A stretch of DNA of 49,130 nt. Source: Clostridiales bacterium (GTDB taxonomy: Bacteria; Bacillota; Clostridia; Oscillospirales; Butyricicoccaceae). The translations under genes were made by a program, and so were the position numbers. How positions within the stretch are numbered: position 1 is the stretch's first letter; every line of letters starts with the position of its first letter. Below are positions 1 through 49,130 of this stretch, piece by piece. Location: positions 1 to 49,130 of the forward strand of contig JALFIV010000076.1 of NCBI GenBank assembly GCA_022775385.1. The letters are read 5' to 3'. Under the pieces are notes generated by a model. That model searched no databases and was not told the DNA's origin. It worked only from the letters and a program-made list of their open reading frames with translations.

Positions 1-187
1 TTTTGAGTCAGAGATTATCATGAAGCTCTCTGATGAAGACGCACAAGGCTTTCTGGATGTAGCTGAGCCTATCTATCAGGCAGTGTTAAGTAATTCTATC
101 GAGAATTTGCGGCTTGCTGCGCTAAGAGATTCCTTGCTGCCCAAGCTGATGTCTGGTGAGATTGATGTCTCTGACATCCAGCTCTAA
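1..187 (+). CDS. hsdS: Type I restriction-modification specificity subunit HsdS, C-terminal fragment
   Basis: This is the 3' end of a gene that begins left of the window, read in the frame starting at base 2 and ending with TAA at 185-187. It encodes about 61 residues. The tail, with an ENLRLAALRDSLLPKLMSG stretch, is the distal conserved region typical of HsdS subunits, which choose the DNA target of a type I enzyme. It is convergent with the hsdS half-gene on the other strand and the two stop codons overlap. The facing arrangement suggests a second specificity cassette that could be exchanged by inversion; that is inference because the rest of the gene is not visible. Confidence 0.8.
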   Translation, partial: FESEIIMKLSDEDAQGFLDVAEPIYQAVLSNSIENLRLAALRDSLLPKLMSGEIDVSDIQL

Positions 188-744
188 GCCGCTAAATTAT
201 CGTTTATCTTCTTGTTGATAAGCGTTTTGTGGTCTATGCTTTCAAGCATCAGCACAATCTCTTCTTGCTCAGAAAAAGACTCTGGATAGCAAATTTTGAT
301 CTCGTCAAGCAATCTTTCTCTGTTTAACTCGGTTTGTCCGGTAGAGCCTTCATCTAACTGTAAAACTTCCCGTTGATGGGCTTTGAGGGCATATCCGAGA
401 TACCGTTGCATAACCTTTTCGTTTGCACGGAGAATAATCATGTGACCATCAACGGTTGTATCGCAAGGGACGGCCCCAATCTGCGCGATGCGCCCGGCTG
501 TTCCTGCTCCGGTTGAGTTAATGAGAATGTCATCTCTTTTAACATATCGTTCAGCAGGAACTCTCTTTTTTGCTGTGTCATGTAGCCTTGACTCAGAATA
601 ACTTATCTGATAATTTCTATTGCACTTTTGATTGAGGACTCTAATGGTTGTATCTGTTTCATCATCAGCATACGAAGGAGCAATGCCTTTAGAAATATAT
701 CCCACTAAATCTCGAAGAGGAACTTCATGCCATTTAGATGTCAT
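184..744 (-). CDS. hsdS: Half-length type I specificity subunit HsdS (one target-recognition domain)
   Basis: The 186-residue product has one target-recognition domain followed by the first conserved helical region (SEQEEIV..LESIDHKTLINKKINDNL). It stops there, where a full HsdS of about 400 residues would enter its second recognition domain. Translation is probably coupled to hsdM, because the ATG lies inside the last codons of hsdM (11-base overlap) and no strong ribosome binding site is seen. The truncation point falls exactly where it meets the 3' end of another hsdS on the plus strand. Half-size HsdS proteins can work as dimers, so it may be functional. It could equally be the expressed end of an invertible cassette. 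Confidence 0.85.
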   Translation of the reverse strand: MTSKWHEVPLRDLVGYISKGIAPSYADDETDTTIRVLNQKCNRNYQISYSESRLHDTAKKRVPAERYVKRDDILINSTGAGTAGRIAQIGAVPCDTTVDGHMIILRANEKVMQRYLGYALKAHQREVLQLDEGSTGQTELNRERLLDEIKICYPESFSEQEEIVLMLESIDHKTLINKKINDNLAA

Positions 745-2239
745 ACCCTATCGCCCCCAGTTTCTCTTTGATCTCAGCCTCTAGCTCGTGAGACTTTGCA
801 AATAGTTCAGACAGTTCCGATGTTAAACGGGTCATCTTTTTATCAAACGGTTCGCCATCATCTTCCTGCTCCTCGATACCAACATACCGACCCGGCGTGA
901 GAATGTAGTCCTGCTTGGCGATTTCTTCGGTATCTACCACAGCGCAGAAGCCCTTCTGATCCTCCAGCGTACCATCGCAATACGCTTTGTATGTGTCTGC
1001 AATCTTTGCAATGTCTGTATCGGTCAGCTCACGCAGCTTACGACTCACCATTGTTCCCAGTTTCCGCGCGTCAATAAACAAAGTCTTACCCGGCTGCTTT
1101 TTCTGTTTGTTGAGGAACCATAACGAAACCGGAATCTGGGTGGTGTAAAACAACTGTGTAGGCATTGCAACAATACATTCCACTAGGTCTGCATTGATGA
1201 TATTCTTTCTAATCTCACCCTCTCCGCCAGATTGGGAGGAAAGAGAACCATTGGCAAGTACCATACCAATCTTTCCAGCAGGAGCAAGATGATAAATCAT
1301 GTGCTGAAGCCATGCGAAATTGGCATTTCCCGCCGGAGGCATACCATACTGCCAACGAACATCATCTTTTAATCTATCTGCACCCCAGTCCGAGAGATTA
1401 AACGGTGGGTTCGCCATAATATAATCCGCGCGCATAGTCGGATGCTGATCCTCTAAAAATGTATCCGCCGCATATGCGCCAAGAGCCGGTTCAATTCCGC
1501 GAATCGCCAGATTCATTTGCGCCATCTTCCAAGTAGTCGGATTGGAATCCTGTCCATAGATGGAAATGTTACTGATGTTTCCGCTATGGTTCTCTACAAA
1601 TCTTGCAGACTGTACAAACATACCACCACTGCCGCAGCAGGGATCATATACACGTCCCTTAAATGGCTGCAAAACTTCTACCAAAGTTCTGACAACACAA
1701 GACGGAGTAAAAAACTCACCGCCACGCTTGCCTTCCTGCTCCGCAAACATAGACAAACAGTATTCATAGGTGCGTCCAAGGATATCTTTTTCACTTCCGT
1801 GTTCAATCATCTGAATATTGGTAAACAAATCTACCACTTCACCCAGTCGGCGCTTATCCAATTCGGGACGCGCAAAATTCTTCGGGAGAATATCCTTCAG
1901 ACGTTTATTCTCCTTTTCAATTGCCCTCATGGCATCATCAATGACAGTACCAATTTCCGGAGTATGTGCCTTGGCTGCAATGATGTTCCAGCGCGCTTCT
2001 GGTGGCACAAAAAAGATACCTTCCGAAATATATTCATCAACATCTTCCTCAAATCCGTCGCCTTCTTCTATCAATTCTTGGTATTTTTCTTCGAAACGAT
2101 CAGAAATATATTTCAGAAAAATCAGTCCAAGGACAACGTTTTTATATTCAGAGGCATCCATATTGCCGCGTAACACGCACGCCGCATCCCATATCTGCTT
2201 TTCAAAGCCAATATTAGCTGTAGATTTCGCTTTTGCCAT
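734..2239 (-). CDS. hsdM: Type I restriction-modification DNA methyltransferase HsdM
   Basis: This 501-residue N6-adenine methyltransferase is the modification subunit of a type I enzyme and works with HsdS. An N-terminal helical HsdM domain covers roughly residues 10-150. The S-adenosylmethionine-binding motif DPCCGSGGMF is at 199-208 and the catalytic NPPF motif at 277-280. Length is normal for the family. The start is ATG at 2237-2239 behind an AGGAG site. It is the first gene of hsdM-hsdS. No hsdR is present in the window; the next gene upstream is a serine recombinase, so hsdR must lie left of the window or be missing. Confidence 0.96.
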   Translation of the reverse strand: MAKAKSTANIGFEKQIWDAACVLRGNMDASEYKNVVLGLIFLKYISDRFEEKYQELIEEGDGFEEDVDEYISEGIFFVPPEARWNIIAAKAHTPEIGTVIDDAMRAIEKENKRLKDILPKNFARPELDKRRLGEVVDLFTNIQMIEHGSEKDILGRTYEYCLSMFAEQEGKRGGEFFTPSCVVRTLVEVLQPFKGRVYDPCCGSGGMFVQSARFVENHSGNISNISIYGQDSNPTTWKMAQMNLAIRGIEPALGAYAADTFLEDQHPTMRADYIMANPPFNLSDWGADRLKDDVRWQYGMPPAGNANFAWLQHMIYHLAPAGKIGMVLANGSLSSQSGGEGEIRKNIINADLVECIVAMPTQLFYTTQIPVSLWFLNKQKKQPGKTLFIDARKLGTMVSRKLRELTDTDIAKIADTYKAYCDGTLEDQKGFCAVVDTEEIAKQDYILTPGRYVGIEEQEDDGEPFDKKMTRLTSELSELFAKSHELEAEIKEKLGAIGYDI

Positions 2240-2274
2240 GACTTAATCTCCTATTATTCAAAAAATGCAATGTT

Positions 2275-2303
2275 TATTAAAGTATTTTGTTGAAACAAGT
2301 CAA
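2275..2303 (-). promoter_or_regulatory. Putative hsdM promoter
   Basis: On the minus strand TTGACT (2298-2303) and TTAATA (2275-2280) are separated by exactly 17 bases, about 35 bases upstream of the hsdM start. The rest of the gap from 2240 to 2554 is AT-rich and shows no credible gene. Confidence 0.5.
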
Positions 2304-2554
2304 AAAAAGTATATCATTTCCTCCTGTGTTTTGTAAATAGTAGTACAATACTTATAATGGTATTTTCATTTAGAAATCATATTTGATCATTTCCAACAAA
2401 AATGCTTTTAAAACATTCTAACGCTGAGATACATCAACATTCAAATAGATAGATAAGATTTATCTCATAATCATGTAATCTATCCCCCCCTGTCACTGAT
2501 TTCTCCCGCAAAAAGGGAACAGCATACGCCATTCCCTCATCCTTTTCTGTGATG

Positions 2555-3193
2555 TCATTCTTCGTATTGATGTACCAATTTGTAAAAAGAATTCTTCTTT
2601 AATTTCAGTTCTTCCATTGCTTTCACTGCAGTTATCGTTCCCGCCTTCCATGTTGTATAAACTTCCTTCCAATTTTCTGGATAGTTTACGCACGGTCTTC
2701 CAACTACACGTCCCGTTCTTTTACTTTTGCGCTTTCCTGTTTTTTCATCAATCGGCATAACTGCAACACCTTCAGCTTGTCGTTTTCTGATTGTCTCACG
2801 TTCGTTCTGTGCAATGGATGATAAGACTTCCACCAAAATATTATTTAACATATCAAGCACCCATTCTTGCCCTTCCGGTATCTCCATCATTGTTGTGGGC
2901 ACATCCAATATTTTGACGCGAACGCCGCTGTCTGTAAAATACTTTAATTCTCTCTTTGCATCCTCTTTGTTGCGGCTTAGTCTGTCAATACTCTTAATGT
3001 ACAATGTATCGCCCTTAACCAACTTACCAATGCCAACTTTGAGTGATTGATAACCGGCACGGTTTAAATCCTTTCCACTTGATTTATCCGTGACTATCAT
3101 ATCATCAGAAACATATTCTCTCAGTGCTGCTATCTGTCTGTCTAAGTTCTGTTCACGGGTACTCACTCGCGCATAACCTACTGTTTTACTCAT
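2555..3193 (-). CDS. Serine recombinase (resolvase/invertase family)
   Basis: The 212-residue protein is a small serine recombinase. The catalytic serine is in YARVS (residues 7-11), with the family motifs SIDRLSRN and ERETIRKRQAEG further on and a short C-terminal helix-turn-helix for site binding. The start was placed at ATG 3193 because a GAGGAGG site lies 8 bases upstream; the open frame continues 44 codons further but without such a signal. Proteins of this size resolve transposon cointegrates or invert DNA segments. Its place next to hsdM and a split hsdS makes inversion of specificity cassettes an attractive role, but plain resolution of the mobile element is as likely. Confidence 0.93.
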   Translation of the reverse strand: MSKTVGYARVSTREQNLDRQIAALREYVSDDMIVTDKSSGKDLNRAGYQSLKVGIGKLVKGDTLYIKSIDRLSRNKEDAKRELKYFTDSGVRVKILDVPTTMMEIPEGQEWVLDMLNNILVEVLSSIAQNERETIRKRQAEGVAVMPIDEKTGKRKSKRTGRVVGRPCVNYPENWKEVYTTWKAGTITAVKAMEELKLKKNSFYKLVHQYEE

Positions 3194-3440
3194 TGTGTGT
3201 CCTCCTCTCGCTATGTGTTTGTAAACCCTGTTTGTATCTGCAAACGTCTGTTTATTGTCCAAACAGTATTTTTCAAACACTTTTTCAAACTCAATCTTAC
3301 TGTTTGTAATTCTAATCTTTTTCAAACAGATAACTATACTAAGAATTGATGCCGATTGATTAGCTCGTCCTATTTACAATTTTACACTAAAAATAGTGTA
3401 TTTTCAAGCATCAAATCAAATAATTTGAAAAACGCAAAGA

Positions 3441-3503
3441 GTCAGCAAATGATATGCACCCCGAAAGTTAGACACTATCAGAGGTGCATAGCAAATTGCT
3501 GAC
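3441..3503. repeat. Imperfect inverted repeat with an IS3-end-like core
   Basis: About 20-base arms (3441-3460 and 3483-3503, starting GTCAGCAA and ending TTGCTGAC) face each other across a 22-base loop that contains CCCGAAAGTTAGAC. That core resembles terminal sequences of IS3-family elements, but no transposase is present. It sits between the recombinase gene and a small regulator gene. It may be an insertion-sequence scar, a recombination site or a terminator. Confidence 0.4.
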
Positions 3504-3542
3504 TCCATTCGACATATTGTTCAGTTGGTGCTTTTTCTTAAT

Positions 3543-3806
3543 CTAATCAGATTCTTTTATATGTTCTATAATATCTCCAATGTCACAATTCAATACGTTA
3601 CACACAAAATCATACGCCTCAAGCGAAACGATTTCTCCCCTGCGTAGTTTTTGCACAGTCGCTTCGCCAAGCTTTCCTTCTTTTCGAATGCGGCCGGTAT
3701 TCCATCCACAACTCTTTAGCTTTTTCAATATCACAGACTCTCCTGCAAACTCTGGCTTGTACTTCCAACAAGCATTCAGTGCCTTTCTGCTTTTCCGCTC
3801 CGACAT
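3543..3806 (-). CDS. Small Cro/CI-type transcriptional regulator
   Basis: The 87-residue protein has one helix-turn-helix domain of the XRE type, recognisable from the GKLGEATVQKLRRGEIVSLE region followed by a short oligomerisation tail (NVLNCDIGDIIE). The start was set at ATG 3806 because an AAAGGTGG site lies 8 bases upstream. A well-formed promoter with flanking inverted repeats lies just before it, which suggests autoregulation. No lysogeny or mobilisation genes adjoin it, so its target other than itself is unknown. Confidence 0.85.
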   Translation of the reverse strand: MSERKSRKALNACWKYKPEFAGESVILKKLKSCGWNTGRIRKEGKLGEATVQKLRRGEIVSLEAYDFVCNVLNCDIGDIIEHIKESD

Positions 3807-3823
3807 ATCAAAAGCCACCTTTC

Positions 3824-3878
3824 TTATTCGGCAATTATATCTTATTCTTAGCACTATTTCAAGTGTAAATCCGAATAA
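3824..3878 (-). promoter_or_regulatory. Promoter and dyad operator of the small XRE gene
   Basis: Minus-strand TTGAAA (3857-3862) and TATAAT (3834-3839) are 17 bases apart. Inverted copies TTATTCGG (3824-3831) and CCGAATAA (3871-3878) bracket the promoter, and a smaller CACT-N6-AGTG dyad overlaps the -35 box. This fits repression by the regulator encoded downstream. Confidence 0.6.
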
Positions 3879-3889
3879 TCCTTTTCTAG

Positions 3890-4380
3890 TTGCTGTGTAA
3901 TGCTAACGGTATTGACTCTGAAATCGAAGCATGTTTTAAAGCTACAATGGACTTTTTAAAACAAGTGTTTCATATCCAGAGGTGTATATGCTGGAAAATG
4001 GCATCGATTATCAACCAAAACGGAACTGGTAACAGCAAACGGAACGGTTTAAAAATGAGAATCGTGATAACCATAATCAGCAGAGCACGTGCCGACTCAG
4101 GTTTAAGGTACATACGAATAAAATCGAGTAAGCCTTTTAACGGTACGGACTCCCAACGACTACCCAACCTCTAAGCCATTCCGACCTTACAGGAATGACT
4201 TATAATGTATAGTCTAAATGTGATACGAGTTTGCTGTCTCGATAAAACAGTAGTTTTAGATGTATTCCGCTTATTCAGGAAGCGGATACGGAGACGCCGG
4301 AAGGTTTTTGCATTGAGCCTGTCCTGAATAGGTGTGATCCGAAAACAAAAATGCTTTATTCTGAACAATATGAGTTTTAA
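3890..4380 (+). pseudogene. 3' remnant of an intron-containing gene (two exon pieces)
   Basis: The reading frame from 3890 to 3924 (LCNANGIDSE...) can be joined across the group I intron to an open frame from 4251 to a TAA at 4378-4380. The second piece encodes 42 residues ending KTKMLYSEQYEF and is followed by a terminator. The join preserves phase: AT from exon 1 plus one base from exon 2. Upstream the frame hits a stop at 3887 next to the regulator's promoter, so the 5' part of the gene has been lost. I do not recognise the protein family. The protein-like composition of the second piece and its terminator argue that it once was coding. Confidence 0.5.
3925..4250 (+). ncRNA. Group I intron (self-splicing ribozyme)
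   Basis: The conserved core can be folded by eye. P1 is TGAAAT (3919-3924) with guide GTTTCA (3967-3972), giving a U-G pair at the splice site. P3 is AGAGGT (3978-3983) with ACCTCT (4167-4172). P4 is TGCTG (3989-3993) with CAGCA (4078-4082). P6 pairs CGTGCCG with CGGTACG. P7 is GACTA (4158-4162) with TAGTC (4210-4214). P8 is CATTCC (4177-4182) with GGAATG (4192-4197). The order P3-P4-P6-P7-P3'-P8-P7' is exactly that of group I introns. The 3' end is proposed at G4250, chosen for reading phase; G4253 is an alternative. No homing endonuclease is inside. Confidence 0.8.
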
Positions 4381-4397
4381 TAAACCAGAATATCTGA

Positions 4398-4427
4398 AAA
4401 CCGGAGGTATTCAATTACCTCCGGTTT
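4398..4427. terminator. Bidirectional terminator
   Basis: A perfect 12-bp stem, AAACCGGAGGTA (4398-4409) with TACCTCCGGTTT (4416-4427), has a 6-base loop. It lies between the end of the intron-split remnant on the plus strand and the end of the zinc-ribbon gene on the minus strand, so it can serve both. Its U-tract is short. Confidence 0.65.
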
Positions 4428-4463
4428 GACTTTATTCATATGTTTGTTGGAATCACAAAGTTC

Positions 4464-4748
4464 TCACCATTTATTCCCACAGTGTTTGCACTCCCACTGT
4501 GAACGAGCTGTTTTGCTGAATATACCAAATGCCGCACCATGCATCACTCTCTTCCCTGCTCCGATCTTCTGAATTTCAGGAGAACGACATACAGGACAAC
4601 GAGGAATATTTGGGTCTACTGGTTTTGGTTGTTGAGGATGTTCTTTCCAGTATTCTTGAGCAAATTTCACCATCTCTTCCCATTCTTCGTCTGATTTTTT
4701 ATGTTGATCTGCATTCCATCCATTCATAAAAGATTTAATTATTCCCAT
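4464..4748 (-). CDS. Small zinc-ribbon protein
   Basis: The 94-residue protein has an acidic helical N-terminal half and a C-terminal zinc ribbon made of CPVC (about residues 61-64) and CKHC (about 87-90), enclosing a glycine-rich turn. Similar small zinc-ribbon proteins are common in Firmicutes chromosomes and phages and have no assigned function. It has its own ATG with an AAGGAG site 7 bases upstream. It is a lone minus-strand gene placed between two plus-strand phage-gene remnants, which shows how mosaic this segment is. Confidence 0.8.
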   Translation of the reverse strand: MGIIKSFMNGWNADQHKKSDEEWEEMVKFAQEYWKEHPQQPKPVDPNIPRCPVCRSPEIQKIGAGKRVMHGAAFGIFSKTARSQWECKHCGNKW

Positions 4749-4789
4749 AGTGATTCTCCTTCCTATATATTATATAAATTATATCACAT

Positions 4790-7700
4790 TTGAAGCTAAA
4801 AAATCTAGGAGAAGCTATTGAACTATATGAAAATTTTGATAATACAGCGGAATCCCTGAATAGACTCAAAGACGCTTATGAGAAGCTTGGCAAAACCGGA
4901 AAAAGAGCATTTCATAATGCTACTGGAAAATCTGCAGCAGATATGCAGAAAATGTTTGAAAGCTCAGAAAATTCTGCAAATACTGCCGCCGCAGATGCCA
5001 ATGCTACTGCAAACGAGAATCTTGCCGCATCTGAACAAGCCGTCGCATCCGGAGCAAACGCAAGCGCAAGCGCATTGGCAAACGACACTGCCGCAAAACA
5101 AGCCAATGCAGCCGCAAGCAGAGAAGCTGCTGCCGCGAATGAAACTTACCAAGCTTCTCAACGTTCTGCCGCAAGAACAAATGCTGCAACCTCTGTTTCT
5201 TCTGCACAGAATGTAGCAAATAACGCACTATCTCAAAATCAAAACACTCATATGCTTGCCCAATCTGTTCCACAAGTTGATCCAAACAATTTCTTGCAGA
5301 ACAACAGATTAGGTAAGACAATTGATAATGTTTCAAGTGCTGCGCTAGGTGCAAGCGCATTGAAGCGATTAGGTAAGAGCGTAGATGATGTCGATGATAA
5401 GACAAGGAAAGCATCACAATCTGCAAATAGTTTACGAAAAGCTATTGTAGATGGTTCTGATGCAGCAAAAACCGGTTCAAGTACATTTGATGATTTTGCT
5501 TCTACTGCTGATAAAGTAGTTACAAATGCAGACTTGTTAGATGATATGATCGAAGATGTAAGCAAGTCTAATACAAAAAAAGCAGCCAAAAATACTAGTT
5601 CATTGACCAGTGCTTTGATCGGACTTGGTACAGTAATAAAATCTATTCCGGTTGGCGCGATTGCATTGTTTGGTGCTTCTATTGCTGGTGCTTTTGCATT
5701 ACGAAATTACCAACAGAATATGTTCAGCAATGCAGTAGAGAGTGCTTCTGAATCTGCATCTGCATATCAAAATACAGCGGATGAGCTTTCAAATGTAAAC
5801 GATCAGCTTTCTACTCAAAAGCAACGCATCAAAGAGATTAGACAACTACAGAAATCCGGAAAAGCAACTTTTGAAGACAATGTTGAACTAGAACAATTAC
5901 AGGCTTCTAATGAAGAATTAAAGCGCAAGCAAATTCTAACAGAGTCTTATCAAAAAGAACAAGCAAAAACAGCAGCTTCTGACGCATATAAAGCTCTCAA
6001 TGCCCCATTGACTCAATCGTTAACAAAAAAGAACAACCCATCTGTGATTGTATCTGGCGCAGGAGCTTATGTTGACCATGGACAATATACAAGTGTATTA
6101 AATGCAACTAGAACAGACATGCAGACGCTGCGCGATTTACAAGACCAGCGTGATCAGTTATATCAAGATCTTGATAAAACCAAAGGTCTCAATCTGCCTT
6201 GGAGCACAGATAAGACACGAAAAGATATTGAAGATATCGAATCTCAAATTTCAGATTATAATTCTACAATTGCTGATAATATTGCTGCCATTCAAGACCA
6301 AGCAAATACACTATCTGCTATAGACCCAAAGTATATCACCGCTGAACAAAAAGCGTCTCTCAGAGAAGCTAATGATATTTTAGCGGAATACACATATGGA
6401 CAAGAACAGTCATACGCAAAAAGTTCTGCGTTGATGAACGGATTATTCAATCAAGTCACAGGGTCAGATACCGGAATCAAAGATTTTATTTTAGATGAGA
6501 TTATAGATAGTGGAAAATCTGCTACTGATGTAATCAAATCTTTAGGTATTGAATTGAGTGATCTTGGAGATATTTCCCCTACTCATTTTAATCAGTATTT
6601 TAATCAGTTGGCAAAGAATGCAGATAAAGCATCTAAATCAATCAACTACATTGATGGTTCAATGGAAGGCGTTACCGCCTCTCTTGAAACTGCAAATGAT
6701 GGTGCTACTCTTGATACATTCTCAGAAGCACTAACTAACGCAGAAAGTCTTTATAAGAAAGGGCTAGTTGGAACTGACGATTTTCGTACCGTAGCAAAAC
6801 TAATCAACTCAGGAAATGACGGAAGTAACCGACGTGAAGCTTATACAAAGAATTTTGAAACAAATCTTAAAAAGCTAAAAGAATACATTTCTGTTGATGA
6901 AGAAACCGGAGATGTTAAGAAATCTGGTATTTCTAAATTTGTAGATGATTTGGCTGCAAGCGCGAAAAGCCAAGGAAAAGGCTTTAAGAACACGGCACAA
7001 GCAGCAAAAGCTTTAGGAATTCCAACTGAAGTATTTGAAATGTTGGTTGGTAAGGCTTCCGAGTTCGGTATGTACAAGTACGGAGATTATTCATTTAAAA
7101 AGATGGATAAATCTGCTCAATCTCTTTCAGACGCAAAATCTCAGCTAGAAGAGATGAAAGCCCTCCGCGACAGTATGGATTCCGGAGAAGATAGACAAGC
7201 GTTATCTGACAAAATCAAAGCTTATTCTAAAGAAATTAAGGCTGGAAATAAGGATCTTACTAAGTTTGATACGAATCTTTCAGATAAAATGCAGAAAGAT
7301 TTAGACCTCGTAAATAAAAAGCAAGCATTCAAAGATGCGAATCGGTTTGCTTCTGACTCTGGAGAAGCGACAGATGAAGCGAATGCTCTTGCTTCCGGAA
7401 GAGATTACTTAGATACTCTGAAAGAACGCCTTGGATTAAATAAAAAAAATGCAAAGATGAGCGACAAGCTTGCGCAAGCAGACCAAAAGGTTGCAGATGC
7501 AGAAAAGGCACTGAAAAATGCAGATACAACTGAAGAGAAAGCAAATGCAAGAAAATCCCTATTAAAGTCAATAGAAGACGAATTATCTTTGTTAGAAGAT
7601 CTTCAGAAACAGCAAGATAAAGAAGACAAGCAGAACAAAAAAAATAAAAAAAATAAAAACAAAAATAAGAATTCTGACGACAGTGAATCAGGAGGAAAAT

Positions 7701-9013
7701 CGAAACGTTCTTCCAAGAAGAATAAGAATTCTGTCGATAATTCAGTAAACCGCGAAGGAATTGTTGATAATCCTGTATCAATTAAAAGTGTGGAGGATGG
7801 AGCTGCGGCAATTTCTACACTTAAAGAAAAATTGGCTACACTTGATGACTCAACGCAATCATACGAAGTACGTGTTCAAGCAAATGCTGATATCGATAAT
7901 CTAACTCAAGAATTAGCAAATCTTGATCCGGAGATTAAGGCATCTCTTGGAATTGACCCAAATTGGACAGCCGAAGAGATTGAAGCATATTTCAACGGAA
8001 ACGAGATTGGTATTCCTGGAAGTCTTGAAGTAAATCCGCAATCAATCGATTCAACCGAAGAACAGCTTCAAGCTAACCCACTAGCTTTAAAAACTGAGAT
8101 CAATTCAGATGGAGTAGATTGGGATGGAGAAGAATATTTAGGAAATGCATCTATTGAAGATTTGTCATTTTTAGTAGAAGCTGATGCCGATGATGCTGTT
8201 CAAACAGTTCAGGATGTAAAGAATAGTCTGGAAGATATCCCAACAGAAAAAGATACAGAGTTAAATGCAGATGGAAACATGGGAGATATGGCGCTGGAAG
8301 TCATATCTTCCCTCACTGGAATTCCAACAGAAGTATTGACGATGCTTTCTGCAAGTGGAAATGCTTCTTCTGTAGTTGCTGCTGTTCTTGCTCAAATTCT
8401 TGGAATTCCTGCAACTAAAATGACTCAGATCTTAGCTTCTGGAAATGCTGGTCAAATTGCTGCGGCTGCATTTACCGCTCTCGGATTAATTCCATCTTCT
8501 AAAAACGTTAATATTACCGCTTCTGGAAATGCTGAATCTAATGCACAGAATGCTGAAGATGCAGTTCAAAATGTTGCAACTTCTCACAATACTGTATTAT
8601 CTGCTTCAGGAAACGCGATTTCTCAGGCGAGAGCTGCGGCTGCCGCTATATATGCTATTCCACGTAGCAGGTCAAGCGTTATTACTGTAACAAGACATAA
8701 TATAACCATTAATGAGACAAAATCAAAGTCAGTTAATGGAACAGCCCATTATTTTGGAACAGCTCATAGCTTTGGTACTGCGTTTGCAGATGGAAGTATT
8801 ACAAAGCGAAACTTCTTAAATAAATCAAATTCTATTGGTTCAAAAATATCAAGAGATATTAATAAACAGTTTGGAATATCAGATCAAGATAATAAACGAA
8901 AGAATTCCGGCGCAGCAAAAGCAAGTGGAGACTGGAGTGTTAAGAAAGATCAGACTTCTCTCATAAATGAAGTCGGTCGTAATTATTTTGCGACACTATA
9001 TGGAAACATGTAG
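4790..9013 (+). CDS. Phage tail tape-measure protein, 5'-truncated and intron-interrupted
   Basis: This very long open frame encodes about 1,400 residues typical of a siphophage tape measure: an Ala/Ser-rich coiled-coil start, a hydrophobic segment near residues 280-300, long helical stretches, a Lys/Asn-rich linker near 950, and several SASGNA-type repeats near residues 1190-1290. The real start is missing: the frame opens at 4778 after a stop, the first possible codon is a TTG at 4790 with no ribosome binding site, and the first in-frame ATG is over 50 codons in. The end is artificial too, since the TAG at 9011-9013 lies inside a group I intron and the last exon base is probably 8999. No other tail, head or lysis gene is near. 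Confidence 0.85.
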   Translation: MKLKNLGEAIELYENFDNTAESLNRLKDAYEKLGKTGKRAFHNATGKSAADMQKMFESSENSANTAAADANATANENLAASEQAVASGANASASALANDTAAKQANAAASREAAAANETYQASQRSAARTNAATSVSSAQNVANNALSQNQNTHMLAQSVPQVDPNNFLQNNRLGKTIDNVSSAALGASALKRLGKSVDDVDDKTRKASQSANSLRKAIVDGSDAAKTGSSTFDDFASTADKVVTNADLLDDMIEDVSKSNTKKAAKNTSSLTSALIGLGTVIKSIPVGAIALFGASIAGAFALRNYQQNMFSNAVESASESASAYQNTADELSNVNDQLSTQKQRIKEIRQLQKSGKATFEDNVELEQLQASNEELKRKQILTESYQKEQAKTAASDAYKALNAPLTQSLTKKNNPSVIVSGAGAYVDHGQYTSVLNATRTDMQTLRDLQDQRDQLYQDLDKTKGLNLPWSTDKTRKDIEDIESQISDYNSTIADNIAAIQDQANTLSAIDPKYITAEQKASLREANDILAEYTYGQEQSYAKSSALMNGLFNQVTGSDTGIKDFILDEIIDSGKSATDVIKSLGIELSDLGDISPTHFNQYFNQLAKNADKASKSINYIDGSMEGVTASLETANDGATLDTFSEALTNAESLYKKGLVGTDDFRTVAKLINSGNDGSNRREAYTKNFETNLKKLKEYISVDEETGDVKKSGISKFVDDLAASAKSQGKGFKNTAQAAKALGIPTEVFEMLVGKASEFGMYKYGDYSFKKMDKSAQSLSDAKSQLEEMKALRDSMDSGEDRQALSDKIKAYSKEIKAGNKDLTKFDTNLSDKMQKDLDLVNKKQAFKDANRFASDSGEATDEANALASGRDYLDTLKERLGLNKKNAKMSDKLAQADQKVADAEKALKNADTTEEKANARKSLLKSIEDELSLLEDLQKQQDKEDKQNKKNKKNKNKNKNSDDSESGGKSKRSSKKNKNSVDNSVNREGIVDNPVSIKSVEDGAAAISTLKEKLATLDDSTQSYEVRVQANADIDNLTQELANLDPEIKASLGIDPNWTAEEIEAYFNGNEIGIPGSLEVNPQSIDSTEEQLQANPLALKTEINSDGVDWDGEEYLGNASIEDLSFLVEADADDAVQTVQDVKNSLEDIPTEKDTELNADGNMGDMALEVISSLTGIPTEVLTMLSASGNASSVVAAVLAQILGIPATKMTQILASGNAGQIAAAAFTALGLIPSSKNVNITASGNAESNAQNAEDAVQNVATSHNTVLSASGNAISQARAAAAAIYAIPRSRSSVITVTRHNITINETKSKSVNGTAHYFGTAHSFGTAFADGSITKRNFLNKSNSIGSKISRDINKQFGISDQDNKRKNSGAAKASGDWSVKKDQTSLINEVGRNYFATLYGNM

Positions 9014-9283
9014 TTAAAATTTATCTAATTGCTGGAAACCCCTAAAGCTATTCAAACCACAACGCAAGGATGAAATAAGCCTAAACGTGACGGTAGCGAA
9101 AGCAGAAAAAATTGAATAGATGTCACAAGGTTAAATCCTAAATGTATTGCACGTAGTCTACAGACTTACGTGCTTTTTAATGAGCAATCAGCAGCCAAGC
9201 CGCGAATAGCGGAAGGTTCAACGACCATCCCGTATCGGGAGTAGGCCGCAAGCGTTTGGCGGTCGAAATGGTAGACATGTAAG
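9000..9283 (+). ncRNA. Group I intron in the tape-measure gene
   Basis: P1 is a near-perfect hairpin: exon ACTAT (8995-8999) pairs with guide GTAGT (9010-9014) with a U-G wobble at the splice site, closed by ATG-GAAA-CAT. P4 is TGCTG (9030-9034) with CAGCA (9189-9193). P5 includes CTATTCAA (9048-9055) with TTGAATAG (9112-9119). P6 is CCGC with GCGG (9200-9212). P7 is ACCAT (9224-9228) with ATGGT (9268-9272). The stretches AATCAGCAGCCAAG and GGTTCAACGAC are hallmark phage group I core sequences. P3 was not resolved by eye, and P9 seems very short or absent. The 3' end at G9283 was chosen because it gives an open, in-phase exon. Confidence 0.85.
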
Positions 9284-9324
9284 TTGAATTATTAACGAAA
9301 GAAAATGAGATGTGTTATATTTAA
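9284..9324 (+). other. Possible 3' exon of the tape-measure gene
   Basis: Joining T8999 to base 9284 gives an open frame of 13 residues (FELLTKENEMCYI) ending at TAA 9322-9324. Phase is kept, but such a short match can arise by chance, and it does not look like a normal tape-measure C-terminus. The natural downstream exon may simply have been lost. The stretch 9325-9541 is AT-rich and shows no gene. Confidence 0.3.
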
Positions 9325-9541
9325 TTCATTACTGTTTCTACAATTGCTTTTTTTATAATTTCCCCCATATTTACAACTTTTTCAGTCTTTGCTTTTCGAG
9401 TTCCCCACAAAACATGTCATTTTTTTATTTAATCCAAACATGTTTTTCCAGAAAGCAGGACAAAGTATTTAGAATTCGTTTTTTATGCTTTCAATAGCAA
9501 TACAAATCGATGAAAATCATAATAAAATCACAGTTTTATCA

Positions 9542-10201
9542 TCAAAACAAATCCTTAAATGCAGAACTTCCGCTTGCAAAGCATTCCTCGTTCAGTGTGT
9601 CAATATCATTGCTAAATAAGTAATGGTCTGCTGCATCTTCTGACAAAGGAATAAGTATTCTGTACGCTCCCTGCTGGCTTTTCGTTTTTTTATTCCAGCT
9701 TTTACGCTGACCCTCTTTTGCTTGCTTCTCGATAAAACGATATTCCTTTAATGTATTGATGTGTTCGTACAGACTGGAACTCGAACAGTGTAACCAATTT
9801 GCCAAACCACTGATAGAGATATTGAAATTTCCGTCCTTATCTCCCGCCGCTTTCGCATAACAAAGGATTGCAAGCGCAATACGGCGTGTCTTTTTTTTAT
9901 TAAATCGTAGAATGATTTGACGCAATTCTGCATCCGATATACCTAGTATCGGTTTCTCTCGCAGTGGGGTTTTATCCTGTTGTGCTTTATAGATGATTTG
10001 ATTCACATTGATTTCATCTGTATTTAAGTAGAGTTTATTCTTTGCTGCCCATCCAAAAATCTTTTTACGGGTATCAAGTTCGTTTAATCCCTCTACCCGC
10101 AAATAGTATTTTGCAAGCAGATAACAGTGTCCATAGATACAGTTTTTGTTGATACCGACACCATCCAGTAAATCTAATACAACTAATCGTTCATCAATCA
10201 T
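9542..10201 (-). CDS. Winged-helix domain protein of unknown function
   Basis: The 219-residue protein has an N-terminal region that may bind DNA or partner proteins and a winged-helix-like segment at about residues 125-165 (ISISGLANWL..SSSSLYEHINTLKEYRFIEKQ). The pattern resembles plasmid and phage replication initiators or their accessory proteins, but no specific family is recognised. Its ATG overlaps the stop of the upstream gene as ATGA, so the two are translationally coupled. It is the last gene of a minus-strand run of element genes. Confidence 0.65.
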   Translation of the reverse strand: MIDERLVVLDLLDGVGINKNCIYGHCYLLAKYYLRVEGLNELDTRKKIFGWAAKNKLYLNTDEINVNQIIYKAQQDKTPLREKPILGISDAELRQIILRFNKKKTRRIALAILCYAKAAGDKDGNFNISISGLANWLHCSSSSLYEHINTLKEYRFIEKQAKEGQRKSWNKKTKSQQGAYRILIPLSEDAADHYLFSNDIDTLNEECFASGSSAFKDLF

Positions 10202-10836
10202 GTTTCATTTTCCTTTCTTTTTGCGTCATCTTGTGCCTGTTTCCAATCATCTGCATTGTAGTAGAATGTTTCTTTCAGCCACCCTCGCGCGATTATATAC
10301 CGTATCGGAACGAGCAGTGCGGTGCATTTGTTTCCATCTTCGTTTCTGTACTGATACCGTTTGCATCGTTTGTCATCTAAAGCTAGTTCAGATTTCATCT
10401 TATAGAAATCAATAAAATAGATAGGCTTGCTTTTCTGGCGGGAGTTTGCCGGTGTTGCGTCTACAACTGCAAGGTTTGTGTAATCGTAGTGATACCAGCC
10501 TTGCGCTGTTCCGCTGCCGCGCTGAATCTCCAACTCAACAAATACGTTTCCTGTTTTCCCAATTATCGTATCTTTTTTGATCTCTACATAGAATGAATCA
10601 TTTGCCAGTTCATCATGTACAAGCAAATCTCCTTTGTGCTGGTCTTCAAGTCCTGTCAACTCGGCTGTGTATGCGTATGCGGTCAAACAATTCCTAACGA
10701 GATATTCTGCTGGTTTTGCATTCTCATATTGTTGTTTAAAAGTATTGTCCCACATCGAGAGTAAACGCAAGACTTTCCTTGCGCCCTCCCGAAAGATATT
10801 GTACAAACATTGTCTTATCCTCCTGTAAACCGTCAT
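10198..10836 (-). CDS. Possible PD-(D/E)XK-type nuclease, uncharacterised
   Basis: The 212-residue protein contains GDLLVHDELANDSFYVEIKKD, spacing an Asp and an ExK in a way seen in PD-(D/E)XK nucleases such as resolvases and restriction enzymes. The remainder has alternating hydrophobic strands that fit that fold. No specific family is recognised, so the nuclease assignment is inference from one motif. The start was set at ATG 10836 with an AAAGGAA site 6 bases upstream. Its stop overlaps the start of the winged-helix gene. Confidence 0.5.
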   Translation of the reverse strand: MTVYRRIRQCLYNIFREGARKVLRLLSMWDNTFKQQYENAKPAEYLVRNCLTAYAYTAELTGLEDQHKGDLLVHDELANDSFYVEIKKDTIIGKTGNVFVELEIQRGSGTAQGWYHYDYTNLAVVDATPANSRQKSKPIYFIDFYKMKSELALDDKRCKRYQYRNEDGNKCTALLVPIRYIIARGWLKETFYYNADDWKQAQDDAKRKENET

Positions 10837-10909
10837 TATTGATTCCTTTCGTATTAAATTTGAATAAAAGAAAAGACGCACAATAAAGCGCGTCCGTAAA
10901 AACATGTAT

Positions 10910-11050
10910 TCAATTCTCTGTTGTTTCCAGTAAATCCAACTCATACTTGAGCACCGCCATATCTGCAATCACCTCCAACAACACTTTGTCTAGCCGCTCG
11001 TATTCCGCTTGTAACCGGTCTAGTTGAATTCTTTTTGCTGAATTAGTCAA
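10910..11050 (-). CDS. Small helical protein, 46 residues
   Basis: A short open frame on the minus strand encodes an almost entirely helical, heptad-like peptide (RLQAEYERLDKVLLEVIADM, then LKYELDLLE). It probably starts at TTG 11050, 8 bases after GGAG; a GTG nine bases further up is an alternative. It lies between the ParB-like gene and the possible nuclease gene on the same strand. The coiled-coil character suggests a small partner protein or regulator. Function unknown. Confidence 0.5.
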   Translation of the reverse strand: MTNSAKRIQLDRLQAEYERLDKVLLEVIADMAVLKYELDLLETTEN

Positions 11051-11115
11051 GTTAAACACTCCATTCAAAAGTAACTGTGAGAGCGTTTTTTGCGCCTATA
11101 TAAATACATAAGAAA

Positions 11116-11143
11116 AGACACGCCAGCCGAAACTAGCGTGTCT
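11116..11143 (-). terminator. Terminator of the ParB-like gene
   Basis: The stem AGACACGC / GCGTGTCT lies a few bases past the stop of the ParB-like gene on the minus strand and is followed by a T-rich stretch. A T-run also follows on the plus strand. Confidence 0.65.
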
Positions 11144-11148
11144 ATTTT

Positions 11149-12318
11149 TCATGATTCAATCATTCCTTCATCATTAAAATACTTAATCAAATTTACTCCC
11201 CATGCTACGAGCTGACGCACTGACTTTACATAGGCGTCTTTCTCGTTTTGAGGCAGTAAATCAATATGATCGGGGATATACGCATATCCGCCAACATCAA
11301 CTAAAAATCCGCTAACTTTCGAACAAAACAGAACTGCATCGCGTTCTAGCTTCTGATTAAAGTCTTTAATTCCTTCCTGTTCTTCATACAAAGAAATCCT
11401 TTTAAGTGATTCTGCGTAATCATCAAAGAGCTTTCGATACTCGTTATGTTGTGATTGAAGCTTTTTTTCGTAGTTTTCAACTTTTGCTTTTAAGGTGTCG
11501 TAATCATCCGGAATAACAGTTCTTTTCTCTACACGAACTTCCTGATTATCAAGCTGCTTATGCAAATCTTCGTTTTCGTCATGTGCATTTGCAAGTTCCT
11601 GATCTTTTACATTAAGCTGTTGCTTGAGGTCTCGAATCTGTTCAATGTATTCTGCAATTTGCTTCTGTGTAAACTTTTCAGCAGCAGGAAGCATTTGAAC
11701 AAGCTGTTCCTGTTCTTCCGGAGATAGTCGCGCAATCAGACGAGAAGCGGTAGACGCGGAGATATTTCCAGCTTCTACAAGGTCTTTGATTTCTTGGGGC
11801 AGAGATTCAAGCTTCTTAGCTTGACGGTATGACTCCATATTGTCAATGCCCATCATCTTGGCGAGTTCTTCTTGAGTGTGTGGGATGTCCGAATCAAACC
11901 CAACAATGTTGGGTTTGATTTCTGCGCTCTTACGATCTCCACCATGTTGAATCCCATATAGTTCTTCCAGCTTCTTAATCCGTCTGCCTATCTTAATTTC
12001 ATCATCACCAATCGTGCCGCGCTGACGGATGTTGGTTTCAATAAGATCCTGTACAACTTCATCTTCATTGTCGTAAATTCGAACTTCAGCAATGACAGAT
12101 TCAATACCAAGCTCCTTGCACGCTCGTACTCTTTGATGTCCTGAAACAATGACCTTATCCTGTGTGATTACAATCGGTTCAATAATTCCGCTCTGTCCGC
12201 GTTCCATACGAACAGTAATAGAACTCAGGAACTTTTTCCACTTCTGACCTTCCATATCGTCAAAGTAGTAATCATTCATCGGATGAGGTTTCAGTTCTGA
12301 AACCAAAATTTCTTGCAA
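11149..12318 (-). CDS. ParB/Srx-domain protein with coiled coil
   Basis: The 389-residue protein begins with a ParB/sulfiredoxin-type nuclease-like domain (about residues 1-110) carrying GHQRVRA near residue 60 and ETNIRQRG near 93. A helix-turn-helix region (about 150-210) and a long coiled coil (about 220-320) follow. Such proteins bind DNA and are frequent on integrative elements, plasmids and phages of gut Firmicutes. A role in partition, replication control or regulation fits, but no ParA gene is present. The start is TTG at 12316-12318 with a GGAGG site 7 bases upstream. A perfect dyad lies about 30 bases further up and may be its operator. Confidence 0.85.
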   Translation of the reverse strand: MQEILVSELKPHPMNDYYFDDMEGQKWKKFLSSITVRMERGQSGIIEPIVITQDKVIVSGHQRVRACKELGIESVIAEVRIYDNEDEVVQDLIETNIRQRGTIGDDEIKIGRRIKKLEELYGIQHGGDRKSAEIKPNIVGFDSDIPHTQEELAKMMGIDNMESYRQAKKLESLPQEIKDLVEAGNISASTASRLIARLSPEEQEQLVQMLPAAEKFTQKQIAEYIEQIRDLKQQLNVKDQELANAHDENEDLHKQLDNQEVRVEKRTVIPDDYDTLKAKVENYEKKLQSQHNEYRKLFDDYAESLKRISLYEEQEGIKDFNQKLERDAVLFCSKVSGFLVDVGGYAYIPDHIDLLPQNEKDAYVKSVRQLVAWGVNLIKYFNDEGMIES

Positions 12319-12349
12319 TTAAATTCCTCCATTATTCTGATAATATTTG

Positions 12350-12368
12350 CCGTACAATATCTGTACGG
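12350..12368. promoter_or_regulatory. Dyad upstream of the ParB-like gene
   Basis: A perfect 7-5-7 palindrome, CCGTACA-N5-TGTACGG, lies 32 bases before the ParB-like start codon. Position and symmetry fit an operator for a dimeric repressor, possibly the ParB-like protein itself. Confidence 0.5.
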
Positions 12369-12369
12369 T

Positions 12370-12850
12370 CTGCGTGTTATTTGTGTTCATCTATCTTCTC
12401 TTAAACTTCTCTGCCGCAGGGGGGCTTACTGGCAAAGCTAAAAATTATGAGTATATGTTCGTTGATTATGAGAATGCGGATTGTGCCGATAATATACCGC
12501 TCCCGCCAGAACCAAAACAAAAAGTTTATTTTAAAATTTCCCGTACACATAACTCTGAGAAGAACAGAGTAACCGTTACAACCTCAAAAAGAAATCAAAA
12601 AAATCTTTGAAATCTTCCTGTACATGTAAATCTCAGCTATCTATGCTGCCGATACAAGAAACTGAAATCCATTATAAATAAATCTTTATAAATGAAAATC
12701 ACAGCTATCAATTTTTACCTTTACTAGAAACCCAATTCAACATCTAGAAGATGAAATAGAAATTGGATTGATAGCAACAGTTACCTTTACAACCAAGATG
12801 GGGATATACATCACAGTTACAAGTTACCGCTTACGCGGTTTTTATTTTTG
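12370..12850 (+). other. Structured gap, candidate large non-coding RNA
   Basis: This gap holds no convincing gene but many local inverted repeats. Examples are ACTCTG/CAGAGT (about 12552-12570), GTAAC/GTTAC, CAGC/GCTG (about 12635-12649) and CCAATT...AATTGG (about 12732-12768) with CATCT/AGATG inside. It ends in a clear plus-strand terminator at 12826-12850. CAGCTAT and CAGTTAC motifs recur at about 12635, 12702, 12777 and 12814. A plus-strand structured RNA is the simplest reading; a replication or transfer origin is the alternative. No good plus-strand promoter was found. The remaining stretch to 13062 has further hairpins (12928-12960, 12984-13008, 13030-13058). Confidence 0.4.
12826..12850 (+). 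terminator. Plus-strand terminator
   Basis: ACCGC-TTAC-GCGGT is followed directly by TTTTATTTTT. No plus-strand gene precedes it, so it points to a non-coding transcript. Confidence 0.7.
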
Positions 12851-13062
12851 TATTTTTTGATTGTGTGATATACATCTATCCGTCTGAGGTGCAGATGAAC
12901 TGTCCCATTTACTTTTTTATGTGTACGGTATTCCATTTCAGGTAACGGAAATGGATACCGAACACGAATTCTCAACCCACAATCATCAATCTTTCGCAAG
13001 AAAGTTGATATAAACCTTGGGTCAAATTTGGCGTATTACTATATTATAGTATCTCGCCGTTT

Positions 13063-14592
13063 TTAACCCAACTTTCGCAGTTTCCACGCCTGTTGATGAC
13101 GCACCCCTAAATTGTCGTAGTAGTCTACCACATCAATTACAAAAGGAGTTGGCAATTGCTGCAAATATTGATTTATTGCCTTTCGGCTTTTCTTCGGTTT
13201 TCCATTTCGACGGACATTAACAAGTTCTATCAGTGATTTTCTATCTGTCTTATCTGGAATTAAATCAAATCCGTCTGAATTCAATCTGCTTTTTAGTTTT
13301 TCAACCAAAAAGAATTCTTCAAAATTCAAAATAATGTCCGCACTGACCGCTGGACGCAAACAGTACAGCACTCCATCCGCATAACTTCTATCCTGCATGT
13401 ACTTGATGCGATTAATTAAAGAAGTGGCGTAATGATGCCGATGTTTGTTCACGATCCAGTCAAACTGATTCCTATTAGCTGTTGGAACAAGAATCCCTCC
13501 AGCAGTATACTCAGCGCGTCCATGCGATGCGATAAATCCATACCTGTCTTGCTGATATTCTCTAACCTCTTCAACATTTCGCGTTAAAGCTCGTTTTTTT
13601 CCATTCAACGTACTGCCACTATAGGAGTAGATGAACAACTCTGCTTTATCATTTGCATCGTTCATTCGTTTGCGTCCTGCGCACTGAGTTACGCTTATCG
13701 GGTCAAACACTTTGATGATAATTCTTTTTAGCTGAACATCTCTTAGTGTGACTCCAACTTCCATTTTAGTTGTAGTTATTAGAATGAGACTGTCAAAACG
13801 CTTCGTGCGTTGAGTTTTTAATTCTGCATTGAGATTTCGATACTTATTAAATTCAGTTGCAGATGTAACAAATTGCGCACACTCTTGATATTTTTTGTAT
13901 AATTCAAACGCTTCTGTTGCTTTTTGGATGAATACGATTGTTTTGATATGATTCTCAACTGAATCCTGTAGCAGTTTATCAATGGTTTCATCCTCGTTAA
14001 AGAATGCAATTTGGTTCGCAGTTCGATATGTAGTATCAAATAGGTATTCCTTGCAATTGATTGAATCATGATTCAAATATGAAACAACATCATGCGGCGT
14101 AGCGGATAGTAAAACTTTTTGCACACCTGCTGTTTCATGCATGATTGCATTATATGAATATTCTGTTTTTTTGTTAAAAATCGAATCTTGAATCCAGTAA
14201 TGGAATTCATCACAAACAATACAAGCATACTGTTTGAGTTGTGCAATCATCGTATCATGTGAACGCGATTCCTCGAACTCGTTTTCAATGTGTTGATATG
14301 ATGTCGTGTCAAGATTACCAACATCGTATTTCCATCGTTCATGATTTGTTTCCTGCCGAATCGGTATGCGTGGGAAAACCATCAACACTTTCTGATTTCG
14401 CTGCGCGTAGTAAGAACATACCGTGTGCAGCACCCAATATGTTTTGCCTATTCCCATTCCACCGTGAATTAAAACAGCTTCATCCGGCTTCCATGTGTTG
14501 ATAACTTCATGCGTCAGCACATCAGTGACACGTTGTGCGTGTGTGCAGTCGATTACTGTACGGAGATTCGTAATAATGATGAATTCCTCCAA
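13063..14592 (-). CDS. Superfamily 2 DEAD/DEAH-like helicase
   Basis: The 509-residue protein has the core motifs of an SF2 helicase: Walker A GGMGIGKT (44-51), DEFH (128-131), SATP (163-166) and motif VI QCAGRKRM (303-310), then a C-terminal region without a recognised domain. It probably unwinds DNA for replication or maintenance of the element. The start is uncertain. The open frame begins with a TTG that overlaps the GGAGG site itself, while an ATC/ATT run lies 5-11 bases after that site, where a start codon is expected. A strong promoter lies about 130 bases upstream with a hairpin-bearing leader between. Confidence 0.88.
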   Translation of the reverse strand: MEEFIIITNLRTVIDCTHAQRVTDVLTHEVINTWKPDEAVLIHGGMGIGKTYWVLHTVCSYYAQRNQKVLMVFPRIPIRQETNHERWKYDVGNLDTTSYQHIENEFEESRSHDTMIAQLKQYACIVCDEFHYWIQDSIFNKKTEYSYNAIMHETAGVQKVLLSATPHDVVSYLNHDSINCKEYLFDTTYRTANQIAFFNEDETIDKLLQDSVENHIKTIVFIQKATEAFELYKKYQECAQFVTSATEFNKYRNLNAELKTQRTKRFDSLILITTTKMEVGVTLRDVQLKRIIIKVFDPISVTQCAGRKRMNDANDKAELFIYSYSGSTLNGKKRALTRNVEEVREYQQDRYGFIASHGRAEYTAGGILVPTANRNQFDWIVNKHRHHYATSLINRIKYMQDRSYADGVLYCLRPAVSADIILNFEEFFLVEKLKSRLNSDGFDLIPDKTDRKSLIELVNVRRNGKPKKSRKAINQYLQQLPTPFVIDVVDYYDNLGVRHQQAWKLRKLG

Positions 14593-14605
14593 AATATAAA
14601 AATTA

Positions 14606-14750
14606 AAGGGATAATCCGCAGATCATCCCTTTTAGACTGACTATACAATAATGCTTCAAACTAACAAATGACCAGTCCGGTGACAGAGTCACCCGATGTC
14701 TACGATCTTGATTCTGACATTAGTATAAACCAATCTGCATGTCGTGTCAA
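14606..14750 (-). promoter_or_regulatory. Helicase promoter and structured leader
   Basis: Minus-strand TTGACA (14745-14750) and TATACT (14722-14727) are exactly 17 bases apart. The leader of about 120 bases contains a GGTGAC/GTCACC dyad near 14680-14696 and an AAAGGGAT/ATCCCTTT hairpin near 14607-14634, directly before the translation start. This arrangement could control transcription or translation. Confidence 0.65.
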
Positions 14751-14752
14751 CC

Positions 14753-14786
14753 CTTTTTGAATTGAAATTTTTTGCAATTCAAAAAG
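14753..14786. repeat. 12-bp perfect inverted repeat between repressor and helicase
   Basis: CTTTTTGAATTG (14753-14764) faces CAATTCAAAAAG (14775-14786). It lies just past the repressor gene's end and just before the helicase promoter. It could terminate the repressor transcript or be an operator. Confidence 0.55.
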
Positions 14787-14804
14787 AGTTGTTTCTGTTC
14801 CATG

Positions 14805-15371
14805 TCATAACGGAAGGTCGTAACCGTTCCGAAAACCGTCCTGCCATACTTGTAACATCTTTCTAACCTCGTCAACGTCGCTTTCCAACAATCCTTTTTC
14901 GACGATTTCTTTGATTAAATACTTTTGGAATTCTGGGCATGATAAGTCATTTAATACGTCAAGATATGCATTACGGTCATACCATGAAATTATATCTAGT
15001 AAATGAGACAACTTGATGTTGTCATCATCATAGGATAAGTTTTCTAGTTCAAGAAGGTAGTTGAATGCTTTGATACGATTGTTCTTATCGGTCGACGTAT
15101 CCCTGATTGCCTGAACGCCTCGAATTGCCGCTTCTGATAATCCGGTGTCCATATTAACTTGCCGGTATTCCGGATGTTTATAATCCACACGGCCCAGAAG
15201 ATAATCTAATGTTACATCGTGATAGTTCGCTATACGAATAAGGGTTTCGACGTTTGGTTCCTTACCGTTCTCCCATCCGTTGTAATTATTAGGCTTAACT
15301 CCTAATAGTTCAGCCATTTGGATTTGGGTACGATTTCCGCGTAATTCTCTCAATCTGTCTCTGAGCAACAT
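14805..15371 (-). CDS. Cro/CI-type repressor of the integration module
   Basis: The 188-residue protein has an N-terminal helix-turn-helix (about residues 1-65, with QIQMAELLGVKPNNYNGWEN) and a longer helical C-terminal domain likely used for dimerisation. There is no peptidase signature, so it is not a self-cleaving LexA-type repressor. The start was set at ATG 15371, 6 bases after GAGGTG, rather than at the GTG three codons upstream. It is divergent from the excisionase and integrase genes. Repeated half-sites fill the space between, so it probably represses integration and excision functions and itself. Confidence 0.88.
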   Translation of the reverse strand: MLLRDRLRELRGNRTQIQMAELLGVKPNNYNGWENGKEPNVETLIRIANYHDVTLDYLLGRVDYKHPEYRQVNMDTGLSEAAIRGVQAIRDTSTDKNNRIKAFNYLLELENLSYDDDNIKLSHLLDIISWYDRNAYLDVLNDLSCPEFQKYLIKEIVEKGLLESDVDEVRKMLQVWQDGFRNGYDLPL

Positions 15372-15401
15372 TTCCATCACCTCAACAGAATTGTATCACG
15401 C

Positions 15402-15506
15402 TTTTGGGGTTGTGTCAATTTTTTTAATTTCAGGGGTTGCGAAATCCTTTGTGATAGTGTATAATTCTTTTGGAGTTGCTAAACTATGTAACTCCAAAAG
15501 AATTAT
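15402..15506 (+). promoter_or_regulatory. Excisionase-integrase promoter with repeated operators
   Basis: TTGCGA (15437-15442) and TATAAT (15460-15465) are 17 bases apart and read toward the excisionase. Half-sites of the form GG(G/A)GTTG occur at about 15406, 15433 and 15471, with an inverted copy at 15490. A perfect 17-bp inverted repeat (15461-15477 and 15490-15506) overlaps the -10 box and the transcription start. This is the probable control switch of the element. Confidence 0.7.
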
Positions 15507-15548
15507 TCAAATTATACGAAGGGACTGTCTAAAATAAATCATCATACT

Positions 15549-15788
15549 TTGTTTTCAGAATATCCGGATATGCTCACAGTGGCACAGATGCAAAAGGCAC
15601 TGGGCATTGGTAAGAATACCGCATATAAACTCATCAACTCCGGTGCAATCAAGAGCTTTCGTCTAGAAGGTAAAAGCATTCGAGTTCCCAAGCCGTGGCT
15701 CATTGATTATGTCATGGCAAGCGGATATAATAATGACAACAAAGCAAGTCTTGTACCCGTAACAGAAGCAAAGGAGGCTACGTTATGA
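15549..15788 (+). CDS. xis: Excisionase-like helix-turn-helix protein
   Basis: The protein of about 79 residues has a MerR/excisionase-type winged helix (LTVAQMQKALGIGKNTAYKL, then FRLEGKSIRVPKPWL), as in the small DNA-binding proteins encoded just before tyrosine integrases. Such proteins bend the attachment site and steer the integrase toward excision. The start is TTG 15549 or ATG 15570; neither has a good ribosome binding site. Its stop overlaps the integrase start as ATGA, so the two are co-translated. Confidence 0.85.
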   Translation: MFSEYPDMLTVAQMQKALGIGKNTAYKLINSGAIKSFRLEGKSIRVPKPWLIDYVMASGYNNDNKASLVPVTEAKEATL

Positions 15789-16951
15789 ACGTTACGGGCA
15801 ACTTGATTAAGAGTAACGGGTATTACCATACTCGTATTTTCACTCCGTTTGGCACGAAGCAGAAAACCACAAAAATTCCTGTTCTCGGCAAGAATCAGCG
15901 TGAAACAAATGCAAACCGCAAGGCGGCAGAAAAAATACTTATAGAACGCATTGTTGAGTGGGAGTCAAAATCAACAATTGATTCCAACCGGCTGTTTTTG
16001 GACTGTGTTGCAGATACAGTCGAACGCGATAAGGCAATGCACAAAGTTCAACTCAATACATGGGAAGCATACGATTCTTATTTGCGCAATCACATTCGTC
16101 CTTATTTTTCTCAGAAGAAATTCTCCAAGCTGTCTATCTCAGAAATTACACCACTGCATATCCAAAGCTTTGTCGATAACCTATATCGTACAGGTTATGC
16201 AGTCGACAGCATAAGAAAATATCTTGTTCCCATCAATAAAACTTTTCAAATGGCACTCCGGTATAATTGGATTTCATACAATCCCCTTGACCGCATTGAA
16301 TTCCCGGGTGGAAGAAACGACCATCCCCAAAGCAAAGGCAGAGCTTATACAGTAGAAGAAGCGAAACGCCTGCTGGAAGCTGCAGAAGGCAAGCCAATCA
16401 AGCAGGCCATTATGATTGCGTTGTATTTGGGTCTTCGCCGTTCGGAAATCGCTGGACTGCGGTGGAAGGATATTGATTTCGACCGGAATGTGATTCTCAT
16501 TTCCAACACTCAGGTACGTCAGAATACTTTACTTGAGCACGAAAGAACAAAGAATAAAGCAAGCCATGACTATATCGCTATTCCGGAAGGACTGAGACGC
16601 TATCTTTTGGAACTGCGGGAGAAACAGAAGGAAATGGAAGCCTTGATGGGAAACTGTTATGTGAAAGACGATCACGTATGCCGACGAGAAGACGGCAGGC
16701 ATATGACCTGTGATTACATCTCATATGCATTCAGAAAACTGCGTGATGAGAATCACCTTCCCTATATTCGTCTGCATGACCTGCGTCACACTGCCGGAAG
16801 CTGGGTTTATCAGGAGACAAAAGATATGAAACTGACGCAACGATTTCTGCGGCATGGAGATATGGCAACGACTGCGCGTACCTACACGCATTTACAGGAT
16901 GACGCCGTACAAACAGCCGCCAATGCGATTGATTTCATGATGCAGAAATAA
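15785..16951 (+). CDS. int: Tyrosine-type site-specific integrase
   Basis: The 388-residue protein has the arm-binding N-terminal domain, the SAM-like core-binding domain (about residues 70-165) and the catalytic domain with Arg in GLRRSE (about 218), HDLRH (331-335), the second His in RHGD (357) and the nucleophile Tyr in TYTHL (367). It starts at ATG behind AAGGAGG. It is the last gene of the mobile element and runs into the 3' end of tRNA-Ala about 125 bases away, the usual layout for elements that integrate into a tRNA gene. Confidence 0.96.
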   Translation: MNVTGNLIKSNGYYHTRIFTPFGTKQKTTKIPVLGKNQRETNANRKAAEKILIERIVEWESKSTIDSNRLFLDCVADTVERDKAMHKVQLNTWEAYDSYLRNHIRPYFSQKKFSKLSISEITPLHIQSFVDNLYRTGYAVDSIRKYLVPINKTFQMALRYNWISYNPLDRIEFPGGRNDHPQSKGRAYTVEEAKRLLEAAEGKPIKQAIMIALYLGLRRSEIAGLRWKDIDFDRNVILISNTQVRQNTLLEHERTKNKASHDYIAIPEGLRRYLLELREKQKEMEALMGNCYVKDDHVCRREDGRHMTCDYISYAFRKLRDENHLPYIRLHDLRHTAGSWVYQETKDMKLTQRFLRHGDMATTARTYTHLQDDAVQTAANAIDFMMQK

Positions 16952-17036
16952 GCGCTTGTGAAGTTTTTTGTGAAGATCATCCTCCCGCCCGAGCATTCGG
17001 ATTCTTTACCCACCAAAAAAGTTCGCAGAAAAAGAA

Positions 17037-17068
17037 AAAACGCCCAAACCAAACGGTTCAGACGTTTT
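17037..17068 (+). terminator. Probable integrase terminator
   Basis: AAAACG (17037-17042) pairs with CGTTTT (17063-17068), with inner AACC/GGTT pairing. It lies between the integrase stop and the tRNA gene. Confidence 0.45.
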
Positions 17069-17074
17069 CGCAAT

Positions 17075-17150
<76 letters not shown>

Positions 17151-17165
17151 AACTTGTCCTTATTT

Positions 17166-17195
17166 ACTATACCATACGGATGCAAACACTGTCAA
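17166..17195 (-). promoter_or_regulatory. Promoter of tRNA-Ala
   Basis: Minus-strand TTGACA (17190-17195) and TATAGT (17166-17171) are 18 bases apart. Confidence 0.75.
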
Positions 17196-17224
17196 TCTTT
17201 TTCTTTGACCGTGCAGAGAACGCA

Positions 17225-17725
17225 TCAATTGCAGTTCAGCTTCTCTCGATCCTCCGGCAGCGGACGCTTTTTCGCGGTGTATTCCGATACCTCGATACGG
17301 ATTACACTGACAATGCCAACCAGACGCTCTGCAAAGGTGAATTCTTTACCGGTCTGTGTCCGCATCAAAATGGTCATTGCTCTCTGCTTTTCGGCGACAT
17401 CGTCCACAATGACCGCTGTGCCGCGTCCCATCAGCGACTGATACGCCGTACCGTACTGGCAGGCTACCGCGCCTTCAAACGGCTGAACGCCGCATTCCAT
17501 CTCAAAACAACAGGTCGGATTTTTGCGGATCACATCCAGCTTATATCCTTCGGCCGCGCCGTGGATATAAATCGTCAGCTTGCCGTCCTCCATCGTATAT
17601 CCGTAATTCATCGGCACAACATACGGCATTCCGTCATCCACCAATCCCAGATGCAGAACCTTGCTCTGATCCAGAATCTCCAGAATTTCCTTCTGATCGG
17701 TAATTTCCAGTTCTCTTCGGGTCAT
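17225..17725 (-). CDS. Pyridoxamine 5'-phosphate oxidase-like flavoprotein (Nim family)
   Basis: The 166-residue protein has the split-barrel flavin-binding fold of the Nim/PNPOx-like family. It opens with the typical TRRELEITDQKEILEIL, followed by LHLGLVDDGMPYVVPMNY, and later has the CCFE segment near residue 90. Relatives bind FMN or heme and include nitroimidazole-resistance proteins, but most have no known substrate. The start was set at ATG 17725 with AGGAGG 8 bases upstream. It is a single-gene unit between two tRNA genes. Confidence 0.88.
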   Translation of the reverse strand: MTRRELEITDQKEILEILDQSKVLHLGLVDDGMPYVVPMNYGYTMEDGKLTIYIHGAAEGYKLDVIRKNPTCCFEMECGVQPFEGAVACQYGTAYQSLMGRGTAVIVDDVAEKQRAMTILMRTQTGKEFTFAERLVGIVSVIRIEVSEYTAKKRPLPEDREKLNCN

Positions 17726-17769
17726 CTTGTCTTCCTCCTGTCCCGACGAATCTATATCTGATAACGCGT

Positions 17770-17807
17770 AAAAAAAATTCACCATGAACCAATATCGTTC
17801 ATGGTGA
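17770..17807 (-). terminator. Terminator of tRNA-Pro
   Basis: TCACCATGAAC/GTTCATGGTGA is a perfect stem directly after the tRNA, followed on the minus strand by a run of eight T. Confidence 0.9.
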
Positions 17808-17809
17808 GA

Positions 17810-17886
17810 TGGTCGAGGTGGCGGGACTTGAACCCACGGCCTCTGCGTCCCGAACGCAGCGCTCTACCAAACTGAGCCACACCTCG
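17810..17886 (-). tRNA. tRNA-Pro (anticodon CGG)
   Basis: A 77-base cloverleaf with CCA encoded. Acceptor stem CGAGGTG/CACCTCG; anticodon stem CTGCG/CGCAG with loop TTCGGGA. It is identical to the copy at 31361-31437. Confidence 0.96.
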
Positions 17887-17923
17887 AAGTAATTTGCGGT
17901 ATTCTTTTCTTGCAACGAAAACT

Positions 17924-17952
17924 ATTATATCAGGCAAAGTGCGTTCTGTCAA
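17924..17952 (-). promoter_or_regulatory. Promoter of tRNA-Pro
   Basis: Minus-strand TTGACA (17947-17952) and TATAAT (17924-17929) are 17 bases apart: a full consensus promoter. Confidence 0.85.
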
Positions 17953-18002
17953 CAGAATTCTCAATCTTTTCTCATATTTTTTATTACTCCGAACAGTGCA
18001 AA

Positions 18003-18032
18003 GCAGCCCCGACCGCAATGTGTCAGGGCTGC
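18003..18032 (-). terminator. Hairpin after the alcohol dehydrogenase gene
   Basis: GCAGCCC(C/T)GAC arms enclose an 8-base loop about 115 bases past the dehydrogenase stop. There is no clear U-tract, so it may be a weak terminator. Confidence 0.4.
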
Positions 18033-18148
18033 CCGCGTTATTTCTCATTTTTGCCTATTTCACAGCGATTCCATTCGATTGCAGTCATATGACGCAATCG
18101 CTCAGCCGCTGAAGCTCACATCCATGCCGATGTCAAACTATTCGTTTG

Positions 18149-19327
18149 TTACCGCGCCATCGTGTAGATGGCGGCCATGTCCGCCTCGTGCAGGACCTTG
18201 ACCTTGCCGAGGTTGTCCTTTGCCGCGATACTGCACTTTCTCGCCAGCTCCGCAATCTGTTCGTCGGTCACATCAATGCCCAGCTCCTTGATGGAGGTCG
18301 GCATGTGGATTGAACGGTAGAAGTCCTCGACCGCACAGATGCCCTTCTCGACGATCTCCGCATCCGTGCCGTTCGGCTCGACGCCCATGACATTGACCGC
18401 GAACTTGACAAAGCGGTCCGGACGATCCTTCCAGACATAGCGCGCCCAGCTTCCCCAGACCGCCGCAAGACCGGCGCCGTGCGCCACATCAAACAGACCG
18501 CCCAGCTCATGCTCCAGCCGATGGGTGGACCAGTCGCCTCCCTCGCTGCCGCATCCGGTCAGTCCGTTGTGCGACAGACTGCCTGCCCACATGATCTCCG
18601 CGCGCGCGTCGTAATTCTTCGGGTCGTCGCGCAGAATGACCGCGTTCTTCATGACGGTTTTCATCAGCGCCTCCGCGATGCCGTCGGTCAGCTCCATCGT
18701 CCGGCTCTGGTCGAAATAGCGCTCCATCGTGTGCATCATGATGTCCGTGCATCCGCTCGCCGTCTGATAGTCCGGGAGCGTCATGGTCAGCTCCGGATTC
18801 ATGACCGCAAACTTACAGCGGCAGTAGTTGCTGCCGTAGCCGCGCTTGATCCATCCCTCCTCCTTGGTGATGACGGAGGAATCACTCATCTCACTGCCGG
18901 CCGCCGCGATGGTGAGCACCGCGCCGATGGGCAGGCACGCGGTCGCCTGACGCTTCTTGTCGTAGAAATCCCAGACATCGCCTTCGTTGGTCATGCCATA
19001 GCCGATCGCCTTGGACGAATCGATGACACTGCCGCCGCCGACCGCCAGAATAAAGTCGACGGATTCCTTTTTGCACAGCTCGATGCCCTCGTAAACCAGC
19101 GACAGGCGCGGATTGGGCACAACGCCGCCCAGCTCAACATAATCGATGTGCTCCGCCTCCAGCGATGCCTTAATCCGGTCGAGCAGACCCGAGCGCTTGG
19201 CACTCTGTCCGCCGTAGTGGATGAGTACCTTTTTACAGTTCTGTTCCTTGACCAGCTGTCCGACCTGCTTGTCGGTGTCTCTGCCGAATACCACCTTAGT
19301 CGGGGTGTAATAGGTAAAGTTGTTCAT
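18149..19327 (-). CDS. Iron-containing alcohol dehydrogenase (butanol dehydrogenase-like)
   Basis: The 392-residue protein is a group III alcohol dehydrogenase that reduces aldehydes with NAD(P)H in fermentation. It shows the nucleotide-binding GGGSVIDSSKAI near residues 97-108 and the metal ligands in GCTDIMMHTMERYF (Asp and His), LEHELGG and FDVAHGAG (His). Length is normal. ATG 19327 follows a GAGGAGG site. It lies 12 bases downstream of proC, so the two genes form an operon. A second, distant member is at 43452-44621. The physiological substrate cannot be told from sequence. Confidence 0.94.
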   Translation of the reverse strand: MNNFTYYTPTKVVFGRDTDKQVGQLVKEQNCKKVLIHYGGQSAKRSGLLDRIKASLEAEHIDYVELGGVVPNPRLSLVYEGIELCKKESVDFILAVGGGSVIDSSKAIGYGMTNEGDVWDFYDKKRQATACLPIGAVLTIAAAGSEMSDSSVITKEEGWIKRGYGSNYCRCKFAVMNPELTMTLPDYQTASGCTDIMMHTMERYFDQSRTMELTDGIAEALMKTVMKNAVILRDDPKNYDARAEIMWAGSLSHNGLTGCGSEGGDWSTHRLEHELGGLFDVAHGAGLAAVWGSWARYVWKDRPDRFVKFAVNVMGVEPNGTDAEIVEKGICAVEDFYRSIHMPTSIKELGIDVTDEQIAELARKCSIAAKDNLGKVKVLHEADMAAIYTMAR

Positions 19328-19339
19328 CTTCCGTCCTCC

Positions 19340-20146
19340 TCACTTGCTCATCTCTTTGGATTTCCGATAGCAGGCATTCATCGCGTCGATGACTGCGGCG
19401 CGCATGCCGCTGCGCTCGAGCGAGACCACCGCCTCAATCGTCGTGCCGCCGGGCGAGCAGACATTGTCCTTGAGCACGCCCGGATGGGTGCCGGTCTCGA
19501 GCACCATCTTTGCCGCGCCGAGCACCGCCTGTGCCGCAAACGTATATGCCTGCGCCCGCGGCATGCCCTGCAGGACGGCGGCATCCGCCATCGCCTCGAT
19601 AAACAGGTCGACATATGCCGGCGACGAGCCGCTCACCGCTGTGACGACATCCATCTGACTCTCGGCGACCTCCTCCGCTCTGCCGAAACTGCGGAGCATC
19701 GCCAAGACCGCCTCGCGGTCGTCCGATGTCAGCAGATCCGAGAACGTGACCGCACTCATCGCCTCGCCGACGAGTGCCGGCGTATTCGGCATGACGCGCA
19801 CCAGCTTGACCGGCCGCCCGAACCGCTCGGCATTCACCGCAATGCTCTGTCCCGCGGCGATCATCACGACGATCGTATCGCGCGGCACAACGACACGGAT
19901 CTCTTCGATCACGTTCTCGTAAAAATGCGGCTTGACCGCAAGAACCAGGATGTCTGCAGATGCGGCGACCGCACGGTTGTCATGCGTGGTACGAATGCCG
20001 TACCGCTCCGCCATCGCCGCAAGCTTCGGCTCGGACGGATTGCTCGCCATCACATCGGCGCCCTGCGCCAGACCGGACGAGACAATGCCGCCGATCATCG
20101 CCTGCGCCATGTTGCCGCATCCGATAAATCCATAGGTAATACTCAT
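19340..20146 (-). CDS. proC: Pyrroline-5-carboxylate reductase
   Basis: The 268-residue enzyme makes proline from 1-pyrroline-5-carboxylate with NAD(P)H. The N-terminal Rossmann motif GFIGCGNMAQAMIGG is followed by the ProC signature segments MPNTPALVGEAMSA and PGGTTIEAV. The start was set at ATG 20146, which has AAGGAGGG just upstream. It is first in an operon with an iron alcohol dehydrogenase, an unusual partner for proline synthesis. Confidence 0.95.
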   Translation of the reverse strand: MSITYGFIGCGNMAQAMIGGIVSSGLAQGADVMASNPSEPKLAAMAERYGIRTTHDNRAVAASADILVLAVKPHFYENVIEEIRVVVPRDTIVVMIAAGQSIAVNAERFGRPVKLVRVMPNTPALVGEAMSAVTFSDLLTSDDREAVLAMLRSFGRAEEVAESQMDVVTAVSGSSPAYVDLFIEAMADAAVLQGMPRAQAYTFAAQAVLGAAKMVLETGTHPGVLKDNVCSPGGTTIEAVVSLERSGMRAAVIDAMNACYRKSKEMSK

Positions 20147-20245
20147 AATGGCCCTCCTTGCCGGGTTTGTCAAAAAACTCTCTCTTATTAGTATACGACC
20201 TGCCGAAAAAAAAGCAAGTCCTCCCCTCCGGTTTCCATCCGGGGC

Positions 20246-20280
20246 GGAAAAAACTCCAACCACGGCTGTGATTGGAGTTC
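20246..20280 (-). terminator. Terminator of the cpsC-cpsD operon
   Basis: AACTCCAA...TTGGAGTT forms a stem just past the CpsD stop and is followed on the minus strand by TTTTTT. Confidence 0.85.
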
Positions 20281-20286
20281 TGTTCG

Positions 20287-20967
20287 TTATCTTTCCTGTT
20301 CCGGATTGTTGTAGACGATGCCGAGCAGCTTGGCTTGTGCCGCGCGCAGATTCAGAATCAGCTCGTCCACCTTCTGGTACAGGGTCTTGTTGTGGCGGAC
20401 AACAACCAGAACGCCGTCCATCCGATCTGCCAGAACGACATCCTCCTTCATGGACGCGCCCGACGGCATCTCAAGGAAGATATAGTCGTAGTACTTCTTC
20501 AGCTCGTCCAGCAGCACCGCAAACTGCTCCGCACGGAGCAGCTCGATCGGATTTGGAGACGGCGTTCCCGCCGGAATCAGATCCATACCGATGTGCTCAA
20601 TCCGCCGGATCGTGCCCTTGACCTTGCTCTCGCCGACCAGCAGATTGGTCAGTCCGGGACATGGCTCGATTCCATACTGCGCCGCAATCGACGGATGACC
20701 GAGATCGCACTCGATCACAAGCACCTTTTTTCCGCTCGCCGCGAACGATTCCGCCGTCTTACACAGCACCGTGCTCTTTCCGTCTCCGTCGCAGGCGCTG
20801 GCAAATCCAATGCACTTTGCCTCCGCTCCCGCCGGCAAAGAAAACAGGATATTCGTTCTCAGCGTTTCAATTGGATCGCCGCTCTGCGCCGGCTTCCGCT
20901 CTGTATTGGTTTGGCGAAGAAATCCCATGCTGTTCTTCTCCCTTTCTTTGGTCTTTTTTTCCGTCAT
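20287..20967 (-). CDS. CpsD/CapB-type tyrosine-kinase-like ATPase
   Basis: The 226-residue protein is a bacterial BY-kinase-like P-loop ATPase of exopolysaccharide systems. An ETLRTNI lead-in is followed by Walker A in DGDGKST (about residue 61), Walker A' VLVIECD (about 83) and Walker B YIFLEMP (about 166). In known systems it phosphorylates its own C-terminal tyrosine cluster; here the tail ends GIVYNNPEQER with a single tyrosine, so that switch may be missing. An internal ATG at 20928 with a GGGAG site is a possible alternative start. It is co-transcribed with the membrane partner encoded just upstream. Confidence 0.88.
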   Translation of the reverse strand: MTEKKTKEREKNSMGFLRQTNTERKPAQSGDPIETLRTNILFSLPAGAEAKCIGFASACDGDGKSTVLCKTAESFAASGKKVLVIECDLGHPSIAAQYGIEPCPGLTNLLVGESKVKGTIRRIEHIGMDLIPAGTPSPNPIELLRAEQFAVLLDELKKYYDYIFLEMPSGASMKEDVVLADRMDGVLVVVRHNKTLYQKVDELILNLRAAQAKLLGIVYNNPEQER

Positions 20968-20973
20968 ATCCGC

Positions 20974-21648
20974 TTACTTCCCCTTCAGATTCGAAACCGA
21001 AGCGAGAATCGGCAGACCGAACTGCTTTTCCAGCTCGGATTTCTTGTTGACGCGCCGGTCAAACAGCTCCTTGAGCAGGATGTACAGCACGGTCAGGACA
21101 AGGCCGAGTGCGGCGCCGAACATACCGTACCTCTTGTAATTCGGCGAGGACGGCTTGGACGGGAGATTCGGCTCGTCCAGCAGCTCCATTGTGCCGTCCT
21201 TGACGGTAAAGCTGATCTGCACCTGCATGTTGTCGCGGATGGTCTGCGCAATCGTCTGCGCCTCCGCCGGGTCGGTCGTGGTGACTGTGACGGTCACCAA
21301 ACCGTTGTCATCCTTGGATACCGAAGCGGACACCATGTTCTTGAGCTGACCCATCGAATAGGACGACTCGATGCGGCTGTCCGCCGTCTGCAGAACCGCA
21401 TCGCTCGACGCAAGATCCGCAATCACCTCGAGGGTGCTGGCATCCGTCTTTCCGCCGATATTCGCATAGGTCTGGAAGGACGAGGTGTACATCGGCGTCA
21501 GCACCGCCTTGGCACCGGCATACGCGATCAGCGCACAGGCAATCGTGATGACCGCAATCTTTCCGACGCGCTTGAGCAGCGCCAGAATCAGCGGCCGCAG
21601 ATCCAGCATAATTTTTCCGTTGCTCTTCTGAACTGCATTGTAATTCAT
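20974..21648 (-). CDS. CpsC/Wzz-type polysaccharide chain-length regulator
   Basis: The 224-residue membrane protein has two transmembrane helices (about residues 25-48 and 172-194) flanking an extracellular Wzz domain, and a short cytoplasmic tail. This is the layout of Firmicutes CpsC/CapA adaptors that activate CpsD kinases and set polymer length. A proline-rich PNLPSKPSSPN precedes the second helix, as is typical. The start at 21648 has AAGGAA about 10 bases upstream; an ATG three codons earlier is possible. The pair is an orphan: no glycosyltransferase or polymerase genes adjoin. Confidence 0.9.
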   Translation of the reverse strand: MNYNAVQKSNGKIMLDLRPLILALLKRVGKIAVITIACALIAYAGAKAVLTPMYTSSFQTYANIGGKTDASTLEVIADLASSDAVLQTADSRIESSYSMGQLKNMVSASVSKDDNGLVTVTVTTTDPAEAQTIAQTIRDNMQVQISFTVKDGTMELLDEPNLPSKPSSPNYKRYGMFGAALGLVLTVLYILLKELFDRRVNKKSELEKQFGLPILASVSNLKGK

Positions 21649-21813
21649 ATGATCCATTTCCTTATTTACACAGTATAAATGAAAGAAGCCGGTGTCAGTT
21701 TTCTCCCAATCGCCGATACTTCTTTCTGTTATGATACCGCATTTCCCGAAAAAAGTCTACCGTTGGCGGGAAAATTATTCGCCCCCCTCCGCCGGCGTCC
21801 GGTGCACAGAAAA

Positions 21814-21839
21814 AAGCCCGCGGGTTTCCCCGCAGGCTT
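21814..21839 (-). terminator. Terminator of the vitamin B6 salvage operon
   Basis: An AAGCC...GGCTT stem with a GC-rich top lies just past the radical SAM gene, with TTTTTT after it on the minus strand. Confidence 0.85.
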
Positions 21840-21849
21840 CTGTATCCAA

Positions 21850-22467
21850 TCAGTCCTCCCACGGACGGATGCGGTACACCGCACCGATGTCCGCGCAGAT
21901 CGCGGCGCACTGCGCCTCCTCCTCCTTGGTGATTGTCGTGTCCACCGTCGTCATCACGACTTTGGGCACCGCACCGACGCAGGAGCGCGCAAACGCCAGC
22001 ATCGCCTCAAACGATCCCGCGCCGAACTTACTGCGTGTCAGCTCCAGATACCGTGCGGCATTCGGCGTGTTCAGACTGATCGACACCGTGTCAATCAGTC
22101 CGTGCAGGCGCGGCGCGATGGATTCCCCGTTGACCAGGTCGCCCAGTCCGTTGGTGTTGATGCGCGTCGGCAGTCCCCAGTTCTTCTTGACAAACGCCGC
22201 GGTCTCCAGCAGGACGTCCAGACGCTCGGTCGGCTCGCCGAATCCGCAGAACACGACCTCCTCGTATTTTTTCATATCCATCTGCCGCATCGCCGTCTTG
22301 ATCTCGTCAATCGACGGCTCATGCTCCAGCCACAGTCCGCCAGAGTTTCCGACGCGGTCCATCGTCTGGCGCAGGCAGAACGTGCAGGCGCACGGACAGC
22401 GGTTGGTCAGGTTGACATACAGACCGTTGTGCACCTCATAGACAATTGTCATTTCCCGTGTTGGCAT
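21850..22467 (-). CDS. TatD-linked radical SAM protein
   Basis: The 205-residue protein is a compact radical SAM enzyme with the Cx3Cx2C cluster motif in NRCPCACTFC (residues 23-32). A GFGEPTERLD segment near residue 75 binds S-adenosylmethionine. Length and segments match the family usually encoded beside TatD nucleases; here no TatD gene is near. The reaction is unknown. It is the last gene of an operon behind pyridoxal kinase with a 15-base gap. Confidence 0.85.
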   Translation of the reverse strand: MPTREMTIVYEVHNGLYVNLTNRCPCACTFCLRQTMDRVGNSGGLWLEHEPSIDEIKTAMRQMDMKKYEEVVFCGFGEPTERLDVLLETAAFVKKNWGLPTRINTNGLGDLVNGESIAPRLHGLIDTVSISLNTPNAARYLELTRSKFGAGSFEAMLAFARSCVGAVPKVVMTTVDTTITKEEEAQCAAICADIGAVYRIRPWED

Positions 22468-22482
22468 AGTCCAATCTCTCCT

Positions 22483-23319
22483 TTATCGCAGCGTGTGAAG
22501 CAGTTCTTCAAAGCACACGCCGTCCGTCTTCGGAATACCCAGTTCCTCCGAACGGATAATGCATTTTTTTACAAAATTCGACGCTTTTTTGACCGAAGCA
22601 TCAAACGGCACCCCGTTGACCGCATCCGCGACAATGATCGAGGAGAACACATCGCCGGTGCCGGAGCGCTCGGTGCCGACGCGGTGGGTGCGCAGAATGC
22701 GCGTCCGGCTTCCCTTCTGATACACCAGATTGGCAACAAAGTCCTTCTGCCGGATTCCGGTGATCACGACCTTCTCCGGTCCCTGCCGGCTCAGCTTGTG
22801 GGCGAGCGTCTTGAGCTCTGCGATCTTCCACGGACCGTCGTGATACGGCGTGTCGGTCAGGATGCACGCCTCGGTCAGATTGGGCGTCAGGATGTCTGCG
22901 TCGCAGAGCAGCGCCTTCATCGCCTGACACATCCCGTCCGTGTAGGTCGGGTACAGCGCGCCATAGTCGCCCATGACCGGATCGATCACGACCGTTGTCC
23001 GGTCGGTGCGGAACTCGCGGATGAACTGCTGAACAATCGCAATCTGCCGCTCCGAGCCGAGAAATCCGCTCGTGATTCCCTCGAACTCCAGTCCAAGCTT
23101 CTTCCAGTTGTCGATATACGCCTGCATCCGGTCGGTATAGTCGTCGAAGAAGAACGACGGAAAACCGGTGTGGTTGGAAAAAATCGAGGTCGGAACCGGA
23201 CAGCACTGGATTTTCATCGTGGAGATGATCGGCATGGAGACCGCCACCGAGCACCGGCCGAATCCCGAATAGTCGTTGATGACCGCAATTTTTTTCTGTC
23301 TGTTGTGATCTGCTTGCAT
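22483..23319 (-). CDS. pdxY: Pyridoxal/pyridoxamine kinase
   Basis: The 278-residue ribokinase-fold enzyme phosphorylates vitamin B6 vitamers with ATP for cofactor salvage. Family marks are NDYSGFGRCS near the N-terminus, DPVMGDYG near residue 113, LTPNLTEA near 143 and the catalytic GTERSGTGDVFSS near 217. It lies 18 bases downstream of an ECF transporter S component, which suggests uptake coupled to trapping by phosphorylation. Symbol chosen by similarity; pdxK is used for other members of the same fold. Confidence 0.92.
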   Translation of the reverse strand: MQADHNRQKKIAVINDYSGFGRCSVAVSMPIISTMKIQCCPVPTSIFSNHTGFPSFFFDDYTDRMQAYIDNWKKLGLEFEGITSGFLGSERQIAIVQQFIREFRTDRTTVVIDPVMGDYGALYPTYTDGMCQAMKALLCDADILTPNLTEACILTDTPYHDGPWKIAELKTLAHKLSRQGPEKVVITGIRQKDFVANLVYQKGSRTRILRTHRVGTERSGTGDVFSSIIVADAVNGVPFDASVKKASNFVKKCIIRSEELGIPKTDGVCFEELLHTLR

Positions 23320-23337
23320 CCTGTATCCCTTCTTCTG

Positions 23338-23868
23338 TTATGCCTGACGCGCGAGAATGCGGCGGAAACCGGCCTTTTCGAGCACGCCGCCCGCGGCATA
23401 GGCGATCACCGTGTTGACGACCGCCTTTGCGGCCAGCCCCGGCGTCGACGACAGTCCCGCGGCGAGTCCACCGTACAGAACCGCACCGGCAGCCGTATAG
23501 CCGAATACCATCCACGCCATGCAGACCAGCACGCCGATCAGCGTGCGGACGGAGAACACACGACAGTTCCCTTCCGAATCACAGGCAATTTTCGAGAGCA
23601 GGTACGCCATCACGCTCTTGATGATCAGCGTCGGGACAATCCAGATCGGGAATCCGCCGAGCAGATCCGCCAGCGCCGAGCCGATACCGGCCGCCCAGAT
23701 GCCCTCGCGCCGTCCGGCAAACAGCACCGCCAGCACGATGAACGCATCGCCCAGATGCGCGTAGCCGAGCGGAATCGGAATTCGCGGAACCGCCGTCATG
23801 ATGCAGATCAGCGCTGTCATCATCGCTGTCTTACATAAAAACCGAACCGAAACAGAGTTGGATTTCAT
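23338..23868 (-). CDS. ECF transporter S component, probable vitamin B6 uptake
   Basis: The 176-residue membrane protein has about five to six hydrophobic segments and the S-component pattern MTAVPRIPIPLGYAHLGDAF, then GIWAAGIGSALADLLGG. S components capture a vitamin and share an energising module encoded elsewhere. The substrate is inferred to be pyridoxine or pyridoxal because pyridoxal kinase is the next gene. The start was set at ATG 23868, behind GAAGGA. A 17-bp-spaced promoter lies about 40 bases upstream. Confidence 0.88.
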   Translation of the reverse strand: MKSNSVSVRFLCKTAMMTALICIMTAVPRIPIPLGYAHLGDAFIVLAVLFAGRREGIWAAGIGSALADLLGGFPIWIVPTLIIKSVMAYLLSKIACDSEGNCRVFSVRTLIGVLVCMAWMVFGYTAAGAVLYGGLAAGLSSTPGLAAKAVVNTVIAYAAGGVLEKAGFRRILARQA

Positions 23869-23908
23869 CGTTTTTTCCTTCTTTCTGCGGATTATTTTCA
23901 ATGACGTC

Positions 23909-23937
23909 AGTATAACATCAATCTGTGTCGATGAAAA
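23909..23937 (-). promoter_or_regulatory. Promoter of the vitamin B6 salvage operon
   Basis: Minus-strand TTTTCA (23932-23937) and TATACT (23909-23914) are 17 bases apart. A CATC-N10-GATG dyad lies in the spacer and could be an operator. Confidence 0.55.
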
Positions 23938-23985
23938 TACCCAGTTTTCACGAAAATTCAATACACAGTTCATCAAACAAGACAA

Positions 23986-24009
23986 AAGTCCGACCGTTTG
24001 GCCGGACTT
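23986..24009 (-). terminator. Terminator of pepD
   Basis: AAGTCCG/CGGACTT with an inner GCC/GGT extension lies just past the pepD stop and is followed by TTTTGT. Confidence 0.8.
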
Positions 24010-24021
24010 CTCTGTCTGTGT

Positions 24022-25470
24022 TTACTTCAGCCGCTTGAGGATCTCGAGCGTATACGCCCAGGTGCGCTGTACCGAGGCGACGCTCATGCTCTCGCTCGTC
24101 GTGTGGATGTTCTGCATGTCCGGACCGAACGAGACGCAGTCCAGTCCCGGCATCGCACCGGAGAACAGACCGCACTCGACGCCCGCATGGAGCGCCTGTA
24201 CGACCGGCTTGCGTCCGTACATCTCCTCAAACACCTCGACCATCAGATCGCGGAGCTTGGAGTCTCTCTTGTACTCCCATGCCGGATAGTCGCCGGTGTT
24301 CTCGAGCGTGCCGCCGAGCACCTCCATCAGATTCTCCAGACGGGAGACCAGCTCTTCCTTCTCCGTGCTCACACTGCTGCGCACCGCAAAGCTCATCTCA
24401 ACCGCGCTCTCCTCGGTCTTGAGGATGCCCAGATTGAGCGAGGTCTGAACCAGACCCGGGATGTCGGTGCTCATGCGCTGAATGCCGCGCGGCAGCTGCA
24501 TCAGGGCGGCAATCACCCGGCCGGCGGACACCTTGTCCATCGCCCGCGCCTTTGCAGGCTCACCGATGACCAGCTCCAGCTTGAGATTCGGGTCGGCAAC
24601 GCGGTATTCATTTGCAAAGATCTCCTCCCACTTGCCGGTCAGCGCGGCAAGCTCCTCCGTCCGTTCGTCCGGAATCATCAGCATCGCAGAGGCCTCGCGC
24701 GGAATCGCATTGTCCTTCAGGCCGCCGTCCAGCGACACGAGGGCATACGGAACGGATTTCCCCATCTCATACAGCGCGCGTCCGAGCAGGACATTCGCGT
24801 TGGCGCGTCCCTTGTCGATCTCGACACCGGAATGCCCGCCGGTCAGGCCGCTGATCTTGAGGATCACCGCCGTTCCGGATACGGTCTCGCGCGAAACCGG
24901 CAGACGGCAGACCGAGCGGACGCCGCCGGCACAACTGACGAGCAGATAGCCCTCGTCCTCCGAGTCCATGTTGAGCATCGTGCGCGACTTGAGTACCGAG
25001 CAGTCGATCGCCGTCGCACCGTACATGCCGGTCTCCTCGTCGACCGTCAGAACCACCTCGAGCGGCGGATGCGGAATGTCGTCGGACGCCAGAATTGCCA
25101 GCGCATAGGCGACCGCGATACCGTCGTCTCCGCCGAGCGTCGTGCCGTCCGCGGAGATCACGCCGTCTTCCAGACGGATCGTCAGACCGTCCTTCTCAAA
25201 GTCAATCGTGCTCTCCGGTGTCTTTTCGCACACCATGTCCAGATGTCCCTGAATCATGACCGGCGCGGAATCCTCATATCCCGCCGTGCCGTCCTTGAAC
25301 AGGATAACGTTGTTCATCTCGTCCTGAATATAGCGCAGACTGTGCTCCTTGGCGAACGCGACGCAGTAGTCGCTGATCTGTTTGGTGTTGCCGGAGCCGT
25401 GCGGGATACCGCAGATCTCCTCAAAATACCGGAATACCGGAGCCGGCTCGAGTCCTGCTAAAACTGCCAT
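24022..25470 (-). CDS. pepD: Aminoacyl-histidine dipeptidase
   Basis: The 482-residue metallopeptidase of the M20 family hydrolyses Xaa-His and other dipeptides in the cytoplasm. Metal and catalytic residues are in QGHLDMVCEK (about 74-83), TTLGGDDGIAVA (about 110-121), VDEETGMYGA (about 142-151), LNMDSEDE (about 166-173) and the C-terminal HTTSES. Length is normal. ATG 25470 follows GAGGAG. It is transcribed alone. Confidence 0.95.
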   Translation of the reverse strand: MAVLAGLEPAPVFRYFEEICGIPHGSGNTKQISDYCVAFAKEHSLRYIQDEMNNVILFKDGTAGYEDSAPVMIQGHLDMVCEKTPESTIDFEKDGLTIRLEDGVISADGTTLGGDDGIAVAYALAILASDDIPHPPLEVVLTVDEETGMYGATAIDCSVLKSRTMLNMDSEDEGYLLVSCAGGVRSVCRLPVSRETVSGTAVILKISGLTGGHSGVEIDKGRANANVLLGRALYEMGKSVPYALVSLDGGLKDNAIPREASAMLMIPDERTEELAALTGKWEEIFANEYRVADPNLKLELVIGEPAKARAMDKVSAGRVIAALMQLPRGIQRMSTDIPGLVQTSLNLGILKTEESAVEMSFAVRSSVSTEKEELVSRLENLMEVLGGTLENTGDYPAWEYKRDSKLRDLMVEVFEEMYGRKPVVQALHAGVECGLFSGAMPGLDCVSFGPDMQNIHTTSESMSVASVQRTWAYTLEILKRLK

Positions 25471-25516
25471 TTTATATTCTCCTCTCTAAAATCCGTAACC
25501 GGATGGGTAGTCTGTC

Positions 25517-25879
25517 TTATGATTTCTTTTTTTCTGCCTTCCGATAGATCTGCCGGCCCTTCTGTGCCTGCTCGATCATGCCGTCGTGGAGCATCGCCTC
25601 GATAAGCTTCGCGGTAAACGCGCGGTCCGCCTGTGCGACGGCACGCTGACGGCTGTAAAACTCCGCGCTTTTGACCCCCTCGACCAGATTCCGCATCTCC
25701 GGCTCGGTGATGGTATCGTGGGTTTTCAGATACTTCATCACGCGGTCGGCGGATTTGGAAAGCAGCATTTTGGTCAGCGTCTCGCGCTGATAGTAGGATT
25801 TCCGCATGCCCCAGACGACCAGAACCGCCGTCACGACTGCGAACAGAAAAATGCCGAATAACGCCAGTGGTAAACTCAT
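25517..25879 (-). CDS. Small membrane-anchored protein of unknown function
   Basis: The 120-residue protein has one N-terminal transmembrane helix (about residues 5-24). A cytoplasmic part with a winged-helix-like pattern follows (VMKYLKTHDTITEPEMRNLV, then LIEAMLHDGMIEQAQKGRQI). Its ATG overlaps the stop of the PqqD-like gene as ATGA, so the two proteins are made together. The family is not recognised. A membrane-tethered partner of the PqqD-like protein is the natural guess. Confidence 0.75.
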   Translation of the reverse strand: MSLPLALFGIFLFAVVTAVLVVWGMRKSYYQRETLTKMLLSKSADRVMKYLKTHDTITEPEMRNLVEGVKSAEFYSRQRAVAQADRAFTAKLIEAMLHDGMIEQAQKGRQIYRKAEKKKS

Positions 25880-26235
25880 TTTCCCTTCCCCCGCATTTGG
25901 ATAAAGCTGTTGTTCTGGAGCACCGCCATATAGGTGACGACGCGGTCGAGCATCCGGTCGCGCTCCTCGGGGAATTCCTTCTCCATAATCTGCACGATAT
26001 CATAGACCGTGTTGGTGCCGTCGATACTCTGCCAGACCACACTGCCGTACTGATCCAGTGCAATGTGGCTCACGCGCGGCTTGCCGAAGAATTTCTGGGC
26101 AATCGTGTGATAGAATCCCTTGTTCTCCATGTCGACCTCGACCATGCCGTCGTCCTTGACGCGCCACGGACGGTCCTCCCGCCGCAGCGGAATCTGATCC
26201 ATATAGTTTTGAGAAACTTTCTTTTTCTTTGCCAT
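25876..26235 (-). CDS. PqqD-family protein
   Basis: The 119-residue protein holds a PqqD-like domain: GFYHTIAQ, the central HIALDQYGSVVWQSIDGTNTV and YDIVQIMEKEFPEE. The domain is related to the RiPP recognition element that delivers precursor peptides to modifying enzymes. Here no radical SAM or other modifying enzyme adjoins; the only partner is the small membrane protein that overlaps its end. The start was set at ATG 26235 behind AGGAGAG. Upstream lies a promoter with a perfect dyad across the -10 box. Confidence 0.85.
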   Translation of the reverse strand: MAKKKKVSQNYMDQIPLRREDRPWRVKDDGMVEVDMENKGFYHTIAQKFFGKPRVSHIALDQYGSVVWQSIDGTNTVYDIVQIMEKEFPEERDRMLDRVVTYMAVLQNNSFIQMRGKGK

Positions 26236-26287
26236 ATCGTCTCTCCTATTACTTGTTTTCTTTGGAATCATTTCTTCCAAAAAGCAG

Positions 26288-26332
26288 TTCGGCTGTACAA
26301 TATATTATAAATATATCATACAGCCGAAACAA
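26288..26332 (-). promoter_or_regulatory. Dyad-controlled promoter of the PqqD-like operon
   Basis: Minus-strand TTGTTT (26327-26332) and TATAAT (26304-26309) are 17 bases apart. A perfect 10-bp inverted repeat, TTCGGCTGTA (26288-26297) and TACAGCCGAA (26319-26328), spans the promoter with a 21-base spacer. This looks like a repressor operator. Confidence 0.7.
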
Positions 26333-26338
26333 GATGCC

Positions 26339-26387
26339 GCGGCAAATTATTCTGCCGCTATGTTCTTTCCGTGATGCTCACACGGAA
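26339..26387 (-). terminator. Two hairpins after the OPT transporter gene
   Basis: GCGGCA/TGCCGC (26339-26358) and TTCCGTG/CACGGAA (26367-26387) lie between the transporter stop and the next promoter. U-tracts are poor, so termination is inferred. Confidence 0.45.
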
Positions 26388-26408
26388 TTCCTAAATCAGT
26401 GGAATGGA

Positions 26409-28298
26409 TTACTTCGCGCTCTTTTTCTTGCCGCCGAACATGAAGAACAGCATGATTGCAATCAGGATGACGAAGAAGACAACGCCGCCGATGTTGCCGA
26501 GAACACCGCCCAGGTTGATCTTGTCGCTCAGACCGAGTACGGCGAATACCGCCAGCAGGATGCCGACCAGACCTTCGCCTGCGATCATACCGGATGCGTA
26601 CAGAACGCCGTCGTTGATGACTTCCTGACGTCTCGCTTCGCTCTTGAACTTGCGCTTCTCGACCCACAGACGGATCAGACCGCCGACCATGATCGGGGTG
26701 GACAGATGGATCGGCAGGTAGAGACCGATGGCGAACGGCAGAACCGGAATGCCGACGATCTCAACGACAATGGCAATGAAGACACCGGTGAATACCAGGC
26801 CCCACGGCAGGTTGCCGTCCATAACGCCCTCGACGACCATCTTCATCAGCGTAGCCTGCGGAGCCGGCAGCTGTGCAGAGCCATAGCCCCATGCCGCGTT
26901 CAGCAGATAGAGAACGCCGCCGATTGCCAGACCGGATGCAACCGCACCGATCAGCTCGCCGACCTGCTGACGGATCGGGGTCGCGCCGACGATATAGCCG
27001 GTCTTGAGATCCTGAGAGGTATCGCCCGCCATCGCTGCGACGATGCAGATGATGGTGCCGATGCAGATTGCGGTGGTCATGCCGCCGATGCCGACACTGC
27101 CGGTCACCTTGAGCAGGATGGTCGCAATCAGCAGAGTTGCGATTGCCATACCGGATACCGGGTTGTTGGACGAGCCGACCAGACCTACCATGCGTGCGGA
27201 TACGGTTGCAAAGAAGAAACCGAACACGACAATGATGATTGCCGCAAACGGGGTGATCGGGATGGACGGAGCGACGCACAGTGCAACCGCCAGAACAACA
27301 ACACCGATGAGAACCCACTTGAGCGGGAGATCACGCTCGGTGCGGGCGGTGCCGCCGGTGTGTCCGAAGCCCTTGATTGCCTTGGCAAAGGTGGAGATAA
27401 TCAGCGGGAGCGACTTGATCAGACTGAGAATACCGCCTGCCGCAACCGCGCCGGCGCCGATGTAGCGGACAAAGCTGCCCCACAGGGTCCATGTGTCCAG
27501 ATTCTTGAACGGCTCGGTTGCCGGGAACATAACCATGTCTCCGCCGACCAGAACGAGCAGCGGCATGATGACGAACCAGCCGAGGGTTGCGCCGCCAAGC
27601 AGGTAGGACGAAACGCGCGGACCGCAGATGTAGCCGACGCCGACCAGAGCCGGAAGAACGTCCATACCGATGCCGGAACCCTTGTACGCCGGAATCGACC
27701 AGTCGACCTCACTCGGGAACAGGCAGAGACCGTCCGCGATGAACTTGTAAATTGCGGCAACGCCGAGGCCGGTGAATACCAGCTTGGACTTTGCGCCGCC
27801 TTCCTCACCGGCCAGAAGAACCTCTGCACACGCAGTGCCCTCCGGGAACGGGAGTACGCCGTGCTCCTCGACGATCAGCGCCGTGCGGAGCGGAACCATG
27901 AACAGAACGCCCAGGACACCGCCGCAGACCGCGATGAACGCGATCATCCAGAACGACGGGGTTGCGATCGAGCTGTCCTCAGCAGCCCACATAAACAGTG
28001 CCGGCAGGGTGAAAATTGCACCCGCGGCGAGTGACTCACCGGCGGAACCGATTGTCTGCACCATGTTGTTCTCAAGGATGGAATCCTTCTTCATAATAAG
28101 ACGGATAATACCCATGGAGATAACCGCAGCAGGAATCGACGCCGATACCGTCATACCTACGCGCAGACCGAGGTATGCATTTGCGCCGCCGAATACGATC
28201 GCGAGAATGATACCCAGAATGACGGAGGTTACCGTAAACTCCGGAACGACTTTGTCGGCCGGAACAAACGGCTTGAACGATTGTTTGGAATCTTTCAT
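26409..28298 (-). CDS. Oligopeptide transporter of the OPT family
   Basis: The 629-residue protein has about 14 or more hydrophobic segments and the OPT-family marks YLGLRVGMTVSASIPAAV near the N-terminus and SQDLKTGYIVGATP in the second half. OPT proteins import peptides or metal-chelate complexes by proton coupling. The start was set at ATG 28298, 8 bases after AAAGGAA. It is a single-gene unit with its own promoter. Confidence 0.93.
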   Translation of the reverse strand: MKDSKQSFKPFVPADKVVPEFTVTSVILGIILAIVFGGANAYLGLRVGMTVSASIPAAVISMGIIRLIMKKDSILENNMVQTIGSAGESLAAGAIFTLPALFMWAAEDSSIATPSFWMIAFIAVCGGVLGVLFMVPLRTALIVEEHGVLPFPEGTACAEVLLAGEEGGAKSKLVFTGLGVAAIYKFIADGLCLFPSEVDWSIPAYKGSGIGMDVLPALVGVGYICGPRVSSYLLGGATLGWFVIMPLLVLVGGDMVMFPATEPFKNLDTWTLWGSFVRYIGAGAVAAGGILSLIKSLPLIISTFAKAIKGFGHTGGTARTERDLPLKWVLIGVVVLAVALCVAPSIPITPFAAIIIVVFGFFFATVSARMVGLVGSSNNPVSGMAIATLLIATILLKVTGSVGIGGMTTAICIGTIICIVAAMAGDTSQDLKTGYIVGATPIRQQVGELIGAVASGLAIGGVLYLLNAAWGYGSAQLPAPQATLMKMVVEGVMDGNLPWGLVFTGVFIAIVVEIVGIPVLPFAIGLYLPIHLSTPIMVGGLIRLWVEKRKFKSEARRQEVINDGVLYASGMIAGEGLVGILLAVFAVLGLSDKINLGGVLGNIGGVVFFVILIAIMLFFMFGGKKKSAK

Positions 28299-28380
28299 CT
28301 CTTCATTTCCTTTCCTCATATTTCACTTTCCCAAACCGCTCCCGTAAAAGAGCGGATAGCGGGTATAAAGAGATAAGCAT

Positions 28381-28409
28381 ATTATAGACCAGATATTATG
28401 AAAAAGCAA
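28381..28409 (-). promoter_or_regulatory. Promoter of the OPT transporter gene
   Basis: Minus-strand TTGCTT (28404-28409) and TATAAT (28381-28386) are 17 bases apart. A CCGCTC/GAGCGG-type hairpin lies in the leader near 28338-28357. The stretch from there to the asnA promoter is AT-rich and shows no gene. Confidence 0.65.
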
Positions 28410-28568
28410 CACAGAATCGCACAATTCCACAAAAACCGGTGGGATATCCCCCATTTTTCTATCATTTTTCAACACTTTTTCCATGTCATCCAGATTTTTC
28501 TTTTGCAGGTTTTCCTCTCTCTTCCTGCATATTTTCAAGAATTTCTCTCCGTTGCTACCAAAAAGTAC

Positions 28569-28597
28569 TTTACATTTCTGTTCTTATGCTGCATAAT
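28569..28597 (+). promoter_or_regulatory. Promoter of asnA
   Basis: TTTACA (28569-28574) and CATAAT (28592-28597) are 17 bases apart, about 43 bases before the asnA start. Confidence 0.7.
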
Positions 28598-28639
28598 AGG
28601 AAGGTAGTTATTATTTTATGATAGGAATGTGAATTTACT

Positions 28640-29653
28640 ATGAGCAAATCTTTCATCCCGGAAGGGTATCGTCCTGTCCTGAACCTGTATGACACCCAGC
28701 GTGCCATCGGCATGATCAAGCGTCTGTTTGAGGACACGCTGAGCAGCGTTCTCAACATCAGCCGTGTCTCTGCGCCGCTGTTTCTTGAGGCTTCAACCGG
28801 TCTGAATGACGATCTGAACGGTGTGGAGCGTCCGGTCGCATTTGAAATCCGTGAGACCGGCACCGAGGCGCAGGTCGTTCACTCCCTTGCAAAGTGGAAG
28901 CGTCAGGCACTCAAGGATTACGACTTTTTCGTCGGCAAGGGCCTGTACACCGACATGAACGCCATTCGCCGCGACGAAGAGCTGGATAACCTGCACAGCA
29001 TCTATGTTGACCAGTGGGACTGGGAGAAGGTCATCAGCAAGGAGGACCGCACGATCGATTATCTCAAGAGCGTTGTCGAAGGCATCGTCCGTGCGATCTG
29101 TGCGACCGAACTGACCATCCGCGCCATGTATCCGGCGCTCAATACCCATCCGCTCCTGTGCAGCGAGGTCACCTACATCACCACGCAGGAGCTGGAGGAT
29201 CTGTATCCGGATCTGACGCCGAAGCAGCGCGAGAATGCGTTCCTCAAGGAGCACAAGACGGTATTCCTGATGCAGATCGGCGGCAAGCTCAAGAGCGGCA
29301 AGCCGCATGACGGCCGCGCACCGGACTACGACGACTGGGATCTGAACGGCGATATCCTGTTCTGGAGCGATACGCTGCAGCAGTGCTTTGAGGTCAGCAG
29401 CATGGGCATCCGTGTCAGCCCAGAGAGTCTGGACCGCCAGCTCACCATCGCAGGCTGTGATAACCGCCGCGAGCTGCCGTTCCATAAGGCGCTCCTGAAC
29501 GGCGAACTGCCGTACACCATCGGCGGCGGCATCGGTCAGAGCAGACTGTGCATGCTTCTGCTCGGCTCGGCGCACATCGGCGAGGTACAGAGCAGTGTCT
29601 GGGACAAGGCGACCCGCGATATGTACCGCGAGGCCGGCATCCCGCTTCTCTAA
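28640..29653 (+). CDS. asnA: Aspartate-ammonia ligase
   Basis: The 337-residue enzyme makes asparagine from aspartate and ammonia with ATP, in a fold related to class II aminoacyl-tRNA synthetases. Recognisable segments are [21 protein letters not shown] near residue 41, VHSLAKWKR near 80, [13 protein letters not shown] near 100 and the C-terminal [12 protein letters not shown] 28640 follows AGGAA at 11 bases. It is a single gene ended by a strong terminator. Confidence 0.97.
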
Positions 29654-29670
29654 TCCAACATCACACACAA

Positions 29671-29700
29671 AAAAAGGCTGGACGGTTTGTCCAGCCTTTT
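29671..29700. terminator. Bidirectional terminator between asnA and dus
   Basis: AAAAGGCTGGAC/GTCCAGCCTTTT is a perfect 12-bp stem with U-rich ends on both strands; it separates the convergent asnA and dus genes. Confidence 0.92.
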
Positions 29701-29701
29701 A

Positions 29702-30658
29702 TCATTTTCCGTAAGCCGAGTCCTCCCGCAGGTCCTGTTCGGCAAACAGCGCATCCACCGCCGCGCGGTATTTGTCCATCGTCGCCGCCTTGCGGATTTT
29801 CTTCGCGTATTTCTCATGATTTTCAAACAGATACGCGAGGAACGCCCAGATCTCCTTGCAGTGAAACAGCAGATTGCGGTCGCCGGACAGCACCGTGCGG
29901 TATCGTTCGACCAGTGCCTCGTGGAACGCCGCAATCGTCTGCTTGTCGGGCGCAGGCTCCCCCTTCCATTTGCGGAGCAGACCGGGGTCCGCCAGCAGAC
30001 CGCGTCCGAGCATGATGGTGTCCGCATCCGGAAACGCATCGCAGAACTGCCGGATATCCGCCGCGCGGAACAGATCGCCGTTGTAGACGAGCGGGATGTC
30101 CGTATGAGACGCGGCATAGGCAAACCACTCCCGATGCGGATGACCGCGGTACGCCTCGGCGCCGATGCGCGGATGCACAATCAGCTCGCTCACCGGATAT
30201 CGGTTGTACAATGCGAGCAGGTCGGGAAACTCCTCCGGACGGTTCATGCCGATGCGCGTCTTGATCGAGATGCGGATCGGACAGCGGGTGAAAATCTCAT
30301 CCAGAAAGCGTTCCAGCAGTTCCGGATCTCCGAGCAGTCCCGCACCCTTGCGCTTGGCTGTCACCGTGCCGGACGGACAGCCAAGGTTGAGGTTGACCTC
30401 CGCATAGCCCAGCTCCGCCAGCCACTGTGCGGTCTTGAGAAATGCCGGCGCATGATTGGTCAGAATCTGCGGGATCAGCACAATGCCGCGGTTGTTCTCC
30501 GGCTGAATGTCGGTAACCTCGCGCGTCCGCAGTCCACCGCTCTGATTGGGCGCCAGAAACGGCGTAAAATACCGGTCGATCCCGCCGAAGAATTCCTGAT
30601 ACGTCTGCCGGAACAGATAACCGGTGATGCCTTCGAGCGGCGCAAAGTAGACCTTCAT
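29702..30658 (-). CDS. dus: tRNA-dihydrouridine synthase
   Basis: The 318-residue FMN-dependent enzyme reduces specific uridines in tRNA to dihydrouridine. Marks of the family are APLEGITGYLFR at the start, the catalytic Cys in LNLGCPSGTVTAKRKGAGLL (about residue 92), ISIKTRIGM and IMLGRGLLADPGL. The start was set at ATG 30658, which overlaps the stop of the upstream acetyltransferase gene (ATGA) and has AGGAGG upstream. Confidence 0.94.
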   Translation of the reverse strand: MKVYFAPLEGITGYLFRQTYQEFFGGIDRYFTPFLAPNQSGGLRTREVTDIQPENNRGIVLIPQILTNHAPAFLKTAQWLAELGYAEVNLNLGCPSGTVTAKRKGAGLLGDPELLERFLDEIFTRCPIRISIKTRIGMNRPEEFPDLLALYNRYPVSELIVHPRIGAEAYRGHPHREWFAYAASHTDIPLVYNGDLFRAADIRQFCDAFPDADTIMLGRGLLADPGLLRKWKGEPAPDKQTIAAFHEALVERYRTVLSGDRNLLFHCKEIWAFLAYLFENHEKYAKKIRKAATMDKYRAAVDALFAEQDLREDSAYGK

Positions 30659-31188
30659 CGCCCAGCCTCCTGTCTCTGCTCTCGGGATTTGTAGAAGATA
30701 TGGCGCAGGAGACCGCCGTACATCGGTTTGGTCTCGATAATGCGGTAGCCCTCGTGCAGGAAAGACCGGACGCTCGCCGGATTCTCCGGGGATGCCGTCG
30801 CCATCAGATGGACAAACCGCGTGCCGGTCAGACACGCCTCCGCCTCGGCAATCAGACGCTCCTGCAGACGGTTTCCGCGGTGCGCTGGTTCGACCGCCGC
30901 ATATTCGACATGGAGCACCCGTGCCAGCTCCTCCGGATCGGAAAACAGCACGCTTCCCAGATTTTCCTCCGCCGTTTGCGGCACACAGCAGATCAGGCAG
31001 GCCGCCTTTTCTCCGTCCTCGTCCTCAACCTGCAGGCCGAATCCGCCGTTTTCCATATGGGACAGCAGATATGCCAGCGGATCGACGACAAAACGCGATG
31101 TGTCCGCCATCCCCTGCTGAATCTCCTGCATCCAGCGATGCCAGCCCGGAATCTCCGCCGGCGGCATCGGTTTGATTGTATATGGCAT
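30655..31188 (-). CDS. GNAT-family N-acetyltransferase
   Basis: The 177-residue protein shows the GNAT core. A beta strand with YAAVEPAHRGNRLQERLIAEAE near residues 101-122 carries the acetyl-CoA-binding (Q/R)xxGx(G/R) loop. A second conserved segment follows (ATASPENPASVRSFLHEGYR). The substrate is unknown. Its stop overlaps the start of dus, so the two form a translationally coupled operon. Confidence 0.85.
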   Translation of the reverse strand: MPYTIKPMPPAEIPGWHRWMQEIQQGMADTSRFVVDPLAYLLSHMENGGFGLQVEDEDGEKAACLICCVPQTAEENLGSVLFSDPEELARVLHVEYAAVEPAHRGNRLQERLIAEAEACLTGTRFVHLMATASPENPASVRSFLHEGYRIIETKPMYGGLLRHIFYKSREQRQEAGR

Positions 31189-31291
31189 ACGATCTTCCTC
31201 TCTGTTTTCGTCCTCCCATTATATCCCGAGGCCGGTTTTTCTGTCAATCCGGCGGATTTCAAACGCTTTCAAAAAAAAATGAAAAAAGATG

Positions 31292-31320
31292 TTGACAGAC
31301 GGAGGGAATCCTGTTATACT
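31292..31320 (+). promoter_or_regulatory. Promoter of the second tRNA-Pro
   Basis: TTGACA (31292-31297) and TATACT (31315-31320) are 17 bases apart, about 40 bases before the tRNA. Confidence 0.85.
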
Positions 31321-31360
31321 AATTATCGTTGCGGTGAGGATACCGCAGACAAGAGAATAT

Positions 31361-31437
31361 CGAGGTGTGGCTCAGTTTGGTAGAGCGCTGCGTTCGGGAC
31401 GCAGAGGCCGTGGGTTCAAGTCCCGCCACCTCGACCA
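31361..31437 (+). tRNA. tRNA-Pro (anticodon CGG), second copy
   Basis: A 77-base cloverleaf identical to 17810-17886, including the encoded CCA. It has its own promoter and terminator, which differ from those of the first copy. Confidence 0.96.
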
Positions 31438-31441
31438 TCTG

Positions 31442-31474
31442 AAACAGTTGATGATTCCATCAGCTGTTTTTTTC
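31442..31474 (+). terminator. Terminator of the second tRNA-Pro
   Basis: AAACAG and TGATG arms pair with CATCA and CTGTTT, followed by a run of T. Confidence 0.85.
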
Positions 31475-31575
31475 TATCCTTTTCGGAATCAAAACCGCGC
31501 TATTTTGAGCGTGTAAGATACAGATAAGGTACAGTCCAAAAGCAGACTCATACAAAACCACAAATAAGGTGATAA

Positions 31576-31605
31576 AAACCCCTGTTTCTTGCGAAACAGG
31601 GGTTT
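31576..31605 (-). terminator. Terminator of tRNA-Arg
   Basis: A perfect 13-bp stem, AAACCCCTGTTTC/GAAACAGGGGTTT, with loop TTGC lies directly after the tRNA; T-run on the minus strand. Confidence 0.9.
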
Positions 31606-31608
31606 AAT

Positions 31609-31685
31609 TGGTACGCCCGATGCGATTCGAACGCACGGCCTTTAGAGTCGGAGTCTAACGCTCTATCCAGCTGAGCTACGGGCGC
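31609..31685 (-). tRNA. tRNA-Arg (anticodon CCG)
   Basis: A 77-base cloverleaf with CCA encoded. Acceptor stem GCGCCCG/CGGGCGT; anticodon stem TTAGA/TCTAA with loop CTCCGAC. It is convergent with tRNA-Pro. Confidence 0.95.
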
Positions 31686-31700
31686 TTTTGGCACTTCCTT

Positions 31701-31729
31701 ATTATATCAAGTGCTCCGGGATTTGTAAA
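31701..31729 (-). promoter_or_regulatory. Promoter of tRNA-Arg
   Basis: Minus-strand TTTACA (31724-31729) and TATAAT (31701-31706) are 17 bases apart. Confidence 0.85.
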
Positions 31730-31765
31730 GTTCTTTCCGAAAAAGATTGTTCGGTTTTGTTCGAC

Positions 31766-32800
31766 TCAATTCTCGATCTGGCTGTCGGGATAAATGACAA
31801 TCCGGTTTGCTTTCCGGCTGCGCAGCAGTTCCATTGCCTCGTTGATTTCCGAGAGCTTCATGCGGGCGCTGAGGAATTTCTCCAGTCCGAGATCGGGATT
31901 CTGAAGCAGTTCAATCGCCATGCCGAAGGTGTTGTGCGCACAGAACGAACCGAATACCCGCAATTCCTTCCACACCAGCTCCGCCGGATGCAGACTCGAT
32001 ACGACATTCTGATCGCCGCCGAACAGCAGCAGGATTCCGTGGAACTTGAGCAGACCGAGCGCCTCTCCCGGCACGTTTCCCGCGCCGGCGGTATCGATGA
32101 CAATATCCGCAGGGGCACCCCACTCGCGCAGGAGGGTCTCCCTGACATCCTGACTGGCCGGATCAATTCCGAGCGTCGCACCGCAATCGAGCGCGAGCTG
32201 ACGGCGCCCCTCCGAGCGCTGGCAGATTGCAATCTGGCGGACGCCGTACAGGGACAGCAGACGGATGAACGTCAGACCGATCGGTCCCGCTCCGTATACG
32301 ACCACGCGGTCCGTAGGGGTCGGATTGATCTTTGTCATGCCGTTGAGCACACAGGCGAGCGGCTCTGCTTGTGCGGCAAGATAGGGCGGAATACTGCGCG
32401 GGACGGCATACAGCAGATGCGCCGGCATCACGGCATATTCCGCAAAGCCGCCGTCTCCGGTCTGTCCGTAACAGGTCCGATTCTCACACAGGTTGGAATA
32501 TCCCGCGCGGCACGGCTCGCATATGCCGCAGGTCTCACTTGTGTCGACAACAACATAGTCGCCCACCTTGACATTGTGTACATCCGCACCGATCTCCACG
32601 ACCTCACCACAGAACTCATGACCCATGATCGTTCCGGGCGGGATGATCTGTCCGGGCGGAACGCGCAGCGCTTGTAAATCACTGCCGCAGATGCTCGCCG
32701 CCTTGACGCGGAGCAGCACCTGATTTCCTTTCCGAATTTCGGGCTTGGGAACATCTTTGACTCGCAGAACACCATTTCCCTCAAATACCGCAGCCTGCAT
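31766..32800 (-). CDS. Zinc-dependent medium-chain alcohol/polyol dehydrogenase
   Basis: The 344-residue protein is a medium-chain dehydrogenase like threonine or sorbitol dehydrogenases. Catalytic zinc ligands lie in CGSDL (Cys, about residue 38) and GHEFCGEV (His-Glu, about 60-67). The structural zinc cysteines lie in CGICEPCRAGYSNLCENR (about 90-107). The NAD-binding GAGPIGL is near residue 171. The substrate is not evident. ATG 32800 follows GGAGG. Single gene. Confidence 0.9.
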   Translation of the reverse strand: MQAAVFEGNGVLRVKDVPKPEIRKGNQVLLRVKAASICGSDLQALRVPPGQIIPPGTIMGHEFCGEVVEIGADVHNVKVGDYVVVDTSETCGICEPCRAGYSNLCENRTCYGQTGDGGFAEYAVMPAHLLYAVPRSIPPYLAAQAEPLACVLNGMTKINPTPTDRVVVYGAGPIGLTFIRLLSLYGVRQIAICQRSEGRRQLALDCGATLGIDPASQDVRETLLREWGAPADIVIDTAGAGNVPGEALGLLKFHGILLLFGGDQNVVSSLHPAELVWKELRVFGSFCAHNTFGMAIELLQNPDLGLEKFLSARMKLSEINEAMELLRSRKANRIVIYPDSQIEN

Positions 32801-32849
32801 ACAAATACCTCCGTTTCTGTTGTTTGACTCTCTCAGAATAACAAATAAG

Positions 32850-32873
32850 CGCGCTGCAGTCCTGCAGCGCGCC
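32850..32873 (-). terminator. Hairpin after the first NlpC/P60 gene
   Basis: A perfect 11-bp stem, GCGCGCTGCAG/CTGCAGCGCGC, with a 2-base centre. The U-tract is weak. Confidence 0.6.
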
Positions 32874-32887
32874 TCTCATGCGTTGTG

Positions 32888-33610
32888 TTAAAAATGTCCG
32901 CCGCCTACATAATGCGTCGTGTAATATGTACTGTTCAGGCTGGAGGTAATGACACCAACCGAAGAGTTTGCCGCGTGGATCATATCGCCGTTGCCGACAT
33001 AGATTCCCACGTGACCGACGGATTTTCCGCCTGCCGTGCTGGAGAAGAATACCAGATCACCCGGCTGGAGTGCAGATTTAGCTACCTTCGTGCATGCCGC
33101 ATACTGGCTGGACGAGGTGCGCGGAATGACCTTGCCGTTCTTGCCGTAGATGTACTGGCAGAAGCCGGAGCAGTCAAAGCTGTTCGGTCCGGTTGCACCG
33201 TAGACATACGGCTTGCCGAGCAGGCTCTTTGCCATGGAGCAGACGTTCGTGCGGAACGAGCTGCCGGAAGAAGCACTGCCGTTCAGGCTGCCTTCGTTCT
33301 GGCTGAGCGAATCCGAGCTGGAGGAATTGTTGCTGCTGACCTTTTGAACGTAGGTCTTGCGGACGTATCCCTTTTTGCCGTTGACCTTGACCTGATACCA
33401 CTTGCCGTTCTTGGATGTCTTCAGTACCGTGCGGGTAGAACCCTTCTTCATTACCGTAACAACCTTGCTGGATGTCTTCGCCGATTTGCGGAGATTGACA
33501 TTGACCTTTGCCGTTACCTTGGTTGCCGCGAGTGCAGACGTTGCCAGAACCGCTGCCATGATGACAGAAGTCAGGAACACTCTCCACTTTTTGCTTCGAA
33601 AGAAGTGCAT
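32888..33610 (-). CDS. Secreted SH3-NlpC/P60 cell-wall hydrolase
   Basis: The 240-residue protein has a signal peptide (basic start, hydrophobic TSVIMAAVLATSALA). A bacterial SH3 domain follows (about 33-90), then a Ser-rich linker (about 92-118) and an NlpC/P60 cysteine-peptidase domain with Cys in DCSGF (about 147) and His in GHVGIYVG (about 200). Such enzymes cut peptidoglycan stem peptides. The start was set at ATG 33610 with GGGAGG upstream. It is paralogous to the gene at 34040-34699 in the same orientation. The gap to 33985 shows no gene. Confidence 0.93.
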   Translation of the reverse strand: MHFFRSKKWRVFLTSVIMAAVLATSALAATKVTAKVNVNLRKSAKTSSKVVTVMKKGSTRTVLKTSKNGKWYQVKVNGKKGYVRKTYVQKVSSNNSSSSDSLSQNEGSLNGSASSGSSFRTNVCSMAKSLLGKPYVYGATGPNSFDCSGFCQYIYGKNGKVIPRTSSSQYAACTKVAKSALQPGDLVFFSSTAGGKSVGHVGIYVGNGDMIHAANSSVGVITSSLNSTYYTTHYVGGGHF

Positions 33611-33978
33611 ATCCCGTTTTCCTCCCAATCCGATTTATTGATCAGCCGAATCGCTGTGTAATTTCTTTGAATCTGTTTTGTAATCGATTTGTAATTATAA
33701 TACACGGTTCTATGTGAAATGTCAAGAGAAATCCCGAAAAAACCCGTTTCCACAGGTTTTTTTCGCACTTTTATCGTGTTATTTTCGCAATTTTCAGAGC
33801 GGAAAAGTGATGATTTCCGTTTGTTCTTTCTGATATTCCTCATTTTTGTACATTTTTTCTCATTTGAAATTTTTTTGTCTTTTTTCCTGTATTCCGCCCT
33901 TCCGGATTGTAATCATCCCCATCGGACGTCTGTCATCTTCTGTTTCCGAACTGTATGCATAACACGATAAATCAAACA

Positions 33979-34010
33979 GAAAAAGCGGACGGAGCTGCCG
34001 CTCCGCCCGC
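33979..34010 (-). terminator. Terminator of the second NlpC/P60 gene
   Basis: GCGG-N2-GGAG pairs with CTCC-N2-CCGC around a short loop, followed by TTTTT on the minus strand. Confidence 0.8.
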
Positions 34011-34039
34011 CTTTCCGCTCCGCTCATCCGGGATCTGTA

Positions 34040-34699
34040 TCAATAATATCCCGCCCCTACATAATGAGAGGAGTAATAGGAACTATTCAAGTTGGATGTA
34101 ATCACGCCGACGGAAGAGTTGGCGGCGTGGGCAATTTTGTTGTTGCCGACGTAGATTGCGACATGTCCCACCGAACGTCCGCCCGCACTGCTTGAAAAGA
34201 ACACCAGATATCCCTTTTTCAATTTGGACTTGGAGACCTTTTTGCACGAAGCATACTGCGCGGAGGAGGTGCGCGGGATGGATCTGCCGCAGTATTTATA
34301 GATGTACTGTGTATATCCGGAACAGTCAAAGCTGTTCGGTCCGGTCGCGCCCCAGACATACCGCTTGCCGAGCAGGGAATTTGCCTTGGCACAGACATTG
34401 GCGAAGAAATCGCTGTCCGAGGTCGATGTGGTGCCAGCCTTCTGGACATAATTCCTGTTGACGTAGCCGACCTTTCCGTTTACCTTGACCTTGTACCACT
34501 TGCCGCTCTTGGATGTCGCGAGTACCGTGCGCGTCATGCCCTTCTTCATCACCGTGCGCACACTGCTGGACGTCGTGGCCTTCTTTCTGACATTGACATT
34601 TGCTGTTGCAGTGACTTTGGCGGCCATAGCGCTGGTCGCCAGCATCATGATCAGCATGACTGCCGTGACTGCAAGTTTGAAGTGTTTGCTATGCGTCAT
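34040..34699 (-). CDS. Secreted SH3-NlpC/P60 cell-wall hydrolase, paralog
   Basis: The 219-residue protein has the same layout as its neighbour: signal peptide, one SH3 domain (about 28-84) and a catalytic domain with Cys in DCSGY (about 126) and His in GHVAIYVG (about 179). The Ser-rich linker is much shorter. The C-terminal tails are nearly parallel (HAANSSVGVITS). The start was set at ATG 34699 behind AAAGGAG. The gap from 34700 to 34980 is AT-rich and empty apart from likely promoter sequence. Confidence 0.93.
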   Translation of the reverse strand: MTHSKHFKLAVTAVMLIMMLATSAMAAKVTATANVNVRKKATTSSSVRTVMKKGMTRTVLATSKSGKWYKVKVNGKVGYVNRNYVQKAGTTSTSDSDFFANVCAKANSLLGKRYVWGATGPNSFDCSGYTQYIYKYCGRSIPRTSSAQYASCKKVSKSKLKKGYLVFFSSSAGGRSVGHVAIYVGNNKIAHAANSSVGVITSNLNSSYYSSHYVGAGYY

Positions 34700-34982
34700 T
34701 TTCCTGACAGCTCCTTTCTTTAATCCGGTCACAATCTCCCTCGTGTTTTTATTTTGAAACTTATTTGTAACCGTTTTGTAATATTATAATAAAGCTGCCG
34801 CCAATTGTCAACCGCAAAACACGTTTATTTTTCACTTTTTTCTCGTACTATTTCGACATTTATCCCAATATTCTACTGATTCTTTGGTTTTTCTGTATTT
34901 CTAAAATTACAAAACCGTTATTACTTTGTTATTTAAAATGACAATCCGGATTTCATTTTGTAATCATATATGTAATCAAAAA

Positions 34983-35013
34983 ACGGAGCCGCAGAAACCT
35001 CTGCCGACTCCGT
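34983..35013 (-). terminator. Terminator of the nudC-alaX operon
   Basis: ACGGAG and GCAGA arms pair with TCTGC and CTCCGT, followed on the minus strand by a run of T. Confidence 0.88.
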
Positions 35014-35034
35014 CTGTCATTTTTCTTGATTTGT

Positions 35035-36213
35035 TCAGCCTTCCAGCCCTGCGAAAATCTCCCGCAGCTGCTGCTCGGTCGCCTGAAGCGAGCCCTGCAC
35101 CATCTCGGCAGAGCCGCCGCCGCGGGCAGAGCAGGTCTCTTTGAGCTGCTGATTGAGCACTCTCGCGTCCGGACCGGCCGAGCCGATGATGTAGCGGTAG
35201 CCGCTGTCGTCCGAACCGACAAACACGCCGCACAGACCGGTGCAGCGCGCAGTCAGCAGATTGACCAGTTCGCGCTGGGCGTTCTTGTCCATCTCGGCTT
35301 CAAACAGGCATGCGTTCGCGGTTCCCTCGGGGATGCGCTCCGCCTTTCCGGCCGCGAGCTGCTTGTTCAGCGCCGTCAGCTCGAGCTTGAGCTTTGCCGT
35401 CTCATCCAGCAGTTTGTCCACCGCTTTGGCAACCTGTTCCTGCTTGGCAGACAGTGCCGCGCTGATCGCCTCGACCTGCTTCTGCTTCATCTGCGCATCC
35501 GCCAGACCGCGCGCACCGCACAGGATATTCAGCCGGATACCTGACTTATACTTCGCCGCGCGGACGATCTTGATCTGACCGATCTCGCCGGTGCGTGCGA
35601 CCTGCGGCGCACAGCAGGCGCAGACATCGACACCCGGGAACGTGACAATGCGCACCGGACCGTCGATCTCGATCTTGCTGCGGTATTCCAGCGTCGCCAG
35701 CACCTCCGGCGACGGATACTCCGCAATCACCTCAATGTTGCGGTATACGACCTCATTGGCGCGGCGCTCGATGTCCTCGACCTGCTCCGGCGTCATCATG
35801 CCGTCCAGATCGAGTGTGACCTCGTTTGCGCTCAGATGAAAGCCGACGTTGTTGTAGCCGAACGTCGAGTGGATCAGACCGGACAGGATGTGCTCGCCGG
35901 AATGCTGCTGCATATCCGAAAACCGCTTGTTCCAGTCGATCTCACCGCGCACCTCGGTGCCTGCCGGAATCTCGTTCTTGACCATATGGCGGATGACATT
36001 CTGCTTGTCGACCTGCGCATCGCGCACCGCAATGCGCTGCTCACCGACAAACAGACTGCCGATATCCGAGGTCTGACCGCCCTCCTCCGGGAAAAAGCAG
36101 GTCTGATCCAGAATGACCGCAAAGCCCTTCCTGACCGGCTCACAGGCAAGCACGGTCGCGGTAAAGCTGGTGCGGTAGGCGTCCTCGTCAAATAACCGTC
36201 TTGTCGCCTGCAT
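35035..36213 (-). CDS. Alanyl-tRNA editing protein, AlaX-L type, with a substituted zinc ligand
   Basis: The 392-residue protein matches the long AlaX class: an AlaRS-like N-terminal region (FFPEEGGQTSD), the editing domain with HSGEH (residues 104-108), a coiled coil (about 235-300) and a DHHA1-like C-terminus (ARGGGSAEMVQGS). These enzymes hydrolyse Ser-tRNA(Ala). The usual CxxxH zinc motif appears here as CCAPQ (200-204), with Gln in place of His, which might weaken zinc binding or shift specificity. It lies 3 bases after nudC in one operon. Confidence 0.9.
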   Translation of the reverse strand: MQATRRLFDEDAYRTSFTATVLACEPVRKGFAVILDQTCFFPEEGGQTSDIGSLFVGEQRIAVRDAQVDKQNVIRHMVKNEIPAGTEVRGEIDWNKRFSDMQQHSGEHILSGLIHSTFGYNNVGFHLSANEVTLDLDGMMTPEQVEDIERRANEVVYRNIEVIAEYPSPEVLATLEYRSKIEIDGPVRIVTFPGVDVCACCAPQVARTGEIGQIKIVRAAKYKSGIRLNILCGARGLADAQMKQKQVEAISAALSAKQEQVAKAVDKLLDETAKLKLELTALNKQLAAGKAERIPEGTANACLFEAEMDKNAQRELVNLLTARCTGLCGVFVGSDDSGYRYIIGSAGPDARVLNQQLKETCSARGGGSAEMVQGSLQATEQQLREIFAGLEG

Positions 36214-36216
36214 CGC

Positions 36217-37047
36217 TCACACCTTCCCCTGCCGGAACATCTCCATCATGTGATGGGTGATATCAATCGGAGCCTCGTTGACCGGCATGGTATCGCGTGT
36301 GAACCACTTTGCCTCCTTGAGCTCTTCCTCCTGAATATGTACCGTGTCGTCGCCGTCCAGATCGGCAAAGAAGCCGATCATCAGCGAGGACGAGAAGCCC
36401 CACGGCTGGTTGACGTACGGGCGGATGTTCTTGATCTTGAGTCCGACCTCTTCCATCGCCTCGCGCGCGGCGGTCTGCTCCAAGGTCTCACCGATCTCCG
36501 TGTAGCCGGCAACCAGTGAGAAAATCGCGTTCGGACGGACGGCGGAACGGGTCAGCAGGATGCGGTCGCCGTCCGTGATGGCGACAATGATCGCCGGACA
36601 GATGACCGGAAACGCAAGATGACCGCAGCTGTCGCACTTCATCGCGCGCTCCTTCTCATCCGGATGCATCGGCTTGCCGCACACGCCGCAGAACCGATGG
36701 GTGTTGTACCACGTGCGCAGGTGCATTGCGGTCGCACAGGCGAGCTGCAGCTCCGGCTCGGTCTTGCCGTACGAGCGGACATTGACGTGATCCGACTGCG
36801 CAATGAACTCCGCCGGAACGCGCGGCGCGAGGAAGCAGTGTCTGCCGTCCACCGCAAACAGATAGACAAAGCTGTCCTCCTTGGTGAACGGCTGATCCAT
36901 CACCTGCTCATAGGTATACGGTCTGCCGGTCTCACGGTTTACCAACAGCTCTCCTTTATCAAATGCCAGAACGAGATCGGCATGCTGCGGCGCATACGGA
37001 ACATACGCATTGTCCAGCGTATGCGGCGCGATCTCCTGAATCATCAT
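36217..37047 (-). CDS. nudC: NADH pyrophosphatase / RNA decapping hydrolase NudC
   Basis: The 276-residue Nudix enzyme splits NAD(H) and can remove NAD caps from RNA. It has a zinc ribbon (CGVCGKP, then MKCDSCGH), the Nudix box GYTEIGETLEQTAAREAMEE and, downstream, NQPWGFSSS, a variant of the SQPWPFP signature that marks NudC. The start was set at ATG 37047 with AAGGAA 7 bases upstream. It is the first gene of an operon with alaX. Confidence 0.93.
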   Translation of the reverse strand: MMIQEIAPHTLDNAYVPYAPQHADLVLAFDKGELLVNRETGRPYTYEQVMDQPFTKEDSFVYLFAVDGRHCFLAPRVPAEFIAQSDHVNVRSYGKTEPELQLACATAMHLRTWYNTHRFCGVCGKPMHPDEKERAMKCDSCGHLAFPVICPAIIVAITDGDRILLTRSAVRPNAIFSLVAGYTEIGETLEQTAAREAMEEVGLKIKNIRPYVNQPWGFSSSLMIGFFADLDGDDTVHIQEEELKEAKWFTRDTMPVNEAPIDITHHMMEMFRQGKV

Positions 37048-37147
37048 AGTTTGGTTCCTTCTTTCTGATATTGTCCGATTGTATCCCTGATTGTGACACA
37101 ATCCTTTCCTATTATAATCAACCGGACAAAGAAATACAAGGACGCAA

Positions 37148-37177
37148 TTTACTTCCCGCGCCGTTTTGTATTATAAT
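37148..37177 (+). promoter_or_regulatory. Promoter of the TetR gene
   Basis: TTTACT (37148-37153) and TATAAT (37172-37177) are 18 bases apart. A GTCA-N6-TGAC dyad follows just before the start codon and may be an autoregulatory site. Confidence 0.6.
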
Positions 37178-37208
37178 AAGGTCAACTGACTGACTATGAG
37201 GTGACACT

Positions 37209-37805
37209 ATGAGCCGAAAGGATTCCCGCAACACCAAGGGACGCATTGTCAACGCCGCGTGGGAGCTGTTCTATGAACAGGGATACGACGACACCACAAT
37301 CGACGACATCGTCGAGCGGTCGGAGACCTCCAAGGGATCGTTCTACCATTACTTCGAGAGCAAGGACGCCCTGCTCTCCACCCTCTCCGTCCTGTTCGAC
37401 AACAAATATGAAGAACTCCAGCAGACGCTCGATCCAGAGATGAGCTGTTTTGACAAGCTGATGTTCCTCAACCGCGAACTGTTCAAGATGATCGAGAACA
37501 GCGTCCCGATCGAACTGCTCGCCCGTCTGTTCTCCTCCCAGCTGATCACGGTCGGCGAGCGCCACCTGCTCGACCAGAGCCGCGGATACTACCGCCTCCT
37601 GCGCCGCCTGATTATCGAGGGGCAGAACCGCGGAGAGATCCGCACGGATTTCTCGGTCAACGAAATTGTCAAGGCCTACGCCCTGTGCGAACGCGGCATC
37701 ATGTACGACTGGTGCATCTGCGGCGGGAACTACTCGCTGTATCAGTATTCCAGTACCATTCTTCCGACACTGTTTCGTTCATTTACCGTCCAGCCGGAAT
37801 CATGA
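37209..37805 (+). CDS. TetR-family regulator
   Basis: The 198-residue protein has an N-terminal TetR helix-turn-helix (AAWELFYEQGYDDTTIDDI, then SKGSFYHYFESKDALL) and a helical ligand-binding domain. ATG 37209 follows GAGGTG. It is divergent from nudC and lies upstream of putP, separated from it by about 180 bases with an inverted repeat, so putP is a possible target. No ligand can be inferred. Confidence 0.92.
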   Translation: MSRKDSRNTKGRIVNAAWELFYEQGYDDTTIDDIVERSETSKGSFYHYFESKDALLSTLSVLFDNKYEELQQTLDPEMSCFDKLMFLNRELFKMIENSVPIELLARLFSSQLITVGERHLLDQSRGYYRLLRRLIIEGQNRGEIRTDFSVNEIVKAYALCERGIMYDWCICGGNYSLYQYSSTILPTLFRSFTVQPES

Positions 37806-37885
37806 CATATTGTTTTGATTCCTCGTTTTTCTCAAAGATCTCCCGCAAAACAACCAATCTATTTTGCAAATACGAGTTTTTTCAG

Positions 37886-37915
37886 TATGAACTTCATTCT
37901 AGTATTTAGTTCATA
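37886..37915. promoter_or_regulatory. Inverted repeat upstream of putP
   Basis: TATGAAC (37886-37892) and GTTCATA (37909-37915) face each other across 16 bases, about 70 bases before the putP start. It is a candidate operator for the TetR protein or another regulator. Confidence 0.45.
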
Positions 37916-37986
37916 TTTCCGTTCAATCCAAAGCAGTGTACAATAACTCTTGTATTTGTAAATAAATTGTTAAAGGAGATTGTTAT

Positions 37987-39513
37987 ATGTCGTCCCAAAT
38001 GTGTATCATTGTGGCAATCCTGGCGTATCTCGTCTTGATGCTGTGTGTCGGATGGTACTTCTCCAACCGCAACAAGACTACCGATGATTTCTATCTCGGC
38101 GGCCGAAAACTCGGTCCGTTTGTCGTTGCGATGAGTGCGGAGGCCTCCGACATGAGTTCCTGGCTGCTGATGGGTCTGCCGGGTCTGGCGTACCTGACCG
38201 GTATCTGCGATCCGGGCTGGACCGCAATCGGTCTTGCGATCGGCACCTACCTCAACTGGCTGTTCGTCGCACGAAAGATCCGTCTGTACACCCATGCGAC
38301 AAACTCGATCACCCTGCCTTCCTTCTTCTCCAACCGCTACGGCGACAAGAAGAGCGTTCTGGCGGGCATCGCAGCCGTTATCATCATCATTTTCTTCATC
38401 CCGTACACCGCATCCGGCTTTGCTGCCTGCGGCAAGCTGTTCCACTCGATGTTCGGCATCGACTACACGGTTGCCATGGTAGCCTGCGCAATCATCATCA
38501 TCCTGTACTGCGCGATGGGCGGCTTTATGGCGGCAAGCACCACCGACCTGATCCAGAGCATCGTCATGTCGATTGCGCTGGTATCCATCGTCGTCTACGG
38601 TGTCCATACCGCCGGCGGCATGGATGTCGTCATCGAGAATGCAAAGTCCATGCCGGGCTACCTGTCCATGCTCAGCACGCACAGTGCGGAGACCGGTGAA
38701 GCACAGCCGTACGGTCTGCTGTCCATCGCCTCTATCCTCGCATGGGGTCTCGGCTACTTTGGTATGCCGCACATCCTGCTCCGCTTTATGGCGATTGAGG
38801 ATGAGAACAAGCTCAAGCTCTCCCGCCGTGTCGCAACCGTCTGGGTTGTCATCGCCATGGGCGTTGCGATCCTGATCGGCATCATCGGCAGTGCACTGAC
38901 CAAGGTCGGCGCACTCGGCGCACTGGACGGCTCGGACTCCGAGACCATCATCGTCCGCATCGCGGATCTGATCAGCCAGCACGGTGTACTCGCCGCCCTG
39001 CTCTGCGGCGTCATCCTCGCCGGCATTCTCGCCGCAACGATGTCCACCTCCGACTCCCAGCTGCTGACCGCGGCATCCGGCGTCTCCGAGAACATCTTCG
39101 GCGATATCCTCCACATCAAGATGGACGAGAAGAAAAAGCTTCTGGTTGCCCGTGCAACGCTGGTTGTCATCGCGGTCATCGCGGTATTCCTCGCACGCGA
39201 CCCGAACAGCTCGGTATTCCGCATCGTCTCGTTCGCCTGGGCGGGCTTCGGCGCGACCTTCGGACCGGTTGTCCTGCTCGCGCTGTTCTGGAAGCGCTCC
39301 AATATGTACGGCGCGCTGTGCGGCATGGTTTCCGGCGGCATCATGGTATTCCTCTGGAAGTTCGTCATCTCGACGCTCGGCGGCGTATTCGCCATCTACG
39401 AACTGCTTCCGGCATTTGTCATCGCACTGGTTGTCAACATCGTTGTCAGCCTGATCACACCGGCTCCGTCTCAGGAGATTCAGGACACCTTCGAGTCCGT
39501 CAAAAAGATGTAA
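37987..39513 (+). CDS. putP: Sodium/proline symporter
   Basis: The 508-residue protein is a sodium:solute symporter with about 13 transmembrane helices. PutP-like segments are [20 protein letters not shown], the [10 protein letters not shown] that follows, and [18 protein letters not shown] in the second half. It imports proline or a related solute with sodium. ATG 37987 follows AAAGGAG. Single gene with a terminator. Confidence 0.92.
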
Positions 39514-39527
39514 CACAAACTGACTCC

Positions 39528-39560
39528 AAGACCTTCCCGCATCGGGGAGGTCTTTCTTTT
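39528..39560 (+). terminator. Terminator of putP
   Basis: AAGACCTTCCC/GGG(G)AGGTCTT is followed by TCTTTTT. Confidence 0.88.
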
Positions 39561-39611
39561 TCGTTCAGAAATGATATAATAAAAGCAATCAACGAGAATC
39601 GAGGGACTACC

Positions 39612-40694
39612 ATGCAAGAACTTCATCAGGTCACCCATATCGACAACGTCCGCCTGAGCGATGACGGCGCCGCCGTCGTCATCATCGACCAGACCCAGCT
39701 CCCCAACCGCACGGTGTATCTGACCCTGCGCACGGCGGAGGAGTTGTTCGATGCGATCCGCACGCTCAAGGTGCGCGGTGCACCGGCGATCGGCATCTGT
39801 GCCGGATATGCCCTGTATGTCCTCGCACAGCAGATTTCCGCAGAGACATTCCCTGACTTTCTCACCGAGCTGCAGCGTCAGGCGGCGTATCTGAACGCCT
39901 CCCGCCCGACCGCGGTCAATCTGAGCTGGGCGCTCCGCCGCATGATGGACACCGCACGCCGCGCGCAGTCCACGGAAGAGGCGCTCACCCTTCTTCAGGC
40001 GGAATGTCTTGCAATCCATCGGGAGGATATCGAGATGTGCCGCCGGATATCAGAGAACGGTCTCTCGCTCATTCACGACGGCGACGGCATCCTGACCCAC
40101 TGCAACGCCGGTCCGCTCGCCACCTCGCGCTACGGCACCGCTCTCGGTCCGCTGTTTCTCGGACGGGAGCGCGGGATGCAGTTCCATGTGTTCTGTGACG
40201 AGACCCGTCCGCTCCTGCAGGGCGCGCGTCTGACCTCCTACGAGCTGTCCCGCGCCGGCATCGACACCACGCTGATCTGCGACAATATGGCGAGCATCGT
40301 CATGAAAAACGGCTGGATTCAGGCGTGCTTTGTCGGCTGCGACCGCGTCGCGGCGAACGGCGACACCGCCAACAAAATCGGCACAAGCGGCGTTGCGATT
40401 CTGGCGAAGCACTACGGCATCCCGTTCTATGTCCTCGGACCGACGTCGACCATCGACCTGTCCTGCGCGACCGGCGACGACATCACGATTGAGCTGCGCG
40501 ATCCGGCGGAAATCCGCGAGAAATTCTATCGGGAGCCGATGGCGCCGACAGACGTGGGTTGCTACAATCCGGCGTTTGACGTCACTGACCACACGCTGAT
40601 CTCGGGCATTGTGACCGAGTTCGGCATCTGCCGCGCCCCGTACACCGAGAGCCTGCGCGCCGTATTCCGCAAGAAAAAGGAGGAGCACGTATGA
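39612..40694 (+). CDS. mtnA: S-methyl-5-thioribose-1-phosphate isomerase
   Basis: The 360-residue enzyme converts methylthioribose-1-phosphate to methylthioribulose-1-phosphate in methionine salvage. It shows [14 protein letters not shown] (about 55-68), the catalytic Cys in [20 protein letters not shown] (about 160), [12 protein letters not shown] and the catalytic Asp in [17 protein letters not shown] (about 240). The start was set at ATG 39612 behind GAGGGA. Its stop overlaps the deaminase start (ATGA). Confidence 0.94.
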
Positions 40695-41962
40695 ACACCC
40701 GATTTTATAACGCCCGCATCCTCACGATGACCGGCGATCTGACGCCGGTCTGGGGCGAGGTCTGGGTCGAGGGAAGCACCATCACCCATGTCGGCGCGTC
40801 CCAACCGTCTGACCTGCACTGGGATCGTGAGATCAACCTGAACGGCAATCTGCTCATGCCCGGCTTTGCCAATGCGCACACGCACTCGGCGATGACCTTC
40901 CTGCGCTCGTTTGCCGATGACCTGCCGCTGCAGGACTGGCTGAACACACAGGTGTTCCCGATGGAGGCAAAGCTGAACAAGGAGCACATCTATCATCTCT
41001 CCAAGCTCGCCATCCTGGAATACCTCACGAGCGGCATCACCTCGAACTTTGATATGTATCTCACGCCGGACTCCATCGTTCAGTCCTCCATCGACTGCGG
41101 CTTCCGCACGGTTCTCACCGGCGGGGTCAACGATTTCAGCCAGTCGGTCGAGCTGGTGGACGAGTGGTATCAGAAATACAACGGCTATCACGAGCTGATC
41201 TCGTTTACTCTCGGCTTCCACGCCGAATACACCAACTCCCGCGAGAATCTTGAGGGAATGGCGGCACTCGCAAAGAAGTATCGCGCGCCGGTCTACACCC
41301 ACAACTCCGAGACCGCATCGGAGGTACAGCAGTGCATTGACCGGACGGGCATGACGCCGACCGCTTATCTCGACTCCCTCGGTATGTTCGACTACGGCGG
41401 AGGCGGCTACCACTGCGTCCACATGACGGACGATGATCTCGAACTCTTCCGGGAGAAAAACCTCTCGGTCATCACCAATCCGGCGTCCAACCTCAAGCTC
41501 GCAAGCGGCATCGCGCCGATCTCAGACATCCTCGACCGCGGCATCAACCTTGCCATCGGCACAGACGGACCGGCGAGCAACAACTGTCTCGATATGTTCC
41601 GCGAGATGTTCCTTGTGACCGCACTGGCCAAGGTGCGTGAGAACAACGCGGCGGCAGTCAGCGCCCATGACGTCCTGCGCATGGCGACCACCGGCGGCGC
41701 GAAGGCAATGCTGCTCGACCGCTGCGGCACGGTGGAGACCGGAAAGCTCGCGGATCTTATCGTTCTCGATCTGAACCAGCCGAATATGCAGCCGCTCAAC
41801 AACATCGCCAAGAATATCGTCTACAGCGGCAGCAAACAGAATGTCGTGCTGACCATGGTGAACGGACGGATTTTGTACGAAAACGGTGCGTTTGACATCG
41901 GTTGTGACCCGGAAGAAGTATACCGCACCGCCCAACGGATTATCGACGAATTTACCGCATAA
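40691..41962 (+). CDS. mtaD: 5-methylthioadenosine/S-adenosylhomocysteine deaminase
   Basis: The 423-residue amidohydrolase removes the amino group of methylthioadenosine or S-adenosylhomocysteine. Metal ligands lie in NAHTHSAM (about 58-65), the His of LGFHAEYT (about 178), the His of VHMTDDD and the Asp of [13 protein letters not shown] follows AAGGAGG within mtnA, and the genes overlap by four bases. With mtnA this suggests a salvage route through methylthioinosine; the phosphorylase such a route needs is not in the window. Confidence 0.92.
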
Positions 41963-42132
41963 TTCCACTCCCTCTGTCCGAATGGGCGGAGGGAGTCGTT
42001 CGTGATTTTATCAAATTTTTACATAAGATTTCTGTCTATTTCGCCGAGAGATTGGCGGTTCTGCCAGTGACAACCGCGGTTTTAAGAGGGTATAATACAG
42101 ATAGAACCAGAACGCAAAGGAGTCATTTTTTC

Positions 42133-42843
42133 ATGAAGGACCGTGAACAGCTTCAATGCTGGATTCATCATTCCGCGGCGGTCGCCGGCGGATATCTCGG
42201 CATCTACGCCATCCTCTGCCGCGGGGATTTTCTCGGCAATGCGCAGACTGCCAACCTGATCTACCTCGTCCACAGTCTGATGGGACACAATCTGACGGAC
42301 GCTGTCCTGCGTCTCATCGCCGCCCTGCTGTATATGTCCGGCATCGCACTCACGGTTTTCGTCTCGAAAAAGTATCACGGCAATCTGCACATTCTGTCGC
42401 TCTGCGTCAACGCAGCTGCGATCGTCCTTCTCGGTCTGTTCCCGGAGGAGATGAACGCCGTGGTCGGTCTGTTCCCGATCTTTTTCGCCATGGCTGTCCA
42501 GTGGAACTCGTTCCCCGGCGCCTACGGCTATGTCTCCTCGACGATTTTCTCCACCAACAACCTGCGTCAGGTCGCCATTGCCCTCTCGGAGTACGCCATC
42601 ACCCACGACCGGAAGCAGCTGCACAAGGCGAAATTCTTCTGCGGAACGCTGCTCTGTTTCCATATCGGTGTGGCGATCTCCATCATCGCACACCATTTCT
42701 TCGGCATCCACAGCGTCTGGCTGTGCTATATCCCGCTCGCACTGACCGGCACACTGGTCTGCTGCGAGTGCAGAACCGACTCCGCAGCCGCTTTTCTCCC
42801 GCAAAAGGGCGCGGCGCTCAGCAAATTACCCGATCAAATGTAA
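42133..42843 (+). CDS. DUF1275 (YoaK-like) membrane protein
   Basis: The 236-residue protein has about six hydrophobic segments and the DUF1275 pattern (GGYLGIYAILCRGDFLGNAQ, where most relatives have a T-G-N motif, then AVQWNSFPGAYGYVSSTIFSTNN). Function is unknown; a transporter role is often assumed. The start was set at ATG 42133 with AAAGGAG about 10 bases upstream. A TATAAT box lies about 45 bases upstream. Confidence 0.87.
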   Translation: MKDREQLQCWIHHSAAVAGGYLGIYAILCRGDFLGNAQTANLIYLVHSLMGHNLTDAVLRLIAALLYMSGIALTVFVSKKYHGNLHILSLCVNAAAIVLLGLFPEEMNAVVGLFPIFFAMAVQWNSFPGAYGYVSSTIFSTNNLRQVAIALSEYAITHDRKQLHKAKFFCGTLLCFHIGVAISIIAHHFFGIHSVWLCYIPLALTGTLVCCECRTDSAAAFLPQKGAALSKLPDQM

Positions 42844-42880
42844 AAGACAGCGTGAATTCCGCTTCACGCTGTCTTTTTTC
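42842..42880. terminator. Bidirectional terminator
   Basis: AAAAGACAGCGTGAA pairs with TTCACGCTGTCTTTT between convergent genes; U-runs on both strands. Confidence 0.93.
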
Positions 42881-43337
42881 ATCCATTTTTCCATCCGTGC
42901 TCCGGATGGGATCGCTCATACCGTCCGCGGATCTCTTCCGGCATATCCTCCGGTTTCATCGCGCCGACCCGATCCTCATTTCCGTCGCGGATCGCCTGCT
43001 CATAATACCAGCACTTGAATTCCAGCAGATCCAGCACACGGTTCATCCGCTCGATATCCGCCTCCGCCTTTTCCTTCTGCCTCACAAACAGCTCCCTGCG
43101 CTTTTCATATGTTTCGCTTCCCTGCACACACCATTGCATGAACTGCTTGATATCCTTGATTTCCAGACCGGATTTCTTCAGACATTCAATGATTCTCAAC
43201 GCTTCGATCTCCTTCTCCCCGAACTTCCGGATGCCGGATTCTCTCTGCAGATTGGGAAACAGCCCTTCCTTGTCATAGTAGCGCAGGGTGGAAATCGGCA
43301 GATCAAACATCTCCGACACTTGTCCGATGGTATACAT
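42879..43337 (-). CDS. MerR-family regulator
   Basis: The 152-residue protein has the MerR winged helix at the start (MYTIGQVSEMFDLPISTLRYYDKEGL), a dimerisation coiled coil (about 75-110) and a short C-terminal region without a clear metal site. Relatives in this subgroup sense aldehydes or other electrophiles. It is divergent from an iron alcohol dehydrogenase whose promoter carries the 19-base spacer and dyad expected of a MerR target. Confidence 0.92.
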   Translation of the reverse strand: MYTIGQVSEMFDLPISTLRYYDKEGLFPNLQRESGIRKFGEKEIEALRIIECLKKSGLEIKDIKQFMQWCVQGSETYEKRRELFVRQKEKAEADIERMNRVLDLLEFKCWYYEQAIRDGNEDRVGAMKPEDMPEEIRGRYERSHPEHGWKNG

Positions 43338-43371
43338 GCAGTTCCCTCCTCAAAAAATCGGTATCCAGGTA

Positions 43372-43402
43372 TTGACCTGAAGTCAGGTTTAGATAGTATA
43401 CT
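43372..43402 (+). promoter_or_regulatory. MerR-type promoter of the alcohol dehydrogenase gene
   Basis: TTGACC (43372-43377) and TATACT (43397-43402) are 19 bases apart, the over-long spacing that MerR activators correct by twisting DNA. A perfect palindrome ACCTGA-AG-TCAGGT sits at the -35 end of the spacer. Confidence 0.85.
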
Positions 43403-43451
43403 CATCATACAAGATTACATTCACGTTGTCAAATCAAAAGGAGGCGACATC

Positions 43452-44621
43452 ATGTTAGGAAATTTCACCTACTGCAACCCAACCAAGCTGTACTTCGGTG
43501 CCGATTCACTGGAATACCTGAACACCGAGCTTCCCAAATACGGGGACAATGTCGTATTGGTGTACGGCGGCGGTTCGATCAAGCGAAACGGCCTCTACGA
43601 CGCCGTCTGCGAGATTCTGAACAAGCAGAACAAAAACGTCGCGGAGATCGCGGGCGTCATGCCGAATCCGACGCTTGCCAAACTGCGCGAGGGTATCGGG
43701 ATCGCACGGAATCATCACGCGGATCTGATTCTCGCCGTCGGCGGCGGCTCGGTCTGCGACTATTCCAAGGCGCTGTCCGTGTCCGTCCACTGTCCGGACG
43801 ACCCGTGGGAGAAGTACTTCATCCGCTTTGAGGAGCCGGACTGCGAATTGATTCCGGTCGGCTGTGTGCTGACCATGGTTGGCACCGGCTCGGAGATGAA
43901 CGCCGGCTCGGTCATCACCAATCAGGACACCAAACAGAAGATCGGTCATGTCTTTGCCGATGAAGCAGTCATGCCGAAATTCTCCATTCTCAACCCAATG
44001 GTTACCATGACCCTGCCGTACGAGCAGATGGTCTCGGGCATTTACGATATCTTCAACCACATCTGCGAGCAGTATTTCTCCGGTGAGGACGACTGCACAA
44101 GCGACTACATCAGCGAGGGACTCATGCGCTCGGTCATTCATTCCGCCGATGTCGCCGTGCAAAATCCGCAGGACTACGAGGCGCGGAGCAACCTGATGTG
44201 GACCGCCACGTGGGCGCTCAACACGCTCGTGGCGAAGGGCAAATCCACCGACTGGATGGTGCACATGCTCAGTCAGGCAATCGGCGGTGTCACCAATGCA
44301 ACCCACGGCATGACGCTTGCCGCAGTCTCCCTCCCCTATTACCGCCATATTCTGCCGTACGGACTGCACAAGTTCAAGCGGTTCGCGGTCAACGTCTGGG
44401 GCGTGAGCACAGAGGGCAAGAGCGATACCGAAATCGCATCCGAAGGTCTCGACTGTATGGAGCGGTGGATGCGCTCGCTCGGTGTCACGATGCACAGCAG
44501 GGATCTGGGTGCCACGGAACAAAACCTCGGCAGGATCGCCGACTGCGTGATCACGATGCCCGGCGGGTACAAAGTACTGACGCGGGAAGAAATCGAGCAG
44601 ATTCTGCGCGAGAGCCTGTAA
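43452..44621 (+). CDS. Iron-containing alcohol dehydrogenase, MerR-controlled
   Basis: The 389-residue group III dehydrogenase shows GGGSVCDYSKAL (about 96-107) for nucleotide binding and metal ligands in IYDIFNHICEQYF (Asp and His), MVHMLSQAIGG and NATHGMTLAAV (His). The start was set at ATG 43452 behind AAAGGAGG; the open frame upstream is not used. With the divergent MerR gene this looks like an inducible aldehyde-reducing detoxification unit, by analogy with known MerR-adh pairs. Confidence 0.94.
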   Translation: MLGNFTYCNPTKLYFGADSLEYLNTELPKYGDNVVLVYGGGSIKRNGLYDAVCEILNKQNKNVAEIAGVMPNPTLAKLREGIGIARNHHADLILAVGGGSVCDYSKALSVSVHCPDDPWEKYFIRFEEPDCELIPVGCVLTMVGTGSEMNAGSVITNQDTKQKIGHVFADEAVMPKFSILNPMVTMTLPYEQMVSGIYDIFNHICEQYFSGEDDCTSDYISEGLMRSVIHSADVAVQNPQDYEARSNLMWTATWALNTLVAKGKSTDWMVHMLSQAIGGVTNATHGMTLAAVSLPYYRHILPYGLHKFKRFAVNVWGVSTEGKSDTEIASEGLDCMERWMRSLGVTMHSRDLGATEQNLGRIADCVITMPGGYKVLTREEIEQILRESL

Positions 44622-44630
44622 TACCGAACA

Positions 44631-44667
44631 AAAAACCGATGCGGCCGTCCGGTCACATCGGTTTTTC
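44631..44667. terminator. Bidirectional terminator between adh and plsC
   Basis: AAAAACCGATG/CATCGGTTTTT is an 11-bp stem with a long loop; U-runs on both strands. Confidence 0.9.
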
Positions 44668-44671
44668 TCTG

Positions 44672-45400
44672 TTATTCCGTTTTGTCCGTCAGCGGCGCCA
44701 GTACAATCCGCTCGACCTCCTGCGGCAGCGCCTTCTGCTGCTCGCGCGTCAGTCCCTCGGTCTGAATCGGCGGATGAATCGTGACGCGGGCGGTTCCCGG
44801 ATGAATGCGCATGCGCTGCTCAAACATCGTGTACGATCCGTCGATCGTGATCGGGACGATCGGCACCTTGTTGCGCGTCGCCACCTTGAACGCGCCGCCC
44901 TTGAACTCATGCGCCGGACCACCCTTGCTGCGGGTGCCCTCCGGGAAGATGATCAGGGACTTTCCACCCTTGACCATGCGCGTGGCCTCCATCAGCGCCT
45001 GTACGCTCTGTTTCATGTCCTTGCGGTCGAGGAAGATGCAGTCGATCAGGGTCATCCAGATATGGACGCCCGGCACCTTTTCCAGCTCCTTTTTAGCCAT
45101 GATCGGATGTGTCTTTCCGAGATAGCCGAGCACGATCGGGATGTCAAAATCGCTCTGATGGTTGGCGATATACACCGCCGTCCCGTCGGGAATGTTCTCC
45201 GCGCCCTCAACGATGATCTCACCGCCGGCCGCCTTGATGATGCGGATTGCCCAGCGGTGTACCGTCTGTTCGACAATCGCCGCGGCTTTTTCCTCCTGTC
45301 CCTTTTTTCTCAGATGGCGGCAGTACAGTGCCCGCGGGCACGTCACGATCAAATAGAGAGTCAGATATGCCAGCCATCGGATGGTTCTCAGTAAATTCAT
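44672..45400 (-). CDS. plsC: 1-acyl-sn-glycerol-3-phosphate acyltransferase
   Basis: The 242-residue membrane-bound enzyme adds the second acyl chain to lysophosphatidic acid. It has an N-terminal hydrophobic helix, the catalytic NHQSDFD (HX4D, about residues 80-86), IFLDRKD and FPEGTRSKGG (about 151-160). Length is normal. It follows the glycosylase gene by 6 bases and may be the last gene of the ClC-glycosylase-plsC run. Confidence 0.93.
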   Translation of the reverse strand: MNLLRTIRWLAYLTLYLIVTCPRALYCRHLRKKGQEEKAAAIVEQTVHRWAIRIIKAAGGEIIVEGAENIPDGTAVYIANHQSDFDIPIVLGYLGKTHPIMAKKELEKVPGVHIWMTLIDCIFLDRKDMKQSVQALMEATRMVKGGKSLIIFPEGTRSKGGPAHEFKGGAFKVATRNKVPIVPITIDGSYTMFEQRMRIHPGTARVTIHPPIQTEGLTREQQKALPQEVERIVLAPLTDKTE

Positions 45401-45406
45401 GGTTTG

Positions 45407-45928
45407 TTATTTCCTCCCCAATTTCCAGTTGTTTGATTCCGCCGTCTGCCGGATGACGGCATAGCGCGCGCACAGCTGTTCCAGCGAGACCGCACAGTTG
45501 GCCGGCGAGGTCGACGGCAGTGTGACCGCCTCCCTCCCGCACAGCGGCAGGCAGAGTCTGCGGTACAGCGCGCCGGCTTTGGTGCCGGTCGTGAAAATTC
45601 CGCGTATGGGCGCGCGTGATAAAATGACGTTCATATCATTCGGCACCGGATTGCGGATGGACGCATCCGACGCGCCGTTGATGTCACAGCTCTCGAGCAC
45701 ATCCCACAGCGCGATGTGGTGCTCGGTCAAAAACCGTTTCTGTCCCTCGATGTCCCCGACCAGCGGCGGGAGACCGTACAGCGCCGGAAGCACGCGCCAG
45801 AAGCGGTTCTGCCGGTGCGCATAGTAAAATCCGTCTTCGCGCGATTTGGGAGACGGCATCGTCCCCAGAATCAGCACGCGGGATTGTTCGTCAAACCACG
45901 GTCCGAATGTGTGCGTCACATGCGTCAT
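45407..45928 (-). CDS. DNA-deoxyinosine glycosylase (uracil-DNA glycosylase superfamily)
   Basis: The 173-residue protein fits the hypoxanthine-DNA glycosylase branch of the uracil glycosylase fold. It has LGTMPSPKSREDGFYYAH near residues 21-38, RFWRVLPAL shortly after, and the C-terminal LPSTSPAN. It would remove deaminated bases from DNA. Its ATG overlaps the stop of the ClC gene (ATGA), so it is co-translated with an apparently unrelated transporter. Confidence 0.87.
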   Translation of the reverse strand: MTHVTHTFGPWFDEQSRVLILGTMPSPKSREDGFYYAHRQNRFWRVLPALYGLPPLVGDIEGQKRFLTEHHIALWDVLESCDINGASDASIRNPVPNDMNVILSRAPIRGIFTTGTKAGALYRRLCLPLCGREAVTLPSTSPANCAVSLEQLCARYAVIRQTAESNNWKLGRK

Positions 45929-47529
45929 GACTGTGTATTCTCCATTCTGTCCTCATCCAGTCCGACCTTGTGCCGCATGACGGACTCCATCGCCAGCATG
46001 TCGCGCTCCTGCACGAGGGTCACGAGCGTATCGCCGGCGCGCAGCTCCAGATCGCCGCGCGGAATCAGATCCTCCTCCCCGCGTGTGACCGAGATGACGA
46101 GACACCAGCGCGACGGGAGGCACAGATCACGGATGCGGCAGCCGTCCGCCTCGCTGCCCGCCTCGACGACGCAGGTCAGCATGGATTTCTTTCCGCTCCG
46201 TCCCTTTTCCACCTTGACGTTCTGTTTCATCAGCAGACGCTCGGTCAGACTCTCGTAGACCGGCTTGCTGCCCATCAGATCCGCAACGACATAGGCGATC
46301 AGCGACGCCGTCGCGAGCGACAGCAGATGGCTGAACGAGCCGGTCATCTCTGAGATCAGCACGACGCCGGTCACCGGTGCGCGGACAATCGACGAGAACA
46401 GCGCCGCCATGGAGATGATGATGATATTGTTGAGCAGTTCGCTCTCGAGCAGGCCGCCGCTGACCAGAATCACGCCGTACGCACTGCCGACATAGGCGCC
46501 CAGCACGAGCAGCGGGAAAAAGATGCCGCCCGGTGCGCCCGAGCCGAAACTGACCATCGAGTACAGGAACTTGACGACCAGCAGAGCCAGAATACTGCCG
46601 AGCACGAGATTGCCGCTGTACAGCTGAACAATCATCCCGTGACCGCCGCCGAGCACCGCAGGCATGGTAAATCCGAGCACACCGGCGAGGACGAACGGAA
46701 TTGCGAGCCTTCCCCAGTCCGGGAGCTTGTCCAGCTTCCCGTACGCGGTCTGCGAGGCGAGCAGAACCTTGTTATACAGGACGCCGAGCACACCGCACAG
46801 CAGACCGAGACCGATGATCATCGGATAGTCGCGCAGGGGGATCATATCCTGAACCGCAAACGAGAAAACCGGCTCCATGCCGAACAGGCCGTTTGCAATG
46901 TAGTCCGCGACCAGCGCCGAGGACATGCACGACAGCATGACAATCGCGGAGAAATTCTTGTGTACCTCCTCCAGCGCGAACATGACGCCCGCCATCGGGG
47001 CGTTGAACGCCGCCGCGAGACCGGCGGACGCGCCGCAGGTGATGAGAAAATGCTCCTCCAGCCGGAATCGCTTGAGGAATTTCGACACGCCCTTGCCCGC
47101 CATGCCGCCAAGCTGAATGGACGGTCCCTCCCGTCCGAGCGACAGGCCGCCGATGATGCACAGAAATCCGCCGCTCAGCTTGGCGAGAATCACCTTCCAC
47201 CAGTTCGGGCGGATGTATCCGATGATCTCCGCCTCGACCTGCGGAATGCCGGAACCGGAAATCATCGGCTCCCACCGGTTGAGGCGGGAGACCAGATAGG
47301 CCAGAAAAATAAGGACAACCAGCCATCCGGCCATGCGAAGGCCGTTTCCGCGGCAGAAATCCAGAATCGCACCGCGCCACTCGTCCGCCTTTCCCAGTGC
47401 AAACCGGTAAAACGCCGAGATCAGTCCGGCGGCGATGCCGACCAGAATTCCTTCCGCCAGCATGATTGTCCGCATCGAATCATAGCGGTCGACGAGCTGC
47501 CGGATCCGCGTATGAGACTGCTCCTTCAT
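45925..47529 (-). CDS. ClC-type chloride/proton transporter with TrkA-C domain
   Basis: The 534-residue protein has the ClC membrane core with selectivity motifs GSGIPQ (about 93-98), GREGPSIQ (about 131-138, with the gating Glu) and GAPGGIFFP (about 330-338). A second acidic pair (ALEEVHKNF) fits a proton-coupled exchanger rather than a channel. The C-terminal about 80 residues form a TrkA-C-like regulatory domain. ATG 47529 follows AAGGAG. Confidence 0.93.
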   Translation of the reverse strand: MKEQSHTRIRQLVDRYDSMRTIMLAEGILVGIAAGLISAFYRFALGKADEWRGAILDFCRGNGLRMAGWLVVLIFLAYLVSRLNRWEPMISGSGIPQVEAEIIGYIRPNWWKVILAKLSGGFLCIIGGLSLGREGPSIQLGGMAGKGVSKFLKRFRLEEHFLITCGASAGLAAAFNAPMAGVMFALEEVHKNFSAIVMLSCMSSALVADYIANGLFGMEPVFSFAVQDMIPLRDYPMIIGLGLLCGVLGVLYNKVLLASQTAYGKLDKLPDWGRLAIPFVLAGVLGFTMPAVLGGGHGMIVQLYSGNLVLGSILALLVVKFLYSMVSFGSGAPGGIFFPLLVLGAYVGSAYGVILVSGGLLESELLNNIIIISMAALFSSIVRAPVTGVVLISEMTGSFSHLLSLATASLIAYVVADLMGSKPVYESLTERLLMKQNVKVEKGRSGKKSMLTCVVEAGSEADGCRIRDLCLPSRWCLVISVTRGEEDLIPRGDLELRAGDTLVTLVQERDMLAMESVMRHKVGLDEDRMENTQS

Positions 47530-47732
47530 GATGGTTACTCCTTTTATTCATGCGAAATCAATCCGTGAGAAAGTGCCGAAAAACCGGCTTTCTCATAGTA
47601 TATGGATATTTTACCGCTGATTTTCCGGTTTGTACATAGGTTTTTACAATCTGTCTCTTTCTTTTTTTCAATTTTCAGGTATACTATACCTATACCATTC
47701 GACTTGTTCGACAAATTAGGAGGTATTTGTTC

Positions 47733-48443
47733 ATGAATTCTGGCTACAATGACATGCAGCCGTTCGGCTCGTATGTCGGACCGGCGGAATCTCTCTCGGG
47801 ATATGCCGCCAAGACCTTCGGCTGGATGTTCCTCGGTCTGCTGACCACGTTTGCGGTCTCGTTTGCGACGCTGTTCACCGGACTGATCTACTACACCGCC
47901 ACCGGCTACACGCCGTTTCTCCTCGCGCTGTGCGAGCTGGCCGTCGTCATCTGGATGTCCGCCCGTGTCCACAAGCTGAGCATCGGCGCCGCCCGCGGCC
48001 TGTTCTTCGCCTACGCCGTCCTCAACGGTGTGACCTTCAGCTCCCTGCTGATCGCCTACGACTTCGGCGTCCTGCTGTTTGTGTTCGGCATGACCGCCCT
48101 GTACTTCGGCATCATGGCGCTGTATGCATTCTTCACCAAGGCGGACCTGACCCGCATCCGTCCGGTGCTCATCGGCGGACTGATCGTCCTGCTCGTGCTC
48201 ACTCTGCTGTCCATGTTCATCAACCTGTCCAGCTTTTCCACCGGGATCTGCATTGTCGGCGTCGTCATCTTTGTGGCGTTCACCGCCTATGACACCCAGA
48301 TGATCCGCCGGAACTACTACTATTTTCAGGGCAATCCGGAGATGCTGGCAAAGGCGTCTATCTTCAGCGCACTGCAGCTCTATCTGGACTTTATCAACCT
48401 GTTCCTCTACCTGCTCCGCCTGTTTGGACGCCGGAGCGACTGA
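47733..48443 (+). CDS. Bax inhibitor-1/YccA family membrane protein
   Basis: The 236-residue protein has seven hydrophobic segments. It ends with the family signature: ...FVAFTAYDTQMIRR near residue 190 and LYLDFINLFLYLLRLFG at the end. Relatives leak calcium or modulate membrane quality control. The start was set at ATG 47733 with AGGAGG 9 bases upstream; a TTG two codons earlier is too close to that site. A TATACT box lies about 45 bases upstream. Confidence 0.93.
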   Translation: MNSGYNDMQPFGSYVGPAESLSGYAAKTFGWMFLGLLTTFAVSFATLFTGLIYYTATGYTPFLLALCELAVVIWMSARVHKLSIGAARGLFFAYAVLNGVTFSSLLIAYDFGVLLFVFGMTALYFGIMALYAFFTKADLTRIRPVLIGGLIVLLVLTLLSMFINLSSFSTGICIVGVVIFVAFTAYDTQMIRRNYYYFQGNPEMLAKASIFSALQLYLDFINLFLYLLRLFGRRSD

Positions 48444-48465
48444 GCAGCCAAACCCACAGACAAAT

Positions 48466-48498
48466 AATACGCACTGCCGCTTTGGTCAGTGCGTATTT
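48466..48498. terminator. Bidirectional terminator
   Basis: AATACGCACTG/CAGTGCGTATT, 11 bp, lies between the convergent BI-1 and cardiolipin synthase genes and is followed by TTCTTTT. Confidence 0.88.
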
Positions 48499-48515
48499 CT
48501 TTTGTTCACTTTTTT

Positions 48516-49130
48516 TCAGCACAGCGGGGCGAAAATCCGCAGGATACCGTCCAGAACCCATTTGAAAAAGCCCTTTTTGACATTGTCCTTCGTCCGCTCC
48601 GCGCACTGCTCCTGCGTCGCAAGGAAATCCGCCTTGAAATCCGCCAGAAGCGGCGCACCGCAGAACAGCGAGTTGTTCTCAAAGTGCAGGAACAGACTGC
48701 GGTAGTCCAGATTGACCGTGCCGATTGTGCCGATGACATCGTCGATCACACAGCCCTTGGCATGCACGAATCCGGGCGTGTACTCGAAAATCCGGACACC
48801 CGCCTCGAGCAGGGCGGCATAGTAGCTGCGCGACATCCGATAGACGACCTTTTTGTCCGGAACACCCGGCATGATGATGCGCACATCCACGCCGCGCCGT
48901 GCCGCGCGGACAAAGGCGTCCATGAGCGTGTCACCCAGCATCAGATACGGCGTGTAGAACCACGCATACCGCTCCGCCTGCGACAGCAGCTCCACATACA
49001 GCGTGTTGCTGATATCCTCCGCATCGACCGGAGAATCGTAGTAGGACAGCACATAGCCGTTCGCGCCGCCTGTCTCCGCCACCGCCGGCAGTGCCGGCTC
49101 GCGTACCGGAATTCTGGATTTGGAGAACGC
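48516..49130 (-). CDS. cls: Cardiolipin synthase, C-terminal part
   Basis: The open frame runs off the right end of the window, so only the last about 204 residues are seen. They contain one phospholipase D-type HKD site (HAKGCVIDDVIGTIGTVNLD), the second of the two such sites in cardiolipin synthases, and the preceding FYTPYLMLGDTLMDA. The enzyme joins phosphatidylglycerol units at the membrane. An internal GTG at 49082 is not the start. Confidence 0.92.
   Translation of the reverse strand, partial: AFSKSRIPVREPALPAVAETGGANGYVLSYYDSPVDAEDISNTLYVELLSQAERYAWFYTPYLMLGDTLMDAFVRAARRGVDVRIIMPGVPDKKVVYRMSRSYYAALLEAGVRIFEYTPGFVHAKGCVIDDVIGTIGTVNLDYRSLFLHFENNSLFCGAPLLADFKADFLATQEQCAERTKDNVKKGFFKWVLDGILRIFAPLC

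What the first reader, a model, noticed from the sequence alone, without database searches (positions are those of the whole stretch)
8995..9324. Group I intron splitting a phage tape-measure gene
P1 with a U-G pair and a GAAA-capped extension, P4, P6 and P7 can all be drawn, and the core matches phage group I consensus stretches. The annotated stop of the tape-measure frame lies 12 bases inside the intron. An in-phase 3' exon of only 13 codons is possible at 9284-9324. Either the protein really ends this way or the true exon was lost and the intron is stranded.
Basis: partly seen in the sequence, partly recalled or inferred. Interest (0 to 1): 0.78.

Follow-up and report, generated by a model that had tools for sequence, protein, structure and literature searches.

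The report
Broken group I intron in phage tail-gene relic
A real self-splicing-type intron sits inside a leftover piece of a phage tail gene in this bacterium, but its 3' part and the rest of the gene are missing, so it is almost certainly a dead relic and a fairly ordinary case of prophage decay.

Summary
The intron is real but broken. Window 8981-9278 is a group I intron, IA-like: RF00028 hits at 45.8 bits (gathering score 50), E 4.8e-9 in 17 kb, and it is about 70-77% identical to introns in Clostridia and phages over 9027-9278. It interrupts a phage tape-measure protein (TMP) gene. P1 is 8976-8994 with U8980.G8990, so exon 1 ends ...SLINEVGR|, where uninterrupted homologues run on (E-x-x-V-R-x-G...) for hundreds of residues.

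Similarity stops at 9278, just after P3'. In 19 of 19 relatives with a compact P8, the 3' strand of P7 follows 69-119 nt after its 5' strand. The window has none, and no P8, P9 or recognisable 3' end. TMP exon 2 was not found in the window or the genome. The 13-codon exon at 9284-9324 resembles no homologue.

The TMP piece seems cut on its 5' side too. A second, group I-like intron (core about 3998-4214), shared with two other phage TMP genes, lies upstream, and the first TMP part is absent.

New member of a known kind. Low interest.

The parts
4790..8980 (+). Fragment of a phage tape-measure gene (inner exon; true start uncertain); predicted exon 1 of the intron ends with codon CGT 8978-8980
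   Evidence: The window ORF hits no PHROG or Pfam profile; its homologue in same-genus genome G011 hits phrog_4211 and phrog_2335, tape measure; alignment; a 64-aa query aligns exactly to 8918-8980
8976..8994 (+). P1 of the intron, with splice-site pair U8980.G8990; predicted 5' splice site after 8980
   Evidence: Fold; Rfam alignment; same P1-P2 order in L052
8995..9014 (+).
   Evidence: Fold; Rfam alignment
8981..9278 (+). 3'-truncated group I intron, IA-like, with P1 3' side, P2, P3, P4-P6 region, P7 5' strand, P7.1, P7.2 and P3'
   Evidence: RF00028 45.8 bits; blastn relatives; profile match ends at 9278
9020..9025 (+). P3 5' strand UUUAUC, pairs with GGUAGA 9270-9275; the relative L027 has UCCUUU with GGAGGA at the same places
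   Evidence: Read from the sequence and the Rfam alignment
9223..9228 (+). P7 5' strand GACCAU; its partner (AUGGUC) is missing downstream
   Evidence: L034 has GACCA with UGGUC
9229..9263 (+). P7.1 (9229-9239) and P7.2 (9245-9263), the extra hairpins typical of subgroup IA
   Evidence: Read from the sequence; matching hairpins in relatives
9276..9541 (.). Zone in which the break lies: end of intron homology to the stop codon of the DnaD-like ORF on the other strand
3998..4214 (+). Core of a second, group I-like intron upstream of the TMP fragment; its 5' part could not be aligned
   Evidence: Alignment with L026 and L064; no RF00028 hit
4464..4748 (-). Small ORF with zinc-ribbon-like CxxC motifs, antisense, between the upstream intron core and the TMP fragment; also next to the TMP in L026 and L060
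   Evidence: tblastn

Best explanation
The feature descends from a mobile group I intron (IA-like) that entered a phage tape-measure gene after the Arg codon 8978-8980, in the conserved motif E-(V/L)-G-x-E-x-x-V-R-x-G. Ancestrally it would have spliced in the usual way: a guanosine bound at P7 attacks after U8980, then the exons are joined. In this genome a later deletion or rearrangement, with an end between 9276 and 9541, removed P8, the 3' strand of P7, P9, the terminal G and the whole 3' exon. The intron is stranded and cannot splice, because the guanosine-binding site lacks one strand. Any transcript would be translated to the intronic stop at 9011-9013 as a truncated, probably useless TMP fragment. 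Shown by computation: the homology, P1/P2/P3, the end of homology and the uninterrupted homologues. Inferred: the ancestral splicing, the deletion event and the present inactivity.
For: RF00028 match and many blastn relatives. P1 and P2 are the best fold. The exon boundary coincides with the point where similarity to uninterrupted TMP homologues stops. In 19 of 19 relatives with a compact P8 the P7 3' strand follows within 69-119 nt; the window has none. A P8-P9 profile finds five held-out relatives but nothing at or after the window intron. TMP exon 2 is absent from the window and not found in the genome; the upstream TMP part is missing too.
Against: The join at about 9278 comes from a draft assembly and could be an assembly error. 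G000 is only about 92% complete, so absence of exon 2 is not proof. A large insertion in P8 is not strictly excluded, since L052 shows one.
Confidence: 0.85

Rival explanations
1. The join at about 9278 is a misassembly: in the real phage the intron is whole and working, and the draft assembly joined two prophage pieces of similar composition.
For: Draft genome of 142 contigs. No other genome or phage was found with the same junction or with the right-hand flank.
Against: TMP exon 2, TMP part 1 and a downstream tail protein are not found on any other contig of the genome, as would be expected if the phage were whole but wrongly joined; these searches used a diverged homologue as query.
Confidence: 0.1
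2. The intron is intact but has a large insertion in P8, and P8', P7' and P9 lie further downstream.
For: The homology ends at the start of P8, exactly as in L052, where an ORF fills P8.
Against: No P8-P7'-P9 match anywhere in the window. The only + strand AUGGUC up to 17 kb, at 9623, lies in the DnaD-like coding sequence of the other strand without P8 or P9 around it. No TMP exon downstream.
Confidence: 0.03
3. A split intron: the 3' half with TMP exon 2 is encoded elsewhere and the halves splice in trans.
For: The break falls in P8, a loop that tolerates insertions (L052), so two RNAs could in principle assemble.
Against: Only one RF00028 hit in the genome and no TMP exon 2. TMP part 1 is missing too, which points to decay.
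Confidence: 0.02

Closest known systems
Phage and prophage group I introns of the IA type (RF00028), e.g. in Enterocloster phage CB457P2, Clostridioides phage ES-S-0173-01, Staphylococcus phages and contig L052
   Same: Same core sequence, P1-P2-P3 order, P7.1 and P7.2; L052 also sits in a tape-measure gene
   Different: They keep P8, P7', P9 and a 3' exon; the window copy has lost all of these
Introns of the ICP1 tape-measure gene (PMC10448857)
   Same: Several introns in one phage tape-measure gene, shown there by RNA-seq and RT-PCR
   Different: ICP1 introns splice; here the gene is a fragment. Sequence relatedness to ICP1 introns was not tested separately
[quoted passage not shown] 2000; known here only from its title as cited in PMC8541194 and PMC3952083)
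   Same: A phage group I intron with deletions
   Different: Here one end of the catalytic core and the 3' exon are lost

Membership tests
Group I intron (RF00028) | Covariance-model match to the conserved core | tested here: inconclusive
   45.8 bits, E 4.8e-9 in 17 kb, but under the gathering score of 50; strongly supported by blastn relatives
Group I intron (RF00028) | P1 with a U.G pair at the 5' splice site | tested here: met
   U8980.G8990 in the 8976-8994 hairpin
Group I intron (RF00028) | Both strands of P7, the guanosine-binding site | tested here: not met
   5' strand GACCAU 9223-9228 present, 3' strand missing
Group I intron (RF00028) | P9 region, terminal G and a 3' exon that continues the gene | tested here: not met
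   No P8-P9 profile match; no TMP exon 2 in window or genome
Group I intron (RF00028) | Self-splicing with added guanosine | not testable with these tools
   Needs RNA in vitro
Group I intron subgroup IA | Extra hairpins P7.1 and P7.2 between P7 and P3' | tested here: met
   9229-9239 and 9245-9263, matching relatives
Phage tape-measure protein | Similarity to tape-measure profiles | tested here: inconclusive
   The window ORF itself has no profile hit; its homologue in G011 does (E 3.2e-10), as does L062

The most novel reading that the evidence does not exclude
A tape-measure gene dispersed into separately encoded pieces, its inner exon flanked by parts of two different group I introns, joined by splicing in trans, with the 3' half of this intron encoded on sequence missing from the draft genome.
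Probability: 0.02. Interest if true: 0.8.

Novelty: new member of a known kind. Interest (0 to 1): 0.2.

Why it matters
It corrects a misleading reading: the ORF end at 9013 is the product of a broken intron, not the natural C-terminus of a tail protein. It also shows that this tape-measure lineage carries at least two unrelated group I-like introns, one of which the standard Rfam model does not see. For general biology it is ordinary prophage decay.

Tried and rejected
(1) A P7 3' strand at 9623-9628 (AUGGUC, the only + strand copy between 9278 and 17 kb): rejected, because it lies in the coding sequence of the DnaD-like gene on the other strand, without P8 or P9 around it. (2) A large ORF in P8, as in L052, with the 3' half further on: no trace of P8-P7'-P9 in the window. 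(3) Exon 2 elsewhere in the genome: not found. (4) Inversion by the nearby serine recombinase (2555-3325): no inverted repeat with an arm at the break; the perfect 18-nt pair 7431-7448/9420-9437 is A+T-rich and not at the end of homology. (5) The same junction or the right-hand flank in other genomes or phages: nothing useful. (6) A minus-strand frame at about 9326-9418 as a clue to what was joined: no phage match. (7) P0001 as a query of genome contigs and viral contigs: no confirmed relatives.

Full report
What is in the sequence. An Rfam scan of the whole window at gathering scores lists only tRNAs, but a scan of 8800-9600 gives RF00028, group I intron, at 8971-9368 on the + strand with 45.8 bits, E 2.3e-10; in 17 kb the E-value is 4.8e-9. 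It falls just short of the gathering score of 50. The core is also found by plain blastn: 191 phage records (best E 1e-37, Enterocloster phages, 73% identity) and 11 genomes of the same class besides its own (best 1.9e-47, 77%). The longest matches cover about window 9027-9278. Group I ancestry is therefore secure. The intron occurs once in its own genome and was not found in 148 near relatives.

5' splice site. The stretch 8972-9016 folds into two adjacent hairpins, 8976-8994 and 8995-9014 (-16.5 kcal/mol, z -4.7). Both contain a U.G pair. Rfam aligns the first as P1 and the second as P2, and relatives show the same order P1-P2-P3; in L052 a P1 (GUGGU.UA...UAGCCAC) is followed directly by P2. 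With U8980 as the splice site, exon 1 ends with a whole codon...KKDQTSLINEVGR|. A 64-residue query from an uninterrupted homologue aligns to the window exactly up to 8980. The homologues read SLINELGPEIVVRDGKW (G011), ALTGEVGQEVVVRKGKF (L060, Lachnospiraceae) and ALVNEVGTESIVRDGQW (L062, MT835469.1) across this point. In them the residue after this point is Glu.

3' end. After the P3 3' strand (GGUAGA 9270-9275, pairing with UUUAUC 9020-9025) the window diverges from the relatives. In 19 of 19 relatives with a compact P8, the P7 3' strand (UAGUC, or UGGUC in L034, which has GACCA like the window, a compensatory change) follows 69-119 nt after the 5' strand; the window has none. The one further exception, L052, has an ORF in P8 and its P7 3' strand about 1.1 kb on. 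A profile of the P8-P7'-P9 part recovers five held-out relatives at E 1e-4 to 5e-15, but nothing at or after the window intron. Without P7 the ribozyme has no guanosine site, so splicing is not expected (general knowledge of group I introns).

The gene. The host ORF itself hits no PHROG or Pfam family. Its homologue in same-genus genome G011 (1890 aa) hits tape-measure profiles, and the ORF before it is a clear tape-measure N-terminal part (phrog_4211, 6e-74). After the intron site the G011 protein runs on for about 780 residues, and L060 and L062 for about 205 and about 1,330. None of this continuation was found downstream in the window or in the own genome.

The other side. The TMP fragment also lacks its first part. 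In G011 the TMP is split by about 0.9 kb that holds a conserved RNA-like core and an antisense ORF with zinc-ribbon-like motifs; the same core lies at window 3998-4214 and in phage contig L064, where it directly follows TMP part 1. It has a group I look (AAUCAGCAG; GACUA with UAGUC), but Rfam does not call it. Part 1 is not in the window or found in the genome. So the window keeps one inner exon with intron sequence on either side, next to a lysogeny and replication block mostly on the opposite strand (integrase, excisionase-like, repressor, helicase-like, ParB-like, DnaD-like). The simplest account is a degraded prophage.

Novelty and limits. Introns in phage tape-measure genes are known and shown to splice in ICP1 (PMC10448857). 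A truncated copy is a new member of a known kind. The join at about 9278 comes from a draft assembly of 142 contigs, and no reads were available to check it.

Noticed in passing
window 3998-4214 (+), L026 4230-4660, L064 about 9375-9670: A second conserved group I-like intron between two parts of the same tape-measure gene, not recognised by RF00028 at any threshold used. Three sequences only; whether it splices is untested.
   Followed up: partly
window 4252-4359 (+): Near-threshold match to drum RNA (RF02958, 41.7 bits, gathering 43, E 2.9e-6), just downstream of the second intron core.
   Followed up: no
window 4464-4748 (-), L060 2678-2830, L026 4713-4889: Small antisense ORF with zinc-ribbon-like motifs kept next to the tape-measure gene in three elements.
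   Followed up: partly
window 184-3325 (-): Type I restriction-modification genes (HsdM, partial HsdS) beside a serine recombinase, the arrangement of a phase-variable system; the contig starts within or near hsdS.
   Followed up: no
window 15785-17150: An integrase gene ends next to the 3' end of a tRNA-Ala gene, a likely attachment site; no second copy of the tRNA end was found in window 1-16900.
   Followed up: partly
L052 about 9900-11600: Tape-measure gene of a phage contig with a group I intron of the same family that carries a putative endonuclease ORF in P8, with P7' and P9 after it.
   Followed up: partly
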